Below are positions 1 through 64,000 of a stretch of DNA of 64,000 nucleotides, one piece after another. Every line of letters begins with the position of its first letter. The stretch's first letter is position 1. Location of the stretch: NCBI GenBank assembly GCA_030374765.1, contig JARGXX010000100.1:1364001-1428000 (forward strand), read 5' to 3'. The notes beneath the pieces were generated by a model. That model saw nothing but the letters and a program-made list of their open reading frames with translations. It ran no database searches and was not told the DNA's origin. The stretch comes from Agarophyton chilense (taxonomy: Eukaryota; Rhodophyta; Florideophyceae; Gracilariales; Gracilariaceae). The translations under genes were made by a program, and so were the position numbers.

Positions 1-1134
1 TTCTGTTCGGTTTGTCTGTTCCCAAAATTTGGGTTCTACAAACTCCTGGAAAATTGTGTTTCTAGTGATCACTGCTCAGATAGGGCAGACTCTATCCTAA
101 ACTACATTTCTGTTCCTTCTGAACGTTTGGGCGCGTTCTTCTAACAGGCCTTTCAATTTTCCGGCATGCAAAGGTGAATGACAGCTTTCATATCAGAGTC
201 CATTGCTTCCCCACCGCTGGCAGGATAAAACATATTCTTCATGCCTTGAAAGTCCAGTTTCTCATTCTGAAAGCGAATGACCGTAGTTCTGAAGGCGATG
301 GAGAACAAATATAGCTGAACTGCTATCAGTTCATGAGTAAAGAGCACGTGGCTGAATGGAAGTCACTGGATTGTGTTCTGCATCGGTAGTGGAGAAGAGC
401 GCAAGCAGATCGATGGTGATCAATTCATGAACGAAAAGGACACGGCCTCACGAGAGTCACTGGATTGTGATCGGGTCACACGATGTTTGAAAACACTCTC
501 ACATGTCCCAAGACTGACTTTGGATCATGAAAGAATCATTTTCAGAGTTCCATAGGGAAAGGTTTTCCTTTAAGACAATTATCGCAACAAGCGTTCCCGT
601 TCTCAGGTTGCCTCGGTAGACCACCCTCAAGGTGATCATGGGTGAAACTGCATTTAGCCTTCGTTACAGATATTGTTCGTAGAACAATAAAAACATTTGT
701 TTTGGTGTTGATACTGTAGAAGATTTGGTCTATTAATGATTTTGCACGGATTATATTTGAAAATAGAATGTCTTGGACATCTCGAGAAAATAAAAAATGG
801 GGCTTTGCTTGACACCAACAACTGCACTTTTTTTTTTTAATATGTGCATAGTGATGAGCCCGGTTTTTCACAGAACCCTACCCAAATTTTTTACATGCAC
901 ATCCGGGCGGCACGGCATTCATTCTACTCATACACTTAAATACGAATTAGAAAACCATAAAAAAAAAGATCCATACAAAAAAGAACAAGATGAAAACTAC
1001 ATCATATATGTTTTATCCTGTATATGGCAAAATCTTCAACATAGGACTTCAAATTTTGACAAACATAAAAGGGTCTGGGATCTGTCTATGGTTGCCCTCT
1101 GGTAATAAAAAAAACCAAGCCACAAAAGACTTCA
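1..1134. other. Region upstream of zinc-finger gene, no gene seen
   Basis: Only short overlapping open frames occur on both strands and none looks like a protein family. The stretch is AT-rich near 830-1110, with long A and T runs. It holds one imperfect duplication (326-378 and 418-471) that I list separately. It may include the promoter of the zinc-finger gene, but I see no clear TATA box. Confidence 0.5.
326..471. repeat. Imperfect direct duplication, about 93-bp spacing
   Basis: The segment around 326-378 (gttcatgagtaaagagcacg, then agtcactggattgtg) recurs at 418-471 with substitutions (attcatgaacgaaaaggaca, then agtcactggattgtg). It looks like an old local tandem duplication. No coding role is visible. 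Confidence 0.5.
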
Positions 1135-1200
1135 TTGTTGCTTAAAACTAAACAAGATATCTGCTGTACAGAGTCTACTTGTGGAAAAGAACTCATCTCA

Positions 1201-2277
1201 ATGGATCGTGAGAACGGAAGTGGTTCCAAGCGACCTCACCCGAATTCTAGTGAGGCAAATAAGAGACGGCGAGTTTTAGAAGAAGAAAACCCAATCCCAG
1301 AAATTCAATTGAGGTCGTCTGACACTCCATTCCCTTCCACGGCTGTTCCAAGCACGGCGGGTAACTCTCAAAGAGTAAACAAAGGGTCCATTTCGTTCTT
1401 GCTCAATGAAGAGCCAATTCCTAGCTTTAGTCTCCCTTCTCACGGAGGAATGGCGGGCCCGAGCAGTGGAATTTCTCCTTGGACAAGAATGACAGTGTCA
1501 GGTAAAGAACTCTCATCTCGAAGAGAAATGACTGGACAAAGAAGTGGACTACCTTCTCAGCTAGAAGGGACGGGGAGAAGGAGCGGCTGCCCCTCCGCTA
1601 TTGCATCCATCTCACAGGACACAAATGAGCACATTCCTCAAAACAGAAGGGGGTCTAAGTACAGCTGTCGCAGTTGTGAGTATGAAACGACTCAGCCAAG
1701 CTTCTTGAAAAGACATGAAGTGTCTCATCTGCCATATGAGTCGCGCAGATTTGCTTGTGAAACTTGTGGTGTAAGGTTTGCGCGGAAGGTCGGTCTAGTC
1801 CAACACAAGGTTATTCATGATCGGAATAGAGAGCGCTTCAGGTGCGATAAGTGCAATGAAACATTTGTGCAAAAAAAGAATCTGCTGTATCACATCCGGC
1901 GAGCCCATCCACAATCGAAGTACACATGCCATCAATGCCAGAAAAGTTTCCTTCAAGAACAACAATTGGAGAGTCACAAGCTTATGCATCACTCAAGCGG
2001 GTTTGCGTGCGATCATTGCGGAAAAGCTTTTTCGGAAAGGCGTTTCTTGTACAACCACATGCGTTTGCATGATCTGCAGAAGAGCTATCCCTGCGATCAG
2101 TGCATGAAATCGTTCCCGGAAAGACATCTCCTTGAGTCGCATAAGTCCTGTCACGATCTGCACAACAGACCCAGTTTTCCGTGTGAGCAGTGTGGCAAGT
2201 CTTTTGCAACAAATGGAAACATGAGAAGACATCGCAGAGACTCTTGCAAACATCGATCGAACACACCAGGCTCTTGA
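1201..2277 (+). CDS. C2H2 zinc-finger protein with seven fingers, probable transcription factor
   Basis: The reading frame is open from 1135, but I prefer the ATG at 1201, followed by a hydrophilic Ser/Pro/Arg-rich tail, giving 358 residues; the ATG at 1135 would add 22. The N-terminal half looks disordered and carries a basic stretch (KRPHP through NKRRR) that could be a nuclear localisation signal, plus a short SISFLLNEEP segment. The C-terminal half holds seven tandem C2H2 fingers beginning near residues 156, 186, 215, 243, 270, 298 and 328. Linkers are irregular, lacking the classical TGEKP sequence. The last finger is atypical after its first histidine (RRHRRDSCKH), so its final ligand may be Cys or His. 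A nuclear DNA-binding role is inferred from the family; the target is unknown. No intron is needed. It has no neighbouring gene within 3 kb. Confidence 0.85.
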   Translation: MDRENGSGSKRPHPNSSEANKRRRVLEEENPIPEIQLRSSDTPFPSTAVPSTAGNSQRVNKGSISFLLNEEPIPSFSLPSHGGMAGPSSGISPWTRMTVSGKELSSRREMTGQRSGLPSQLEGTGRRSGCPSAIASISQDTNEHIPQNRRGSKYSCRSCEYETTQPSFLKRHEVSHLPYESRRFACETCGVRFARKVGLVQHKVIHDRNRERFRCDKCNETFVQKKNLLYHIRRAHPQSKYTCHQCQKSFLQEQQLESHKLMHHSSGFACDHCGKAFSERRFLYNHMRLHDLQKSYPCDQCMKSFPERHLLESHKSCHDLHNRPSFPCEQCGKSFATNGNMRRHRRDSCKHRSNTPGS

Positions 2278-4429
2278 GAATGTCACGTTTTTCGGCTTCT
2301 TTTGATTACTAGTTGTGAACGCATTCGAATGATCTACGATAAAAGAATTGCTTGTATGTACTACTGTGACAAATGTGTCAAACTCGGCCAGTGTGTAAAT
2401 TTTGAACCTTCAACTTTCCCTGATGACAAGGAAACCCCTCCAATCAGGCTATGAAGCACAAGCCGTCAACTAGTTTTTGCTGTGAAGTTTTTGCTACTTC
2501 ACACGCTCAAGCACACGAGAATTGCTTTTAAGAAGATTTAGCTCAGGTTGGTGAGCACCCATCCCTGTGCTTGAATAGGGTCGTCAATACTTTTGATTCT
2601 AAAGAATTAATAGATCTCCTCCTCGTGTTGAAATATTATTGATAAACATACGAGCTAAAAAGATTTTGGGTTTCTTAAAACATTTCAACATCGATTTTGC
2701 AGATACTATTAGAATTGATAAACATCCTAAAAATATTTTCACATGGTTGAATTCATTAATAATTTGTATTTGGAAATATATCTTTCGCGACACGTTTTCG
2801 ATTCATGACATTGATATTGGATGTTTTCCATGGGATAGAGCAACTTTTTTCTTTTCTACTTCAGATTAATGAACATACTGTTCGATTTTCACCTTTTGAA
2901 TGCTTCGGTTCGTTGGGAAAACTCCAGAAAATGAATTCTGCTAATGCGGGGTGCAACGGAGCACAGGAGATGCGCTTTTCTTGGTCTACTTTACAGATAA
3001 TTCACTTCGTTGTTACACCCAAGGATATGCGGGAAATTGACCTTTTTCGCAAGGCGTATTTGTGATTGGGCTTTTGTAAAGCCAGAAGTCATAGTCATAC
3101 CGATTGTCCAAGAAGTCAGTTTCATTTAGTCAGTTATAAAAACGAGCTTAATGCTTCAATATCTAATTGCCGCAAAAGCTAGAATACTTTTACACCTTTT
3201 TGCTTTAAGATGTAGGAGCCATTTGTCCCAAGTCATTATCCTTCAGCGCGTTGGCGACAAATACGCGGAGGATCTCTGTCCTTTCTTAAGTACTTGAAAG
3301 CAACAATTGTGCTTGGTCTCCTTCTTTTCGGGCTGGATCGCAGAAAATTTTTTTGGCAAGAGCACATCAACCTTGAGCTGACAAAGCCACTCTGGCAACT
3401 GGGTTAGACGGTACCTGGCTAGTCAGTTCTCGTTTCTTGTTCATTTCTTTCAAATACATCACAGCTGCCTCTCACTCTCTCCGCCCGCGCCATAAAAATG
3501 TCTCTCGCTTCTCACAGTGAAAAGGCCCGAATACAACCTGTAGGTTCGAAAACTTGTCTGCATCGTCGGTATGCAATTATCCATCAAGCTTACTGGCTTT
3601 CTTCGCTACAGCCCAGTGGAGAACAAGTTCAAGTTCGGCCCTTTCGATGTCGGAGCAATCAAAGAACCCAAACGCAATTTTTGATGTCCAAAACTCCCAA
3701 GATGTAAGAAAGTTAAACGCGGCGGGTTTCGTGCTTTTTGCGGTTCGGATGAGAATCTTCGTCCGGGGAGGGAGTTGATGTCGCCACTTTTGGGCCGGCT
3801 CTCCTCCGAATCGCACCGAGACGAGTCTGGGAACAGTCTGGCCGCTGTATTTCAAGCGTCTTCGGATGATATTTGCACAGGCGCAGAAACCGCGTTCTTC
3901 ATCTGCATTAAGAAAACTCGGTGTAGTAGCCAAAGCTCGTACCTCAAAAGCTTCGTTCGCATCAGGAGAAGTGAAAACATAGTTGAAAGTAGAGGTTTAC
4001 CGTAAGCGAAGGCAGCAGAGTTTTATACAGTTAACGGAGCAACCTTAGAGTCCGAGTGTGGCAACGTGAGGGGAGGGGCCGAGATTCGATCTCGGGCTTT
4101 CAAAAAAGGTGGTACAATAAAAGGGGTAGGACAAGCAACACTCGGCGGTGCTAGAAACGATACGTTTACTACGCGGCGGTAGTTCTCGGCTGAGGCTCCC
4201 TTCTTTTCGCTGCCGTGCTCGCAGACCATACGACTTAAGTAGACTGTAGACCGCAGATAACCGGGCATATCTAACTATGGCAACATCTGTGAAACACTAC
4301 AGTACAGATCTATCCGGTGTGTAGGCTATTCGGGTTGCATACGATCATTATCGATACAGTATATTATACCATAAAAGATGCGCATCGGTTTTTGCTACCT
4401 TCCACACAGGACCTTACACACTGATTCCT
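2278..4429. other. Intergenic stretch, no supported gene
   Basis: Several short open frames exist on both strands around 3500-4000, including one starting at 3498 after cataaaa and a pyrimidine-rich leader. None has a recognisable domain, and they overlap each other in conflicting frames. A small real gene at 3498-3700 cannot be excluded, but I cannot support it. Confidence 0.4.
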
Positions 4430-4439
4430 TCTTGTAGAT

Positions 4440-5960
4440 TCAGCAACCGGTAGATTTGCCTGAACCAGTGAACAGCGCCTTAGACAAATCGATAGATATC
4501 TTGCCATTGAACATCATTAGTTTCAATGGTGTGGCTACTGGACAATCTACTTGGTCAGTGGACCGGCGTAGCTACAGTTTTCAGGTATCAAAAACATGCG
4601 GTCGATCTTCTTAGTCTCAAACTCATACTTTATGACGCTAACGTCGGCGCAAATCGATCAATCGGTAGCATCATGGCAAGAAGATAACGTCGCATAGAGA
4701 TATTGGGAATCATCTACGATCTAGAGGCTGACATGTATCCCTAGTAGCTTCTTGTACGTTTCCTTCAACACTTGCCCTTCGTCAATGGCTTCACCAGCCG
4801 CCAAAGTCTCAGCTAAACCAATCGATTTTGACTGGACGGTGCGACTTGTGTGCACTCCATAAAATAACATGAAAGACAGAGTCTTCGCGGATTTCACCTA
4901 GCAACAGTCCAGATACAAATCCCAGTTGCCCGTATTCAGATACGCGGCTTGCATCTGAAAAAACAACGAGCGATGGCGCATATTGCTTCAGTTGAAGGGG
5001 TCTACAATAGCTGACTGTCGTGTCTCTCTTCTTCAGACCTTTCAAGATATTTACCTGTGTCACAAGATCCTTGACAAAGGGTAACGGTACCTTCTGTTGT
5101 ATAAAACTGGCATCATGTGCACAAAATGGCGAAGGCCCAATTCCAAGCCATCCAATAGAGCTGTTGAGGGAGCGGAAACTTGCTAGTTCTATGGTTGTAA
5201 GTGTGTGTTTTGGCTCCTTACGCCCCACTCGACTGATTACTGGAAGCTCGAAGCACTGCAGCTTGTCGTCTCCGTGTATCGTGATGCCAAATTCTTCTTT
5301 CTGAGTGACTTCCAGGCCATAGAACTGAATACTACCAGGTCCATACACCACAGTTCCGCGTTTGTAGTCATCCTTCACCCTGTTAATAACTTGCGTGAGT
5401 CTATGCCTTGGTGCTGCAAACAGTATGTCATCGACTACCTTGACAGCTAAGGTCAGGAGTTCACTTCTTGACCTCTTATAAAACAGCTGGAGCACATACA
5501 CCAACTGTAGAAACCCACCATCACGTAGAAAGATGTCGGTGATTTCCTGCCGTTTCGCTCCGGCATTCACTAAGCCATAAGCAGCTGAAAGGAATAGCCA
5601 ATAGAGCCTTCTCCTCGTAGTGCACTCACGTGGCGGGATAACCTACATATCTCTTTGAGCCTCCGTCTGCAAAAAGGCGCTCTTGAAATCTATCTTCGCG
5701 ATAGTCCACTTAAAAATGGTGGCGAGGGAGCACAGAATGCGAATAACAACGGGGAGACAGGTTGCGGAGTCTGTCTTCAATGTGTGCTTCTTACTGTCTT
5801 TGTTGCAATGCACTGCAATTCTGGCCTTCATTGTGAGACTTCCGTCATCGCACTTTTTCACTTCGAAGAACACGTGGCTTGTGATCACGTTCGAGTTCTG
5901 GGGTACGTCGGAACGGGTGTCTCTCCATCAAACCCATTTGTCTAAAGACCAAACGGTAAA
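4440..5960 (-). mobile_element. Relic of Copia-type retrotransposon (RT and RNase H part)
   Basis: Minus-strand fragments read as Copia reverse transcriptase and RNase H. The frame at 5888-5643 carries the RT start (KARIAVHCNKDSKK, IAKIDFKSAFLQTEAQRD). The frame at 5570-4809 carries the RT active-site region (VKVVDDILFAA), the conserved SSIGWLG segment and the RNase H start (LVVFSDASRVSEYGQLGF). After a frameshift near 4810 the copy continues to about 4440 (ADVSVIKYEFET, then FNGKISIDLSKAL). All of these match, segment by segment, the intact 1481-residue polyprotein at 55304-59749, so it is the same family. Gag, protease and integrase are missing and several stops and frameshifts are present, so it is dead and 5'-truncated. 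No LTR was found. Confidence 0.85.
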
Positions 5961-6595
5961 ATTATACCTACCCAATAAACTGCGCACAGCTGTCTACACG
6001 TTTACCTCTGATGCCCACCGGTGGAGATGCTCTTAGCGCTCGGTTGACATACTTGCAGGAGGAATTTTTGCAACAACGACGTCCCTATTTCTATATTTCA
6101 GCACTACATTATAACGCACTGGTAGTCTTGCTCTTGTGCGAGCTGCATCGTGTGGGTGGTGAACTCATCCCCGTTGAGATTGTCTCTTTTTAATTTTTTG
6201 GTGTGCATAAGATTGCTATGCTCTCCGCCCCACTTTGCCCGCAGCAATGAATACAGTTTCATGTCCGCTGCTCATGCCATTGTTGGAAGAAAATCATTTT
6301 CTCTCCCAAAAGACTGGCGCAGCCGAAACGCTCGTGTGTGCCACGGGCCCCCCAATTTTTCCGAAGAGAGGCACTGTTGCAGGAAGAGGACGATTGGAGA
6401 GGCTCTGTACGCCGTCGCCTACCATCGAGATAGGTAGGCACGCGATGCAACGAGTTGTTATTCTATTGAAAAGTGCTTGCGCATTCTTTCGTTCAAAAGC
6501 GCATGATTGGAATGGGAAGTGAGACGACATCCACGCGCGGAAAAGGGCCGCGCTGGGAATGCGTCCGAGACAAAATGTTTTGCGGAGCGCGGTTG
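5961..6595. other. Short intergenic stretch, nothing identified
   Basis: Between the Copia relic and the 113-bp tandem repeat, only small overlapping frames occur on both strands. None shows a domain. The sequence becomes more GC-rich towards 6600. Confidence 0.4.
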
Positions 6596-6821
6596 GCGGG
6601 AAACGGTGCGAAGACGTGGGAGAGAGTGGCAGAAAGGGTGCTCGGATGCAAACAAGACGGGAAACAGCTAGATCAATACAGTAGACATACTATGACGAGA
6701 GACAGCTAGCGGGAAACAGTGCAAAGACGTAGGAGAGAGTGGCAGAAAGGGTGCGCGGATGCAAACAAGAAGAGAAACAGCTAGATCAATGCAGTAGACA
6801 TACTATGACGAGAGACAGCTA
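6596..6821. repeat. Tandem repeat, two copies of 113 bp
   Basis: The unit starting gcgggaaacggtgcgaagac at 6596 recurs at 6709 (gcgggaaacagtgcaaagac). Both copies end with catactatgacgagagacagc. A partial third copy follows (agcaatacagcagacatg). It lies 0.5 kb upstream of the vWA-like gene. Recent local duplication is the simplest reading. Confidence 0.8.
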
Positions 6822-7297
6822 GAGCAATACAGCAGACATGCTACTATGATACATACAGCACCAAAAAGCCAGCAGAGATTCGGATGATGACGATGTGCGG
6901 CAACACCACGCGTCGAGTGTGCCCGCGTCATAGAGTACCTCAGCCAAGACTGTCAGAGAAGAAGAAGAAGAATGCGGCGCGGAGGCGCGAAAACCCGCAC
7001 TGTCGGGGCTGCCTTGTTGCCGCGCGCAGCAATGCACTGAGCCCGCGCTGCCGTCTCTCCATGCTTGCTGGACGCGGGCGAGGTCGTTGGCGCGCTCTGC
7101 ACGTGCGCACGGGGTGCAGAGGCTGCGCAGCGTGCTACAAAGGCGCGCGCCGCGGGCGGGGAACAAGACCGCCGCCGTAAAGCGATGCAGCATCGCGCAC
7201 CCTCCCGCACCCCCGCCGCCACCTGAACAAGTTGGTGCTGTTGAGCTGCTTCCCGGCACGCATCGCGCCTTTCTTCCCGCCGCCCGACACCTCCACA

Positions 7298-8116
7298 ATG
7301 GTTGCGCGCCAATCGGCGCTCCGACTCGCGCTCATGTGCTACTGCGCGCAGATGTGGCTCATCCCGGGTGCCGCCTTGTCGTCTGGCGTTCCTTTGTTTG
7401 TCGATTCCGCCCCCGGCGCGTACATCGGCGCGTACATCGACGCGTACTCGTCCGAGCCAAGTCTGGCGTCGCCCGCCACCGCAGAGTCCCTCTCACTTGC
7501 GCCAGCGTCGTTCCCCTCCGACGAGCCCTCATCAACCATTCCGCTGCGCCGCAGTCGCGCGCAAATGCGCGCCAAGATCGACTCGGCGATGTCAATCGCG
7601 CGCGAGGCGCGCTGCGCGCCCAGCGTTTGCTTCGCGCTGGACGGCAGCAAGCGGCTGACGCCGGCGGAGTTCAAGCAGCAGGCGGATTTCGCCAAGCTGG
7701 TGGCGGCCGTCATCTCGCTGGACGCGCGCGCCTCGCTGGCGGCCGTGCGCTACGCGCGGCGCGCCACGAGCGTGGCGCCGCTGGGCGACGACGCCGAGAA
7801 GTTCCTTCTCGCCGTGGACGGCGCGCGGCGCCTCGGCGGCGTCGCTCGCGAGAGCCGCGGCGTGCGCCGCTGCGAGAGAGAGCTGCGCGCCGCGAAAGGC
7901 GCGAGGAAGGTGGTGCTGCTGGGCGACGGCCGCCGCGCGACGGCCGCCGCCGCGCAGCGCCTGAGCGCGAGCCCCGGCGCGGGGCTGTGCGTTGTGCGCG
8001 TGTGCAATGGCGGCACGGAGCTCGATGGCGAGCTGACGGCAGACAGCTGGCTGGGCGTGCTCGACGTGCTCGAGCGGCTGGTGCGCGAGCTGTGCGATGC
8101 GCCCCCGCACTTCTGA
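7298..8116 (+). CDS. Secreted vWA-like domain protein, GC-rich
   Basis: The frame is open from 7232, but the ATG at 7298 starts a typical signal peptide (MVARQSALRLALMCYCAQMW, then LIPGAALS), giving 272 residues. Residues 30-105 are Ser/Pro/Ala-rich with a short repeat (AYIGAYIDAY). From about residue 108 the protein reads as a von Willebrand factor A fold: a strand ending in a metal-site-like motif (VCFALDGSKR, 110-119), a long helix (FKQQADFAKLVAAVIS), a strand with LAAVRYA, a later strand KVVLLGDGRR (204-213) and a final VVRVCNG strand. The canonical DxSxS metal site is incomplete (DGSKR), so ligand binding may be altered. Local GC content is far above the neighbours. A role at the cell surface or wall in adhesion is inferred from the fold. 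Overlapping long frames on both strands are side effects of the GC bias. Confidence 0.7.
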   Translation: MVARQSALRLALMCYCAQMWLIPGAALSSGVPLFVDSAPGAYIGAYIDAYSSEPSLASPATAESLSLAPASFPSDEPSSTIPLRRSRAQMRAKIDSAMSIAREARCAPSVCFALDGSKRLTPAEFKQQADFAKLVAAVISLDARASLAAVRYARRATSVAPLGDDAEKFLLAVDGARRLGGVARESRGVRRCERELRAAKGARKVVLLGDGRRATAAAAQRLSASPGAGLCVVRVCNGGTELDGELTADSWLGVLDVLERLVRELCDAPPHF

Positions 8117-8739
8117 CTTTGTCTTAACTAACAGTTACATAGAAAAACTTCAGCATTTATGAGGGCCAACTCTGCTACGAATATCTTTCCCAGTAACCCA
8201 GTACACGCTGTACGTGTGTTGTAAACCAATGCAATTATCACTGCGATGCTCATGTTGGCATAATGGAATGCAATCGATAGCTGTTCATCGTTTGAACGCG
8301 CAAATGTCCCATAAAAAAAGAAGACCACAATCCAAAATCAATAATCCAGTCTTCTTCCAGTATTCTCCTCGTAGTTTTCAATCATGTTTTGCGACGGTGA
8401 GAAACACGGCGCAGTATAACGATCGTTTCCAGAAGCAAGGAAGCACATGTCTTCACACTGGCAGTTCCAGTACTAGTGTACCGAGTATGTTCTTCTCTCT
8501 CATGAGCGATATGTGCTTTGCGGCCTCTTCTAGAGAGAAAGTTCTGAGCGTTAACCCCAATCGGCGCGATAGTTTTTTTTTTGAGAATGTAGTCCCACTC
8601 CAAAAGAACAGAAACATCAGCATATACAGGAAATCCTTAAACGACACAAACAACCACCAGAAGGACGAAATTTGAAGGAAACGAAATCCAACTATCACCA
8701 GGTCAAGAGCTGAAAAGCTCCGACAACAGCTTATCGAGA
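8117..8739. other. Intergenic stretch downstream of vWA-like gene
   Basis: AT content jumps back up immediately after the vWA stop codon. Open frames at 8214-8675 (plus) and 8453-8698 (minus) overlap each other and show no family features. I regard both as chance. The 5' edge of the next Copia relic is near 8740. Confidence 0.4.
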
Positions 8740-10130
8740 GCTATTTCAAACTTTCGGATATAGTGAATTTATGTTACATCAGGCTCAAGCTCTGCCGCCA
8801 TACGCAACTCAAATTAAGGCACGTATCACAGTGCATGGAAACAATAATAGCGAAAAAGAGGTCCTCAAAAACTGCGACCTGCCCATTAGTAGGCATTCGC
8901 ATGTTACTGTCTTTTGCAACTACTTCCCGTTGGACACTAGCAAATATTGACTTTAAAAGCGCGTTTTTGCAAACTGCAGGACATCGTGACGTCTATATGG
9001 TTACATCACGAGAGTGCAAGACACGCTTTCAGATTTAATGGCTGCCTTTGGCAGCTGCATACGGGTTAGCAAACGCAGGAGCTAAGTAGCAGCAGTTGAG
9101 TGACAACGTATTACGTATACTCGGCTTTTTACAACTTGTGTATGTACTACAGTTGATTTATTAGAGACCCAAGGGCAGCTAGCTGTAGTCGCTTTTAAAT
9201 ATGTGGATGAAATCATGTTCTGCGGGGAAAGTAAGAAAGTGTCTGAAGTGATGCAATATTTTTTGAAGAACTATCAACTTGGCAAACTCTTATGTGGACC
9301 AGCCCACATACACTTTTATGGAATAATGGTGACACATTACCATGAAAAATTAAGGGTCAGCAGGCTCCTTCACTCAGCTGCACTAGGAGAAAGACCAGGG
9401 TATGCCTTTGAACAGCACTGAACTTAAGGCGTACCGATTCTCTCAACAGTTCTATGGGGTGGCTTGGCATCGCTGCCTCACCATTTTGCGCCTTTGTTGC
9501 CAGCTTTCTACAGTAAAAAGGGCCAAGTTCTCTTGTGAAAGACATGGTGTCTCAGATAAATCATCAGAATAGCATGGAGAAACAAGGAACATCAGTCAGG
9601 GTTTCGAGATCGACTGAAAGCAAGAAGTTCCATGCTACTCTAGTAGCATTTTCTGACGCCAGTCGCACATCTGATTATGGACAACTAGGATTTGTGGCAG
9701 GGTTATTGTTTGGAAATCCGGAACTGGACTGTGGAGTTCGCACAAATCGCGTCGACCCGTAAAATCTTTTGATTCTGCTGAAACAGTAGCAGCTGGGCGA
9801 GCCAATGACTAAGAAAAAATATTGAAAAGGGATTTTCAATATCTTTTGGAAATTCAACTAGGTTTTTGGATTGTAGTGGACTCTAAAAACTTGTACAAAA
9901 CACTCTATACATGTAGACACGCTACTGATAGGTATATTGGAGGCGATGTTTCTTTCATTCGACGTAAGTTTGAAACTGGTAATATAGATTGAATGGTTTG
10001 GATTCCTGGAATAATCAACTTTGCAGAACCAATGACTGAGACCGCTAGTCCCATATCATCAAGCTTCGAGTTTCAACTGTTCAAAAGTGTAGTCTCTACT
10101 GCCTTCTTCAGGCCTTTTCTAATGCTTCAA
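8740..10130 (+). mobile_element. Second relic of the same Copia family (RT and RNase H part)
   Basis: Plus-strand pieces match the same polyprotein family as 55304-59749. They are the RT start (TLANIDFKSAFLQTAGHRD, about 8930-8990), the AAAYGLANAGAK segment near 9050, an active-site block (FKYVDEIMFCG, near 9200), a degenerate SSMGWLG-like stretch near 9450, the RNase H start (LVAFSDASRTSDYGQLGF, 9640-9700), and a C-terminal MVWIPGIINFAEPMTE segment near 9990-10040. Each piece is separated by stops or frameshifts. Like the relic at 4440-5960 it lacks gag through integrase. The two relics are oppositely oriented but too diverged to be one recent inverted duplication. Confidence 0.8.
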
Positions 10131-10405
10131 ACACATAAACAGGGTAACTGGAACTCTTAAGAAGGATGAGCATGTGATGCAGATACTAGCTAGGGGATGA
10201 TTCTAGCGGGTAGTTGCAGGTGAGCAAGTCATGCTACCGAACTGCAAATGCAGACACCTGTACATGTGTAGACGCGCCGTGATTGGATAGTTGCACTATC
10301 AATACGCAAATGCAAACACTGTAGTTGTGTGCAGTGCAACTCTTAGAATTGCCTATGCTCACACTGTGCTCTGGCTTACAGCAGTGCCTCAGCCTGCATG
10401 TCTTA
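10131..10405. other. Stretch between Copia relic and young Copia insertion
   Basis: No coding signal. It ends in gttta, the first copy of the target duplication of the element at 10411. The phrase cgcaaatgcaaacac appears twice in related form (10235 and 10305). Confidence 0.4.
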
Positions 10406-10410
10406 GTTTA

Positions 10411-10598
10411 TGTTGACCGTTTGTGTCCTCACGCAAGGCGAAGCGAGTTTCCACAACATATGCCACGTGTGAGACACGCGAGCTCTGTCGCACAATGTGC
10501 ACTGTCTAAATAAACTGGGCTGCGCCGGCGTCGAGGACACTCGACCGCCGGCGGCAACTTGCCTTAAAAGGCAACATGAAATCCTACTGTTATCAATA
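10411..10598 (+). repeat. 5' LTR of Copia element
   Basis: 188 bp, identical by eye to 16641-16828. It contains a polyadenylation-type AATAAA at 10509-10514 and a GC-rich palindromic stretch (gccggcgtcg to cgaccgccggc). No TATA box is obvious. Confidence 0.95.
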
Positions 10599-10611
10599 TG
10601 GTAGCATCGCC
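10599..10611 (+). promoter_or_regulatory. Primer-binding site, tRNA 3'-end type
   Basis: TGGTAGCATCGCC follows the LTR with no gap. TGGTAGCA is complementary to a tRNA 3' end ...TGCTACCA, which is how eukaryotic initiator tRNA-Met ends. Further downstream gtttcgg could pair with a T-loop, but the spacing is not exact, so only the first 8 bases are a firm match. Confidence 0.6.
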
Positions 10612-12046
10612 CGGGGTTTCGGCCCGGGCGCGCACGCTTCGTCTCCATCAACGGCTTGCGTAGTACAAAGTGCGTTGTGGCTATACTTGGTGCGGTTCGC
10701 TCAGTGAAAGGCTCGCTCGGTCTGTAGACCAGTTTTGGCTTGGAGAGAGATTGTAGCCAAACAAGGTGTGTATAACGTTTTCTTGCTTTACTTTGCGCGC
10801 GCTTCACTTTTCTTTGCGAGGTGATACAGGCTATGAAGATGCAACGGGATCTGTGTTTTCTATGGAAACTATGGAATGAAGAAAAACTATGGAGTAGGAA
10901 ACAAGTTGAATTGAACACCGAACGTTTGACGTTCACGTTCATCAACAAGAGAGCTCTCATATTTTATAAATTGGGAATCTGCTGCGTTTCTCTCTTTGAC
11001 TATAGGAATAATGCTCTCTACTCTTGCAGCGGTGCTGGCTTCCGCAGGTTCTTGATCGCGCTTCTGGCCGATATCCTAAATTTACTGGACGCTTTGCACT
11101 TTGGGCCTACGACTCTTTCCTCGCAAGAATCACGGTTTTGGCTTACGTCTTTCTTGGATCGCCCACCCGGCTTCTACTTTCTTTTCTGTTTCGCCATCGA
11201 CACCAAGTCTCTACCGGTTTTGAGCCTCGGACGTAACGCTTTCTGCAGTTGCCCTCACGGAAATTGCGCTTAGAAAACGGCGTTGTCAGCCTTTTGCAAA
11301 TTTCGGCTTGCGCCCTCGCGCCTCCTTGATTCTCAACCACAAGCTGCATTGTCCGTTTTCTGGCTTGTTGCCGCTGCGCTCAATGATTGGCTGAAAACTC
11401 AAAAGGTGTAAGATACCTTTCAAGAGATCCATCAACTTAGATAATATCTCTTACGGCAGGGGCAGAAAAGTCACTTCTTTTTGTGATGACTTCATGAATT
11501 TGTGAGCTCCGCGATCTCCACGAGTAGTGGCAAGGAAGATTTGCTGGACGAGAGGTCGGAAGCCGCTGGGATTCTCATCCACAGGGGCGAAGATTGAACT
11601 ACTAAGAAGTGTCACACCTTTGGAGAAGAAAACACTTTCGAAGGATTCCTACAAAAAACAGGGTACCTGAGGCAGTCTGAAGTTTAACCTACCACAGTGT
11701 CTATTCGTTCTTGCTTAGGCACTCAAAGCAAAAAGAAGAGAACGGAACAATATCTCATTTTAAGAGAATAAGTACCTACCGACATCGGTTGTGGGAAGTT
11801 GCCTCAAGAGGTCGGATTGTCGTGGTGCGGGGTTAGCTGCTTAGTTGCGGGGACCCGTACTTCGTCGATCGCCTAGCTCCCGGGTCTGGGCTAGGGTCAC
11901 CTTAAGGTAACACACTCTCTCCCCCCGTAGAGGACGGGTGAAGAAGAAGAAGAAGAAGAAGGAGAAGTGCTTCACACGTTTACCAAAGAAGTTGCGGAAT
12001 CCTTTCCCGCCTAAGTAGGTCGATCCCCTATCCCCGCTCGTCAGAC
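10612..12046 (+). other. Long untranslated leader of Copia element
   Basis: About 1.4 kb separates the primer site from the gag ATG. Open frames here (for example 10821-11273) show no family. A gaa microsatellite lies at 11939-11966. A donor-like ggtgtaaga occurs near 11405 and an acceptor-like ctcgtcag lies just before the gag ATG (12038-12044), so the leader could be spliced; this is inference only. Confidence 0.5.
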
Positions 12047-13435
12047 ATGTCGGGTACACAAGAAAGCCTGCTTGGGAAACTCCCAAAGTTAAAGGTACCC
12101 ACCGACTACATCTTGTGGCGTCGTCGCCTTTTGGCTTTTCTCCGCCGTGACGACCCTTTCCTGACTGGTTTGGACCCTCGCCCCGAAGGGTTCAATCTCA
12201 ACAACCGCACGATGAGGTCTTGGTTCGAGAAGTCCGTCAAGGCCAAGAGCACCATCACATTGTGCCTTGGTGATTCAGCCCTTGCTCTTGTCCGCACCGT
12301 TGTCGACGATGACGACCAAACGGCGAAAAATTTGTGGGATGAACTCCAGCGGGTGTACACAACAACAAATACCCAAGCTGTTCAAAACATCCGCCACCGC
12401 TTGGACTCCCTTGTCTACAAAGAAAACGACTGGAACCAGCATGTGTCAAAGTTCTTGGGAATCGTTGGAGAGCTTGCAACCTTCGACGAAGAGCTTTCTG
12501 ACAAAGAAAAAGTTTCCAAACTCATCCGGAGTCTTCCCAACTCCTTTGCTCCATTAGCCATGATGTAAAACCTCACTGACGCTGGCTTTGACTCAATTGT
12601 AAACGCTGTGGAAGCGGAAGGTGCTCGTCGGAAGAACCCTCATAATCCTCAACACACACAGTCGGCAACACTATCGACACAGCCAAAGGCTAATACCGCA
12701 AACAAAGGTACGCGAGGCAACCGACGGAAAAGATCATCAATCACCAAGAACCGAAACGTGGATTGCTATTACTGCGGAAAGAAAGGTCACTTTGCAAGGG
12801 ACTGTTATAAACGCAAACGTGATCTTACAAATAAGCAGAGCAACAACGGTGGTAGTGAAAACCCGCATCAAAACAGAAGCGGGAACAGTTCTCACAATAG
12901 CGGTCAACAACGTAGCCAAGGTAATGGAAGCCGCCGCCAATCTAATTGGAAATCACGCTTTGCCCCAAGGGAAGGAGAGAAAGACCAGACACACAACTAC
13001 GGATCTTACGTGGTGCAGAGGCATAATGATCCTCCACCTTCACCTCCATTCAACTGTTCCATGGCCAATTTCAAGAGCAAAATAGCTCTACTCTCTCAAC
13101 ACAAAATCGACACCGCATACATTGATTCTGGGGCCACACACAATTTCTTCCACTCTAGAAAATCGTTCGTTCGATATGAGAAAATTCCTATCGAAACTGT
13201 ACAAGTCGCTTCTAGTACAGCACGGCTCGTAGGAAAAGGTCACATCTGGATTCCACTCAACGAAGGAAAAATTATTGAAGCATACCATGCTCCTTCCTTT
13301 CAGTCCAACATTCTCTCAGTGGGTACACTTAGTGTAGACTATATGGTGACATTCACATCTTCGTTGAGACCATTCAATGGCTGCTTCATCATGGATCCGA
13401 GACGAAACAACGAAGTAATCTGGGAACCGAGATAA
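12047..13435 (+). pseudogene. Copia gag and protease, interrupted by one TAA
   Basis: Gag starts at ATG 12047 (MSGTQESLLGKLPKL) with the usual Copia Gag pattern (a YILWRRRL-like start, then LWDELQRVY, then FLGIVGELATF). The TAA at 12566-12568 interrupts it after 173 codons, but the same frame continues at once (NLTDAGFDSIVNAVEAEG). The downstream part holds a CCHC zinc knuckle (CYYCGKKGHFARDC, about 12767-12808) for RNA packaging and an aspartic protease motif (YIDSGATHNFF, about 13118-13150). The frame ends at 13433-13435. The single stop looks like a point mutation, though recoding or a sequencing error cannot be excluded. Confidence 0.9.
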
Positions 13436-13452
13436 GCCACGGACTTTACGTA

Positions 13453-16194
13453 ATGAACCTCAAGGAAGAAGAACAGACACAAGCCATGGTGGTGGATGCC
13501 TTCAATAACAATCAAGATCTCGCTCGAGAATGGCACGCACGCACAGGCCACTTACATCCAGACCGCTACCAACAACTGGCCAAAACTCTTAAGTCCGTCC
13601 CTTTCTTCCCACGAAAAACCCTGGATACACTAAACTGTGTTCCTTGTATCACTGGAAAAATGAAACGACACCCGGTAACCAGGAGATCTCGATCTGTATC
13701 TACATTAAAGCCACTTGAATTAATCCACATGGATATCTCAGGGAAGGTTACTCCATCACTTTCGGGTGCAATCTATGCGCTGGCCATCTTGGATGATTGG
13801 ACCTCCAAGTCTGATGTTTACTTTCTAAAAGACAAGACTAGCACAACGGTTCTCAAACATCTGGATTGGTACAAGCGGAGATCAGAGTTAGAGTTGAACA
13901 ACTCTTGTCGCCTCAAGAATATTCGTCTGGACGGGGCAGGCGAACACAAGAGCACAGCGTTGGATAACTTTTGTTTCGATAACGGTATCAACATGGACTA
14001 CTCCCCCGCTTACGCCTTACAGAGCAACGGAGCGGCTGAAAGATTGATCCAAGAGCATTGGACGAGGACGCGCGTATTACTGTTCGCCAGCAAGCTTCCG
14101 TTTTCATTTTGGGCTGAAGCTATGAACCACGCAAACTGGCTCAGGAATCGTGCGCTTTCCTCACGCATACAAGGTCGGATACCAATGCTGGAGTGGGATC
14201 AAAATGTCAAAGTGGACTTCACAAATGTCCCCACCTTTGGACAACCTGGATACGCTTTCATATACCGCTCGAAGACGGCTGCGAATAAGAAGTTTCTTCC
14301 ACGCTCCGTATTCGCTCACTTCCTCGGAATGCAGAGTGATGTGACACTCCTTCGGATTTTCGTACCGGAAAAGATTTCGGTTATTACTTGTCGAACTTTG
14401 GACTTCAAGTTACTGAACTCTTCGCCTCTTCCAAGTCTTACTTCATTATTAGAAGGGATCTCGAGACAGCAAGAAATCGAGGAATCCACCACAACTCAAT
14501 ACAATGATGAGAGTCCAGATCTCGAGGAACACATGGTCACCGCGTTCACTGTAACATCGCACAACTTCCCGAACGTATGGGTCTCCAAGAAAACTGTAGA
14601 AGACCCCCATGTTCCAAGCAGTTTCAAAGATGCTTGCAAGGATCCTGGTTGGTGCGATGCAATCGACCGTGAAATGAACGCACTCACTCGACGAAACACT
14701 TGGGAACTAATTCCGCGAGAGCTCTGGATGAAACCAGTCCCCTACACCTGGGTATTCAAAGAAAAAATGCTAGATGGTATCGGTAAAAAGTTTCTGAAGA
14801 AGGCACGCTGTTGTCTACGGGGAGACAAACAGAAGCCCTTCGTAGACTTCGACCCGCATAAAAACTATGCTCCTGTCGCCTGTCATGAGTCTCTTCGGAT
14901 TCTCTTGGCCTTCGCCGCCGCCCACAACTTAATTCTGGAAGGAGCAGACATATCAAACGCATATCTCTATGGCAAGTTGGACATTCCCATCATCATGGAA
15001 CAACCAACAACTTCCACAGGTATTCAGGAAAAGCCAGGATACGTCTGCAAACTTCTAAATTCCTTATACGGAGCAGTGCAGGCAGGCATCATATGGGGTT
15101 CTCTCTTCTCGGAAACACTACTCTCTTGGAAGTTCGTCACATCTAACCTTGACACACGGATCTTTCTCTTCCAAGAAGACACCCGCTATCTTCTGCTCGC
15201 AGTTATTGTGGACGACTGCGCATTCGCAGCAAACGATGAAAGCCTGCTCAAACATTTCAAGAGCAAACTAGCCGCAACGTTCGACGTCAAACTCTATGGC
15301 GACTTAAAGTGCTTCATAGGTTGGAATGTTGAAAGATCAGTTTCTGGAATCAAAGTTATACAGTATGGGTACGCCGTGCAACTCTTGAAAAAGTTCAACA
15401 TGGAACACGCAAATGGCGTTGGTTCCCCTTTTCCCTCCTCTGCGGATTTTTCCTCTACCACTGCAAACGATGTTACTTTATCCACAACGAAACACGCAGA
15501 ATATAGGTCAGGAATTGGTGGTCTTTTGTACTTGGCTGTTTCAACTAGACCAGACCTTTCCTTTTGCGTCTCTGCCTTATCAAGGCACCTCCATAACCCA
15601 TCAGAGAGACATTATGCTCTACTGAAGAGATTATTTCGGTATGTGGCTGGGACCCTGGAATATGGTCTTCATTTTCCTTCCAACACACCCATAACTCCCT
15701 CTTCACTAATCGCGTATGCTGACGCCGATTGGGGTGGTTGTATTGAGACACGAAAATCTACTACTGGATATATAATCGTCGTCAACAACGCACCGATAAT
15801 GTGGAAATCGAAGCGACAAACAGTCATAGCCCTGTCTTCTACTGAAGCGGAATATGTCGCTCTTTCTACATGTGCAAAAGACATCTCCTGGATAAGGAAG
15901 TTGTTTTGGGAATTCGCACATCAGCGGCCATGGAGCGAAGATGTATGGTTCGAGGCAACCAAAGTTCTACTGGACAGCTCGGCCACTGTATCATTAACAA
16001 CGAACCCGAAGATTTCGGGAAGAAACAAACACATAGATATGAAAATGCATCATGTGCGAGACTTGAACCAAGAAGAGGTAATCAAGCTCGAACGCATACC
16101 CAGACTTTATCAAGTTGCAGATATCCTGACGAAAAGTGCGTCCCTCCGTGATTTGAGGAGGATGGTCAGTCTGATATCGTTGAACTCATTCTAA
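13453..16194 (+). CDS. Copia pol: integrase, reverse transcriptase, RNase H
   Basis: 913 residues from ATG 13453, but the frame is open further upstream and meaningful sequence (GTEISHGLYVM) begins near 13423, so it was once fused to protease. The integrase zinc domain has H-H-C-C spacing (WHARTGHLHPDRY ... CVPCITGK). The integrase core has aspartates in HMDISG and RLDGAGEHK and the glutamate in GAAERLIQEHW. RT carries FKEKMLDGIGKKFLKKARC, EGADISNAYLYGKLD, LNSLYGAVQAG and the active site AVIVDDCAFA, where Ile replaces the usual Tyr of YVDD. RNase H carries AYADADWGG, SSTEAEYVALS and KHIDMKMHHVRD. The frame is uninterrupted from integrase to the end. It relates to neighbouring gag-protease by a one-base offset. 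Confidence 0.95.
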   Translation: MNLKEEEQTQAMVVDAFNNNQDLAREWHARTGHLHPDRYQQLAKTLKSVPFFPRKTLDTLNCVPCITGKMKRHPVTRRSRSVSTLKPLELIHMDISGKVTPSLSGAIYALAILDDWTSKSDVYFLKDKTSTTVLKHLDWYKRRSELELNNSCRLKNIRLDGAGEHKSTALDNFCFDNGINMDYSPAYALQSNGAAERLIQEHWTRTRVLLFASKLPFSFWAEAMNHANWLRNRALSSRIQGRIPMLEWDQNVKVDFTNVPTFGQPGYAFIYRSKTAANKKFLPRSVFAHFLGMQSDVTLLRIFVPEKISVITCRTLDFKLLNSSPLPSLTSLLEGISRQQEIEESTTTQYNDESPDLEEHMVTAFTVTSHNFPNVWVSKKTVEDPHVPSSFKDACKDPGWCDAIDREMNALTRRNTWELIPRELWMKPVPYTWVFKEKMLDGIGKKFLKKARCCLRGDKQKPFVDFDPHKNYAPVACHESLRILLAFAAAHNLILEGADISNAYLYGKLDIPIIMEQPTTSTGIQEKPGYVCKLLNSLYGAVQAGIIWGSLFSETLLSWKFVTSNLDTRIFLFQEDTRYLLLAVIVDDCAFAANDESLLKHFKSKLAATFDVKLYGDLKCFIGWNVERSVSGIKVIQYGYAVQLLKKFNMEHANGVGSPFPSSADFSSTTANDVTLSTTKHAEYRSGIGGLLYLAVSTRPDLSFCVSALSRHLHNPSERHYALLKRLFRYVAGTLEYGLHFPSNTPITPSSLIAYADADWGGCIETRKSTTGYIIVVNNAPIMWKSKRQTVIALSSTEAEYVALSTCAKDISWIRKLFWEFAHQRPWSEDVWFEATKVLLDSSATVSLTTNPKISGRNKHIDMKMHHVRDLNQEEVIKLERIPRLYQVADILTKSASLRDLRRMVSLISLNSF

Positions 16195-16640
16195 GTTTGT
16201 TCACAGAAGTTGAGCGTCTTTTACTTACCCTTGTTTTTGTTTTGTTTTGTTTTTGTTCAGGTTTTGAAGATTTGATACTACTGTGTTTCCCTGCGTTCTT
16301 TTGTAATCAGTTCGTCACAATCCTTCTCCATTTTCCCGAACAAGACGTTTGTTTTTTTCCCCATAGGGTTTTACTTCGTCTACGGTTTTAGAAGTTTACT
16401 GGTGTGGCAATTTTCATGAATATGTATTGTTCTTTGTTATTTTCTGTTGTTTGTTTACTCAAACAATTAAGCGTGTGAAACTTGATTGCCACTAAACCTT
16501 AGTATGCTGAAAGACGGTACTAAGAAGAGACTTCTTGATGTGAAGATGTCTTGCCTCTTTAAGTTTGATGATGCGAGTTGATTATGGGAAATCCTCGCCG
16601 TAGTGTGCTGAAGTCTGTAGAGCTTCGCCTTGAGGGGTGG
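16195..16640 (+). other. 3' untranslated part of Copia element, ending in purine tract
   Basis: T-rich sequence follows the pol stop codon. The purine-rich gaggggtgg (16632-16640) directly abuts the 3' LTR and is the probable polypurine tract for plus-strand priming. Confidence 0.7.
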
Positions 16641-16828
16641 TGTTGACCGTTTGTGTCCTCACGCAAGGCGAAGCGAGTTTCCACAACATATGCCACGTGT
16701 GAGACACGCGAGCTCTGTCGCACAATGTGCACTGTCTAAATAAACTGGGCTGCGCCGGCGTCGAGGACACTCGACCGCCGGCGGCAACTTGCCTTAAAAG
16801 GCAACATGAAATCCTACTGTTATCAATA
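16641..16828 (+). repeat. 3' LTR of Copia element
   Basis: 188 bp, identical by eye to the 5' LTR, with AATAAA at 16739-16744. It is followed by the second gttta target copy. Confidence 0.95.
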
Positions 16829-16833
16829 GTTTA

Positions 16834-19800
16834 CAGTCCGTTTGGTTTTTATTCTTATTCCTGGTTACTTCAAGCCTACTGTAAGAGCCATATCCCTAAA
16901 AGTAGGAAGAGGACACAAGTAGAAGATATATTCTCTCGAGAGTACCAGCCCAGAATCGGGCACAAAAAAAACTCAAACGGAAACCACAAAAAAGGCGTTA
17001 TGATAAAATGGTTAGCATATGTGTTAGCAGACAGAACAAAAGATATAAACGTAAGATAAAATCAAATAAACTCTTATAATGCCAACAGCACAATTTAAAA
17101 GCTAAATGTATATATAGCAACGGTTTTACAACAAACTTTTTGCCAAAAACTCAATGACAAAACATTTTATAATACATTCAAAGCATTTTAGCTTCAAAAC
17201 ATTATATATCGCATATACACCACCAAAAATCAGTTTTGTTGTAATCAACACGTTCTATCGCGTTTTGAGGCTGTCGGCCGCAGTTACGCACATTTAATTA
17301 GCACTGACTTTGCAAAATGTTTTGCAGACGGCGAAGTTCTTAAAACACCTAATGGGATAGACAAAAGCGGAAAAACATTTGACGTTGACGAGTGATGCAC
17401 ATAATATGTCAGACGCGGGGACTCTCAAAAGTTTCAAGAAAAGGTGAATCGTCGTTATTGGAGGTTGCTTTCGTGTAGAAATTGACGACTCGCAATTACG
17501 AATAGGATTCTTTTACATTTGAATATTCAATGGTCGTTATCTTAGTCGTTGAGAATATATGCAAGACAGAAAAGAATCCATAGTCACCCCGAATACCATG
17601 AGAGAAGCGAATGTCAATTACTCTCAAACAAAAGCCTTAATGGCCGTAGAATGTGAGCCTCACGCCGTCTTCCGCAGTTTTTGTTACAACAGAAGGTGCT
17701 TTACAGTTAACCGACAGTTATATGTGCTCAAAAATAAACAACGTAATCGCAGACAAGAGCGACCCTAAATTCCTAGCATAGGAAAGAAAGACGAAAAGTC
17801 GACGGTAAAGAAATCACAAAATGTGCTTGGGGATAGTTTGAGAGCCTTAGGAAGGAAGAGTTCATTGGAGCCGACAAGAGTTGGCCGTAAATAGACAATT
17901 CGGAGGAAGGCTGACTCGAAAATTAGTACACAAAAAGCTAGTCTATAAAAGGTCTCACACGGCACAAAACGTTGCATCGGGTGCTGAATTTGTGGTTGTA
18001 AATTATTTTGTGTACAGCGCTATCTCTAAAGAATATGCTTTTAGTTGAGTGCAACTGTAAGGCGTTTTTGCGTCGCTTGCAACGGAATAGGAGGAAAGGT
18101 CGTCAGTATCTCTAGTTACGCCTCCCACGTATCACAACTGTACAGAAAGCGGGACGCGTTCTACTCGTGTGTTGTAAACGCCTCACATGTACGGTGCCAC
18201 AAACGCAGTGCGCTTTTTCTTCGCGCACATCTTTCGCCTGGTTGCGGTTTTTTTGTAGTACAGCAGGCCGGCGCCTCCAGTCTTTTACTGCCTTTTCTCT
18301 GTCCCTTTCTCTGTTCTGGTGACCTCCTCAGTGTACAACGACGGCGAAGAGAGCTATTCCAGATGTGCACCAATCCTGTCCCAGGTACATTCCCCAGCAG
18401 GGTGAATTGGAACAGCTTTTTCAAAAATTCCTCATACATAATTGAAAATTGCATATTAGGTACATTGCTGTATAGTAGTTTTAATTTTCGGTGACACTCT
18501 GCAAGGGTTGAGCGACATTATGCTCCTATTGATAGAAGGAATTGGATTTGATTTGTAATTTTTAGAAATATATGTTTACAGAACCAAAATCATCATTTGG
18601 CAACTTCTTGCTCTATACGGTCGACAAACCAATATGTTCAGCAATACTTTGATGAGAAAAGAATCTTAAGGGGGGTTGTTGGCGTTAAAAATTTGATGAA
18701 GAGCTTACTAAAAGCCACTTACAATAACTATGACTTTCAAAAGATGGAATTGTATAACAACAGCTCTCGGAGATCCATTTCCTTTTACTACACTACAATA
18801 ATACTGTTGCCTCGTAAAAAAAGATAGAAATAAAAATATGACGAAATTGTTCCAAATTACCCTTGTCTGGACGGGTACAACTGAACATACACACAAAGAA
18901 CAAGTTTGACTGTATAAAAATGAATTTGTTTTGAAAGGGATGGATATTTCGGTGGCCAATAGCAAGAAATGCAGTACTGACGGCAATGGTCGAGGCGTTT
19001 TACGGTTTCTAATTGGACAGAACCAGAGAGTTGAAACGTTTGGAGTTTCTTCGCTGCCCAAATGCTGGACACGTAGCGCTCACCATTAGTGTACAAGATA
19101 TCCGATCTTGAGTTAACCATCGGGACGACAAAACAGAAATTTTGCAGCTCCCTCAAACGTTGAGCGTGCCGAAAGGGCTGGCAGGGTGTTGCTCATTCAA
19201 CGGTGCGTCGCTTGAATCACCGTGGAAGAGAATGGCGCAGAAGCCGGGGCTGTAAAGACGCACGTGAAGGGTGACGAGCGGAATGATTGAAGATATGTAA
19301 CACAAGAACCGAGCGACGAGTGCCACATAAACAGTAAGACACCCGTCTATTGGACAATTAGACTGATTTGAGTCCACACTGTAAGCATTCGTGCTGAATT
19401 ATATATTTTTTGACTTGAAGCAGTAAAGACTCTGTTTCACATTTTCGAAAAGTTATCAGCTTGATGGGATTTGTACAAGGTGGAAGAATAGAACTAAAGC
19501 AACATGATGACATAAAACATAAGTATATTCAACAGGTAAGTGGTCAAAGTACTACGTTGGCATAGAGAATCTTTTGATGGGCGCAAAAACACACTGGATC
19601 AGGGCCACCCTCAAAAAGAATCAATTTCGAACAGTTGCTTACGGTGCTAGAGACAAGAGCTACAGAAGTGACGGAATGCTGAGCAGCACGAGAGCACTTC
19701 TACGGTGAACTGTAATGCAAATCTCGGCGGTCCCCTCTCTGTGCGCCAACGCGTTGTCATACTTTACGAGGAGGGGGGACGATGGAGAGGAACCAAGAAA

Positions 19801-20377
19801 CGGCCCGGCATCATCAAAAATAACCAAGTCAGTAGCAGGGATCGAAGCTACAGTCACTAGCTCAAATAAATCCACTTGTACTGTTCCTCGAGAATCTATT
19901 CGTAATTCACCGCCAGCCACTGGAAGAGAGTGCACTTGCTTCAACCACGCTGAAGATGTGTGCATTGATTGTGCATCTCAAACAAGTCTTTGATGCTCTG
20001 ATGCGGCAGGCGGGCGACAGCAAAGCCGTTCCCACGGCGCCGAGTTTTCATGCGAAACTGTCAGCCGAGCTACGCATCGCCACTTACCGACCGCAACTGC
20101 CAGCGCAGCACCAATTCACCTACCCCGCAAACACCTTGTCAAAGCACTTACTTCTCGAAAGACACCGAGGATGGTCTCGAGGCTGTCGTCAGCAGCCCGC
20201 TGTGTCTTTGGAAACGCAGATATTGCCACCTTTCCTCAAGAACATCACCGTCCCTTCCCCCGCCACGGTTGCATCGCTACGCGTCGCGCCCACCTTCTTT
20301 CTTGGTCGCCCGCCCGCGTGCCCCATTGCCGAAGTTCAAGTGCGCATCCCGCGCCTACCATCCGAAACCCATCCGCT
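16834..20377. other. 3.5-kb gene-poor region
   Basis: I find no supported gene. Noted items: a TATAAAAG at 17944-17951 on the plus strand with no convincing frame after it; an unstarted plus-strand frame of about 55 codons ending in ...KTPNGIDKSGKTFDVDE near 17395, which looks protein-like but matches nothing I know; AT-rich repeats at 17080-17240; and many short conflicting frames at 18000-20200. The last 300 bases are the GC-richer upstream region of the FkbM gene. Confidence 0.4.
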
Positions 20378-21445
20378 ATGTCCGGCGAGCTCCTTTCCAA
20401 GCCGCGCTCGTTCCGCTCCTTGCGCAATGCCATCAACCCGGTTATTGTATTGCTCCTCGCCATAATCGCGCTCCTCCTTCTTCTTCTCTTCCAACCGCCG
20501 CCATTCATCGTGGAGCGTTCCATTCAGGTGCCGCCCGATTCCTCAATTCAGCAAGAACAACCGCAGCCGCAACCGCCCTCCCTCGCCGAAGAGCCCAAGC
20601 CGGAGCACAAGCGCTCCAACGACCATACGCCATCGCTGGCGCACACCCGCAGCGATTGGCAGTACGGCGACGTCGCCGACGTGTGTAAGCCCATCTTCGA
20701 AAAGCTTGCGCACAATGGTTTCCTGTGCGGGATGCACGAACGCCCCGGCAGCTGCACCATACCGGACGACTGGCGCGACTACACGGCCCGCGGCGTGTGG
20801 ATGTTTTCTCAGTTTGCGCAGGACGTTTACGTGTTCGTTAAGCATTTTACACGCCTCAAGCGCCGCGGCGTGTATCTCGACATTGCGTCAAACCAGCCGA
20901 TCCGACTGTCCAATACATACTTTTTCGACCGCTGCCTCGGCTGGCGCGGCATTTGCGTCGAGGCCAATGAACAGTATTATGAACCGACCTTCCGCGAGCG
21001 CTCCTGTCAGCTGGTTCCGACGTGTGCCGGCAGCACGGAGGGAGAGGTCGTGCAGTTCAGGCTGCGCGGCGAGATCGGTGGCGTGGTGGGGGATTCGTAC
21101 AAATTTGGCAACTCTTCGAAGGGAAACATCGTAGAGAAGAGATGCACCACCGCCCAAACTGTGCTTGATCGCACAGCTATTTCTCACGTGGATTTCATGA
21201 GCTTGGATGTTGAGGGCCACGAACTGCAGGTTCTTAAAGGCATCGACTTTGAGCGCACTCGCATCGATATAATGACCATCGAGGTCACGCCGAGTTTTGA
21301 GGAGGTCAAAAAATTGCTCCTGGGCTTCGGTTACGAGAGGCACTTGGTGGGCGATGAGAGTGAAAAGTCATCCGTCGGGAAGACTTTCTTGGGGCTCGAT
21401 GCCATCTTCGTTCGGAAGGGTGTGCGTTTTGGACATCCCGAGTGA
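20378..21445 (+). CDS. FkbM-family methyltransferase, type II membrane protein
   Basis: 355 residues from ATG 20378. The frame is open to an ATG at 20171, but that would add 69 low-complexity residues in front of the membrane anchor. Residues 21-38 form a strong hydrophobic segment (VIVLLLAIIALLLLLLF) after a short basic N-terminus, the layout of a Golgi type II protein. A Pro/Gln-rich stem (45-95) follows. From about 145 the FkbM S-adenosylmethionine-dependent fold is seen: FAQDVYVFVKHF, the SAM-binding GVYLDIASNQP with LSNT, the strand GICVEANEQYY, and later HVDFMSLDVEGHELQVLKGID near the C-terminus. The family adds methyl groups to sugar hydroxyls and related targets. In a red alga a matrix polysaccharide is a reasonable but unproven substrate. 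Confidence 0.85.
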   Translation: MSGELLSKPRSFRSLRNAINPVIVLLLAIIALLLLLLFQPPPFIVERSIQVPPDSSIQQEQPQPQPPSLAEEPKPEHKRSNDHTPSLAHTRSDWQYGDVADVCKPIFEKLAHNGFLCGMHERPGSCTIPDDWRDYTARGVWMFSQFAQDVYVFVKHFTRLKRRGVYLDIASNQPIRLSNTYFFDRCLGWRGICVEANEQYYEPTFRERSCQLVPTCAGSTEGEVVQFRLRGEIGGVVGDSYKFGNSSKGNIVEKRCTTAQTVLDRTAISHVDFMSLDVEGHELQVLKGIDFERTRIDIMTIEVTPSFEEVKKLLLGFGYERHLVGDESEKSSVGKTFLGLDAIFVRKGVRFGHPE

Positions 21446-21707
21446 GATGAGTCATTGTGATACAAAAGGTAGCATTCTGAACAAACGCAACGCAGAAAGC
21501 GTTTAATCGCGCAACCGCTTTTACGCCTGCTCTTCTATCTCGGAGAAGTTTGGTCATTCTCGGTGAGCTGATCTCAGGAGAAAAGAGGAGACAACTCAAC
21601 TTGCAAAGCCTTTGCGGTTCATTCACGCATGTAGATGACTTGTCACGCTGAATATATGTATCTCTCCATGCCATTAGTTTCAAAACACAGTTTTATTTGT
21701 CTAAATA
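21446..21707. other. Downstream region of FkbM gene
   Basis: Short AT-rich stretch up to the Tc1-type element. It includes the TA (21706-21707) of the insertion site. No gene seen. Confidence 0.4.
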
Positions 21708-22399
21708 CAGTGCGTTTCAAAAATATATCCTTTGACAAAAACTGCGCGAAAAAGACGTTTCATGTACTGTAGAGCACATTTTACACCAAATAAAACCAAA
21801 CAAGTCCAAAACACTTTTTCAAAAGTATATCCTTTATACAATCATTAGCTCTATTATGGCTCGTGGCCCGCCTCTTACACATTCTGAACAGCTACAAATC
21901 ATGGAATTAGTGGGTCAGGGTATGATTCCAACAGATATAGCGCGAAAACTCAAGCGCAGCCAAAACACAATCAGCAACTTCATAAAAAAACCCCGTTACA
22001 TACAGAACAAAGCGTCCAACTGTCCGACCTACGTCAATTTCTCCAGCCAATTAAGCGAGAAATATACCAAAACAAAAGTCTAAGAAAAAGTGGTTTAATA
22101 GTCTTAAGATGACGGTGATGGTATGATTTTCACTCTCCTGAACTCAATCCTACCATAAACATCCAGATAATGTTGGCCCGAATGGTGTATGAGCAATGAA
22201 AACAATTTGGTACAGTTTTTTAATTGAAATTCTGTATTAAAGATTGCTGGGAAAAGACTAACATTAATCCTATCACTCTTTTAATAGAATCATTGCCGAA
22301 GCGCTTTATAAGCGTTATTCAGACTAAAGAAGCTAAAATAAGCTACTGAAGTCGCGTTAGAATAAGAATAATGCAATAAAGGTTATGTTTTTGAAACAG
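21708..22399 (+). mobile_element. Deleted Tc1-type DNA transposon with double terminal repeats
   Basis: Flanked by TA on both sides (21706-21707 and 22400-22401). The left end cagtgcgtttcaaaaatata and the right end (read inward) ctgtttcaaaaacataacc are inverted repeats with a gap. A second copy of the end motif (cactttttcaaaagtatatc) lies about 100 bp inside the left end, giving the nested-repeat arrangement known from Tc1 elements of the Sleeping Beauty type. At 692 bp it is an internal deletion derivative of a 1.3-1.7 kb class. Confidence 0.85.
21856..22350 (+). pseudogene. Tc1 transposase, ends only
   Basis: The 75-residue frame at 21856-22083 is the N-terminal helix-turn-helix (MARGPPLTHSEQLQIMELVG, then DIARKLKRSQNTISNFIKKP), which binds the terminal repeats. 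After a gap lacking the first two catalytic aspartates, the C-terminus is recognisable (FHSPELNPTINIQIMLARMV, then FCIKDCWEKTNINPITLLIE, then LPKRFISVIQTK) in another frame with stops. The catalytic core is deleted, so it is non-functional. Confidence 0.85.
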
Positions 22400-22401
22400 T
22401 A

Positions 22402-22665
22402 TTGTTACTTAAAATTGTTTTCCATACTGATTTTGTTCGCTTTACTGTAGCCCAAACGTCGATTTTTGGAAATTTTGGGCATGGATATGATTTTGTCACA
22501 TATTTTCTGTTTTCGTCGCCAAGGTTTACATAGATGACATTTCTTTTTGTCTTTTCTACATTTTTGACAGGCGAATAACTCCAATTTGAAATGAAGGACT
22601 ACAAATCCGCCAGGGCGCCCAAAATGATCGCACTGGACCATCACTAAACCATCGCGCTTCCACTA
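22402..22665. other. Short spacer between Tc1 and MITE
   Basis: A minus-strand frame at 22644-22405 has a cysteine cluster (CQKCRKDKKKCHLCKPW) that resembles the C-terminal zinc region of piggyBac-type transposases. At 80 residues and without more support I cannot call it a gene. Confidence 0.3.
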
Positions 22666-22669
22666 CTAG

Positions 22670-23160
22670 TGTCTATGATTCCGAAGAATTGGCCCCACAT
22701 AAGGCCAACCTGACTTCATATGAGGCCAATTTTTCTCTTAGAAAGTAGCTGAAATACATTAAGGATTTAAAATTTTCAAATTTAGAGCGTTAAAGAAGTT
22801 TTTGAGTCTTCGACAGAAATAAAAACCACTCATCCTTATCATTGACGAAAAGACTCAGAAACTTGGACAAACATAGTTTTAAACTTTTTCTTTAAAACGA
22901 TATATTTATGGTGTAGTAAACTTATGTAGACGCAAGAATGACAGAAACAAAATATTTTAGCCTCAAGCGATCCTGGAGAAAAGGTCAAAAGTTTATATCT
23001 CGTTAAATCATCTAGTGTTGCATACTGCGAAGGTAGATGCCAAGGAAGGCAGAGGGCTCATTAATAAGTTACAGTTATGTAGAACTTGTAGATCTTACTT
23101 GTTGTGAAAGTAAAAAGAAATTAAAATAGGCCTTATATGAGGCCATAGGTCCAATGAACA
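22670..23160. mobile_element. MITE (491 bp) with CTAG target and GGCC palindromes
   Basis: Flanked by CTAG on both sides (22666-22669 and 23161-23164). Ends are inverted: tgtctatgattccgaagaat on the left, tgttcattggacctatggcc read inward on the right. Just inside each end are degenerate copies of the palindrome GGCCTCATATGAGGCC (ggccccacataaggcc and cttcatatgaggcc on the left, ggccttatatgaggcc on the right). The interior is AT-rich, non-coding, and aligns along its length with 60851-61350. The termini also match those of the 3.7-kb piggyBac-like element at 34141-37802, the likely source of transposase. Confidence 0.85.
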
Positions 23161-23164
23161 CTAG

Positions 23165-25327
23165 AGCTCTTACGTAAAACACGCTTTGACAAGTTGGTTT
23201 ATATTACCTACTCGCACCCTACTTGTGGACGCCATTTTCTGGGCTGCTAATGGCGCGGGTGGTGACAGACCCAGTAGAACGAAATGCCAGGGGGTACCAG
23301 ACTACAACCGTAGACAAAACGACAAAGGCCGGCGGAAACGGCCAACCAGTAAAGGCCCAGGGAGCACTAACAAACGATACAACCACTCCGAAGAACACCT
23401 ACGAGCGCCCGCAAGCCATTGCAGGGCTGCACTCGTAGTGGGGAAAGGTTGATGCTAAAGACGGCGGGAGACCAAGCCGCCAAGGAAAGTGAAACGGGGA
23501 AGCAGGACAGAGAGAGAAACGGTTGATGGCAAAAGAGGCCCGGACAGGGCTGAGAGAAGTGAGGGTGCCCCAGCAGCTTCTGGGGAAAAGTGGTCTCTCC
23601 CCCCAGAGTTGGCGCCGACGCGCTCGGCTCGGGGGTTTATATAGACGATCAGAATATTGCATAAACTCCACTTATGCATAAGACAAAGCCCAAAAGCTAC
23701 ACCCATAGCCTTGAATTTGGGACGTCTTCTAGTAGACCTCCCTAGGAAAGGCTCTGTCTATTCTGATGACGTCTATATAATACGTGGTTAGAATCTGGAA
23801 TCACCAGTTCCACCGTTTCATCCAAACATGAATCCTACAACCTTGATTCGAGAGATGACCTGACGACGATACCGACTCATCCAGCCGCGAGCCGGTATAC
23901 GCGCTGGTGTTGGACCTTGAAGCCGAAGAATTGGACAGTGAAGTGGACCAGAGCGTCACCCATGCGTCCGTGGAAGCGTTCGTACACCAGTTCCAACTGG
24001 TCGTGGACGACGGTATGGCTGGCCACCCTCAACCTGACAACGCGTTCGAAGTCGACGCAGTGCGTTGCGGCGACGCAGCCTGCTTGGGCGACGCAGCGCG
24101 GTTGGGCAGACGACGCTGTGAGAGGGACGGAGGCGGTGGAGGCGAAGGCCGCGAAGGCGGAGGCCATGGAGGCGGACAACAAAGAGGCGGAAGAGGCTGT
24201 TGGGGCGCAGACAAGGGAGGGGGTTCATGCGCGCTGCGACGGCAGAGCGACGATGGGGCGCTTAACGAAGCGTGGCAGGTTGGTGATGCGGGCGCAAGGG
24301 TGGCCGAAAGCTGCGACGACAGCGGGGAGCCAGACGGTGCTGGGGGGAGGCGGTGGCCGAGGAAGAAGGGGCAAACGGAGGAAGACGGAGATGGCGCCGC
24401 GGACGGTCGCGGCGCCTTCTTGGGTGATGGAGACCGGTAAGGGCGTCTGGCCGGTTTTGGAACGGGGTGGTGTGTTTTGAAGCGAATCTCAATCTCGAGA
24501 TTCGCTTCCACTTCCACCATCCCAACTGGCCGTTCCACACCAACCAATCATCGGTGTGGAAGTCCCAGGTGCAGGGACAGGGGGATTGCTCCGGTCCACA
24601 GGACAGGTACCGGAAGACATCCCCCTGTCTTTGCTGGGCGGTTACAGAATAGACACAGCCAAGTTCTCTGCTGCCAACGAAATACATTTTCAGGCACTGC
24701 TGAAGTTGTAGTCGAGTAGATCCATTAGAGCACTAAGACACAGCCCTGGTACTCTTGGTAATCATGAAACAGGCACAGCGTGGTTTGCTGCTCCCAAAAG
24801 AAAACAATATCGTGCCCATCCCAAAGTTGTATTCATGTAGTAAAACCCCGAGCACAGCCCGAAGATTTAGTTATGTAGCGCAATCAGTGAGCACAGCCCA
24901 CTGTATTGCATCGCATAAGAGCACAAGGACACAGCACTTGATCTCTTGCTAACAGAAGCAGCCAAGTTTTCTGGATAACTCAACGACATTTTTTCTTTGA
25001 CAATAATTCAACAAAGGAGACAACATCGCTACAAAAACGAGATATGCTTGTTTGGGTACAAGATAAGGTTCTGTATTGAAAATCAAAGAAAAGAAATGAA
25101 TTGTGTTAGAGTCTGAATCCACGGCTGTACCCATCGGAATTCAGTGTATTTTTGTTTTTATGAAAGATCTAAAACCAAAAATTATGATCTAAATTCAAAG
25201 ATTATGATCTAAATTCAATAGATTATGCTTAGCCAGAACTTGAAATAGTGAACGTTAATAAAAAATCATTACCAGTTTTACTCAAAGTTTGAGGAACAAT
25301 TAAGTTTAATTAGCAGTTCAGCCGTGG
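23165..25327. other. Low-gene stretch with GC-rich block
   Basis: Bases 23200-23680 carry a minus-strand TATA-like tatataaa (about 23637-23644) followed by a GC-rich leader. This might be the 5' part of an LTR or gene cut by the MITE, but no CDS follows. Bases 23880-24550 are GC-rich with long overlapping frames on both strands. The minus-strand frame (FERVVRLRVASHTVVHDQLE) and the Pro-rich frame upstream look vaguely Gag-like, but I cannot confirm them. At 24650-24950 the phrase cacagcc recurs at irregular spacing, and at 25180-25220 a 20-bp unit (attatgatctaaattcaaag) is repeated. Confidence 0.35.
24479..24508. repeat. Perfect 12-bp inverted repeat
   Basis: GAAGCGAATCTC and GAGATTCGCTTC are separated by six bases (aatctc). 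It could form a hairpin, but no adjacent gene boundary explains it. Confidence 0.7.
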
Positions 25328-25403
25328 ATCTGTACCACTGCGTGACGAAAGATTGCAGGATGTCCGATCTGTACCGCTACGTGACGAAAGATTGTAGGCC
25401 GCT
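25328..25403. repeat. Direct repeat, 33-bp unit at 43-bp spacing
   Basis: gatctgtaccactgcgtgac with gaaagattgcagg at 25328 recurs as gatctgtaccgctacgtgac with gaaagattgtagg at 25371. A related inverted piece (tacgtcacgcagcgtac) follows near 25410. It lies next to the end of a Tc1 remnant and may be a terminal-repeat fossil. Confidence 0.6.
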
Positions 25404-25499
25404 TACACCCTTACGTCACGCAGCGTACCTGCGACGCTCTCTCCTACATGCATAAAACAGTGCAGCACTACCAATCTAGACCACGAAAATTAAACGCGC

Positions 25500-26200
25500 A
25501 CAAGCTTTTTATGAGCTCACTGCGACTTTTTTAATATCTTGTAGGGTCTCCGTTTGTGTGAATGGCAGCTAGAAGACGTTTCTAAAGGCCGTTATATAAC
25601 TTAAGGAGGTAATCATTGTCCAAGTTCTTCCCAATCTCTATCATGATAGCCTTCAGCTGTTCCACTGGTTCTAACTGTTTATATCTAGCGTACACTTTAC
25701 GAGCCATCTGCCCTCAAACATTCTCTATTATATTTAGATCAGACGAATTTTCTGGCCACGGTAGAAGAGCAACACGCTTCTGTACTAGCCATTTACGCGT
25801 AAGGTTTGCGGTGTGAATTGATGCATTCTCCTGTTGAAAAAAAAAGATATACAATTCTCCAAACGTTTCAGGAACAAGCTGCAACAACCCCTGTTCCAAA
25901 GTGTTGCAATACATTACGGCAATCTGTTTTCCATGAAAAAAGATTAGCTTGGACACCCCATGAATTGAACTAGCTCCTCATACCATGAAAGATCCACCTC
26001 CATTTAGACTGGTAAAAAAAGACGAGGTTCTTTGTTTAACTCGTGCCAATAATATGCCAATCCGTCCGGCCCATCCAGGTTGAACTTCATGATAAAGCCG
26101 GGTGATTACAAGATTCATGTCGGAGAAAGATCTAACCTCTTTTTCAGATTATAAACTGTTGAAGACAGTTACGTGTGGTGCTCGGTATCTAAATTTGATG
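25500..26200 (-). pseudogene. Tc1-type transposase remnant A
   Basis: Reading the minus strand from about 26080 downwards, the Tc1 transposase core appears in fragments: KFNLDGPDGLAYYWHELNKE, then LNGGGSFMV, then SKLIFFHGKQIAVMYCNTLE (from 25956), then QQENASIHTANLTRKWLVQK and LLPWPENSSDLNIIENV, then ARYKQLEPVEQLKAIMIEIG. These correspond to the two catalytic aspartate regions and the conserved SPDLNPIEN block. Stops and frameshifts interrupt it. The N-terminal helix-turn-helix was not found. Confidence 0.85.
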
Positions 26201-26539
26201 AATCTTCGTAAAAAAAAACCTCACATGCTGTCAGGTGTAATATGCAGATCGCTCTGTGACATACATCGCGCGTAGTAAAAGGAATAGTTGATCGATAACG
26301 AACAGGCAAGAACTAAATACAGTCAACAAGAATTCAAGAAATCAAACCAGACGATAGCTTGTTTTCTCTTGGTCCGTAGGCAGACGCAGCTAGGCTCCCA
26401 CCATCCACGACACGTTTGTGCGTGGAACCACTTCGTAAAATGATAAATCTTGGCTATGAAACAATTACATTCTGTGTTTCAAACAGCAAACGAAGTGTTT
26501 TAATCTCAGTAAAATTTTATAACTGCAAGCATACAGTAG
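26201..26539. other. Spacer between two Tc1 remnants
   Basis: AT-rich, no coding signal. I could not recognise terminal repeats here. Confidence 0.4.
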
Positions 26540-27290
26540 TTACGATTGTGGTTTACTAATTGCTCGTCATAGGTTTTCTCTTTTCGTGAACAGTAATGAG
26601 ACGCTTTAATATAGATTTGTACGGGTTCTTCAACAGCTCAACCGGCATGGTCTCCCACACATCACCAATTTGATGGGCCATCTCCTTCACAGTGTTAAGC
26701 TGCCTGTGTTCTGCGTATACACGCTCGGCCGGCCAGGTCTAGACATTCCCAATTATGTTCAGGTCCGGACTTTTGGCAGGCCAGTCCAAAACTTCTACAT
26801 TCTTCTCTTTTAACCAGTTTATGGTCGCATTTGCACGATGAGTACTAGCTCCATTGTGCACAAAGATCCAATTCTCTCCCACAGGGCAGAAGAAAAAGAT
26901 AAAAGATCATTTCCAAGGGTTTCAAAATAGAGTTTTGCATTTATTGTGCCATCAAACACGACAATATTTCCACTACCATAATAAGATACAACGGCCCAAA
27001 TCATCACTGAATTTCCTCCTTGCACCCTTCGCGAGAAAATTTCTAATTCCTTCCTCAAATTTTAACAACGAGCAGCAAGGCCGTCCGGACCATCAAGGTT
27101 AAAATTTCTTGTCAGAGAAAAAACCATTTTTCACTGAATAGCTTCCCATAAGAGCATCTCTTTTGCCCATTTTATACGATTATTTTCGTTTTTTGGGTCA
27201 TATAAATACCTCTCTTTATGATGTTATACTTCAGATATGGAACGCCTTTTAGAAATTGCTGCACCGTCTGCACCCCAATTCTAAGGCACG
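26540..27290 (-). pseudogene. Tc1-type transposase remnant B, a different subfamily
   Basis: From about 27290 downwards the minus strand reads CLRIGVQTVQQFLKGVPYLK, then a FNLDGPDG block near 27090, then RRVQGGNSVMIWAVVSYYGS (27058-26819), then HNGASTHRANATINWLKEKN, then LDWPAKSPDLNIIGNV and VKEMAHQIGDVWETMPVELL. This covers most of a Tc1 catalytic domain with few stops. It differs from remnant A at most positions, so the two are separate insertions. Its upstream edge abuts the protease end of the Gypsy-like relic near 27290. Confidence 0.85.
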
Positions 27291-30046
27291 TCGACCATGT
27301 CAAAATGGGTTTAATCATTAAGTTGGGACCAGCTCCTGTGTCGAGAACAGATAATTAACCAACCATAAGTTGGTCCGACAGTCCAAGATAAGCGTAAATC
27401 TTAAAGTAATGCTTCGCCATCACTAAAGCCCGATCCGGGATACGCTTATTGCGGGATCATATTCATGAACGACGCATGACACCAGAGTGTGTAGAGCTCG
27501 CGTCTGAGTCTGCAACCTGCCTCGAGAGCACTCTAACTGGAGAGCGAGGCAGGAGCGTCTTGGGCGCCGAATGTTTCAACTCTGAGGGCGCCCCTACCGT
27601 GGAGGAGACTCCCAAAGCTAGTTTTTCAAAGGCGCTGGAGAGGAATTTCCTCCGTCTGAGGTATGCGATACCTCCGTTTCAAGAGCTTTGCAGTTCACCG
27701 AGGACTATTTCGAAGCCGTTACCAGTTGGGGGGTTTGAGAAATCAAAACCGGTAAAAAGAGCGACGTAACCTGCTGATAGGTCAAAATCGGCACATGAGC
27801 GCGTTCTTCATCGGTCAAGGATTCATATGCATTGATAATATTCGATGTATCTTCTACCCAGAATGTACAGTTCTTTGAAAAATGACCGCGATAATAGCAA
27901 ATGTGGCATATTATCGTGGACAAATCGATTGGTGGAAGGCTGTCCATCCGACGTTGCGGATTATTGTTATCCCGCCGTCGGGGTCGATTTAACCTCTTTG
28001 TCCATTCGCTCGGGAGAGCTTCGCTGCCTGAACGGGATTTCTAGTAGTGTACAGTGTCGGGTCTTCCTCAAAGGATACTGAGGTAGACGGAAACTCCGTA
28101 GTAAGGCAATAATGGCGACCGTCGCTCTGTGCGAAATGCACATTATCCGCGTTGCGGTCTTCCGGGGAACGGCGTACCAAAGAAAGTGATGGTGAACTCT
28201 CCATATGGAGTGCCTTATAGATTCGAACTCTGTGACCCCGCTTGGCCCTGAAAGCGTCTTCTTTATCTTGAGAAAATTGAAAAAGTTTTACGTAGGAGAT
28301 CTTTCGATTGAATTCCCGAGGAAGGATCTCGAGGGTTTGTATAGCGGGGTCTAAGCCATTCAAAAAACGTAGTGCATCGTTCCAAAGAAGAATAGACATT
28401 ACCACAACGGCAGAGAGCCTTATTCAAATGAGTTGAATACAGCGTTTCCGATCCTCCGGACTTCTCTTTCGTATCACGCAACGCCAGTATTGCATATGGT
28501 ATAGGATTTATAGTAGCATATGACCTGAGTAAGTAATGAACCGCTTCGTGCTAACATCTAACTGCTCCATCCGAGACTCGCGAAGTACCGCGGACAGCAG
28601 TGAGCTGATCTGCAGTCAATACTATTAGAAACGACCATTGGGCCATGAAAGACCGCGCTTCACTCAAACAGGGTATATCGGCCTCCGTTTCGTGACGGAG
28701 GCCGATATAGTCGGTTTACGGGCCCAGAAATCTAGCATCAAGATTGGGTCTTCACCACTGAAAATGTGTTTCTTCAGCGTGGGGTCCATTCGCTTAATGC
28801 AATCTTTAACGCGGCCTGTCTCACGGCTAGTACGATCCAACGATGAATCGTCGAGTCGATAGTATCGATATGACAGAAGTTGCGGATAAAGCGGATTCGG
28901 AGCCTTCATATCCTTGAGCCCAATGTGCTTTCTGCCGTTTTCACGGGAAGTAATGGCTCCATGAGTGGCATATGTCTTTTTAGACCTAGTAAGTTCATTA
29001 CGAAGACTCCCATATCCCGCGTGGGACGAAGCAGACGACGATGACCACAAACTATCGGAATCTGAATCAGACGAATCCAGATTGTTATCAAAACGCTTCT
29101 GGTGTTTTGGACGAGTCTTTTTCGAAGAACAGTGGGCAATATCTCTTAGACGGGCACCTGCTTCCGCTTTGGCGGCGAATTCTTCGTCAGTGCGAAACGT
29201 AGCTTCAATTGTCAGGATGCGGCCATCCAAACGTTGGAACATTGTTAATTATGCGAGCAATCCTATCTGTTACAGTATCATATCTATCTTTTCGGGCCAT
29301 TCACAAAGCCGTAGGTAGCAAATTCAGTAGTTTGAATTAGTAGATTGATAGCTGTCTCTGGCCTTGCAAGAGAACCACAATCATGGCTGTTAGATCAGAC
29401 CCAACGAGAGCGAACAAGGCGCAGTCGTCTGGAACGCGACCCACGCCGTTGCAGTCGACAGTTCCTCGCTGCAGTAAAATACAAGATAAAAGCCTGCTCT
29501 CCTTGGCAGACCTTGGAGAGCGGGAGGGAGCTTTGGGAGTAGTCTTCCAAGGGCTTTGCGCCTTCTCTTTTGGCCTGACCCCACTGCGCGCGTAGGATCT
29601 CGTCCCCCGTAGCGCTCGCGAGCAACAAACATCTTCTTCAAAGCCTCGAAACGAGTAGCCACATTGGACAAAAGCATAGTACGGGCTCCAAAACGTTCCA
29701 GAATGGAATTGATATCCTTACGCATGATTTGTTACTCAATACTCACAACCCTTATCTGGGATTCGTCTAAACGAGCTCTAAGAAACTGGATATCCTTCAT
29801 GTGCTCTGTGTTAGAGAAATATAAGACCTGAATATGGGCTTTAAACTCATGGCATTTATCTAACATAAGATTCGATCGGGTATAATCCTCAGCAGCCACA
29901 CCAACTAGGGTAGCTGGAACATCTGAAGGATTCTGCCGTTCGGGGGACGCAGTGGTTCCTACATGAGATTCTGTAGGCGCTATCCTTGATGGACGTTTAC
30001 CACTCTTCTTAAAGTCATGAAGATATCCTTGCGAGTGGCCAACCAT
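27290..30046 (-). pseudogene. Gypsy-like retrotransposon gag and protease, decayed
   Basis: The minus strand starts at ATG 30046 (MVGHSQGYLHDFKKSGKRPS). One in-frame stop near 29730 splits the N-terminal part (30046-29732 and 29725-29390), which includes a helical segment (DKCHEFKAHIQVLYFSNTEH). Further pieces at 29242-28664 and 28481-27989 carry a Gag core (VKDCIKRMDPTLKKHIFSGE, DPILMLDF). A zinc knuckle (CHICYYRGHFSKNC) lies at 27947-27705. A protease-type VLDTGAGPNL follows near 27320. The order Gag, knuckle, DTGA protease fits Ty3/Gypsy rather than Copia. No reverse transcriptase is found, because a Tc1 remnant replaces the sequence below 27290. There are multiple frameshifts. Assignment to Gypsy is moderate; the retroelement Gag-protease nature is firm. 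Confidence 0.75.
28674..28709. repeat. Perfect 15-bp inverted repeat inside gag
   Basis: tatatcggcctccgt and acggaggccgatata flank a 6-base loop (ttcgtg). It sits exactly where the Gag frame breaks (after DPILMLDF), so one arm is probably a mutation-generated copy of the other. Confidence 0.9.
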
Positions 30047-30192
30047 TATAATAAATCAACAGATGAACCAACGGTAATCAAACTGAGCAAAGCAAATCCA
30101 AACAAAAACAAAAGTGATCCATTTCGGAAAAAACAGCAGAAATCGATATCACACAACCAATCTAGCCAACCTGTAACATACAATTAACAAAA

Positions 30193-30214
30193 CCCGTTCA
30201 AAGACGGGAGACCA
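30193..30214 (-). promoter_or_regulatory. Possible primer-binding site of the Gypsy-like element
   Basis: On the minus strand, TGGTCTCCCG follows ...gatctacatt, a plausible LTR end. The plus strand reads cccgttcaaagacgggagac then ca, which looks like a tRNA T-arm and CCA end. It lies about 150 bp before the gag ATG. The LTR itself was not delimited. Confidence 0.4.
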
Positions 30215-31605
30215 AATGTAGATCTATGACCAACGACGGGAAGTGCTCTATGGGACATTCAAAACCCACTCTCGAAGAGAGGCAGAACAGAGGCAAGAGC
30301 CCTTGTGACTACACAGATGTGGGCGTAGCTCCACGTGAATTTTAAGTAAACCTACGAATCTGAAAGAACAAGGCAGCAAGGAGTCCAAGGATGACGGCGG
30401 TGTGTCATCCAAAGGGAAATTGGCCGGAGACTCGTGTTGAGCAAGAACTGTAACACGCAAAAGAATACCCAATACTGGGGCGTCGGTTTTGCCTGGTCAG
30501 TGAAAGAAACATAGTAAATAACAAAACATAAAACGTAAAGACCAATGGTTTGTATGTATCACAGTCCTATCCTTAATGGGACCGGTTGGATAGCACAGTC
30601 ATACTCACGGAAGCTTCTCCAAGAACGAGGTTGTGAAGGAGCGATGAGAACGGTTGAGCCCTGTAAGCCACCGGGCCCTGAGGTCTCTTTCAGGCGACAC
30701 ATGGACGGGTCGACCTTACGTGGACTCATGTATACTATTAATTTATTTTAATTAGTGTTATACATTAGCGTTACAGTGCCGGGGATATCTCAGCGCCTCG
30801 CCAGTCCTATTTACTTGACTCGAGTGACGCTTCTCCCTTAGAGTACGGTAGGCACCGTTAGGATACTTAAAAAGCCCTCTTTGGTATATTAGGTCCACCC
30901 TTTGGTCTTTAAACCATATTTTCCGTAGCTCCAACCGATAGGACTACGCAGTAAACGCCAGCTTATTGCACCAAGTACTCTGCGAGTGCCGCCGTCAAGG
31001 ATTCGAACCTTACGACCCGCTCTACCACGCTATTACCGGCCGAGACTCGTACGCTGACTCAACAGTCATTGTGTTACAGAGGTAAAGCTCTCCCTCAAGC
31101 AAACCAGGTCACTGCTGAACACGGGTTGACTTTACAAAGTAGGAGGCAGTCGTGAGCTTGCCTCTACTAAACACTGTTATACAGAATGGCTGTGTGGAAG
31201 TATATAAATATATGGATTGCCACACGTGAGCTGTGCCACTCCTGGTAGTGTACGCAAATGCAAAAGTGTACTAAACTATAAATAATATTCTGTAATTAAG
31301 ATCCCACCATTTCAGGTCCACAGTACATCCCATACTCATATCGTGAGCCCTTCGTCGTTAGGAGATAATCATAAGTCATGAAACGCATCATCTCTATCAG
31401 AGCCACTAAGGTGCATTGCAATACACATATTGTCTCTAACTCAAAGGAGATCCCTGGTAATACCCTCCTACTATATTTACTACTCTGTCAGGGCTCGGCC
31501 GCCTCAGTTTTCAGCTCGATCCCTTTCATGTTCCAAACCAGACATTACCATCGCTGTGCGTTAATACGACCCATGCGGAGCCAAATGTAGACGCACTGGT
31601 ATCAA
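30215..31605. other. Non-coding stretch upstream of Gypsy-like gag
   Basis: Probably includes the decayed 5' LTR of that element, but I found no matching second LTR. A tRNA-like piece lies at 30987-31042. Near 31590 the minus strand reads gtctacatttggctccg, resembling the LTR-to-primer-site junction at 30214 and hinting at another old element. Confidence 0.35.
30987..31042 (-). other. tRNA-like fragment lacking the anticodon arm
   Basis: The minus strand has a D-arm-like tagcgtggtagagcg and a perfect B-box ggttcgaatcc with a following ggcggc acceptor-like end, but only about 8 bases lie between them. An anticodon arm cannot fit, so it is not a functional tRNA. It may be a deleted tRNA or the head of a SINE. 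Confidence 0.45.
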
Positions 31606-32080
31606 ATGTGGTCTTGTGGAGTGGAAAACGGCTTTCTGACGGCGTTGAACAATTCTCAACCGGCTCTGATTTCACGTTTCTTGCTCATTTCAAATACAAT
31701 CTCAATACTAGCTTTTTTTCCTAACCCTACAGTAAAACCAACAACAGACAAATACGGAAACCGCTCCGTTCTCTATTGGAGGTTCTTGGCATGGTACTTT
31801 GGTGTCTTCGTAGCAGTAATGCCATGTATTCCCTATGCCCTATCTTTTGAAACCATTCCATCTACTTCGAGCGACTGGTTAAAACTGGGAATTAGTGTAT
31901 TGTGCGACATAATGCGGTCAAATTTCATACCACTGGCGCGGATAGAGTGGTCATCGGCGTCCGAAATTGCATCATCCACCAACATTTTGTCCCAAGAGCG
32001 ACCGTTAAAAGCGAAATATTTGCACGGCGTGTTTGGCGTCATCGATTGCGAACAATTGCTATCTTCCTAACCAGAAGAGA
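31606..32080 (-). pseudogene. Decayed coding-like region, family unknown
   Basis: A plus-strand frame of 154 codons exists (31606-32070), but the opposite strand looks more protein-like: a frame at 32042-31833 (FNGRSWDKMLVDDAISDADD, then MKFDRIMSHNTLIP) continues past two or three stops with well-mixed residues (FPYLSVVGFTVGLGKKASIE). I do not recognise the family. Its place next to a Myb-like transposon gene suggests the second gene of a two-gene DNA transposon, which is inference. Confidence 0.3.
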
Positions 32081-32646
32081 GCCGGGTACAGAATGCGTTT
32101 TTTAATGGGTTTACGAAAGGAGTTGAAGTGGAAACCCCTCTTCGTTTGGAACTTTCACGGAGAACTAAGTCACGCTGCTAAGAGCGTGGCACGATTCCAA
32201 AATTTCCGGCGTTTTTTGTCTCTACTGGCCTCCACTTTCAAAAGAAATGACTACAAATGGGTTTTCTTTGTTGGGTGACAGCGCATTTGCTTGTAACATG
32301 ACTGTTAAAAATGGAAGATTAGTGCGATTGCGCAAAGCGAACGAAAAATACGTGTCAATGTCTATTGAAAAAGACGCAATAGATATGATTTTGCACAAAA
32401 TTTACACGTCTAGAATACAAACTGCAGAATGTGGGTTCGAGCACTCTGAACTTCTTTTACACTACTAACGCACTTACTTCCAGCTGATCCATGGCATTGT
32501 CTTCGCATTATCGCAAAGTTCTGTCATCTCATAAATTCTAGGTCTCGAACAATTGGCCACAACCATATTTGGACTGTACATCCTTTGTACTAGTGTGTGA
32601 ATGAGAGGCAAACGCACGAAATGGGTTAGCCATAGGATACGATGCA

Positions 32647-33457
32647 TTAGGGTAATGAGTTTCTTGTACGTTTTTTTGCGTTTGAAGAAATCGTGGGCCG
32701 CAGGAAGGCTGCCAATTCCTGGCTAACTATGTTTAAAAGACCTGCCGTTGTTGGAGTTACTGTATCCGTCTGAGATATGTAGATGAGGTTACCTAATGAA
32801 AGCATTCTGAAGGACATTGTTTTCATGTACCGGACGGCATGTATATGTTTGCGCTCCAAAGGTAAGTCAATCTGACGTTTCTGTTTTTTTACTGCTCTTG
32901 ATGGTTGCAACGAAGTTGTCTCCTGTAATTTGATGTCTTGATTATTTAGTTCTCAATCTAACCTTCTACTGCGAGCGCCAACTACCTTATGCTTGTCATG
33001 AGAACGCTGGTGGTTTTCTGTAGTAGAGTTCTTGCTGTTGTCTGATTTCCTTAGTGCTTCGAAAGCGCATTGAACTGTATATCACAATATATGACTTTGG
33101 CTCGTCGCTCCTGTGGGTGGAACGTTAGGATCTTCCGGACGTTTACGGATGTAGGCAACTTTGTCCAATTTTGTATTCGAGATTCTTTGGACTACGTGTA
33201 GGGCGCTCATTCTTTGCGGCCTTCTGGTTGAAATCGGCTTTGACAAGCTCCCAGTCCTCCTTTGAATTCGGTTCATAATGGGATACTGTGTCGAGTAGGA
33301 GGTCGACGTATCCCGTCCAATGATGTAGGGCACCCACCCAGAAGTCAGCGTTTTGTTTTTTAGATGATGATGGGAGCGACATTAAGGCGTCATCTGGTTT
33401 ACCGGTTTTGTTGCAAATAAGAGATAATCTGTAGAATTGAGGGCGTCGCGCTTTCAC
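32647..33457 (-). pseudogene. Myb/SANT-like DNA-binding gene of a DNA transposon, frameshifted
   Basis: The frame at 33457-33143 reads a Myb/SANT-like segment (WTGYVDLLLDTVSHYEPNSK, EDWELVKADFNQK, then SPKNLEYKI). The sense continues in another frame near 33165 (RKRPEDPNVPP), matching the common pattern in which this domain ends in KKPTGDP-like sequence. A further frame at 32910-32647 may be the C-terminal part. Such proteins accompany Harbinger-like and similar transposases in algae and oomycetes. At least one frameshift means it is inactive. Confidence 0.55.
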
Positions 33458-34136
33458 AGGATGTGAAACCGTTGCGTTGGCCTGTGGTATGTGTTTTGCA
33501 GCAGATGTGGCATCAAAACTCCATTAGGCTTTGGAACGATACATCTGTGCAGATGAAACGCATGGTGGCCAATTTTTCTTTGTATCTCACACTCAACTCA
33601 CTCATACCTACTCTGGTACTAAAGGTAATGTTACAGAACATCACTTCGTCTCTTTGTCACTATTATCTTGCTCTGATGACCCCGTTCAATGTCCCTGATT
33701 TGTAATCTAGGGTTTGTACTATTTGGAGAATAGACTGCTGCCAGAGTTAAGTAGTATATAAGTCGAATATCGAACACCCCTAACTAAACTCTAGCCAGAG
33801 TTAGAGACTTTTTGTTCAACCCCCAAACATTCCTTATTCCTCCATCAGATCGCCCTTTTCAGTCTGAGATTACATGAATCCTGCCAGTCATACTATCGGC
33901 GAGTTGGAGGAATGTGACACAGGTTTCTCATGTTGTCTTCCTGAAAATTGGGTCCTGATCCAAAGTATTCAGCTTCCGTGTAACGATATATATCAGCCTG
34001 CAACGGCCGATTTACAGAGTCTGTATCAAAGCCATCTAGATACTGTTTAGTAGAGAAATCGTAGACTGCAAGCCAGATTATTTCTAAATCGTCTACCATG
34101 TTTTACAGTAGTTCAGTTGAGGTGTAACAACACTTC
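33458..34136. other. Spacer before piggyBac-like element
   Basis: Short frames only. Repeated ctagccagagtt-like phrases at 33715-33800 (tctgctgccagagttaag and ctctagccagagttagag) hint at a small duplication. Confidence 0.35.
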
Positions 34137-34320
34137 CTGGTGTGTAGACGCCCGGAGGATTGGCCTCACCTGAGGCCAGTTCTATTTTCCAAAAAAATGG
34201 TAAAAATCGCTGGTTTTCATACTGCAGTGGCGTATTCTATTTTCTAAGTGAAACACTAATTTTCTAACTATGTTCAACCTGCTATAAAGTACATTCTTTA
34301 GAGTGTTGTCTTCAGTAACA

Positions 34321-34395
34321 TCAGTTCAATGGTTTCACGACCGCTCGGAGCCTGATAATCACAGGGTTAAAATCCCACTGAGTTCAGTGTAACTC
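34321..34395 (+). other. Degenerate tRNA-like sequence
   Basis: A D-arm-like agttcaatggttt, a loop ctgataa as in tRNA-Ile with GAU anticodon, and a T-arm-like gggttaaaatccc occur in order over about 75 bases. The anticodon and acceptor stems do not pair well, so it is at best a pseudogene inside the piggyBac-like element. Confidence 0.35.
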
Positions 34396-34719
34396 GAAAA
34401 CTCTTACCGGAGCTCGACTAATTCTAAAACTTGTTATGGTTTAAGAACGCATTTGCGTCTTCTTGAAAAGCAGACAGAATAAACTGACATCCACTAAACG
34501 GTTAGTTTCGTGGGAGACCATAATATGTCTTGCAAGTTGAATAACGCGGATTGAATTAGTAAGTGGCTTAAGGTAATTTGAACTTGTGTTATATGCTTTT
34601 AAAAAATGCATTTATAAAGCATTAAAAACGCATGTTGCCACACGAACATAAATTCTTTTGATTAAATGTTACTCGAAACGTGATGAATGTCACGCATATG
34701 ATCTATAAAAAATCACGAC

Positions 34720-36240
34720 CGGGTTTACAGTGATATATATAAACATCCATATAATTGAACTTTTTACATTCTGAACCATTAAATTTTGATTTGTAAGTAG
34801 TTTTGCAGAATTTGAATCGTCCTTGATATGCTTGAGACATCAAAGAACCATATAGTTTCCTTCCTTTTCGATTGGTTTTCATTAAATGAATGCCTGTATC
34901 AGCCATATATGGGTTTTCTATTTTTTCTTCCTCCTTACATTTTCTTTTCATAGTTCGAATAGCATCTCAGTTGTTATCTAGTAACCCTTCTGCAAGATTA
35001 AAATATAAATTATGCGTTGTAAAATTGAATGTGTTCCCGTATGCCTCCTTGTAAAAATTCCAAGCATCAATCACGCACAATGAAACCAAAAAAGGAATCA
35101 CTTTAAACTACCGTTCTTTCACTTCGAACTTCTTTTGCATATTCAGAACATCTTGACGTGACATATTGTGCCTATCAATTCTTGAACAACAAGAATAGTA
35201 CTTCTCGCAAACCTCTGGAATAGCAAAAGAAAGCGGAAATCTCTTTGTTATTCCATCAGTTGTCCTCCATTTTTAACGAAAAAACAATTCAGGCAGTTCT
35301 GCGACGATGGACACGTGCTGGCCTCGTGCCGTCATCATGAGTTCGAAAAGATGGCTCATAAGAAACCTTCTGGTGGCTGTTTTTAAAAACCCAACAAATC
35401 CCATATCTCCTTTTAAAAGTTCTTCAGCTGTTTCAACAGATGCCAAATATGAATCGGCATAAAAGATTTGATCAGTTTCGAACCGATTCTCAACAAATTT
35501 CATTGAAATGGCTGTTTCGTGCGAATGTTTCGATGCAAATGGCTGTACATCTGATTGAGTAGCTTCCATCGTGATTAGTATTTTGAGAATATTACCACTT
35601 CCTCCACAACATTCTGTCTTTAATTCAGAACCATTTTCAGTTTTCCTATCAAGAACACTGGAGTGTGGAAGTACAATTTCAACCCAATTCCCTCCGCGTC
35701 CATACCAACGTGACATAATTTCGTCCACGCACAAAGTGCGTAATGGAGATACGAAAGCTTTTCGATGGTCATTTATAGCTTTCAAAAACTCAAAAACACA
35801 TGAAGACCTGCATTCTTCTGATTTTTGATCGTTTTCAGAGCCATTGAAAACGATAATTTCCGTATATGTTCAAACCGATTGCATAACATGATCTTTCCGA
35901 GCTGCAGAGATTCAATATATTTATAAAACTTGTATTTAGACCAAAATGATCTTCTTTGGAAAACTAAATCCGTGTCATTAACATCATCAAACCGATAAAC
36001 GTCAAAATTTCATCTCTTTTAGTCTGCTTAAGGTCTTTTCCATCCAGCCGGGAGTTTATAGATCGAACTATTTTTTAGAAATGAGCTACAGGAAACACCC
36101 ACATGAAGAAATAGTATGGAGAAAGTCCCGAGGGTGCGTGAATTGCGGAGATAGAATCTCCAAACGGTCCCGTGACTTTTCATTGATGAATTTAAACTGG
36201 ACCATTCAGAGTCAATGATCCATTTTCTGTTGTCCATTTT
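34720..36240 (-). pseudogene. piggyBac-like (DDE_Tnp_1_7 type) transposase
   Basis: From 36240 downwards on the minus strand: an N-terminal part ending in a KRDEILTFIGLMMLMT segment near 36010, typical of the family start; the 170-codon frame 35785-35273 with the first catalytic block TLCVDEIMSRWYGRGGNW, then the second IFYADSYLASVETAEELLKG, then MGFVGFLKTATRRF; and a C-terminal cysteine/histidine zinc region ending in YIYHCKPGRDFL (34951-34703). These blocks occur in the family order. The third catalytic aspartate was not located. Several stops and frameshifts separate the pieces. The enzyme would cut and paste the element using its terminal repeats. Confidence 0.75.
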
Positions 36241-36469
36241 CTCTAACGAAATTTCTCAAAGCATTCTCGTGTGTCACTTTTTGTCACGATAGGCCTCGGT
36301 TCTGCCTTCACTTCGACCAGGAAAGCTTGATAGATTCAATGCGTGACAGTCATCGACATCCGTTATGAAGAGCAACGTCCTCCAGGGAGGTTTTTGGGGA
36401 CTTAAGTTTTTTCCGGAGCCTCCGGCGTGCAACCTCGTTATGAGTAGGAGTAATCCGCTTTCACGGCGA

Positions 36470-37255
36470 CACCCGGAACGCCGGTGATGCACCGGCGGGA
36501 CCGGGTGCCATACACGTGGCCGCAGCGCCCGCGCGACACGTGGCCGCCAGATTGGCCCCTTTTGTTAGACCGACATTTAGCTATTTAGGATAGACTTTAT
36601 TTATTGTATTCTACGGTGACTACAGTACTTAGGCCGCCGGCCTCGCGGCCGCCGGTCCAGTAAAGTCTCCCCAACAAGGGTGATCTTGGTCTTCCAGATC
36701 TTGGCTCTGGGTCGAACCGCCTGCGCGGATATACAACTCCTTACGGAGGGATTTCCCGTGGTGCACGGCTTCCCAACCCCCTTGGACGTTCAAGCAGCCT
36801 TCGTGTGTTGGGTATCTATTCCCACTTTCGTGGTTCCGCCCGTGTATACGGTTTGCTACACCCGGCAGTGCCGGCTATTCCCGAGTCCCCTCTTGCGACT
36901 CGTGGTCAACCTCGCCCTCTTGCCTCCGTTCCCATTTGCCTTCCCTTTTCCTCCCCTTCATTGGGCAATTCCCGCTCTTGCGGCTCGCACTGACACCTGT
37001 CGTGCTCGCCACTCTCGTGGGTTTTGCCTCCTCAGAGGATACGCAAGCACCGCATTACGTGGATATTCTCGGCTTCTTTCAGCCTCCCTGCGCCCGTCGC
37101 GACGGTTCGGCTCCGGCTTACACCCGGCATTGCGCGCCGATCCCTGGGAGGGCTCTACCGCGCCGGTTACCACGTGAGAGGAAGATCCGGACGTCTTCGT
37201 GGGTTTTCCCCCTTGGGGGCATTGTCCTACACGTTACAGTAGGCTGCTCTTGACT
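36470..37255. other. GC-rich insert within the piggyBac-like element
   Basis: Composition differs sharply from both sides. It begins with a strong nested hairpin (CACCCGG, GCCGGTG, loop, CACCGGC, CCGGGTG; 36470-36507) and contains another GC palindromic stretch near 36632-36660. On the minus strand an aataaataaag lies at 36600, as in an LTR polyadenylation region. Frames such as 36680-37177 have no family and look like GC-bias artefacts. A solo LTR or other inserted element is likely, but I could not define a target duplication. Confidence 0.4.
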
Positions 37256-37806
37256 GTTCGAAACGTGGTCAGTAACACCAGCACCACCCATTTCCACATA
37301 TGAATTGAGGGCTTTTTGAGCAGTTGCATGAACAGTGACATGATCTCCGCCTTTCTCATAGCTAAATTTAAGATTGCAAACTTTATTGCGACTAGGTAGC
37401 TCGAATTTTTTGGTGACGAAAGTGTGTCTCTGATTTTTTCTGACAACAACGTCAACTTTTGTAACACTTCCGCAGACCAGTTTCTTCTTTCATTGCATGC
37501 CAAAAAAGTGTATACAGTCGCTCTCTGATGTGACGAGACGCGCTCGGGTATTTACTCTGTTTCCTGCAACACGTCAGGGATCCATAGGTGATGACATATT
37601 GGATAAATTATGAATGAATGGAGTAACGATTTTGTGTTTTTTACAGTTTGTGAACGATCGTTCGCAATCTTGGAGGTTAACGCCAGAAAAAAAGAGATTG
37701 TTGACAAAGTCTAGGTTCAAACATTTAAGGAAATTCAAAAAATGTACAAAATTATCGATGTTGTAATTTTGGTCTCATATGAGGCCAGTGGTCGTATACA
37801 CAATAG

Positions 37807-39674
37807 ACAGTGTAACGTATAGTTTACGAGTTATTACTTCAGAAAAAGAACAAAGTGCTTGCCTCCACACTCGGGGGGAATAACTCGGACTTTCGACGAC
37901 ATTTCTAAGGACTTTTCCAAAAACAAAGCTTTTTGGCTTCTATCACTGTATTTTCGCGCATTTGTGGAGATCACATAATATTGGGGATGAGCATTTGGAC
38001 TTCTTCAAGATATCTTGAAAGAGAAATGGTATTTGTGGGTACCGTAAGGCGTAGAGTGTTCCAGCATTGCATAAACACACGTCTACGGAATGACAGCAGG
38101 ACCTGCACTCTGTATTTCACCTCTGGCGTCGAAAGCCATGATGGTGTATTAGAAAAAATAATATAGTTCTTATAATTTTATTGGTTATTACGCTGCTTTA
38201 CACGCTGCTAGCAGAAATTAGAGTAACCTGAAACCACAAAGTAGTAATTTGCGAGTAGTAATGCGTTTCAGCTCCGTTTTGGAGGTTTCATATCTCTGTA
38301 GAAAGAGCTATAATGTCTCCCAGTTCTCTCTCGGCCGACTCCAACCAACAATTAACACCCTAAAACATTATTTTCCTTTGGCTTCGAGCCCTTAAACTTT
38401 TTCAAAAGGTGAGGCGTTTGCCGCCCGAGGTTCAGTGAGGTGCCTGCTGCTGGAACAGCAACCCCATACATTATAAGAAACCTGTGAAGCGTTTGTTGCA
38501 GTACGGGGGTCGAGTAAGGCGGCAGTCGCGAGTCGGAGCATCCCTTGTCAGCCCACGGCACTGATTGAAGCGCTCAAGGCGTATGCAGAAGACGTTCTGT
38601 GTGTATTAACGGTACTGAGTCTGTCTAGAGAGCCCTTAAGGATTAAAAAGCCTGTGACGGTTGTAAAGAATTTGGGGCAATCTGGGATTTAGTATGGGAC
38701 TAGAAACTGCCGCAAGTGGTGCCGCGTAACCTTTACCGCAAAGAGCCAGCGTCAGGTATAGGGTGAAGCATATCCTTTTGTTATTACCTCTCCTCGGGAA
38801 GCTTTGTAGGAATTGTACACGATTGCTTCTGGATAACGCAGAAGTTGGAAGTGTGAAGAAATCGTTACACATCCGGTGTGTCTGACCGGAATCCAGAGTG
38901 TCTGACCTCTAGTGACTATTGACATCAGTCTTTGCTTGCGTTGGTTTAAGAAGTTTATTTCAAAACGTTTATATCTCATTTCATGTACCTGGGGCATTTA
39001 GTAACGGAAAAGGCTTTAATACGCCGAAGTTTACTGTAACGTCTAGCCCACAGCGTCACACCAAAGATGGCGCCCACAGTATTCATCGTTACTCCAAGCA
39101 GTCAGTTTTCTTCTTTTCCTGAATGAGACATTTTGTTGTTTGGCCTTCGTCAGTGAACGATTGTTTGTCGGTAGTTGGTTCCGACTATGGAAAGTGCGTC
39201 AACTCCTCGCCCACAAATCCTGCGGAGATAGTTTACATCATGATCTGAATCTGGCCTGTTTGTTAACTTTTCGCTTAGATGTATGACGAAACGTCATGCA
39301 GAAGGTGCAGAGGCTCTACCGTCATGGCGTTCTCAACAAATTATTGTTCTTGCTTTGGTTCATGCACGTGATAGAAAGCATATCGCCTGATTGGTTGTTC
39401 ACAGTTTAAATCCAACACCCCCAAATGCTGCCCATCTCGTTAACGCGACATAGTTCTGTTATTCAGTAAGGACCTCTCAAAATATTTATGCCCATCCCCT
39501 ATGTCCCTCTCATCGGTAGAGACAAAGCACCATTTCCATATAGCGATGGTTCATAGTTCATCCTCTTCATGCCACTAGACGACTACGCGGCCCGCGCTAC
39601 ATGCTCCCCAAACCTTCAGAGAACACTCGTTTTTTGCGCTTCGTTCTCCTGCCACCTTTTTCTTTTCTCAGGCT
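37807..39674. other. Intergenic stretch before the GT92-type gene
   Basis: Short frames on both strands without family features. The last 200 bases are the presumed promoter and leader of the gene at 39675 (pyrimidine-rich tttttcttttctcag just before the ATG). Confidence 0.4.
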
Positions 39675-41447
39675 ATGAAAGCTTTTAATGTCATTCACCC
39701 ATATGCCTGTGATTCTAAGTTGTCCCCTTCTCACCCTTCGTCCAAATCGAAACGATGCCCCAATGTTTTTGGTCACCTGAAAACATGCATTCCCAAAGTT
39801 TTTGTCAAGCGAAACGTCCTGCTCTTCGGCGCCTTCGTTCTTGTCGCCGTTGTGCTTGTATCGCCGTTAGTGTCTCTGAAGGAATTTGCAACTCGAACAA
39901 GATGCCTACTCCACCGCGACCATTCTACCGTCGTGTTGTCCATGGATTCAGAAGCATTGGAACGTTTTCCCACAAACTGGTCACTACCACCACACATTCA
40001 CACCACCTACAAGATGAGTCGCGACAACCCGGAGGTGCAAGTCATTCTGAAGCGAGACTGGACGCGTCCGCATATATTTTTGCATTACGCGCGACCGCAT
40101 CCACTCGACCGCACCACTGCAGAGCTCTTCATTTTTGCCAATGGAGTCACGCTGGGTGATTTCAATCGCAATATCACAGTGGTCGGTTGTCTTGTCGGTC
40201 AAGATGTTTATCCATCCGAAGTGCTCAGGAGCGATATTTTCTCATGTCAAGTTCCGCTGCCCATTCAATCAGGCAGTCTTATCTCCCTCGTTATACATCA
40301 CAGCGACGAGATCCACCACCAAGTGCAGCAGGGCGTGAGACTCGCTCCACATCTCAACGCTAGCATTGAAGAGAATGATCTGGTTTCACTGTCGAATGAT
40401 ACGCATCTTCACCTCGACCAAACACACGACACCTTAATGTATGTCAGCTCTGAACAACGATACGAAGGGCTTGCAGATGATTGGGATCCAGATGCTGATG
40501 ACAGTCCCCCCCGATACGAAGTGTGTCTCGGAACACAAATCAAGCCTTTCACCAAATATCTTGATGATTGGATTGCGTACTACACGCGAATGGGAGTGGA
40601 TATGGTGTACGTTGCGGACAACGACGCTCCAGTTGATCTTTCTAAGAAGTACCAAGGCAGAGACGATGTGCAGGTGTTGTACTGGCCTTGGCGTCGGTCC
40701 CAAGTGCAAGGACTCTCTTACATCACCATTGCGGCACGGCCACGCTGTGAATGGATAATGATAGCTGATGTTGATGAGCTTCCAATGCTTGGGATCGGAG
40801 AGAACAATGAACTCGCTGGGAAGCAGGCACTGAGGGGATACTTGAGACGTCACCTACGCAGTGATTACAAGCAGTTTCATTTCCCATATTTGGTCATGCG
40901 AAGCTCTGGGCTTGTGAGAACGCCACCAGATCCGTTGCCAGAAGTGTATGTAAACATAGCCGATAACCAGCCGCAGAATGGCAAGTCCGTCGCTCGAACT
41001 GATCATTGGTGGAGATTTACAACTATACATATGTTTGGAGGGATACCCATCGCAGTAGCTCCAGTGGATTGGAATGCTTCCCGCAAGTACTACCCTCTTG
41101 GCAAGGACGATCAACCGATCACAGTACATTTCGCGCAACGCGCGTTCGAGGATATGATTCTGAAACAGAAATATGGTTCCGCTGCCACTGATGGCGCACC
41201 TGGCCCAAACCTGGACCTCGAACTTCCTTCCGAAATACCTGGTTGGGTCACAAAGATCGACGATAGCAAACCTTACTCCTACTTTCGGGACATGTATCGT
41301 GCCATCATGAAGCATCCATTCGAACTGAAGCAAACCCTCGTTAGAAGGTCTGAGGGAAAGAGATGTACGGCCAGACTTCACTCCGACAGTGAAAGACGGG
41401 GTATGATAGAAGAGAGATATAGATGTGGCTATGGAATGCAATATTGA
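39675..41447 (+). CDS. Glycosyltransferase family 92 type (DUF23), type II membrane protein
   Basis: 590 residues in one exon from ATG 39675. A basic N-terminus leads into a membrane segment at 48-67 (VLLFGAFVLVAVVLVSPLVS), then a long stem. The catalytic domain starts near 281 with YEVCLGTQIKPFTKYLDDWI, followed by YYTRMGVDMVYVADND, which is the family signature of a domain naming a distant acceptor. The metal-binding DxD-type motif is IMIADVDELP at about 361-370, and W-rich and His-containing segments follow (RTDHWWRFTTIHMFGG). Family members transfer galactose or related sugars onto glycans in the Golgi; animal members act on N-glycans. A role in glycan or matrix polysaccharide synthesis is inferred. 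No frameshift. A near-copy of the last codons lies just downstream (41497-41533). Confidence 0.85.
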   Translation: MKAFNVIHPYACDSKLSPSHPSSKSKRCPNVFGHLKTCIPKVFVKRNVLLFGAFVLVAVVLVSPLVSLKEFATRTRCLLHRDHSTVVLSMDSEALERFPTNWSLPPHIHTTYKMSRDNPEVQVILKRDWTRPHIFLHYARPHPLDRTTAELFIFANGVTLGDFNRNITVVGCLVGQDVYPSEVLRSDIFSCQVPLPIQSGSLISLVIHHSDEIHHQVQQGVRLAPHLNASIEENDLVSLSNDTHLHLDQTHDTLMYVSSEQRYEGLADDWDPDADDSPPRYEVCLGTQIKPFTKYLDDWIAYYTRMGVDMVYVADNDAPVDLSKKYQGRDDVQVLYWPWRRSQVQGLSYITIAARPRCEWIMIADVDELPMLGIGENNELAGKQALRGYLRRHLRSDYKQFHFPYLVMRSSGLVRTPPDPLPEVYVNIADNQPQNGKSVARTDHWWRFTTIHMFGGIPIAVAPVDWNASRKYYPLGKDDQPITVHFAQRAFEDMILKQKYGSAATDGAPGPNLDLELPSEIPGWVTKIDDSKPYSYFRDMYRAIMKHPFELKQTLVRRSEGKRCTARLHSDSERRGMIEERYRCGYGMQY

Positions 41448-42446
41448 ATGCAATGGCCGAGAAGCCGTCGAAAACATGGACTCTTTCAGTATTAGAATGG
41501 AATGCGACATTGAGTGCAAATGGCTGAGAAGCTATTTACCGCACCCACCGGTTCACTTTATTTGGTTGACTCTTAGAACTCGGAGACAGAGAACGGAAGG
41601 ATAGGACCGCGATAAAGACTAAAGGATTCTATTACACTTATTTTATCGCTTTTTGATAGTGGCGCTTTATGATCTAGACTGAAAAAATGAAACTGTAGGA
41701 CGTGTTTGTTAGTTCAATTCCGTCTGGAGATAACCCCCCCCCCCCCCCCCCCCCCCCTTTTAGGAGCACATCATCTTTCACCACCCGTATGTGGCTTGTG
41801 TCGTAAAGACATACTTGCATTCCTCCTCAAAATTTGCCATTTTGCAAACAATGCAGTGTCGTGTACATTCCATCCCCTTACTTTTCTGAATTTGGACGCC
41901 GGCATTGCGTGACTCTGGCATACACGAGTTTGATTGCGTGAGGCGGCCCATAGCGGTGCCATTGGCGGTTGCATGATACATGTTGGCTACAAGGGATGGG
42001 GTCCTTCCCTTCTCTGATGGGACGAGTTGTTTCTCTTCCCACCTTAAATTTACATTTATATTTATACTCCTGCTGACGGTTGACAACAACCTCAACCTCT
42101 GAATTTGTCTGCCCCAGAGCTGCTCTCTGAGAGCTGGGAACCGATCATGGCAAGGATGACGTGTAGTCAAGTATAGTAGTAAGTGTAAAGGTAATGTAGG
42201 ATTATCTCTCAAAAAAACCCTGCTTACGGGTTCTCAAGGTGGAAAGCGTGACCATACTATACAAAGAGAGATGTGCACAGTGTCCTCGCTGTACACTGTT
42301 CATGAAAGTGGAACTGGTAATTGAGGAGATGCCCGTCACACCAAACCTTGTTTTCATCTTGCAATCCCACTTTTACCTTGAAACTTGTCCAAAAACAATT
42401 CAACAGTAGTTAAAATGTTTTAATTTCTTCTTTACTACAACAAAGA
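41448..42446. other. Region downstream of the GT92-type gene
   Basis: It holds a duplicated 37-bp segment (41431-41467 and 41497-41533, the first overlapping the stop codon), a run of 24 C (41734-41757), and conflicting frames at 41770-42210 without family features. Confidence 0.4.
41734..41757. repeat. Homopolymer of 24 C
   Basis: Uninterrupted C run following gagataa. Its length is likely to be uncertain in any assembly. Confidence 0.9.
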
Positions 42447-42580
42447 CAGTGCTGTACGCTTCAAAAACATATCCCTCTCAAAATACCCGCTAAAATTCGT
42501 CTTGTGTACAGTAGACCGTATTGTTTCCCAAATATAGCCTCCCAGTCCGAAACACTGCTTCAAAAACATATCTATTAAAA
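42447..42580. repeat. Solo Tc1-type double terminal repeat
   Basis: cagtgctgtacgcttcaaaa and, about 105 bp later, acactgcttcaaaaacatat match the outer and inner repeats of the Tc1 element at 21708-21835, including the intervening agtccgaaacact. No matching opposite end or transposase was found close by, so this is one end of an otherwise lost copy. Confidence 0.65.
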
Positions 42581-43177
42581 CACATACAGCTCCATAATAC
42601 TGACACTACGCCTACAATGCCGTGAAAAAGCAACAAGGACTCATCAAACAAAGTACTCGGAAGATTGTCTCAAAAAATGAAGTATGCAGATGCGATCATG
42701 ATTGGATGAATACTTAACACCCAGTTTGTGAGTCAACATGGCTTTTTTTACTATTGTTTAGGAACTTACACAGTATGTAAGAAACGGAATATCTTCGGCT
42801 TCCTATGAAACATCGTAATCTACTCAATTCAAATTCGCTGATTTCAAAATATGGCATCAATTAGTATATGGGATCACCAGTTTGCTGCAACGTCGGTCTG
42901 AAAAACCAAGATATACTGCGAAGTACATCGATAAAAGTTTTCAAAAATTAAACTATTAGAAAGTATGAAGAGTTTTTCAGATTGACATTTGACTCTTCAA
43001 AAAGCATTAGATGGTGTAATAGAAAAGTAAAAGCCGGCGACAATTGCGCCAATACCATCGCTGTAGAATAAAGCCATCGTAGGTGGATTTTCAGTCAGAT
43101 CTTCGCTTCTCCTTTTTTTGAGGTGTAAACATTACCTGCATATTCTTCTGAACTTCAGTTTTAGACGGAGTATCGAA

Positions 43178-45245
43178 TCAATCGCAATGTAACACAAATA
43201 AATTTTCTTTTATTACAGATGCGCTCATCATCAATGACTTATCAGCCACTCTTCGATCAAAACATCCTGCAATGTTTTTTTGTGTTTTCCCATTTCGATA
43301 GAGATATCTTTTTGCTTTACACCGAAACGAGCCCATCCAGGTTCCAAAGTAGCCCACTTCCATTCAGACATATCAATCCCTTAAAGTTTTTCTTCATCCT
43401 TCATTGATAAAACATGTATACCTTTGCTCTAAATTAGCTGGTCTGCCAGCGCAACTGCTCGACCAAAGGCAGTTTTTTTTCGACCCGTTCTGTGCTGAAA
43501 GTGCTCTTTGTGTTGCGAGAGGCGGCCTTCAGATGTATAACTTCTATAACATTTTTCACATCCTTTTCCAACATACGCATCGGACTCGGAACGGGTGTTA
43601 TTCTGTGTCTGGCCGTCAGACTCTTGACTCTGTTGAACTGCAATAACAAATCGGTACGTTTCTCTTCCATCTCTTATAACTGGCCGGGATAAGATTCGAT
43701 TTATGATAGATTGTGATAGGACCTTAAATCCTGTTTCTCGGCCGATGGTTTTCGTAGTGCCGCGATTAACGGAGATTTGTAGCTCAATCGATGTACATTT
43801 TTGTATAGAATCTTTCAATGTCACCATACCTTGAACCTCCAATGGCGCACAGACCCCCATACTTCCAAACTGACACCTTCTTCCTACTCCACGACCAAAG
43901 TACCGAAAAACCCTTACACTTACTTTCCCAATGTCTGGAGACCAACCCTCGTAGCAGAATTTATTGTTCCTACGGCAAGCCATTTTTATCATTTCCCTTA
44001 AGAAAGTTTCAATTTAATAAGTTCTGGTGTCCTCTGCTTATTCTTATAAGTTCTGCAGCTGTATTATATAGACACCTCCTGCTCTGAGGGTAAATACAAG
44101 AGCTGAAGATGTTGTGACATCTGTGCCTTCCGCTACAATCTTGTATACATGCCGTTTTGCAATTCCAAAGTGGGCATCAACAAGCGATTTTTCATCTTGC
44201 GTTTTAGTGTGCATGAATTATTTTAGAGATAGTTCATTTGCTCGAGCAATAAATGGAAGTATCATTGGTAGTGTAGCATTTTGATAACATGCAACATTAT
44301 CACATAGTACAATAACCTCGGTAACTGTGGATATATCCTTCTTTGAACGCATCATCTCAGCCTCTAAAATGGATGCCACATCCATAACATCTTCTTTCGA
44401 GATTCTTTGTACAATGTGATCATAAAAGAGCATAGAAAAATGCTCCGGTCCAGTGTATACATTTTCAGAATCATAAATAGGCGGAAGATGAAATACGAAA
44501 ATGCCATACCAGCTTATTCCCTTCTTTCCAAATAAATCAATCGTCTTTTCGCGAAAGTCAATCGGTTCATATTTTATTTTATAGTTTGCCAACAGAATGA
44601 GTCTGTGATGTAGTCTCTTGATTACAATCTTTTTAATTTCTTTTTCCAAAGCAGTTTGTCGGGCCTTAACGCGGTGCAAATGCGCGTAGTACTTGATAAA
44701 ATTGAGTCGAACTTCACCTAGAAACAATAGTGCGTCATCACGGTTGGGAGGGACATTAGTCTTTAAACTGTCCAGCACTGCAAGAGGAGCTAGACATTCA
44801 CAGCACTGTACATCTCTCGCCAGATGTTCGCTTCCATGTATTTTTGTTTCTCATAGTGCAAAGATACTGTCATGAAAGCCTTCCAAATCACAATTGATGT
44901 GTGATCCCAAAACATTCTCTTCTCAAAATACTCAAGACATTCAACTTGAGTATGAAGCACAAGCCTTTTACCAGCCGGAACGAATAACTCCACAAGTCAA
45001 AACAAATCTCTCACGCTGTTCTTAATGAATGAACCAACAATGTAATCGACCACAGATTATCGTTTAGAATCACGAGCACTCAACGCAGTGCACATCTCCA
45101 GAAATAAATAACGGCCGAGAAAGTCTTCATTTCTATCTTTACAGGCCTTCATAGAATCAGAAAACATCACAATTTGTTTCTTCTTTCTCGTTTCAGTGGG
45201 TATAATACACTCTCTACTGTCCACAAGGACACTTTTGTACCACAT
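43178..45245 (-). pseudogene. Decayed transposase of an unnamed DNA-transposon family
   Basis: On the minus strand: frames at 45245-45057 and 44993-44790 form the N-terminal part (KSVLVDSRECII, then YIVGSFIKNSVRDLF, then HTQVECLEYFEKRM). The 186-codon frame 44778-44218 has NYKIKYEPIDFREKTIDLFG with KKGISWYGIFVF, then VIVLCDNVACYQNATLPMIL, which look like the first two acidic catalytic blocks (the first acid appears changed to Asn). After a frameshift, IDAHFGIAKRHVYKIVAEGT and DVTTSSALVF follow near 44190, a block seen in uncharacterised transposase-like proteins of animals and algae. The C-terminal frame 43992-43429 has a single zinc-finger-like CEKCYRSYTSEGRLSQHKEH. I know this pattern only from unnamed proteins; function is inferred. 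Confidence 0.5.
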
Positions 45246-45754
45246 GAGGCGGCTACAAAAATTTTCGGAATCGTCGGAGAGTCTCTGTTTTGAAACGGGC
45301 CAATCCTTGACGTTTAGTATTGGTTGGAATTAGCTGGATAGACTTGATCAAAAACACAAAATATGATCTTTGTTAATACGGCTTAGCATGTTGTCAGGAT
45401 TGAAAACATGGCGTTCTAAGTTAGTACTGTCTTTCAAGATGATGGTAAATTTTGTTGTAAGTGTGTAGGACCAAGCGTGGCCAACCTGTTTACATGTTGT
45501 CAATGTTTTCGGATTGGTTCGATCTGAAATAAAATCCAAATTAAGATTACACCAAATCGTCATCAAACAACAGGTGTAATCATATTTATGCAACAAAACG
45601 TTTAGCTTGCGTGAGAATTTGAAATAATGCTAGTGCTACTTTATGGTGGTCGTAATTTTAAGGTTTCCTTGAATAGGTCACAACGCTAACGCTAAACGGT
45701 TGTTATTATAGAGCTTACAAATATTAATCTCCCTTATAATGATTGTCATCAGTA
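45246..45754. other. Spacer after unnamed transposase
   Basis: A minus-strand frame at 45596-45348 has no recognised family and could be a further N-terminal piece of the transposase gene. No terminal repeat was identified. Confidence 0.35.
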
Positions 45755-45876
45755 TGAGGGGGGGCCCCTTCGCGCCAAATCTCCCTACACGTCTGCCCCG
45801 TGGCACGCAAATGCATGAGAGGGGGCCCCTTCGCGCCAAATCTCCCTACACGTCTGACCCGTGGCACGCAAATGCA
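45755..45876. repeat. Tandem repeat, two copies of 61 bp
   Basis: Both copies contain gggggccccttcgcgccaaa and cacgtctgNcccgtggcacg with very few differences. gggggcccc is itself near-palindromic. Function unknown. Confidence 0.85.
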
Positions 45877-46506
45877 CTCCCACCCAATAATTATCGAGTG
45901 CACTTTGCTACAGTGCTGTGCGCCGCCCAAGTGCCGACCAATCAGAATACGTTACGGCACCTCCGACCCTCAGGCTCCAAAACAGCATATATGGTGCACT
46001 GATGAACCGGGTCAGACAACTCGGCTCTTGACCCTAACCACAAAAAAAACATCCAAATTTCAGGCATGGGCCACAGCACTCTATGACAAGAGACTGAGTG
46101 CTGTGACTGCCCTGGGACCTAGGCAAGGCCGAGCTCGTGTGCAGGCCGCTATCGTAGTAACCCACTGAGTACCACGGATCTGGGAAAAGTCAGGTGCTGC
46201 GTGGAACACTGATCGTTTGACAACGATTCAGTCAGAAAGTCTTGAGGGGTTCCCAGACCTTATACCAGCAGACCTTGCTGTGCAGGTTCTGGGGCTGGCC
46301 GCCGTGTCGTACCTCTGAGGGCTGGAAAGCGCTTGCTCTACTGCGTGTCAGGGAGTATTGCCGTGATTAATAGAAAACCCATCCCAACAACCGGACGCGG
46401 GTTAAAGGGCATACGGCCTGAAAACCAGCTAGGCACACTTCGTCTGTCACTTTTCAACAGAAGTGTGTCGAGAGTCCCTGTGCTGCGCATGAGTTGCATT
46501 GGGTAA
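45877..46506. other. Region upstream of Helitron coding part
   Basis: No gene recognised. The stretch may include the 5' end of the Helitron, but Helitrons lack inverted ends and I could not place the boundary. Confidence 0.35.
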
Positions 46507-46691
46507 TATATAAGTCTTGCAGCGTTTTTTAATTAAGACAGCTGCATGCAACCATCCCCAGTGGTGGGTGCAAAGCAACAAACTGCAACCAAAGATCAAA
46601 AATTTTTCTTGACACGGTTTAGTTGTGTTTGTTTTTTATATTACATAAACTTTGTCGTAGATTCGAAGAGCTAGCACAAGCTCAAAATAAA

Positions 46692-48836
46692 ATGAATAAA
46701 GAAGAAGAAGAGAGACAAAACTATGGAGGCGTGAGATGGAGACGAAGAAGAAGAGGTTCTGGAGAAAACAGAGGCGCGACAATCGCAGGAGTGGAACGAC
46801 CCGAAAGAGTAACGGTTACTGTCGAAGATGCTCCAGATGAAGTACAAGTAAACGAAACTGGTCAGCATGTGCAAGATCCAGTCGTCGTCGCGGATTTGAA
46901 CGAAGATGAAATCATAACAGCTCCAACAATCATCGGTGGATCACTTCCAAGTACCACGAGAAGCACTGAAAACCATCCTCGGGCTAATGTCGAAGAAGAG
47001 ATGCCTGCTCCGATGGAAGTTGAAGAAGATGAAATCACTCCAGCTCCCGCACCATCCGCTGAGTCAGAGCTTCAGCAGGTTCCTACTTTTGCTATTCATT
47101 CAGACAGAAGAACAACCATCGCTCCAAGAGCTTGATTCGACCGTCACGCTTTTTGCCGGACGTCGAGATCGTGGATTGTATTGCGTTTACTACGTATGGG
47201 ATTCCGATGCTGCTCAAGCATGGATTGATCCAGCCACTCGTGCAAACATTCCTGAGTTTGAGACGTTGTCCACCGTAGGAACCCGCAGATGCAGAAGATG
47301 CGGTGAGTTTTCACACACCTATGGTTCGTGTCCGTACGAAGACTGGACGTTACGAATTCATAGTTGCAAGTGGTGTGGGTGTGTGCTTTTAGGAAAAGAG
47401 GTACATGGAGTCTGTTGTGGCATGAAACGAAATTCAGGATGGGGGGTCACATTTCGTAGACGCCATACTAATGAAGAAATACGAAGCATATACCGTTCAC
47501 GAGCATTCCAATCGAACTCCTTAAACTTGAATACGCTTTTTGCCACCACTCAAGCGTTTATGGACATGTCCTATGTCACAGGATGTGGCCCTTCGTTTCT
47601 CAGACTAGAAGGAACTGCAGCACTCGCTCTCCCGGCACACAGGCAGAGCAGCACGCGGTATAGTTTTCTTTGGGGCGCAGGGCCTCCTTCTCTGGATCCT
47701 GCTCACTATACGCGAGCAAACCTGCGAGCGTTTATCCAAGACATCACCGTGAAACACATGGTTCCGAGACTTTACGAGGTGATTCAGCCCAAACCTGATG
47801 TGGTGCGAGAGCGGTATCGAGCGATGCTGACAACGGAGCAAATGCAGGAACAAGAAGAAAATACGGTTGACGTAAGCTCGCAAGCTGCGAACGAGGGATT
47901 GATAGTGCGCGGATATGAGGGCACCAGAACTGCAACAGTGTCTGGTGACAACGTAGGTGCAGATCCGATGTCCGAAGATGCTCCTGGAGCTGGACCATCC
48001 ATGATGAGCACATTCGTAGTCGATCCAGGCGGTCTGTACCATGTCGAGGCCCAGGTGCCTCAGTTGACTGAGGGCACAGTTACGGAAGAACACGCAGCTA
48101 TCACAGGCGACACGGAGCAAGCAGGAGCTGCAGTAAACTCAAACAGCAACCCCCGAGTGCGGTATAAATTGCTGAAGCCGTCTTCTATGCTAGCAGAGAG
48201 AGGTACATTACATTTCCCCTTCTGTACCCGTATGGCGACGAGCACAAACCGTTTGACCTGCGTTTGTATCTGAAAGCACGAAATGGTACGCAAGAAAGCT
48301 TAGGGCTCGGTTTCGATCAGTGGAATCTTCAGAAGCTTACTTGGGCACAAAATGCAAAGCGTCGACTGTATTCAGATAACTTTTTTGCTTAATAGTGGTC
48401 CATTAATGCAAATGTTGTGGTTGCTTCGCACACAAACGAACATTGAAGACATGCGACTTCAATACCTAGAGCGGCAGCAGCAAGCACGCATAGTTCAAGA
48501 GACGGAAATCGTTCAAGCGCAAAAACAATCGTCTGGCGGAATGACTGACGCGCAATTCAGGCTTATGGGACGCATTTTGCTTCCTGATGACTCAGTGAAC
48601 TCTTCTAAGTACTGGAAAAGTAAACGACAGGATGTGCAAGCGATTGTGGCAAGAAAAGGAACCCCTTCGCTATCATTCATCACCGTCACAATGAACGTAT
48701 GGCGAGCGGATGTGAAGCGTTTAGGCATTGATACGACTCATCGGAGTGCTTTCACAGCACCAGCTAATCGTCCACGCCCGTTTGACCGCCCAGACTTGAT
48801 TGCCAGAGTTTACAACCAGTACATCAACGATAGATT
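46692..48836 (+). pseudogene. Helitron Rep/helicase, N-terminal part
   Basis: It starts at ATG 46692 (MNKEEEERQNYGG), acidic and Glu/Ala-rich, then shifts frame near 47120 into ELDSTVTLFAGRRDRGLYCV. A zinc-binding cluster follows (CRRCGEFSHTYGSCPYEDW, then HSCKWCGCVL, then HGVCCG), then a long linker. A frame change near 48210 gives FPLLYPYGDEHKPFDLRLYL, the Helitron LxYPLLFPxG block, and another near 48387 leads to LNSGPLMQMLWLLRTQTNIE. The Helitron-like N domain follows (MTDAQFRLMGRILLPDDSVN, then GTPSLSFITVTMNVW, then FDRPDLIARVYNQY). Three frame changes break it. Confidence 0.8.
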
Positions 48837-51065
48837 GTGAAAGACCTCGAAAAGAATTCAGAACAGTTATTTTGGTCCAAGTGCTTGGGACTTGCAGCAA
48901 AGCTGGAGTTTCAAGAACGAAACGTACCGCACCATCACATCCTGCTATGGTTAGAAGGAGTTGTAATAGAAGACGTAGATGCCATTGACAGTCTGATTCG
49001 AGCCGAAGTACCAAGTCCAGGGGAAGATGACGAACTGCGCGCCCTCGTTTTATCTATGCACCGCCACCGCCACTCTTCATATTGTCGTAATCGTAATCGT
49101 GCAGGTCGTTGCCGATTTGGGTACGATAGCACAATGATTGTCCAAGAAACATACATCGAAGAAGGAACAAACCCTGTTGTTTACCGAAGAAGAAATGAAG
49201 AAGATCTCAAAATCGTGCCATACAATCCTACTCTCACTAAGAAGTACCGCTCACACATCAATGTAGAGCGCACGCAGGGTGGAGGAGCGGTAGCGTACCT
49301 CATGAAGTATGCTTTTAAGCAGCCCAAAGCACAAGAAGTTGCTCTGAATGTTAGCAACCAGAATGAATCGGGTACAGATACCCAACAACCAGCTGTGGTG
49401 CAGAATGAAATCCGTGCCTACATGCGGGCACGTGTGGTGGGTGCCGTGAATGCTGCTTGGCGAATCTTTGAGTTTCGTCACGTCTCCATTCTGCCCACTG
49501 TGGAGCGACTTCCAATACATTTGGAGGGAGAGAGAACTTTTGTTCTTCGCAGCCCTAATGACATTCACACGGCTTCACAGCCATCAACACTGGAACGGTA
49601 CTTTCAGAGACCTGAGACATATGCCAGTCTTGATTACCTCTCCTACTATGAAAAGGTGCGCCTGTATCGAACCCTCCCAACTAGTGTACTCAATCAGTTT
49701 GATGGAGACAGTACTCAAGTGCCGAGAGACGATTGTGATCCGTCGATGTATGTCGTGGAGAGGTCAGAAGAGAATCAGTGCGTCGCCAGAATTCGAGCCG
49801 TCGTTCCTGCCGAAATAGAGCTTTTTTCACTGCGTTTATTACTTATGAATCGCGCCTCAAGTTCTTACGAAGATGCGAGGACCATTGACGGACAGCAGCT
49901 TTCCACATTTCGGGAAGCAGCGATCGCAAGCGGGCTGCTCAGTGACGGTACCGAGTTTGCCATTGCGTTTGAAGAGGCAGTTCAAATATACAGCACTTCA
50001 TCTGAACTGCGGCGGTTGGTAGTTACGCTGTATCAGCAAGGCGCAGATGCAGAGAAAATGATTGTTGATCACTGGGAGGCGCTGTGCAGCGATACTCACG
50101 CCGGGGATGAACAACAGCGAAAGCTGGAAATGTATCAACGCATTATTAGCATATCTGACCACCATGGAGGTCGTTTACTCCGTGAGCATAGCTTCTTTGT
50201 TCAATATATCCAGCAAAATGAGGAACAAACTGAGACTGATCGTGCAGTAGTCACTCGCCAATTAAGAGTGGTGCGAAATGCAAGCACACTGCAATCCAGG
50301 TATAATACATTGAAACCAACACAAAAACACGTCCTGGATACGATTGTGAATGCTTTAGAACTCCGACAGCAATCCGATCAAGATCGTCTGACCACTCCTG
50401 GAAACGTTTTCTTTATACAAGGATCTGCAGGCACTGGAAAGACGTATATGTTGAATTTGTTGCGGGATATATGTGAATCAAAAGGAATGCTAGTTGAATT
50501 GACAGCTACAACGGGAATCGCTGCATCCCTTTACGAGGGAGGTCGCACATTCCACAGTCTGATTGGTTTGGGTGTGGGAGATAAAGACAGTACTACTACA
50601 CAACTTTCACTGTTGTCCAAGTACGGTCCTCGTTCTCAACGAGCGGAACTTTTGAGCAATCTACAGCTACTCGTACTTGAAGAGGTTTCGATGCTCTCCA
50701 GAAGTTTGTTTGAGCTCATGGACGTGCTACTCAAAGACTTGCGAAGTTCTCAAACACAAACGCAACCGCCATGTTTCGGTGGACTGTCTATAGTGTTCGC
50801 TGGCGACTACTCACAGTTGCTTCCTGTTGTGCCTCAGTCGTACATGGAGCCTGAGGCGGGTGGGAACGTTCGAAGAGTGTATACAAACATTTTGAACGAG
50901 CTGCCATGGAAAAGCAATCTCTGGACAGATTCCTCTGTGCAAGTTCTTTATCTCACAGAACAAGTTCGCCAAGAACATGATCCGGGGTTTGCGGCTTTTT
51001 GCCTGCCGTTGCGCACAACACCATCTCGAGTACTATACCACCTCCACTGCAGTCTACTGGAGTGA
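48837..51065 (+). CDS. Helitron Rep nuclease and helicase, main open frame
   Basis: 742 codons without a stop, opening at a GTG because it continues the preceding frame. Rep part: LEFQERNVPHHHILLWLEG (residues about 23-41) supplies the HUH metal site, here three consecutive His. AVAYLMKYAFK (151-161) supplies the two catalytic tyrosines, Y154 and Y158, spaced by three residues. Helicase part: Walker A GSAGTGKT near 529-536, ELTATTGIAASLYEGGRTFH after it, Walker B LLVLEEVSMLSR near 610-620, and FAGDYSQLLPVVP. It ends out of frame near residue 720, where a run of T (gctttttgcc, about 50995) marks a frameshift. Confidence 0.9.
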   Translation: MKDLEKNSEQLFWSKCLGLAAKLEFQERNVPHHHILLWLEGVVIEDVDAIDSLIRAEVPSPGEDDELRALVLSMHRHRHSSYCRNRNRAGRCRFGYDSTMIVQETYIEEGTNPVVYRRRNEEDLKIVPYNPTLTKKYRSHINVERTQGGGAVAYLMKYAFKQPKAQEVALNVSNQNESGTDTQQPAVVQNEIRAYMRARVVGAVNAAWRIFEFRHVSILPTVERLPIHLEGERTFVLRSPNDIHTASQPSTLERYFQRPETYASLDYLSYYEKVRLYRTLPTSVLNQFDGDSTQVPRDDCDPSMYVVERSEENQCVARIRAVVPAEIELFSLRLLLMNRASSSYEDARTIDGQQLSTFREAAIASGLLSDGTEFAIAFEEAVQIYSTSSELRRLVVTLYQQGADAEKMIVDHWEALCSDTHAGDEQQRKLEMYQRIISISDHHGGRLLREHSFFVQYIQQNEEQTETDRAVVTRQLRVVRNASTLQSRYNTLKPTQKHVLDTIVNALELRQQSDQDRLTTPGNVFFIQGSAGTGKTYMLNLLRDICESKGMLVELTATTGIAASLYEGGRTFHSLIGLGVGDKDSTTTQLSLLSKYGPRSQRAELLSNLQLLVLEEVSMLSRSLFELMDVLLKDLRSSQTQTQPPCFGGLSIVFAGDYSQLLPVVPQSYMEPEAGGNVRRVYTNILNELPWKSNLWTDSSVQVLYLTEQVRQEHDPGFAAFCLPLRTTPSRVLYHLHCSLLE

Positions 51066-51825
51066 TGCAAACCGCATATACGTTTGTGTGGAAGTGGGTC
51101 ACGACGCGGCGCAAAGAAGATGTAGATCTCAGCAAAATGATAATTGCATCCACAAATCATTTGGTGGATGAACACAATACTGCTGCCCTGAATCTTTTTC
51201 CGGGTGAGCAAATCACTTTGCAATCCGCAACTACAGTACAGCCATTTCGAGCGCAGACTGCCGAGTCGGATATTTCGGACACTATTGTGCCTGAGTTTGC
51301 CTATGAATATGCTCCTACTGGTGTCCCTCCACACAACCTGTGCCTCAAAATTGGTGTTCCTGTGATGGTTATTCGAAACGTTCTGCATCCAGTGTTGGTA
51401 AATGGAAAAATGTTTGTCGTAGTTCGTGAGGATCAGTTTACGATGCATGTGGCAAGGTTCAACGAAAACGGTCAAGTAATCGAGTCACAAGTGCTGCATC
51501 GCATTGATTTTGAGTTTTCCTTTGCAGACATTTCTATATGATTCGAAGACAGTTCCCCATTCGACTTGCATTTGCCGCAACAGTTCACAAAGGACAGGGC
51601 AAAACTCTGAACGGTTTTGTTGTTGATGTGCGATCAAATTTCTTCTGTGCAGGTCAGCTGTATGTGGCGCTGTCACGAGTGCGAAGGAACGAGCATGTGT
51701 TGTTACTGCACGACTCTAGCCTTACGCCTGACAATCCACAGACGATACATCCGATGCCAGTTCCACTAATCAATCCAGTGCTTTCTGAGGCTATAGAGTT
51801 TTGCAATCCTCACCCCACTACGTAG
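50999..51825 (+). pseudogene. Helitron helicase, C-terminal part
   Basis: Two further frames complete the helicase: 50999-51541 (KMIIASTNHLVDEHNTAALN, then LKIGVPVMVIRNV, then NGKMFVVVRE) and 51538-51825 (RRQFPIRLAFAATVHKGQGK with TLNGFVVDVRSNFF, then GQLYVALSRVRR). The last is the conserved SF1 motif V-VI region that ends Helitron helicases. Single-base frameshifts join them at about 50998 and 51540. Confidence 0.85.
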
Positions 51826-51830
51826 ATATG

Positions 51831-52017
51831 CATCAGTGCTCAAACACTCAGCCAAAAAAATGTAATGCTTTTCTATTTGTTTGCGTGTACACCTGTTTTG
51901 ATCTTCAAACTTTTTCCCATTCCGGATTAGAGACGCACGGAGCCATAAAAAGCCAAATCACCAAGATAGTTTGAAACCAATGCATTCTCGTGCTACAAAG
52001 AGATATCCGGCGCCACT
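51831..52017. other. Short spacer after Helitron coding part
   Basis: No gene. The Helitron 3' terminus may lie here or within the following repeats. Confidence 0.35.
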
Positions 52018-52424
52018 GTGCGTGCCGCGGCCGCTGCTAAGGCGCGCAGCGCCGCTAGCGGCCGTCAAGTTGCAAAGTCCGTCACTTGAAATCTACACTG
52101 CAAGTTATAGTATTGGCGGCAGTTCAAACGGAAATATGTGCGTGCTGCGGCCGCTGCTAAGGTGCGCAGCGCCGCTAGCGGCCATCAAGTTGCAAAGTAC
52201 TTGCCTGTACGTCGCTAGCGGCCGCCAAGTTGCATTGTCCGTCACTTTAAGTCTACACTGGAAGTAATAGTATTGGCGGCAGTTCAAAAGGAAATATGTG
52301 CGTGCCGCGGCCGCTGCTAAGGCGCGCAGCGCCACTAGCGTCCGTCAAGTTGCGAAGTCCGTGCCTGTACGTCGGCACTGCAAGTTACAGTTTCGGAGGC
52401 AGTTTGAACGGCATAATATGCTAC
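52018..52424. repeat. Three tandem units built on GC palindromes
   Basis: Units start at 52018, 52138 and 52298 (120, 160 and about 127 bp). Each begins gtgcgtgccgcggccgctgc and contains CGGCCGCT, GGCGC, GCA loop, GCGCC and AGCGGCCG, which nest as a strong hairpin in the first unit, and each ends with ggcggcagttcaaacgg-like sequence. The middle unit has an extra internal duplication (gtcgctagcggccgccaagt). A degenerate fourth unit occurs near 52525-52600, and gcggcgcgcagcgccgc recurs at 52728. Confidence 0.85.
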
Positions 52425-53115
52425 AACTGCGCCAATGCTTTTAAAATAAAATGTCCTTAACCAAGCTCACCATACATTTCAGAGCTCGTTTCACGATGTA
52501 TCTTTAATATATCGTGCACCAGCTAATGCTAAACGGCACAGCGCTTCTAGTAGCCGATAACCTGCTTTGATCCATCACTGTACGTCGACACTGTCAATAA
52601 TAGAATCTTCAGCAAGCTTGGCCTTATATCTCTGCAAAACGCTACGCTTAGAGCTACAAACGCTACTAAAAGCTCAAGCATAGTATAATAAGCTTCATAG
52701 AAACGAAATAGTCGAGAAGAACGACCGCGGCGCGCAGCGCCGCCTGCGGGCGAAGGCCGCTTTCTCTTGTTTATATTTAAGAATTGTCGACAAAAAGTTC
52801 TCTTTAAGATCGCGATTCGGTTTACAAACTTATTGTTACTACGAGGTCTCAATCAACTACACCAACACGTGTCGAATGGTCTCGTTGCGCCGCTTGCAGC
52901 GTGCACAACATACAGGGCTTGGCGAAAGCCGCGGCCTAAAAATCTCGGACTCGAACCTCAAACCTCAAATGCTAACGTTTGACATGCGTGACAGAACCAC
53001 GCTGGCACTGCCCAATCACAACCGGACAAGATCAATGGCTACAAGTTGCCAGCAATGCGTTACCCCGTGGATGTGAACTCGAGCCACCTCAGTACTGTAT
53101 GCCGCGTACACTACC
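52425..53115. other. Spacer before the cysteine-rich gene
   Basis: It includes the perfect hairpin gcggcgc-gca-gcgccgc near 52728-52744. Short frames show no family. The last part is the promoter region of the gene at 53184. Confidence 0.4.
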
Positions 53116-53123
53116 TATAATAT
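53116..53123 (+). promoter_or_regulatory. TATA-like box of the cysteine-rich gene
   Basis: tataatat lies 68 bp upstream of the ATG at 53184, a plausible core promoter spacing. Confidence 0.45.
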
Positions 53124-54587
53124 CTTACAGGCCCCCGGTTTGCTCTCCCATACCCTCGCGAGGACGGTCAGCCGTGCTGCACAATGTCTTCCAACATATT
53201 GGTTCCGCTCGTAGCTGTCTTCCTGTCCATTGCCTTTGCCAAGCCACGCCAATCTTGTGGCAGCAGTGTCGAATGCCCGCTTGATTAATACTGCAAGTAT
53301 CCGTCCCCCACATACGACAGCTCCTTCGAAAACGCCCAGGATGCTGCCATATGTGTTCCGCAACTGCCGGAAGGTTCCAACTGCTCAATTTCGGAAGCCT
53401 TCAATTGTGAGGATGGATCCATCTGCCGCTCCCTTGGTGGTTTCAACCCGTCGAAGACGATCTGTGTTCGTCAGCTTCCTTCTGGTGCCAGCTGCGCGCT
53501 ATATGAAGTTGAACCCTGTCAGAGAGGTCTCGCATGCGAATTTGAACCCACGTGCCGTCCGTTCACCTTCGGGTTTGCCGGGGACTTCTGTCAATTTAGT
53601 CGCCAGTGCCAACTGCAAAATGGTTTCTACTGTCGTTCCAGCATAAACGAATGCGTCGCCAGGAAACCACCTGGGGGAGTGTGCGAAGTCGAACAGTTTA
53701 GCTTTGAATGCCAGGGCTTCTGTGCCAGCTCCGATAGAATTGGCGTGAAGCCGGGCGTCTGTCAGCGACTTCAAACCGCGGGAGAAAAGTGTAGCGAACA
53801 CAAGCATTGCGCGACCATAGCCATAGACCCTCCATACCGACCATCCCGCAGCGTCGATTTTGTCTGTAACAAACCTACGGGAACCACCGGTACCTGTGTC
53901 CTCCAGACCAATCTCATCCGCGACTTGGGAGCTCCTTGCGATCCTACTAACGATATGTGCTATGCTGGAGAAGGACTAAGCTGTCGTCACGAAGGCACCC
54001 ATTTCAAGTGCGTTCAACGTCCAACGACCCCTAGCACTCTCGGTCATCCTTGCACGCCCAACTCTCCACTGAGTAGCTGTCCGCCTGACGATGATGGTAA
54101 TCCTCGCGAGTGTCGTCGCGCTTTGACTGACGATAAGGAATTCCGGGGATCATTTGCATGTAGAATCCGTCGTCAGATCGTACCACTTGGTAATCCTTGC
54201 AATAATGAAGGGTTTGCCGTATGTTCACCAGGTTCCGTTTGTATGGAACCTCTGGGAGTTGAGCAACCAACGGCTCGCTATCCACCGCCTGCGTTGCGCA
54301 CCTGCATGAAGGTTATTCCGATTGGTGCCCCATGCCCAGATCAGTTGCGCTTCAAATGCGAGGAAGGATCTTTCTGCGTGGATGGCACTTGTCAGCGAGC
54401 GAATTCCCCCCCAACCGTTCCCATTGAGTTCACGTATTTCAATGGGGACTGTTCTGAACTATCCTGTCCACCTGGGACAGAATGTTCTGCGGATTCTGAC
54501 GATCCTAACAGTGCCAAAGTCTGCAGACTACCGGCGAAAGAAGTGAAATCATGGAGACCATGCTTTCGATCAGCCCAGTTTCGACTC

Positions 54588-54670
54588 GTAAGTTTTCCTG
54601 CTTTTAATTTTTGCACGTACCAGACCTTCTTTTACTAACAGGTATGTAATTGAGAGCAATGATCACACAG
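54588..54670 (+). other. Spliceosomal intron, 83 bp
   Basis: It starts gtaagttttc, contains ttttactaacag (54632-54643, branch-type tactaac) and ends tcacacag. Removing it joins two open frames in phase 0 that both encode cysteine-rich modules. It is the only confident intron in the window. Confidence 0.8.
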
Positions 54671-55067
54671 GAGTGCAAGGATGGATTACAATGTTCTCGA
54701 AACTATCTCGGTGAAGGTATAAGGCTTTGCCGACCGAAGCGGGGAATAGGAGGTATATGTGATGATGACGATTCATGTATTGGAGACCTGAAGTGTGATC
54801 CGTCTCCTAGAGAGCAGCCTTTCAAAAGAGGATGCTTTGACCCCTCTCTTTCCCTCAATATTGGAGACTCATGCAATCCGTATCCTTCACCAAAAGAACC
54901 GAGGTGTGTGACCCATGTCTTCAGAGACCCGAGTTATCAGAACGAATGGGTCCGTTACCCTCTTGCATGCTTGCCTAAGAATGGTTCAAACGTGTGTCAG
55001 AGACCCGTGAGTTTATTCCGACAGTGCTCGTCGAAAGAAAACATTGCATGCCAAACAAAAGACCTGG

Positions 55068-55288
55068 TAAGTAGTGAACAGTATTCGGGTACTAAGACAG
55101 TTCTAGGTCGAGCTAGTCGAGAAGTGTAGCGGAGGTACACGGTAGTCGGGTGACTTCCAGTAGCATCGTGCTGTGTTTAGATAAATGTTCTTAACTACTG
55201 CTATGTAATACATGTAGACACACTTTAGCGGTTGCCATGTAATATCTATTCTCTCGTGCATATTACATGTAGTTCCATGTCATTCATA
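55068..55288 (-). repeat. 3' LTR of intact Copia element
   Basis: 221 bp, identical by eye to 59753-59973. It supplies an in-frame stop (55127-55129) to the interrupted host gene and, at its plus-strand start, taagt after the g of the target copy, making ggtaagt. Confidence 0.95.
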
Positions 55289-55303
55289 TTCCTCCCTTTT
55301 TGG

Positions 55304-58300
55304 TTATCCGAAGTGCTTCTCAGAGCTCTTCGTCTCAGATAATTCATCGAAGTCGATATTCAGTCTTCCAGTAAACAGTGTTAGCTGTAGAGCATCAGTC
55401 AGACAGCTATCTTTCTTCGTTAGAGGATCGGCTAAGTTAACAGATCCAGGTATCCATGAGATTGATTCCACACTGCCAGTCTCGAACTCAAAGCGGATGC
55501 TGCTAACGTCTCCCCTGATTGACTTGTCTATGGACTTTTTCTGCGTAGACATCGAAGTAAACAAGTCTTTGGAGTCGACAAGGATTCGTAGCTTAATTTC
55601 CATGTCCAGTAGTTCTCGATAGGCGTTCCTGACATTCTTCCCTTCATCTATTCCTTCCCCTGCCGCGAGTATCTCAGCAGCTGGCACGCTTTTCACCGGG
55701 CGTTTTGCCTTGTGCGACATCCATGAGACGACATGATAGATGGCATTCTTAGTCATCTTGCCGATCAATAGCCCTGTGATTATTCCCAGTTGTCCAACAT
55801 CGTCGATGCGAGATGCATCAGAAAAGACGAGGATACTGAGCTCGTAGTTAGCCTTGTCAGTTGGCCGTGGGTATGCAATGACGGTGCCTAGCTTCTTAAG
55901 CTTTCTGACCGTATTGATCTGTTCGATCATGTGACTCACACATATGTCTGGTGCCTTCTGTTGGAGGTAGCTACTGTAGAACGAGCAAAGTGGTGAAGCA
56001 GCTGTTCCAATCCAGCTTAAAGAGCTGTTGATCGACGCGAAGGCAGCCTTTTCGATTTTGTTTAGGCTTTCAGCATACTCTTTCCTTCTGGGGCGTGATA
56101 TCGGATACTCCATGACAGCTTCCAGTTTATCTTCTGCGTTGGTCTCTATGGTGAAGTCACTGTTCTGTATCGTATTTATGCCAAAGAACCTGAGCTTTCC
56201 AGGACCATTGTTGACTACTCCAAACTTGAACTTATGGTTGAAGGCATCTATGAACTTCTTTGCCCGGTCTCCTTCACCTGCCACCTTGAGGTCATCTACG
56301 ATCTTGGCCACTATCAGCACTAGCCTTCCATTCTCTTTCTTATAGAAGAGCTGCGGGATGTACGCAGACTGCGATAGACCGATTTGGCGCATGACTGTGT
56401 CTGACGCGTTCTGCCACTTCGCGTTCGCATTGACTAGTCCGTAGGCAGCGGCCAATAGTAACCAGACATGAGTAGACCTCATTCTACTTTCTTTGGGCGG
56501 CCGAACGTAGACGTCTCTCTGTGCCTCTCCCGTCTGAAGAAAAGCAGCAGTTACATCGGCCTTGTGTAGCGTCCATCCGTGAAGCGACGCTATCGATTCC
56601 AGTATGCGCAGGCCTGTGGGCGGACACGTTGCACAGTCCTTGCTGAGCTCGTCCTTCATGTTGTCTTCATTCCCGTGCGGTGCGATGCGAGCTTTGAGTT
56701 TCAGTGACCCATCATCGTTGTGTTTGATCTTATAGAGGGTATGACTGCTTATTATATTAGCACGGGGCGGCACAAGCCGGCAAAACACTGGCTTGGCAGT
56801 TTTGAGAAAGCTGTCCTCTTCCTTTTTGTATGCATTGTACATTGGATATTGATCAAATCCTTGTGCCTGATGCTGAAGGAATGGCTTGTTGCCAAAGTGA
56901 TCGAGCATCGATTTGAGTACGGCATCTTCTTGGCTAACCACTGCCAGTGGCTTAGCGATTTGGCTGGAGTTGGCAGGCAGGCTGTCCGTGTAGTTCCAGA
57001 CTTCTTTAGTCATGTCAAGCACTTCAGTCCCACCATCGTCGTAGTGTAGATTTACATGCCCATCATCAGCTGCCGAGTGCACAGTCCCTGAGTAAAAAGT
57101 GTTATCTAGAGGCCAGAAGACTTCTACCCTGTCGCCAATATTGGCGTTGTTCCCACAGTCGTCGCCATCAAAATTGGCGTCGAGGATATCAGACTCTTCA
57201 TTTTCTTGTGTGTGTTCATGCACATCACTGATTGTCTTCAGTTCATCAATGTCGTTTGCTTTGCTGATGGCATCAAGGCCATCTTGAACGAGCTTTGAGA
57301 AGCTGGTGTCCGGGAGTGACAGTCTAGTGTCTTCAAAGGCAGCTGTAATCTCGCTGCCACCTTTGCCTGGTACAGTGACCGAGCGACCAAGTTTGTTGAC
57401 AGATGTCACTGTCTTCGGCGTGGACCAATGACCTCTCTTCTCTGTGTCCTTTTTGAGAAACACCTCTACCGTATCACCGGTTGAGAAGGGTGCTTCCTTG
57501 ATCGATTTGGAGTTGATAATGCGAGCTAACTTCCTGCGAGCAATGAACTGGTCTCTGGCTTCAATGATTTCTGCAGGAACGGTGGTATCGGTAGGTTTGT
57601 TTGCGACTGGTTTCGTGAAGCCCTTTGCTAACTCGAATGCCGATAGTTGGTCGTTGCCATACAGGTCATTAGATATGGTCACTGCTTTGTATGCTGCGAG
57701 GACAGGGTCAAAGGAGTCTCCAGCTTCAGATTTGAGTCGAAGATACACGCTCCTTATGATCATGTGCTTGGACTCGATCGCGTTTTTAGCATGACGGCGT
57801 GGTGCAACGGAGTGCAGGGGTATTGCGATCGAGTCACAATAATCTTTGAATGCTCCGACCATAAAGGCCTTGTCTCCTCGAATAGCATCTGGGTACCAGA
57901 AGGCAGACACCCAGCTGGCTTCAAATCCAATGACAGCTTCGCGAAGAGCCGTAGATGACACAACATAGGCCGCCGAATACCCCGACACCAAGTCCATACA
58001 GTGCATCAAGCACAGTTGATCCAAGAACAGATGATCAACACAGACTACATCATTAAATGACTGGGATAGTGTGCTTATGGAGACTTTGCGTGTAGGCGGA
58101 GGTACTGCAGTTGATCGGCAGGCCGTGCAACTTGCCACGATTTCAGCAACATACCTTGCAACAGCATGGTTCCACAGACCGTTGCGCTGTAGCAAGAGCT
58201 TGAAGTCGCTGAAGCATGCATGTCCGCAGACATGCTTATGGACCTTGTCCACAATAGCCTTCACATCGGACCAAGGTGACTTCTCAAGTGTCACTGCCGA

Positions 58301-59749
58301 TAGACAATACAACGTCGAGCCGAGGTACTTCGTTGACGAGGTGAACCTGTCAACAGGTATGTAACTAAGGAACCCAACATCTATGATGGAGATGGAATCG
58401 GGCTCGCCGGCGGAGTCGAAGCATAGTGCATTACGTCCGAGATGCACAATGTTAGCTTTGCGGGTGACATTGCGCCCGATCACCCATTGCGAGGAGCCTT
58501 CAAGGACTAGGTGGGTGATTTTGATGATCGTGCCATTGTCGGAGGTGGCCTTAAGTACAACTGAGCCAAGAATTCCTCTTTGAGGACTTGCGTGTTGGCG
58601 AGTGCCATACTGCCATCGAGTGTGTCCATCCAATGAGTCGGGAATCTTGTCCAGAGCTCCATCAACAGTAACACCAAGTTCTTGAGACAAGAGTCGTAAC
58701 TCGACTTGGCCAATCGCCGAGTAAGGCGCACCGTCGTCTACGAGAGGACCAAGCTTGTCGGGAACAGAGCCGACATTAACGTTCGCTGTAGAGCAGACAA
58801 GGGTGGCCGAGTTGAAAGAAACCGTCTTGTAGCCATCAGTTGTGACCTTTGTGCCACTGCTAGAACCATAACGACCAGGTTTCGATGAAACGGGTGCATC
58901 AAAGCTGCGAACATGGGGTGGTAGAGACCCGTCAGGGTTGTGGTTTCTCTTCCAGTGGCCGTACTTGCCGCACGTGTCGCAAGGATACTTCATCGTTGGC
59001 GACATACCCCTCGAGCGACCACGGTCATGACGGTTGGAGTTGCGAGGCGGAATCTGGGCAGCACTCGCCGAGAGAGGTTGAGATTTTGGCGAACCTGTGG
59101 CAGCATTGTGAACATCGTCACACTGCCGGAGCACTGAGGCTATTTTCTCGTACTTCACTGTGTTCAGGTAGTCCGTTGTCGTGGCTTCCGATGTCAACGT
59201 ACTGTCCGTTGAAGCCGCCGCCAACACGGAGACACGCTGTCCGTTCTCAACCGCCGAGTTTGCCAACAGCATGAACGCGGTGAGAGCTTCAGGAAGCTTG
59301 GCAGTTCCTGATTGAGCATTAAACTTTGATGCCTGAGCGTCGAATCTGAGTTCGAAATTCTTGAAGGATTCATTCGTGGCACGCTTAACTTGAAGCAGAC
59401 CAATAAAGTTAGCATAGACTTCACTGACAACCGAGAGGGAATCTCGCTTGTATATAGCCTTAACTATCGATTCTGCACCCGTATCCGAGGCCACGTCGGT
59501 ATCTGGGATTGCAGAGCACAAGTCTCTCGCTCTACCGTACAGTTGAGACTTTAACATAATCCCGCGCAAGGCTACCGGGATCTTATTGGAGTTGGAGTCT
59601 GGTAGCGTATTGTGAAACGCAGTCCAGAGCGAGACTGATTTAGCATAGTCTTCTTGGTTTCCTTTGCCATCCGTCCAGGGAACGTTCTTGATATCCCATG
59701 AGAACCTTGGACGGTTAGGAGTAGTTGAAGAACCAGGTGCTGGGCCCAT
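55304..59749 (-). CDS. Copia polyprotein: gag, protease, integrase, reverse transcriptase, RNase H
   Basis: 1481 residues in one frame. Gag (about 1-300) contains CDTCGKYGHWKRNH at 257-270, a zinc knuckle with His in place of the last Cys. The protease site is PLVDDGAPYS (336-344), DDG instead of DSG. Integrase has HKHVCGHACFSDF and CTACRST (zinc domain near 510-550), the catalytic VCVDHLFLDQ, the middle RGDKAFM and NAIESKHMIIR. RT has LKARIAPHGNEDN, LHKADVTAAFLQTGEAQRDV, AAAYGLVNANAKW and the active site AKIVDDLKVAG (Ile for Tyr of YVDD), then LNSSLSWIG-type SSLSWIGTAAS. RNase H has ILVFSDASRIDDVGQLGI, PAAEILAAGEGIDEG and LVDSKDLFTSMS. The frame ends GRLNIDFDELSE. The polyprotein is predicted to drive reverse transcription and integration of the element. 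Confidence 0.97.
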   Translation of the reverse strand: MGPAPGSSTTPNRPRFSWDIKNVPWTDGKGNQEDYAKSVSLWTAFHNTLPDSNSNKIPVALRGIMLKSQLYGRARDLCSAIPDTDVASDTGAESIVKAIYKRDSLSVVSEVYANFIGLLQVKRATNESFKNFELRFDAQASKFNAQSGTAKLPEALTAFMLLANSAVENGQRVSVLAAASTDSTLTSEATTTDYLNTVKYEKIASVLRQCDDVHNAATGSPKSQPLSASAAQIPPRNSNRHDRGRSRGMSPTMKYPCDTCGKYGHWKRNHNPDGSLPPHVRSFDAPVSSKPGRYGSSSGTKVTTDGYKTVSFNSATLVCSTANVNVGSVPDKLGPLVDDGAPYSAIGQVELRLLSQELGVTVDGALDKIPDSLDGHTRWQYGTRQHASPQRGILGSVVLKATSDNGTIIKITHLVLEGSSQWVIGRNVTRKANIVHLGRNALCFDSAGEPDSISIIDVGFLSYIPVDRFTSSTKYLGSTLYCLSAVTLEKSPWSDVKAIVDKVHKHVCGHACFSDFKLLLQRNGLWNHAVARYVAEIVASCTACRSTAVPPPTRKVSISTLSQSFNDVVCVDHLFLDQLCLMHCMDLVSGYSAAYVVSSTALREAVIGFEASWVSAFWYPDAIRGDKAFMVGAFKDYCDSIAIPLHSVAPRRHAKNAIESKHMIIRSVYLRLKSEAGDSFDPVLAAYKAVTISNDLYGNDQLSAFELAKGFTKPVANKPTDTTVPAEIIEARDQFIARRKLARIINSKSIKEAPFSTGDTVEVFLKKDTEKRGHWSTPKTVTSVNKLGRSVTVPGKGGSEITAAFEDTRLSLPDTSFSKLVQDGLDAISKANDIDELKTISDVHEHTQENEESDILDANFDGDDCGNNANIGDRVEVFWPLDNTFYSGTVHSAADDGHVNLHYDDGGTEVLDMTKEVWNYTDSLPANSSQIAKPLAVVSQEDAVLKSMLDHFGNKPFLQHQAQGFDQYPMYNAYKKEEDSFLKTAKPVFCRLVPPRANIISSHTLYKIKHNDDGSLKLKARIAPHGNEDNMKDELSKDCATCPPTGLRILESIASLHGWTLHKADVTAAFLQTGEAQRDVYVRPPKESRMRSTHVWLLLAAAYGLVNANAKWQNASDTVMRQIGLSQSAYIPQLFYKKENGRLVLIVAKIVDDLKVAGEGDRAKKFIDAFNHKFKFGVVNNGPGKLRFFGINTIQNSDFTIETNAEDKLEAVMEYPISRPRRKEYAESLNKIEKAAFASINSSLSWIGTAASPLCSFYSSYLQQKAPDICVSHMIEQINTVRKLKKLGTVIAYPRPTDKANYELSILVFSDASRIDDVGQLGIITGLLIGKMTKNAIYHVVSWMSHKAKRPVKSVPAAEILAAGEGIDEGKNVRNAYRELLDMEIKLRILVDSKDLFTSMSTQKKSIDKSIRGDVSSIRFEFETGSVESISWIPGSVNLADPLTKKDSCLTDALQLTLFTGRLNIDFDELSETKSSEKHFG
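59737..59749 (-). promoter_or_regulatory. Primer-binding site of half-tRNA type, overlapping gag ATG
   Basis: On the element strand ATGGGCCCAGCAC starts 3 bases after the 5' LTR. Its complement gtgctgggcccat equals the anticodon-arm sequence of eukaryotic initiator tRNA-Met (CAU anticodon at its end). Drosophila copia is known to prime from such an internal tRNA-Met fragment. The first three bases are also the gag start codon. Confidence 0.75.
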
Positions 59750-59752
59750 TAC

Positions 59753-59973
59753 TAAGTAGTGAACAGTATTCGGGTACTAAGACAGTTCTAGGTCGAGCTA
59801 GTCGAGAAGTGTAGCGGAGGTACACGGTAGTCGGGTGACTTCCAGTAGCATCGTGCTGTGTTTAGATAAATGTTCTTAACTACTGCTATGTAATACATGT
59901 AGACACACTTTAGCGGTTGCCATGTAATATCTATTCTCTCGTGCATATTACATGTAGTTCCATGTCATTCATA
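59753..59973 (-). repeat. 5' LTR of intact Copia element
   Basis: 221 bp, identical by eye to 55068-55288, followed by the second cctgg. Confidence 0.95.
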
Positions 59974-60022
59974 CCTGGTCTGCAGTGAACACAATGTCTG
60001 TGTGCCAGCATCTGAAGTCTAG

Positions 60023-60846
60023 CCAGTGGGGAAAGTTCGTCCTGGAACTACACATTGGTATTTGACTGAATTCTTATGAACAAATTGGAGAACAATTAAG
60101 AACGGCAGTGACTTCATTTATCCCTTTATAGTTTGAATGGTCCGATGTCGAGCGAATTCGAAGCGATCATTGCATCTGCTTAAAGTACGGTTGGTGATAG
60201 GTTGCGGACTGTGTGACAACGAACGATCATCAGTCACCTTAAGCTGATTTGTTTTTCTGTGGCAGTCGTCCGCTTTGTTTCTCTTGTTTGTTTGATTTTG
60301 TTTTGATAGCACTTTCGCCAACCACGCGCCACCCATCGGAGTAGCGCTCTGTTACAAAGTTTATTGCGGGCAGCAAGTTCGGCTTGCTGCCCGATGAGTG
60401 TGATGTCTTGCCACCCTACATTACCAATAAACACGATCTTCAGCTGGTCCTTCTCAACACCGAAGATGAACCTGATAGCACGTAAGGGAAATCGATAAAC
60501 GAAGTCTATTACAACAATCAAGTCTTTATTGCTCTTCTATCGTTTCCTCCTGTCTCCGAGTTCCTCTGGACAAGCAAAAGCAAAGCGCGCACGCCTTCTT
60601 ATAGAGTCACAGCAGTCCTCTCGCGCTCGTTAAATAATTAGACCATCTGTTCATAGTCTGAACTGACAGACCTCTCCATAAACGTTGAGAAATAATTATG
60701 CTATCGTTTCTTGTCAAGTAAATAAACTGAGACAGTACTGTGCGCGTTGTTCATGGCTCCTCGGAAATTTGCATTAAATGTCGCATTCCATGCTACAACT
60801 GACAGAGTAAGTGTCATTAATATCTTCTCGGCTATTGCATTCAATA
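60023..60846. other. Spacer after the cysteine-rich gene
   Basis: Mainly downstream sequence of the interrupted gene. Minus-strand frames at 60336-60118 and 60521-60234 have no family features. Nothing else identified. Confidence 0.4.
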
Positions 60847-60850
60847 CTAG

Positions 60851-61350
60851 CGTCTACACTCCCGTAGGATTGGCCTCACCTGAGGCCAGCTTGGCCTCAT
60901 ATGAGGCCAAAATTTCTCTTAAAAAGTAACTGAAATTCATTCAAGATATGAATTTTCAAGTTTAGAGCAGAAAGGAAGAAAACAAAAATAAAAACCATAC
61001 ATCTTTATCGTTGAGAAAAAGCCTCGGGAATCTATTTAAACAGAGCTTTAATGCTCTTCTTTAAAACGATATACTTCTGGTGTAGCATACTTAAGTAGTC
61101 GCAAAAAAACAACATCCAAATATTTTTGGCCTCAAACTATCCAAAAAAAACATGTTGAAAGGAAATATCTCTTTCAATCATCTAGTAATGCATACTTCAA
61201 ATCTTGAGGCCATCAAAGGAAGAGTGTTTGGCAATATGTTCCAGTTATGCAGAGCTTGTAGATTGCATTTATTGCTTTATTACAAAGAAATAAAAAATGG
61301 CCTCATATGAGGCCAATTGACCTCACGTAAGGCCATCGGTCGTATAGGCA
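60851..61350. mobile_element. MITE (500 bp), same family as 22670-23160
   Basis: Flanked by CTAG (60847-60850 and 61351-61354). Left end cgtctacactcccgtaggat; right end read inward tgcctatacgaccgatggcc. Two palindromes near the left end (ggcctcacctgaggcc, ggcctcatatgaggcc) and two near the right (ggcctcatatgaggcc, gacctcacgtaaggcc). The interior aligns along its length with the first MITE (shared ctttaaaacgatata, ggtgtag, tcatctag and others). No coding capacity. Confidence 0.85.
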
Positions 61351-61354
61351 CTAG

Positions 61355-61708
61355 ATTTCACACATAAAACTGACGCAGTACTGTAGCCTGTTTACGGCTC
61401 TGCAAATATTGAGCATTCTCGACGAAGGACTTGCGTAGTTATCCATACGTACCTGTCCTCAATGGATTTTCAGATATTGCATTCATAGCGCGCATACTTA
61501 GTAAATTGCAATTGATATTATCGACTTGATAATGGCAAGTAGCTCTTCATATATCAATTAAAGCTTAGAATTCTAAAGGATTCAAGGAAATGACTACCCT
61601 TGGTAACACCGTCTGGTAGAAGTAAGTGGTCCTTCCCACACTGAAACATGTGAACCACCCATTTGTGTACGATCGCCTCCTATCCTTTACAAGTTCATCG
61701 CGACAAAC
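61355..61708. other. Spacer before small secreted protein gene
   Basis: Downstream region of the minus-strand gene at 61709-62377. No further feature seen. Confidence 0.4.
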
Positions 61709-62377
61709 TTAGGCCTGAAGAGTGAAGCGAGTATGGTGCTGAGCGCTGACGATTTCAACAGTTCCAACTCTAGTGGCAGCACAGTTGTTCTGAGTTCCAG
61801 GACTTACGATAGACGACAGAAGAGCACCAGGAACAGCTGCACCATCGGACTTCTTTCTCAGAGACACCTTCAGTGTCACGCTACCCTCTTGCTCACTTCC
61901 ATGCCATCCAGCGAGAGCAGTCACCGAAGTAGAACCGGTCCATTTTTCGTCCGCTCGGGCAGCACCAACGTCCACAACGATAGTTTCCCTGCCTCCGAAG
62001 CTGGTATCATCACCGCTGAAGTCGAGATACTCGTTATCCGGGTTGCATTTCCATCCAACATTTCCGTTTAAGAAGCGAGTGCTGGTATCAAGATCGGACT
62101 GGGTGGAGCCCCAGGAGTATTCCAGAACCAATTCGACGAGCGGCAGATGAGTGTTGGCGATAATGAACGAGTCTTCCAGCATCTTACAGGCGAAACCACC
62201 TTCAGGTGGGGAACAAGGTGCCACGGCACAAACACCTTGGGTGACAGCGTGATTGCATTCACTCTCGGCATTGGCGCGGTTTGCATTGCAACGATTGGGG
62301 CACATATCAACCGTGATTATTGCACTGGCGCAAGCTGCCATGGCAATGAGAACGACGGATACAAAGAAAGCCTTCAT
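61709..62377 (-). CDS. Small secreted protein, cysteine-rich start and beta-sandwich-like body
   Basis: The frame is open to 62611, but the ATG at 62377 begins a classic signal peptide (MKAFFVSVVLIAMAACASAI) and sits 84 bases after a TATA box, so 222 residues is the better model. After cleavage comes a Cys-rich part (CPNRCNANRANAESECNHAV, then CAVAPCSPPEGGFAC) with about six cysteines. Then VLEYSWGSTQSDLDTSTRFL resembles the LxWxxxxxDLD start of DUF2135/YfaP-like beta-sandwich domains, followed by alternating strands (TIVVDVGAARADEKWTG, SVTLKVSLRKKS, VGTVEIVSAQHHTRFTL). It is probably extracellular or cell-wall associated. The domain assignment is tentative; secretion is well supported. Confidence 0.75.
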   Translation of the reverse strand: MKAFFVSVVLIAMAACASAIITVDMCPNRCNANRANAESECNHAVTQGVCAVAPCSPPEGGFACKMLEDSFIIANTHLPLVELVLEYSWGSTQSDLDTSTRFLNGNVGWKCNPDNEYLDFSGDDTSFGGRETIVVDVGAARADEKWTGSTSVTALAGWHGSEQEGSVTLKVSLRKKSDGAAVPGALLSSIVSPGTQNNCAATRVGTVEIVSAQHHTRFTLQA

Positions 62378-62460
62378 TGTAGTTCGATGATAAATAGTAA
62401 GGTTGAATGAGGTGGTTCTTGTGGGAAGAAGATTGTGGAGACCTTGGTCGAATCGAGACT

Positions 62461-62468
62461 CTTTTATA
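62461..62468 (-). promoter_or_regulatory. TATA box of small secreted protein gene
   Basis: On the minus strand ggtataaaagag lies 84 bp before the ATG. A leader with acaatcttcttcc and no upstream ATG follows, as expected for a transcription start about 30 bp below the box. Confidence 0.75.
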
Positions 62469-62469
62469 C

Positions 62470-63450
62470 CACCTTGGTCCAGGACGGGGTGCCGAAGCAT
62501 ATGGGCTCCGAGTAAGAGATCAGTGCGGCTTAGCTGTGTGCTGAAGCTGACGCAGAGCAACACGAAGGGTGACAATGAAAGAGTTCGTATTATTTTCAAA
62601 ATGCCTTGCAATCAGTTCCAAGCATGTTCTTTCCCAACATTCTTGTTTCATTGTGAGGGATTGGGATTCTTTGCATCAGAGATAAAACAACGCTTACCAT
62701 TGATGATGCTTGGCGGGTTTGTTACCTCAACACTTCTTATTTTATTGTCTCCTTATGTTCAAAACTTCCTTGTGGTGCCCCGTTGCCGGATTGTATTGCA
62801 TTGTGCTCAGGTGATGATCATTTCGTTAAACGGAAGGAGGAGCCTAAATATGAAGGCAGGACTGAAACAGAAGCAAACATGCTTTGCATGTTCCAGGGAA
62901 AAAGGAATAAAACAGCTGGTTTCCGGAGTATTGAGGATTTGGTTTTTATATATTAAACTTTCCAAAATGCGTGCAGAGCCCGACATGAAATCATTCGAAG
63001 GGTCTCGAAGCTTTCAGACCCATGGACAGCGCTCCTATTACCTGGCCTAAAGTTCCCCCAAAATTCTCAAGTGGATCGCAGATGTCGTACAGTGCGTAAG
63101 CAATTCCTCATTGTTTGGGATGGGGCAATGTGCCTTGGGGTTTACAGAAGAAGAACTCGCAACGAAATGTCAGGACACCCCTGTTGTTCTAAAAATAAAC
63201 TGCCATGCCCAAATCCGATGTATTGACTCTCATTTTGGCTTTTGTGTGTATGACGGGATTGGTACTGTCAACAAGACTCTGAACAGCGGGGACAATAATG
63301 TGATGACAAGGTGCTACAGAAAGACATACACTACAAATGCTAATACCCAGAGGTTATTTAGTACAAACTATGTACAAAGCAAAGCAGATACTACGTGAAG
63401 AGTCGAGCAGCACACAATCGGCCATGAAGTTGATAATATACGTCAACATG
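62470..63450. other. Region upstream of small secreted protein gene
   Basis: A plus-strand frame of 215 codons (62403-63050) runs through the promoter of the minus-strand gene and has no family features, so I treat it as chance. A 95-codon plus-strand frame at 63111-63398 (MFGMGQCALGFTEEELATKC) is also unsupported. Confidence 0.35.
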
Positions 63451-63451
63451 C

Positions 63452-63656
63452 TGTTGGCAAGACGATGGCGAAACGGTATAGGAAAATGGATATAAAAGGG
63501 GAAGCCAGAAGTAGGTAGAGAGAAGAAGAGGAACGAGAAGGTTCTAATATATATATTTGATATTTGGAGACGAAGCTAAGTCTCCGGGCGCCTCTGTGCT
63601 CTATCCTGTGTCTGTAGAGTAGAGCTCTGTCATCTTTCTTTCACCAACCAACAATG
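63452..63656 (+). promoter_or_regulatory. LTR-like promoter and leader
   Basis: tgttggcaagacg begins a stretch with a clear TATAAAAG at 63491-63498, a leader ending ctttctttca (TG...CA outline), then ccaaccaacaATG at 63654. The start reads MSLQKLPTTGQYC and stops at once. It resembles the LTR and gag start of a Copia element that has otherwise been lost, but no second LTR is in the window. Confidence 0.4.
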
Positions 63657-64000
63657 TCGCTTCAGAAGCTTCCCACAACAGGACAGTACTGCACTTTCTG
63701 AATTCCCCTTGTTGAGCCATATGTCTACACATTAGATCCCCGCTGTTCTTGTCCGGGAGCTAGGTATTGAATGGTATTTAACAACTCCTCACCAATCCTC
63801 TCTGTCCTGTTCGCAAAAAGAGTGGGAACTCGAAGATTTCCGTGCTGTGGTAGGTGATCAGTTAGGGGTTTGTATGGAGGCGCTTTTGCAAATGGGCCGA
63901 CTTTTAGAAACAGGACGTTCCGCAGGCCCTGCCATCTATCGTCTTTAGAAATTCAATTCTTTAGGGCGATATATATTAAACAAAACTGCCCAAGAAGCCT
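63657..64000. other. End of window, nothing firm
   Basis: One unstarted plus-strand frame (about 63755-63948) reads protein-like (SCSQKEWELEDFRAVVGDQL) but is under 70 codons and cut by stops; no family recognised. Confidence 0.3.

Follow-up and report, generated by a model that had tools for sequence, protein, structure and literature searches.

The window, a stretch of 64,000 nucleotides of the Agarophyton chilense genome (C100:1364001-1428000), holds a large transposon relic and two MITEs (Table 1). It also encodes two Copia-type polyproteins (RVT_2) and a PIF1-like helicase, at 13333-16194 (+), 55304-59776 (-), and 48834-51065 (+); the helicase may belong to a Helitron. A glycosyltransferase (39579-41447) is 81% identical to an A. 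chilense protein, and further named relatives, from A. chilense, Gracilaria domingensis, and Gracilariopsis chorda, show 53–57% identity; on this basis the host is a red alga of the Gracilariaceae.

Table 1. Transposon features of the window and one element-free paralogous site (positions in the window)
Feature	Position	Strand	Remarks
MITE 1	22670-23160 (22666-23164 with flanks)		CTAG at 22666-22669 and 23161-23164
Left flanking 4-mer CTGG	34137-34140		One base from CTAG; read from sequence
Large element	34141-37802		Outer 4-mers CTGG and ATAG
Left terminal repeat TGTGTAGACGCCCGGAGG	34141-34158	+	
Subterminal GGCC palindrome	34160-34180		Second copy at opposite end, 37769-37789
Broken transposase frames	34703-36255	-	Longest, 35273-35869, with PF13843 match
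Stretch absent from copy L005	36279-37231		Includes high-copy repeat 36372-37225
N-terminal transposase remnants (KKLVxGSVTKVDVVV...), matching the barrel domain	37118-37551	-	Inserted repeat below ~37232
Right terminal repeat	37783-37802	-	TGTGTATACGACCACTGGCC on minus strand
Right flanking 4-mer ATAG	37803-37806		One base from CTAG; read from sequence
Empty paralogue of L021 insertion site	38755-39078	-	One CTAG, no MITE
MITE 2	60851-61350 (60847-61354 with flanks)		CTAG at 60847-60850 and 61351-61354

The transposase of the large element is broken up by stops and frameshifts. Its longest frame matches PF13843 (E 3.7e-10, 40.1 bits), the other pieces tested having no Pfam match, and the separate frames carry Asp at the places matching the catalytic triad. 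The relic is 81–83% identical to another copy (L005), apart from the stretch not common to both. The repeat within that stretch (854 bases) has 40 nearly full-length genomic matches at 97–100% identity, itself included, and forms six same-strand pairs 9.2–10.5 kb apart. These pairs are spaced as LTRs would be, and the window copy is probably a solo LTR, left by a large retrotransposon, that interrupts the transposase region of the relic. The interrupting repeat looks young. This ~0.85-kb repeat accounts for the extra length of the 3.7-kb window copy, which is a decayed, interrupted member of a ~2.85-kb family.

The ends of the window elements are variants of TGTCTA(C/T)ACG(C/A)CC, followed by GGCC-bearing palindromes. 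MITE 1 is diverged, at 73% identity to MITE 2, for which at least 40 genomic copies were found at 87–100% identity (best 40 of 275 candidates scored; 30 loci fetched). An earlier note on this DNA had described a 3.7-kb element encoding a piggyBac-type transposase relic and sharing its ends and a GGCC block with both MITEs. All three elements lie at the positions it gave, but 3.7 kb is not the length of the family. The MITEs and a transposase-bearing copy match over ~58 bp at the left end, at the right terminus, and in the GGCC palindromes, but not in the interior, and the MITE termini vary (MITE 2 starts with CGTCTACAC; MITE 1 ends are TGTCTATGA and TGTTCATTG). The flanks are as the note gave them, read directly: perfect CTAG at all four MITE flanks, and at the large element two 4-mers each one change away.

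The genome searched comprises 79.8 Mb in 135 contigs. A 198-residue transposase piece of the relic gave 151 genomic matches, the best others being 71% identical, and 30 of these loci were fetched, the relic among them. Such loci have the same two ends, separated by ~2.85 kb and in most cases adjoined by CTAG; 11 full copies with both ends measure 2,766–2,875 bp. Ends were counted in L001–L068 after removal of duplicates, with no more than two mismatches allowed in the motif (more divergent ends, including the left end of MITE 2, being left out). On this count CTAG adjoins 36 of the 52 ends of MITEs and 31 of the 40 ends of transposase copies, and where both ends were found it stands at both in 12/23 MITEs and 8/11 transposase copies. 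In one transposase copy, L001, the 4-mer is CTAA at each end.

An independent search for the exact left terminus TGTCTACACGCCCGGNGG gave 77 genomic occurrences, and its reversed pattern gave none. CTAG precedes 52 of the 77 and a 4-mer within one base of CTAG precedes 74, far above chance given that CTAG makes up 117 of the 63,997 4-mers of the window (0.18%). Genome-wide, TTAA precedes none of the 77. The 25 termini with another 4-mer were all read: 22 are one base off and three further (TTCG, CAGG, AGTG), and 13 of the 25 retain the central TA. Two of them (L100 and L101) have one flank in common and may be one insertion copied along with its surroundings. Non-CTAG flanks are assumed to reflect decay after insertion. 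Some copies (L028, L030, L110) directly adjoin the end of another copy at a common CTAG-like 4-mer.

Empty sites were sought by joining MITE insertion flanks across a single CTAG, for 12 of the 30 MITE loci (L010–L021), with the best 40 of 182 candidates scored. Among the matches listed, paralogues spanning the junction are present for five (L010, L011, L014, L019, L021) and absent for the other seven. All 20 paralogous sites fetched for these five insertions are element-free across the site and contain the 4-mer once, as CTAG in 15 and one base off in five (CTAA, CTTG twice, CTAT, CTGG). A further such site lies in the window, where identity to the L021 site runs across the junction over 37 bases. 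The similarity at the L011 empty site stops ~20 bases beyond the junction, the left side of the filled L019 site is disturbed (TTTG plus extra bases), and a weaker paralogue of the L025 site (72%) is diverged at the 4-mer. Since the empty sites hold the 4-mer once, CTAG is the target sequence, single at empty sites and doubled on insertion, and it is linked to the transposase by the ends that MITEs and transposase-bearing copies have in common. The earlier note had proposed CTAG in place of TTAA as the target, had inferred the link to the transposase, and had named a single CTAG at empty sites as the confirming observation; the left-terminus counts, the 31 CTAG ends of transposase-bearing copies, and the paralogous loci, respectively, agree with it.

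The same genome contains a second PF13843 family (L089, L090, and L091, on G000 C16, C28, and C96), with a 690-residue open frame in each copy and ~98% identity over 3.4 kb. This family looks young. TTAA is followed by CCCTTTTGACCC at the left ends of all three copies examined, and TCAAAAGGG is followed by TTAA at both right ends fetched; the ends (CCCTTTTGA) show a CCC start. The two families have PF13843, a DDD triad, and their host in common, but the L089 transposase is 19% identical to that of L006, a transposase-bearing copy of the CTAG family, and has Lys and Asn at the positions of piggyBac residues 275 and 440. Because one host carries TTAA and CTAG families side by side, host or assembly bias is no explanation for the CTAG flanks.

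Three other accounts of the flanks were weighed. A TTAA target, with CTAG arising from decay or assembly artefacts, is improbable in the extreme: nothing speaks for it beyond the fact that described piggyBac elements mostly use TTAA, according to the available text of two papers (PMC3849761, PMC7351741), and the genome-wide left-terminus counts, with TTAA at none, refute it together with the empty sites, while TTAA does flank the second family in this genome. CTAG might instead belong to the terminal repeat of the element, with nothing specific duplicated, as its near constancy at the ends of MITEs and transposase-bearing copies would suggest. This is very improbable too, being refuted by the single CTAG of the element-free paralogues; nor did inspection by eye of 30 MITE loci reveal a longer duplication outside CTAG.

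The remaining account, that CTAG is targeted but only its central TA is duplicated, with an element ending in G...C and a Tc1-type cut, is unlikely, though less so than the other two. As CTAG is palindromic around a central TA, sequences give no clean separation of 4-bp from 2-bp duplication, perfect CTAG on both sides looking identical under both readings, and the retention of TA in about half of the non-CTAG exact termini fits a TA duplication. Against it, L001 has the same variant 4-mer at its two ends, which is what a 4-bp duplication would give, and the left 4-mer varies alike at its first base (ATAG, TTAG, GTAG) and its last (CTAC, CTAT, CTAA); with TA alone duplicated, the last base would be element sequence, so equal variation at both outer bases speaks against that model. 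A right end was found for one of seven variant copies in which it was sought (a C99 copy, CTGG left, CAAG right). PiggyBac-type enzymes moreover cut with a 4-nt stagger, as stated in the accessible portions of PMC7351741 and PMC3408717. A duplication of 4 bp is the likelier of the two. We put at roughly 0.88 the probability of the preferred reading, that the window element is a dead copy of a red-algal cut-and-paste DNA transposon family whose transposase, a distant DDD relative of piggyBac with the same fold, uses CTAG rather than TTAA as the target that it selects and duplicates.

The L006 transposase scores 152 bits against PF13843 (DDE_Tnp_1_7; cut-off 22.4); no other Pfam family, Tc1/mariner transposases included, reaches E 0.01 in L006 or L001, and NCBIfam gave no match above a cut-off. 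Alignment with relatives places the catalytic triad at Asp363, Asp453, and Asp575 of L006. Four Cys residues of a C-terminal cysteine-rich domain (Cys676, Cys679, Cys689, Cys692) are invariant or nearly so among relatives, visible in L001, and missing from the shorter L006 frame. A profile of relatives matched piggyBat in a PDB search, a single-sequence PDB search with part of the L001 transposase found no real match, and in a Foldseek search of viral proteins the piggyBac-like matches were weaker and came from giant viruses, for example Sylvanvirus. The fold is that of piggyBac (Trichoplusia ni) and piggyBat (Myotis lucifugus), at 16–17% identity in structural alignment, with an extra N-terminal barrel in the model. 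Elements of the piggyBac superfamily typically duplicate TTAA and have ends that start with CCC. The present family targets CTAG, and its ends start with TGTCTA. As the protein fits piggyBac and these two element-level features do not, the family is filed as a CTAG-targeting variant related to piggyBac.

Bacterial insertion sequences of the IS701 type have a DDE transposase and YTAR (CTAG-like) 4-bp targets; they differ in being bacterial. IS701 members are described with 4–5 bp repeats, without a consensus for the study's own copies, in the text available of PMC8024623. Within the piggyBac superfamily, Pokey of Daphnia tolerates some non-TTAA sites with a central TA and, like the present family, has copies inserted beside other copies, in its case at TTAA; it uses TTAA in 88.13% of cases and CTAA in 0.85%, and CTAG is absent from its table (PMC3849761, accessible part). 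PiggyMac, the domesticated piggyBac-derived protein of Paramecium, cuts with a 4-base stagger around a central TA and accepts other outer bases (PMC3408717, accessible part), but it serves the host in DNA elimination, TA alone is conserved, and it is not a transposon family with a fixed CTAG. Titles and abstract openings in the literature within reach, which did not include Repbase and most subscription papers, yielded no CTAG-targeting piggyBac element.

How piggyBac reads its target is described in the available text of PMC7351741. The 4-mer is melted, the central A is contacted by Asn440, the central T is held by Tyr439 with Val414 and Leu416, a hydrogen bond joins the first T to the last A, and Arg275, Tyr283, and Lys290 of an omega loop touch the hairpin region. 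The T0–A3 contact is said there to be unsatisfiable with another base at T0, which argues against a simple transfer of this model to the CTAG family. With piggyBac numbering set by alignment to 6x67, and positions 275 and 440 counted from the residues equivalent to Asp268 and Asp447, the clade to which the CTAG transposase belongs, compared in 120 sequences, has Tyr in place of both Arg275 and Asn440: Tyr at 275 in all 116 matched sequences (four unmatched), and at 440 Tyr in 111 and Phe in three of 114 (six unmatched). In the aligned TTAA-type group, 275 is Lys in 40/48 and 440 is Asn in 44/45 ungapped rows. Position 439 is nearly always Tyr (112/114 in the clade, 43/45 in the TTAA-type group). 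The clade omega loop (351–375) is poorly predicted in the structure model. A C:G contact could keep an N1–N3 hydrogen bond between the outer target bases, and the two tyrosines, together with C:G for the T:A outer contact, may underlie the new specificity.

If it works as piggyBac does, the enzyme would cleave at the end of the element and form a 4-nt hairpin, and the donor site would be left with a 5'-CTAG overhang that is self-complementary; both ends would then be joined to phosphates 4 bp apart across a melted target, so that the inserted element has CTAG on each side. In this way, transposase-bearing copies of ~2.85 kb would mobilise themselves and the non-coding MITEs with the same ends.

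A distant relative is encoded on an IMG/VR contig (L094), where the transposase has 38% identity to P0002; ~215 bases upstream of the frame, CTAG is followed by TGTCTATCCTCCCGACGG and then by GGGGTTAATTAACCCC-type palindromes, and 14 of 18 terminal bases agree, by our count, with the red-algal TGTCTACACGCCCGGCGG. A right end was not found in this contig, so its target is known from one end only, and two further scans of viral contigs gave the same contig again. Another transposase of this clade, 42% identical, is encoded on L095, a 3.4-kb contig catalogued with a Rhodobacteraceae MAG, in which no recognisable ends were seen. Both contigs, one filed as viral and the other as bacterial, may be misfiled protist DNA.

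In a tree of 63 rows built by a quick method, 50 clade rows are separated from 13 TTAA-type rows with 100% support and a very long branch. L006 and L094 sit in different main sub-clades, the rows nearest to L094 being P0077 (Fragilaria) and P0102. The target is known for two lineages of the clade, the red-algal family and L094, the row labels being no evidence. Should L094 be representative, the CTAG target would be ancient in the clade, and its use may run throughout the wider protist clade. A broader proposal, to which we give slightly less than even odds, is that a large unnamed sister clade of piggyBac in red algae, diatoms, and other protists switched wholesale from TTAA to CTAG, by a compensated exchange of T0:A3 for C0:G3 with fixed tyrosines for Arg275 and Asn440, and that its N-terminal Tudor/chromo-like barrel may direct insertion towards marked chromatin.

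PiggyBac is a common tool of genome engineering. The CTAG group would escape any search that demands TTAA. A family in which the fold and the DDD triad are retained and the target is still a palindromic 4-mer around a central TA, but reads CTAG, is a direct natural test of the TTAA model; candidate residues emerge from it, and the TTAA family in the same host serves for comparison.
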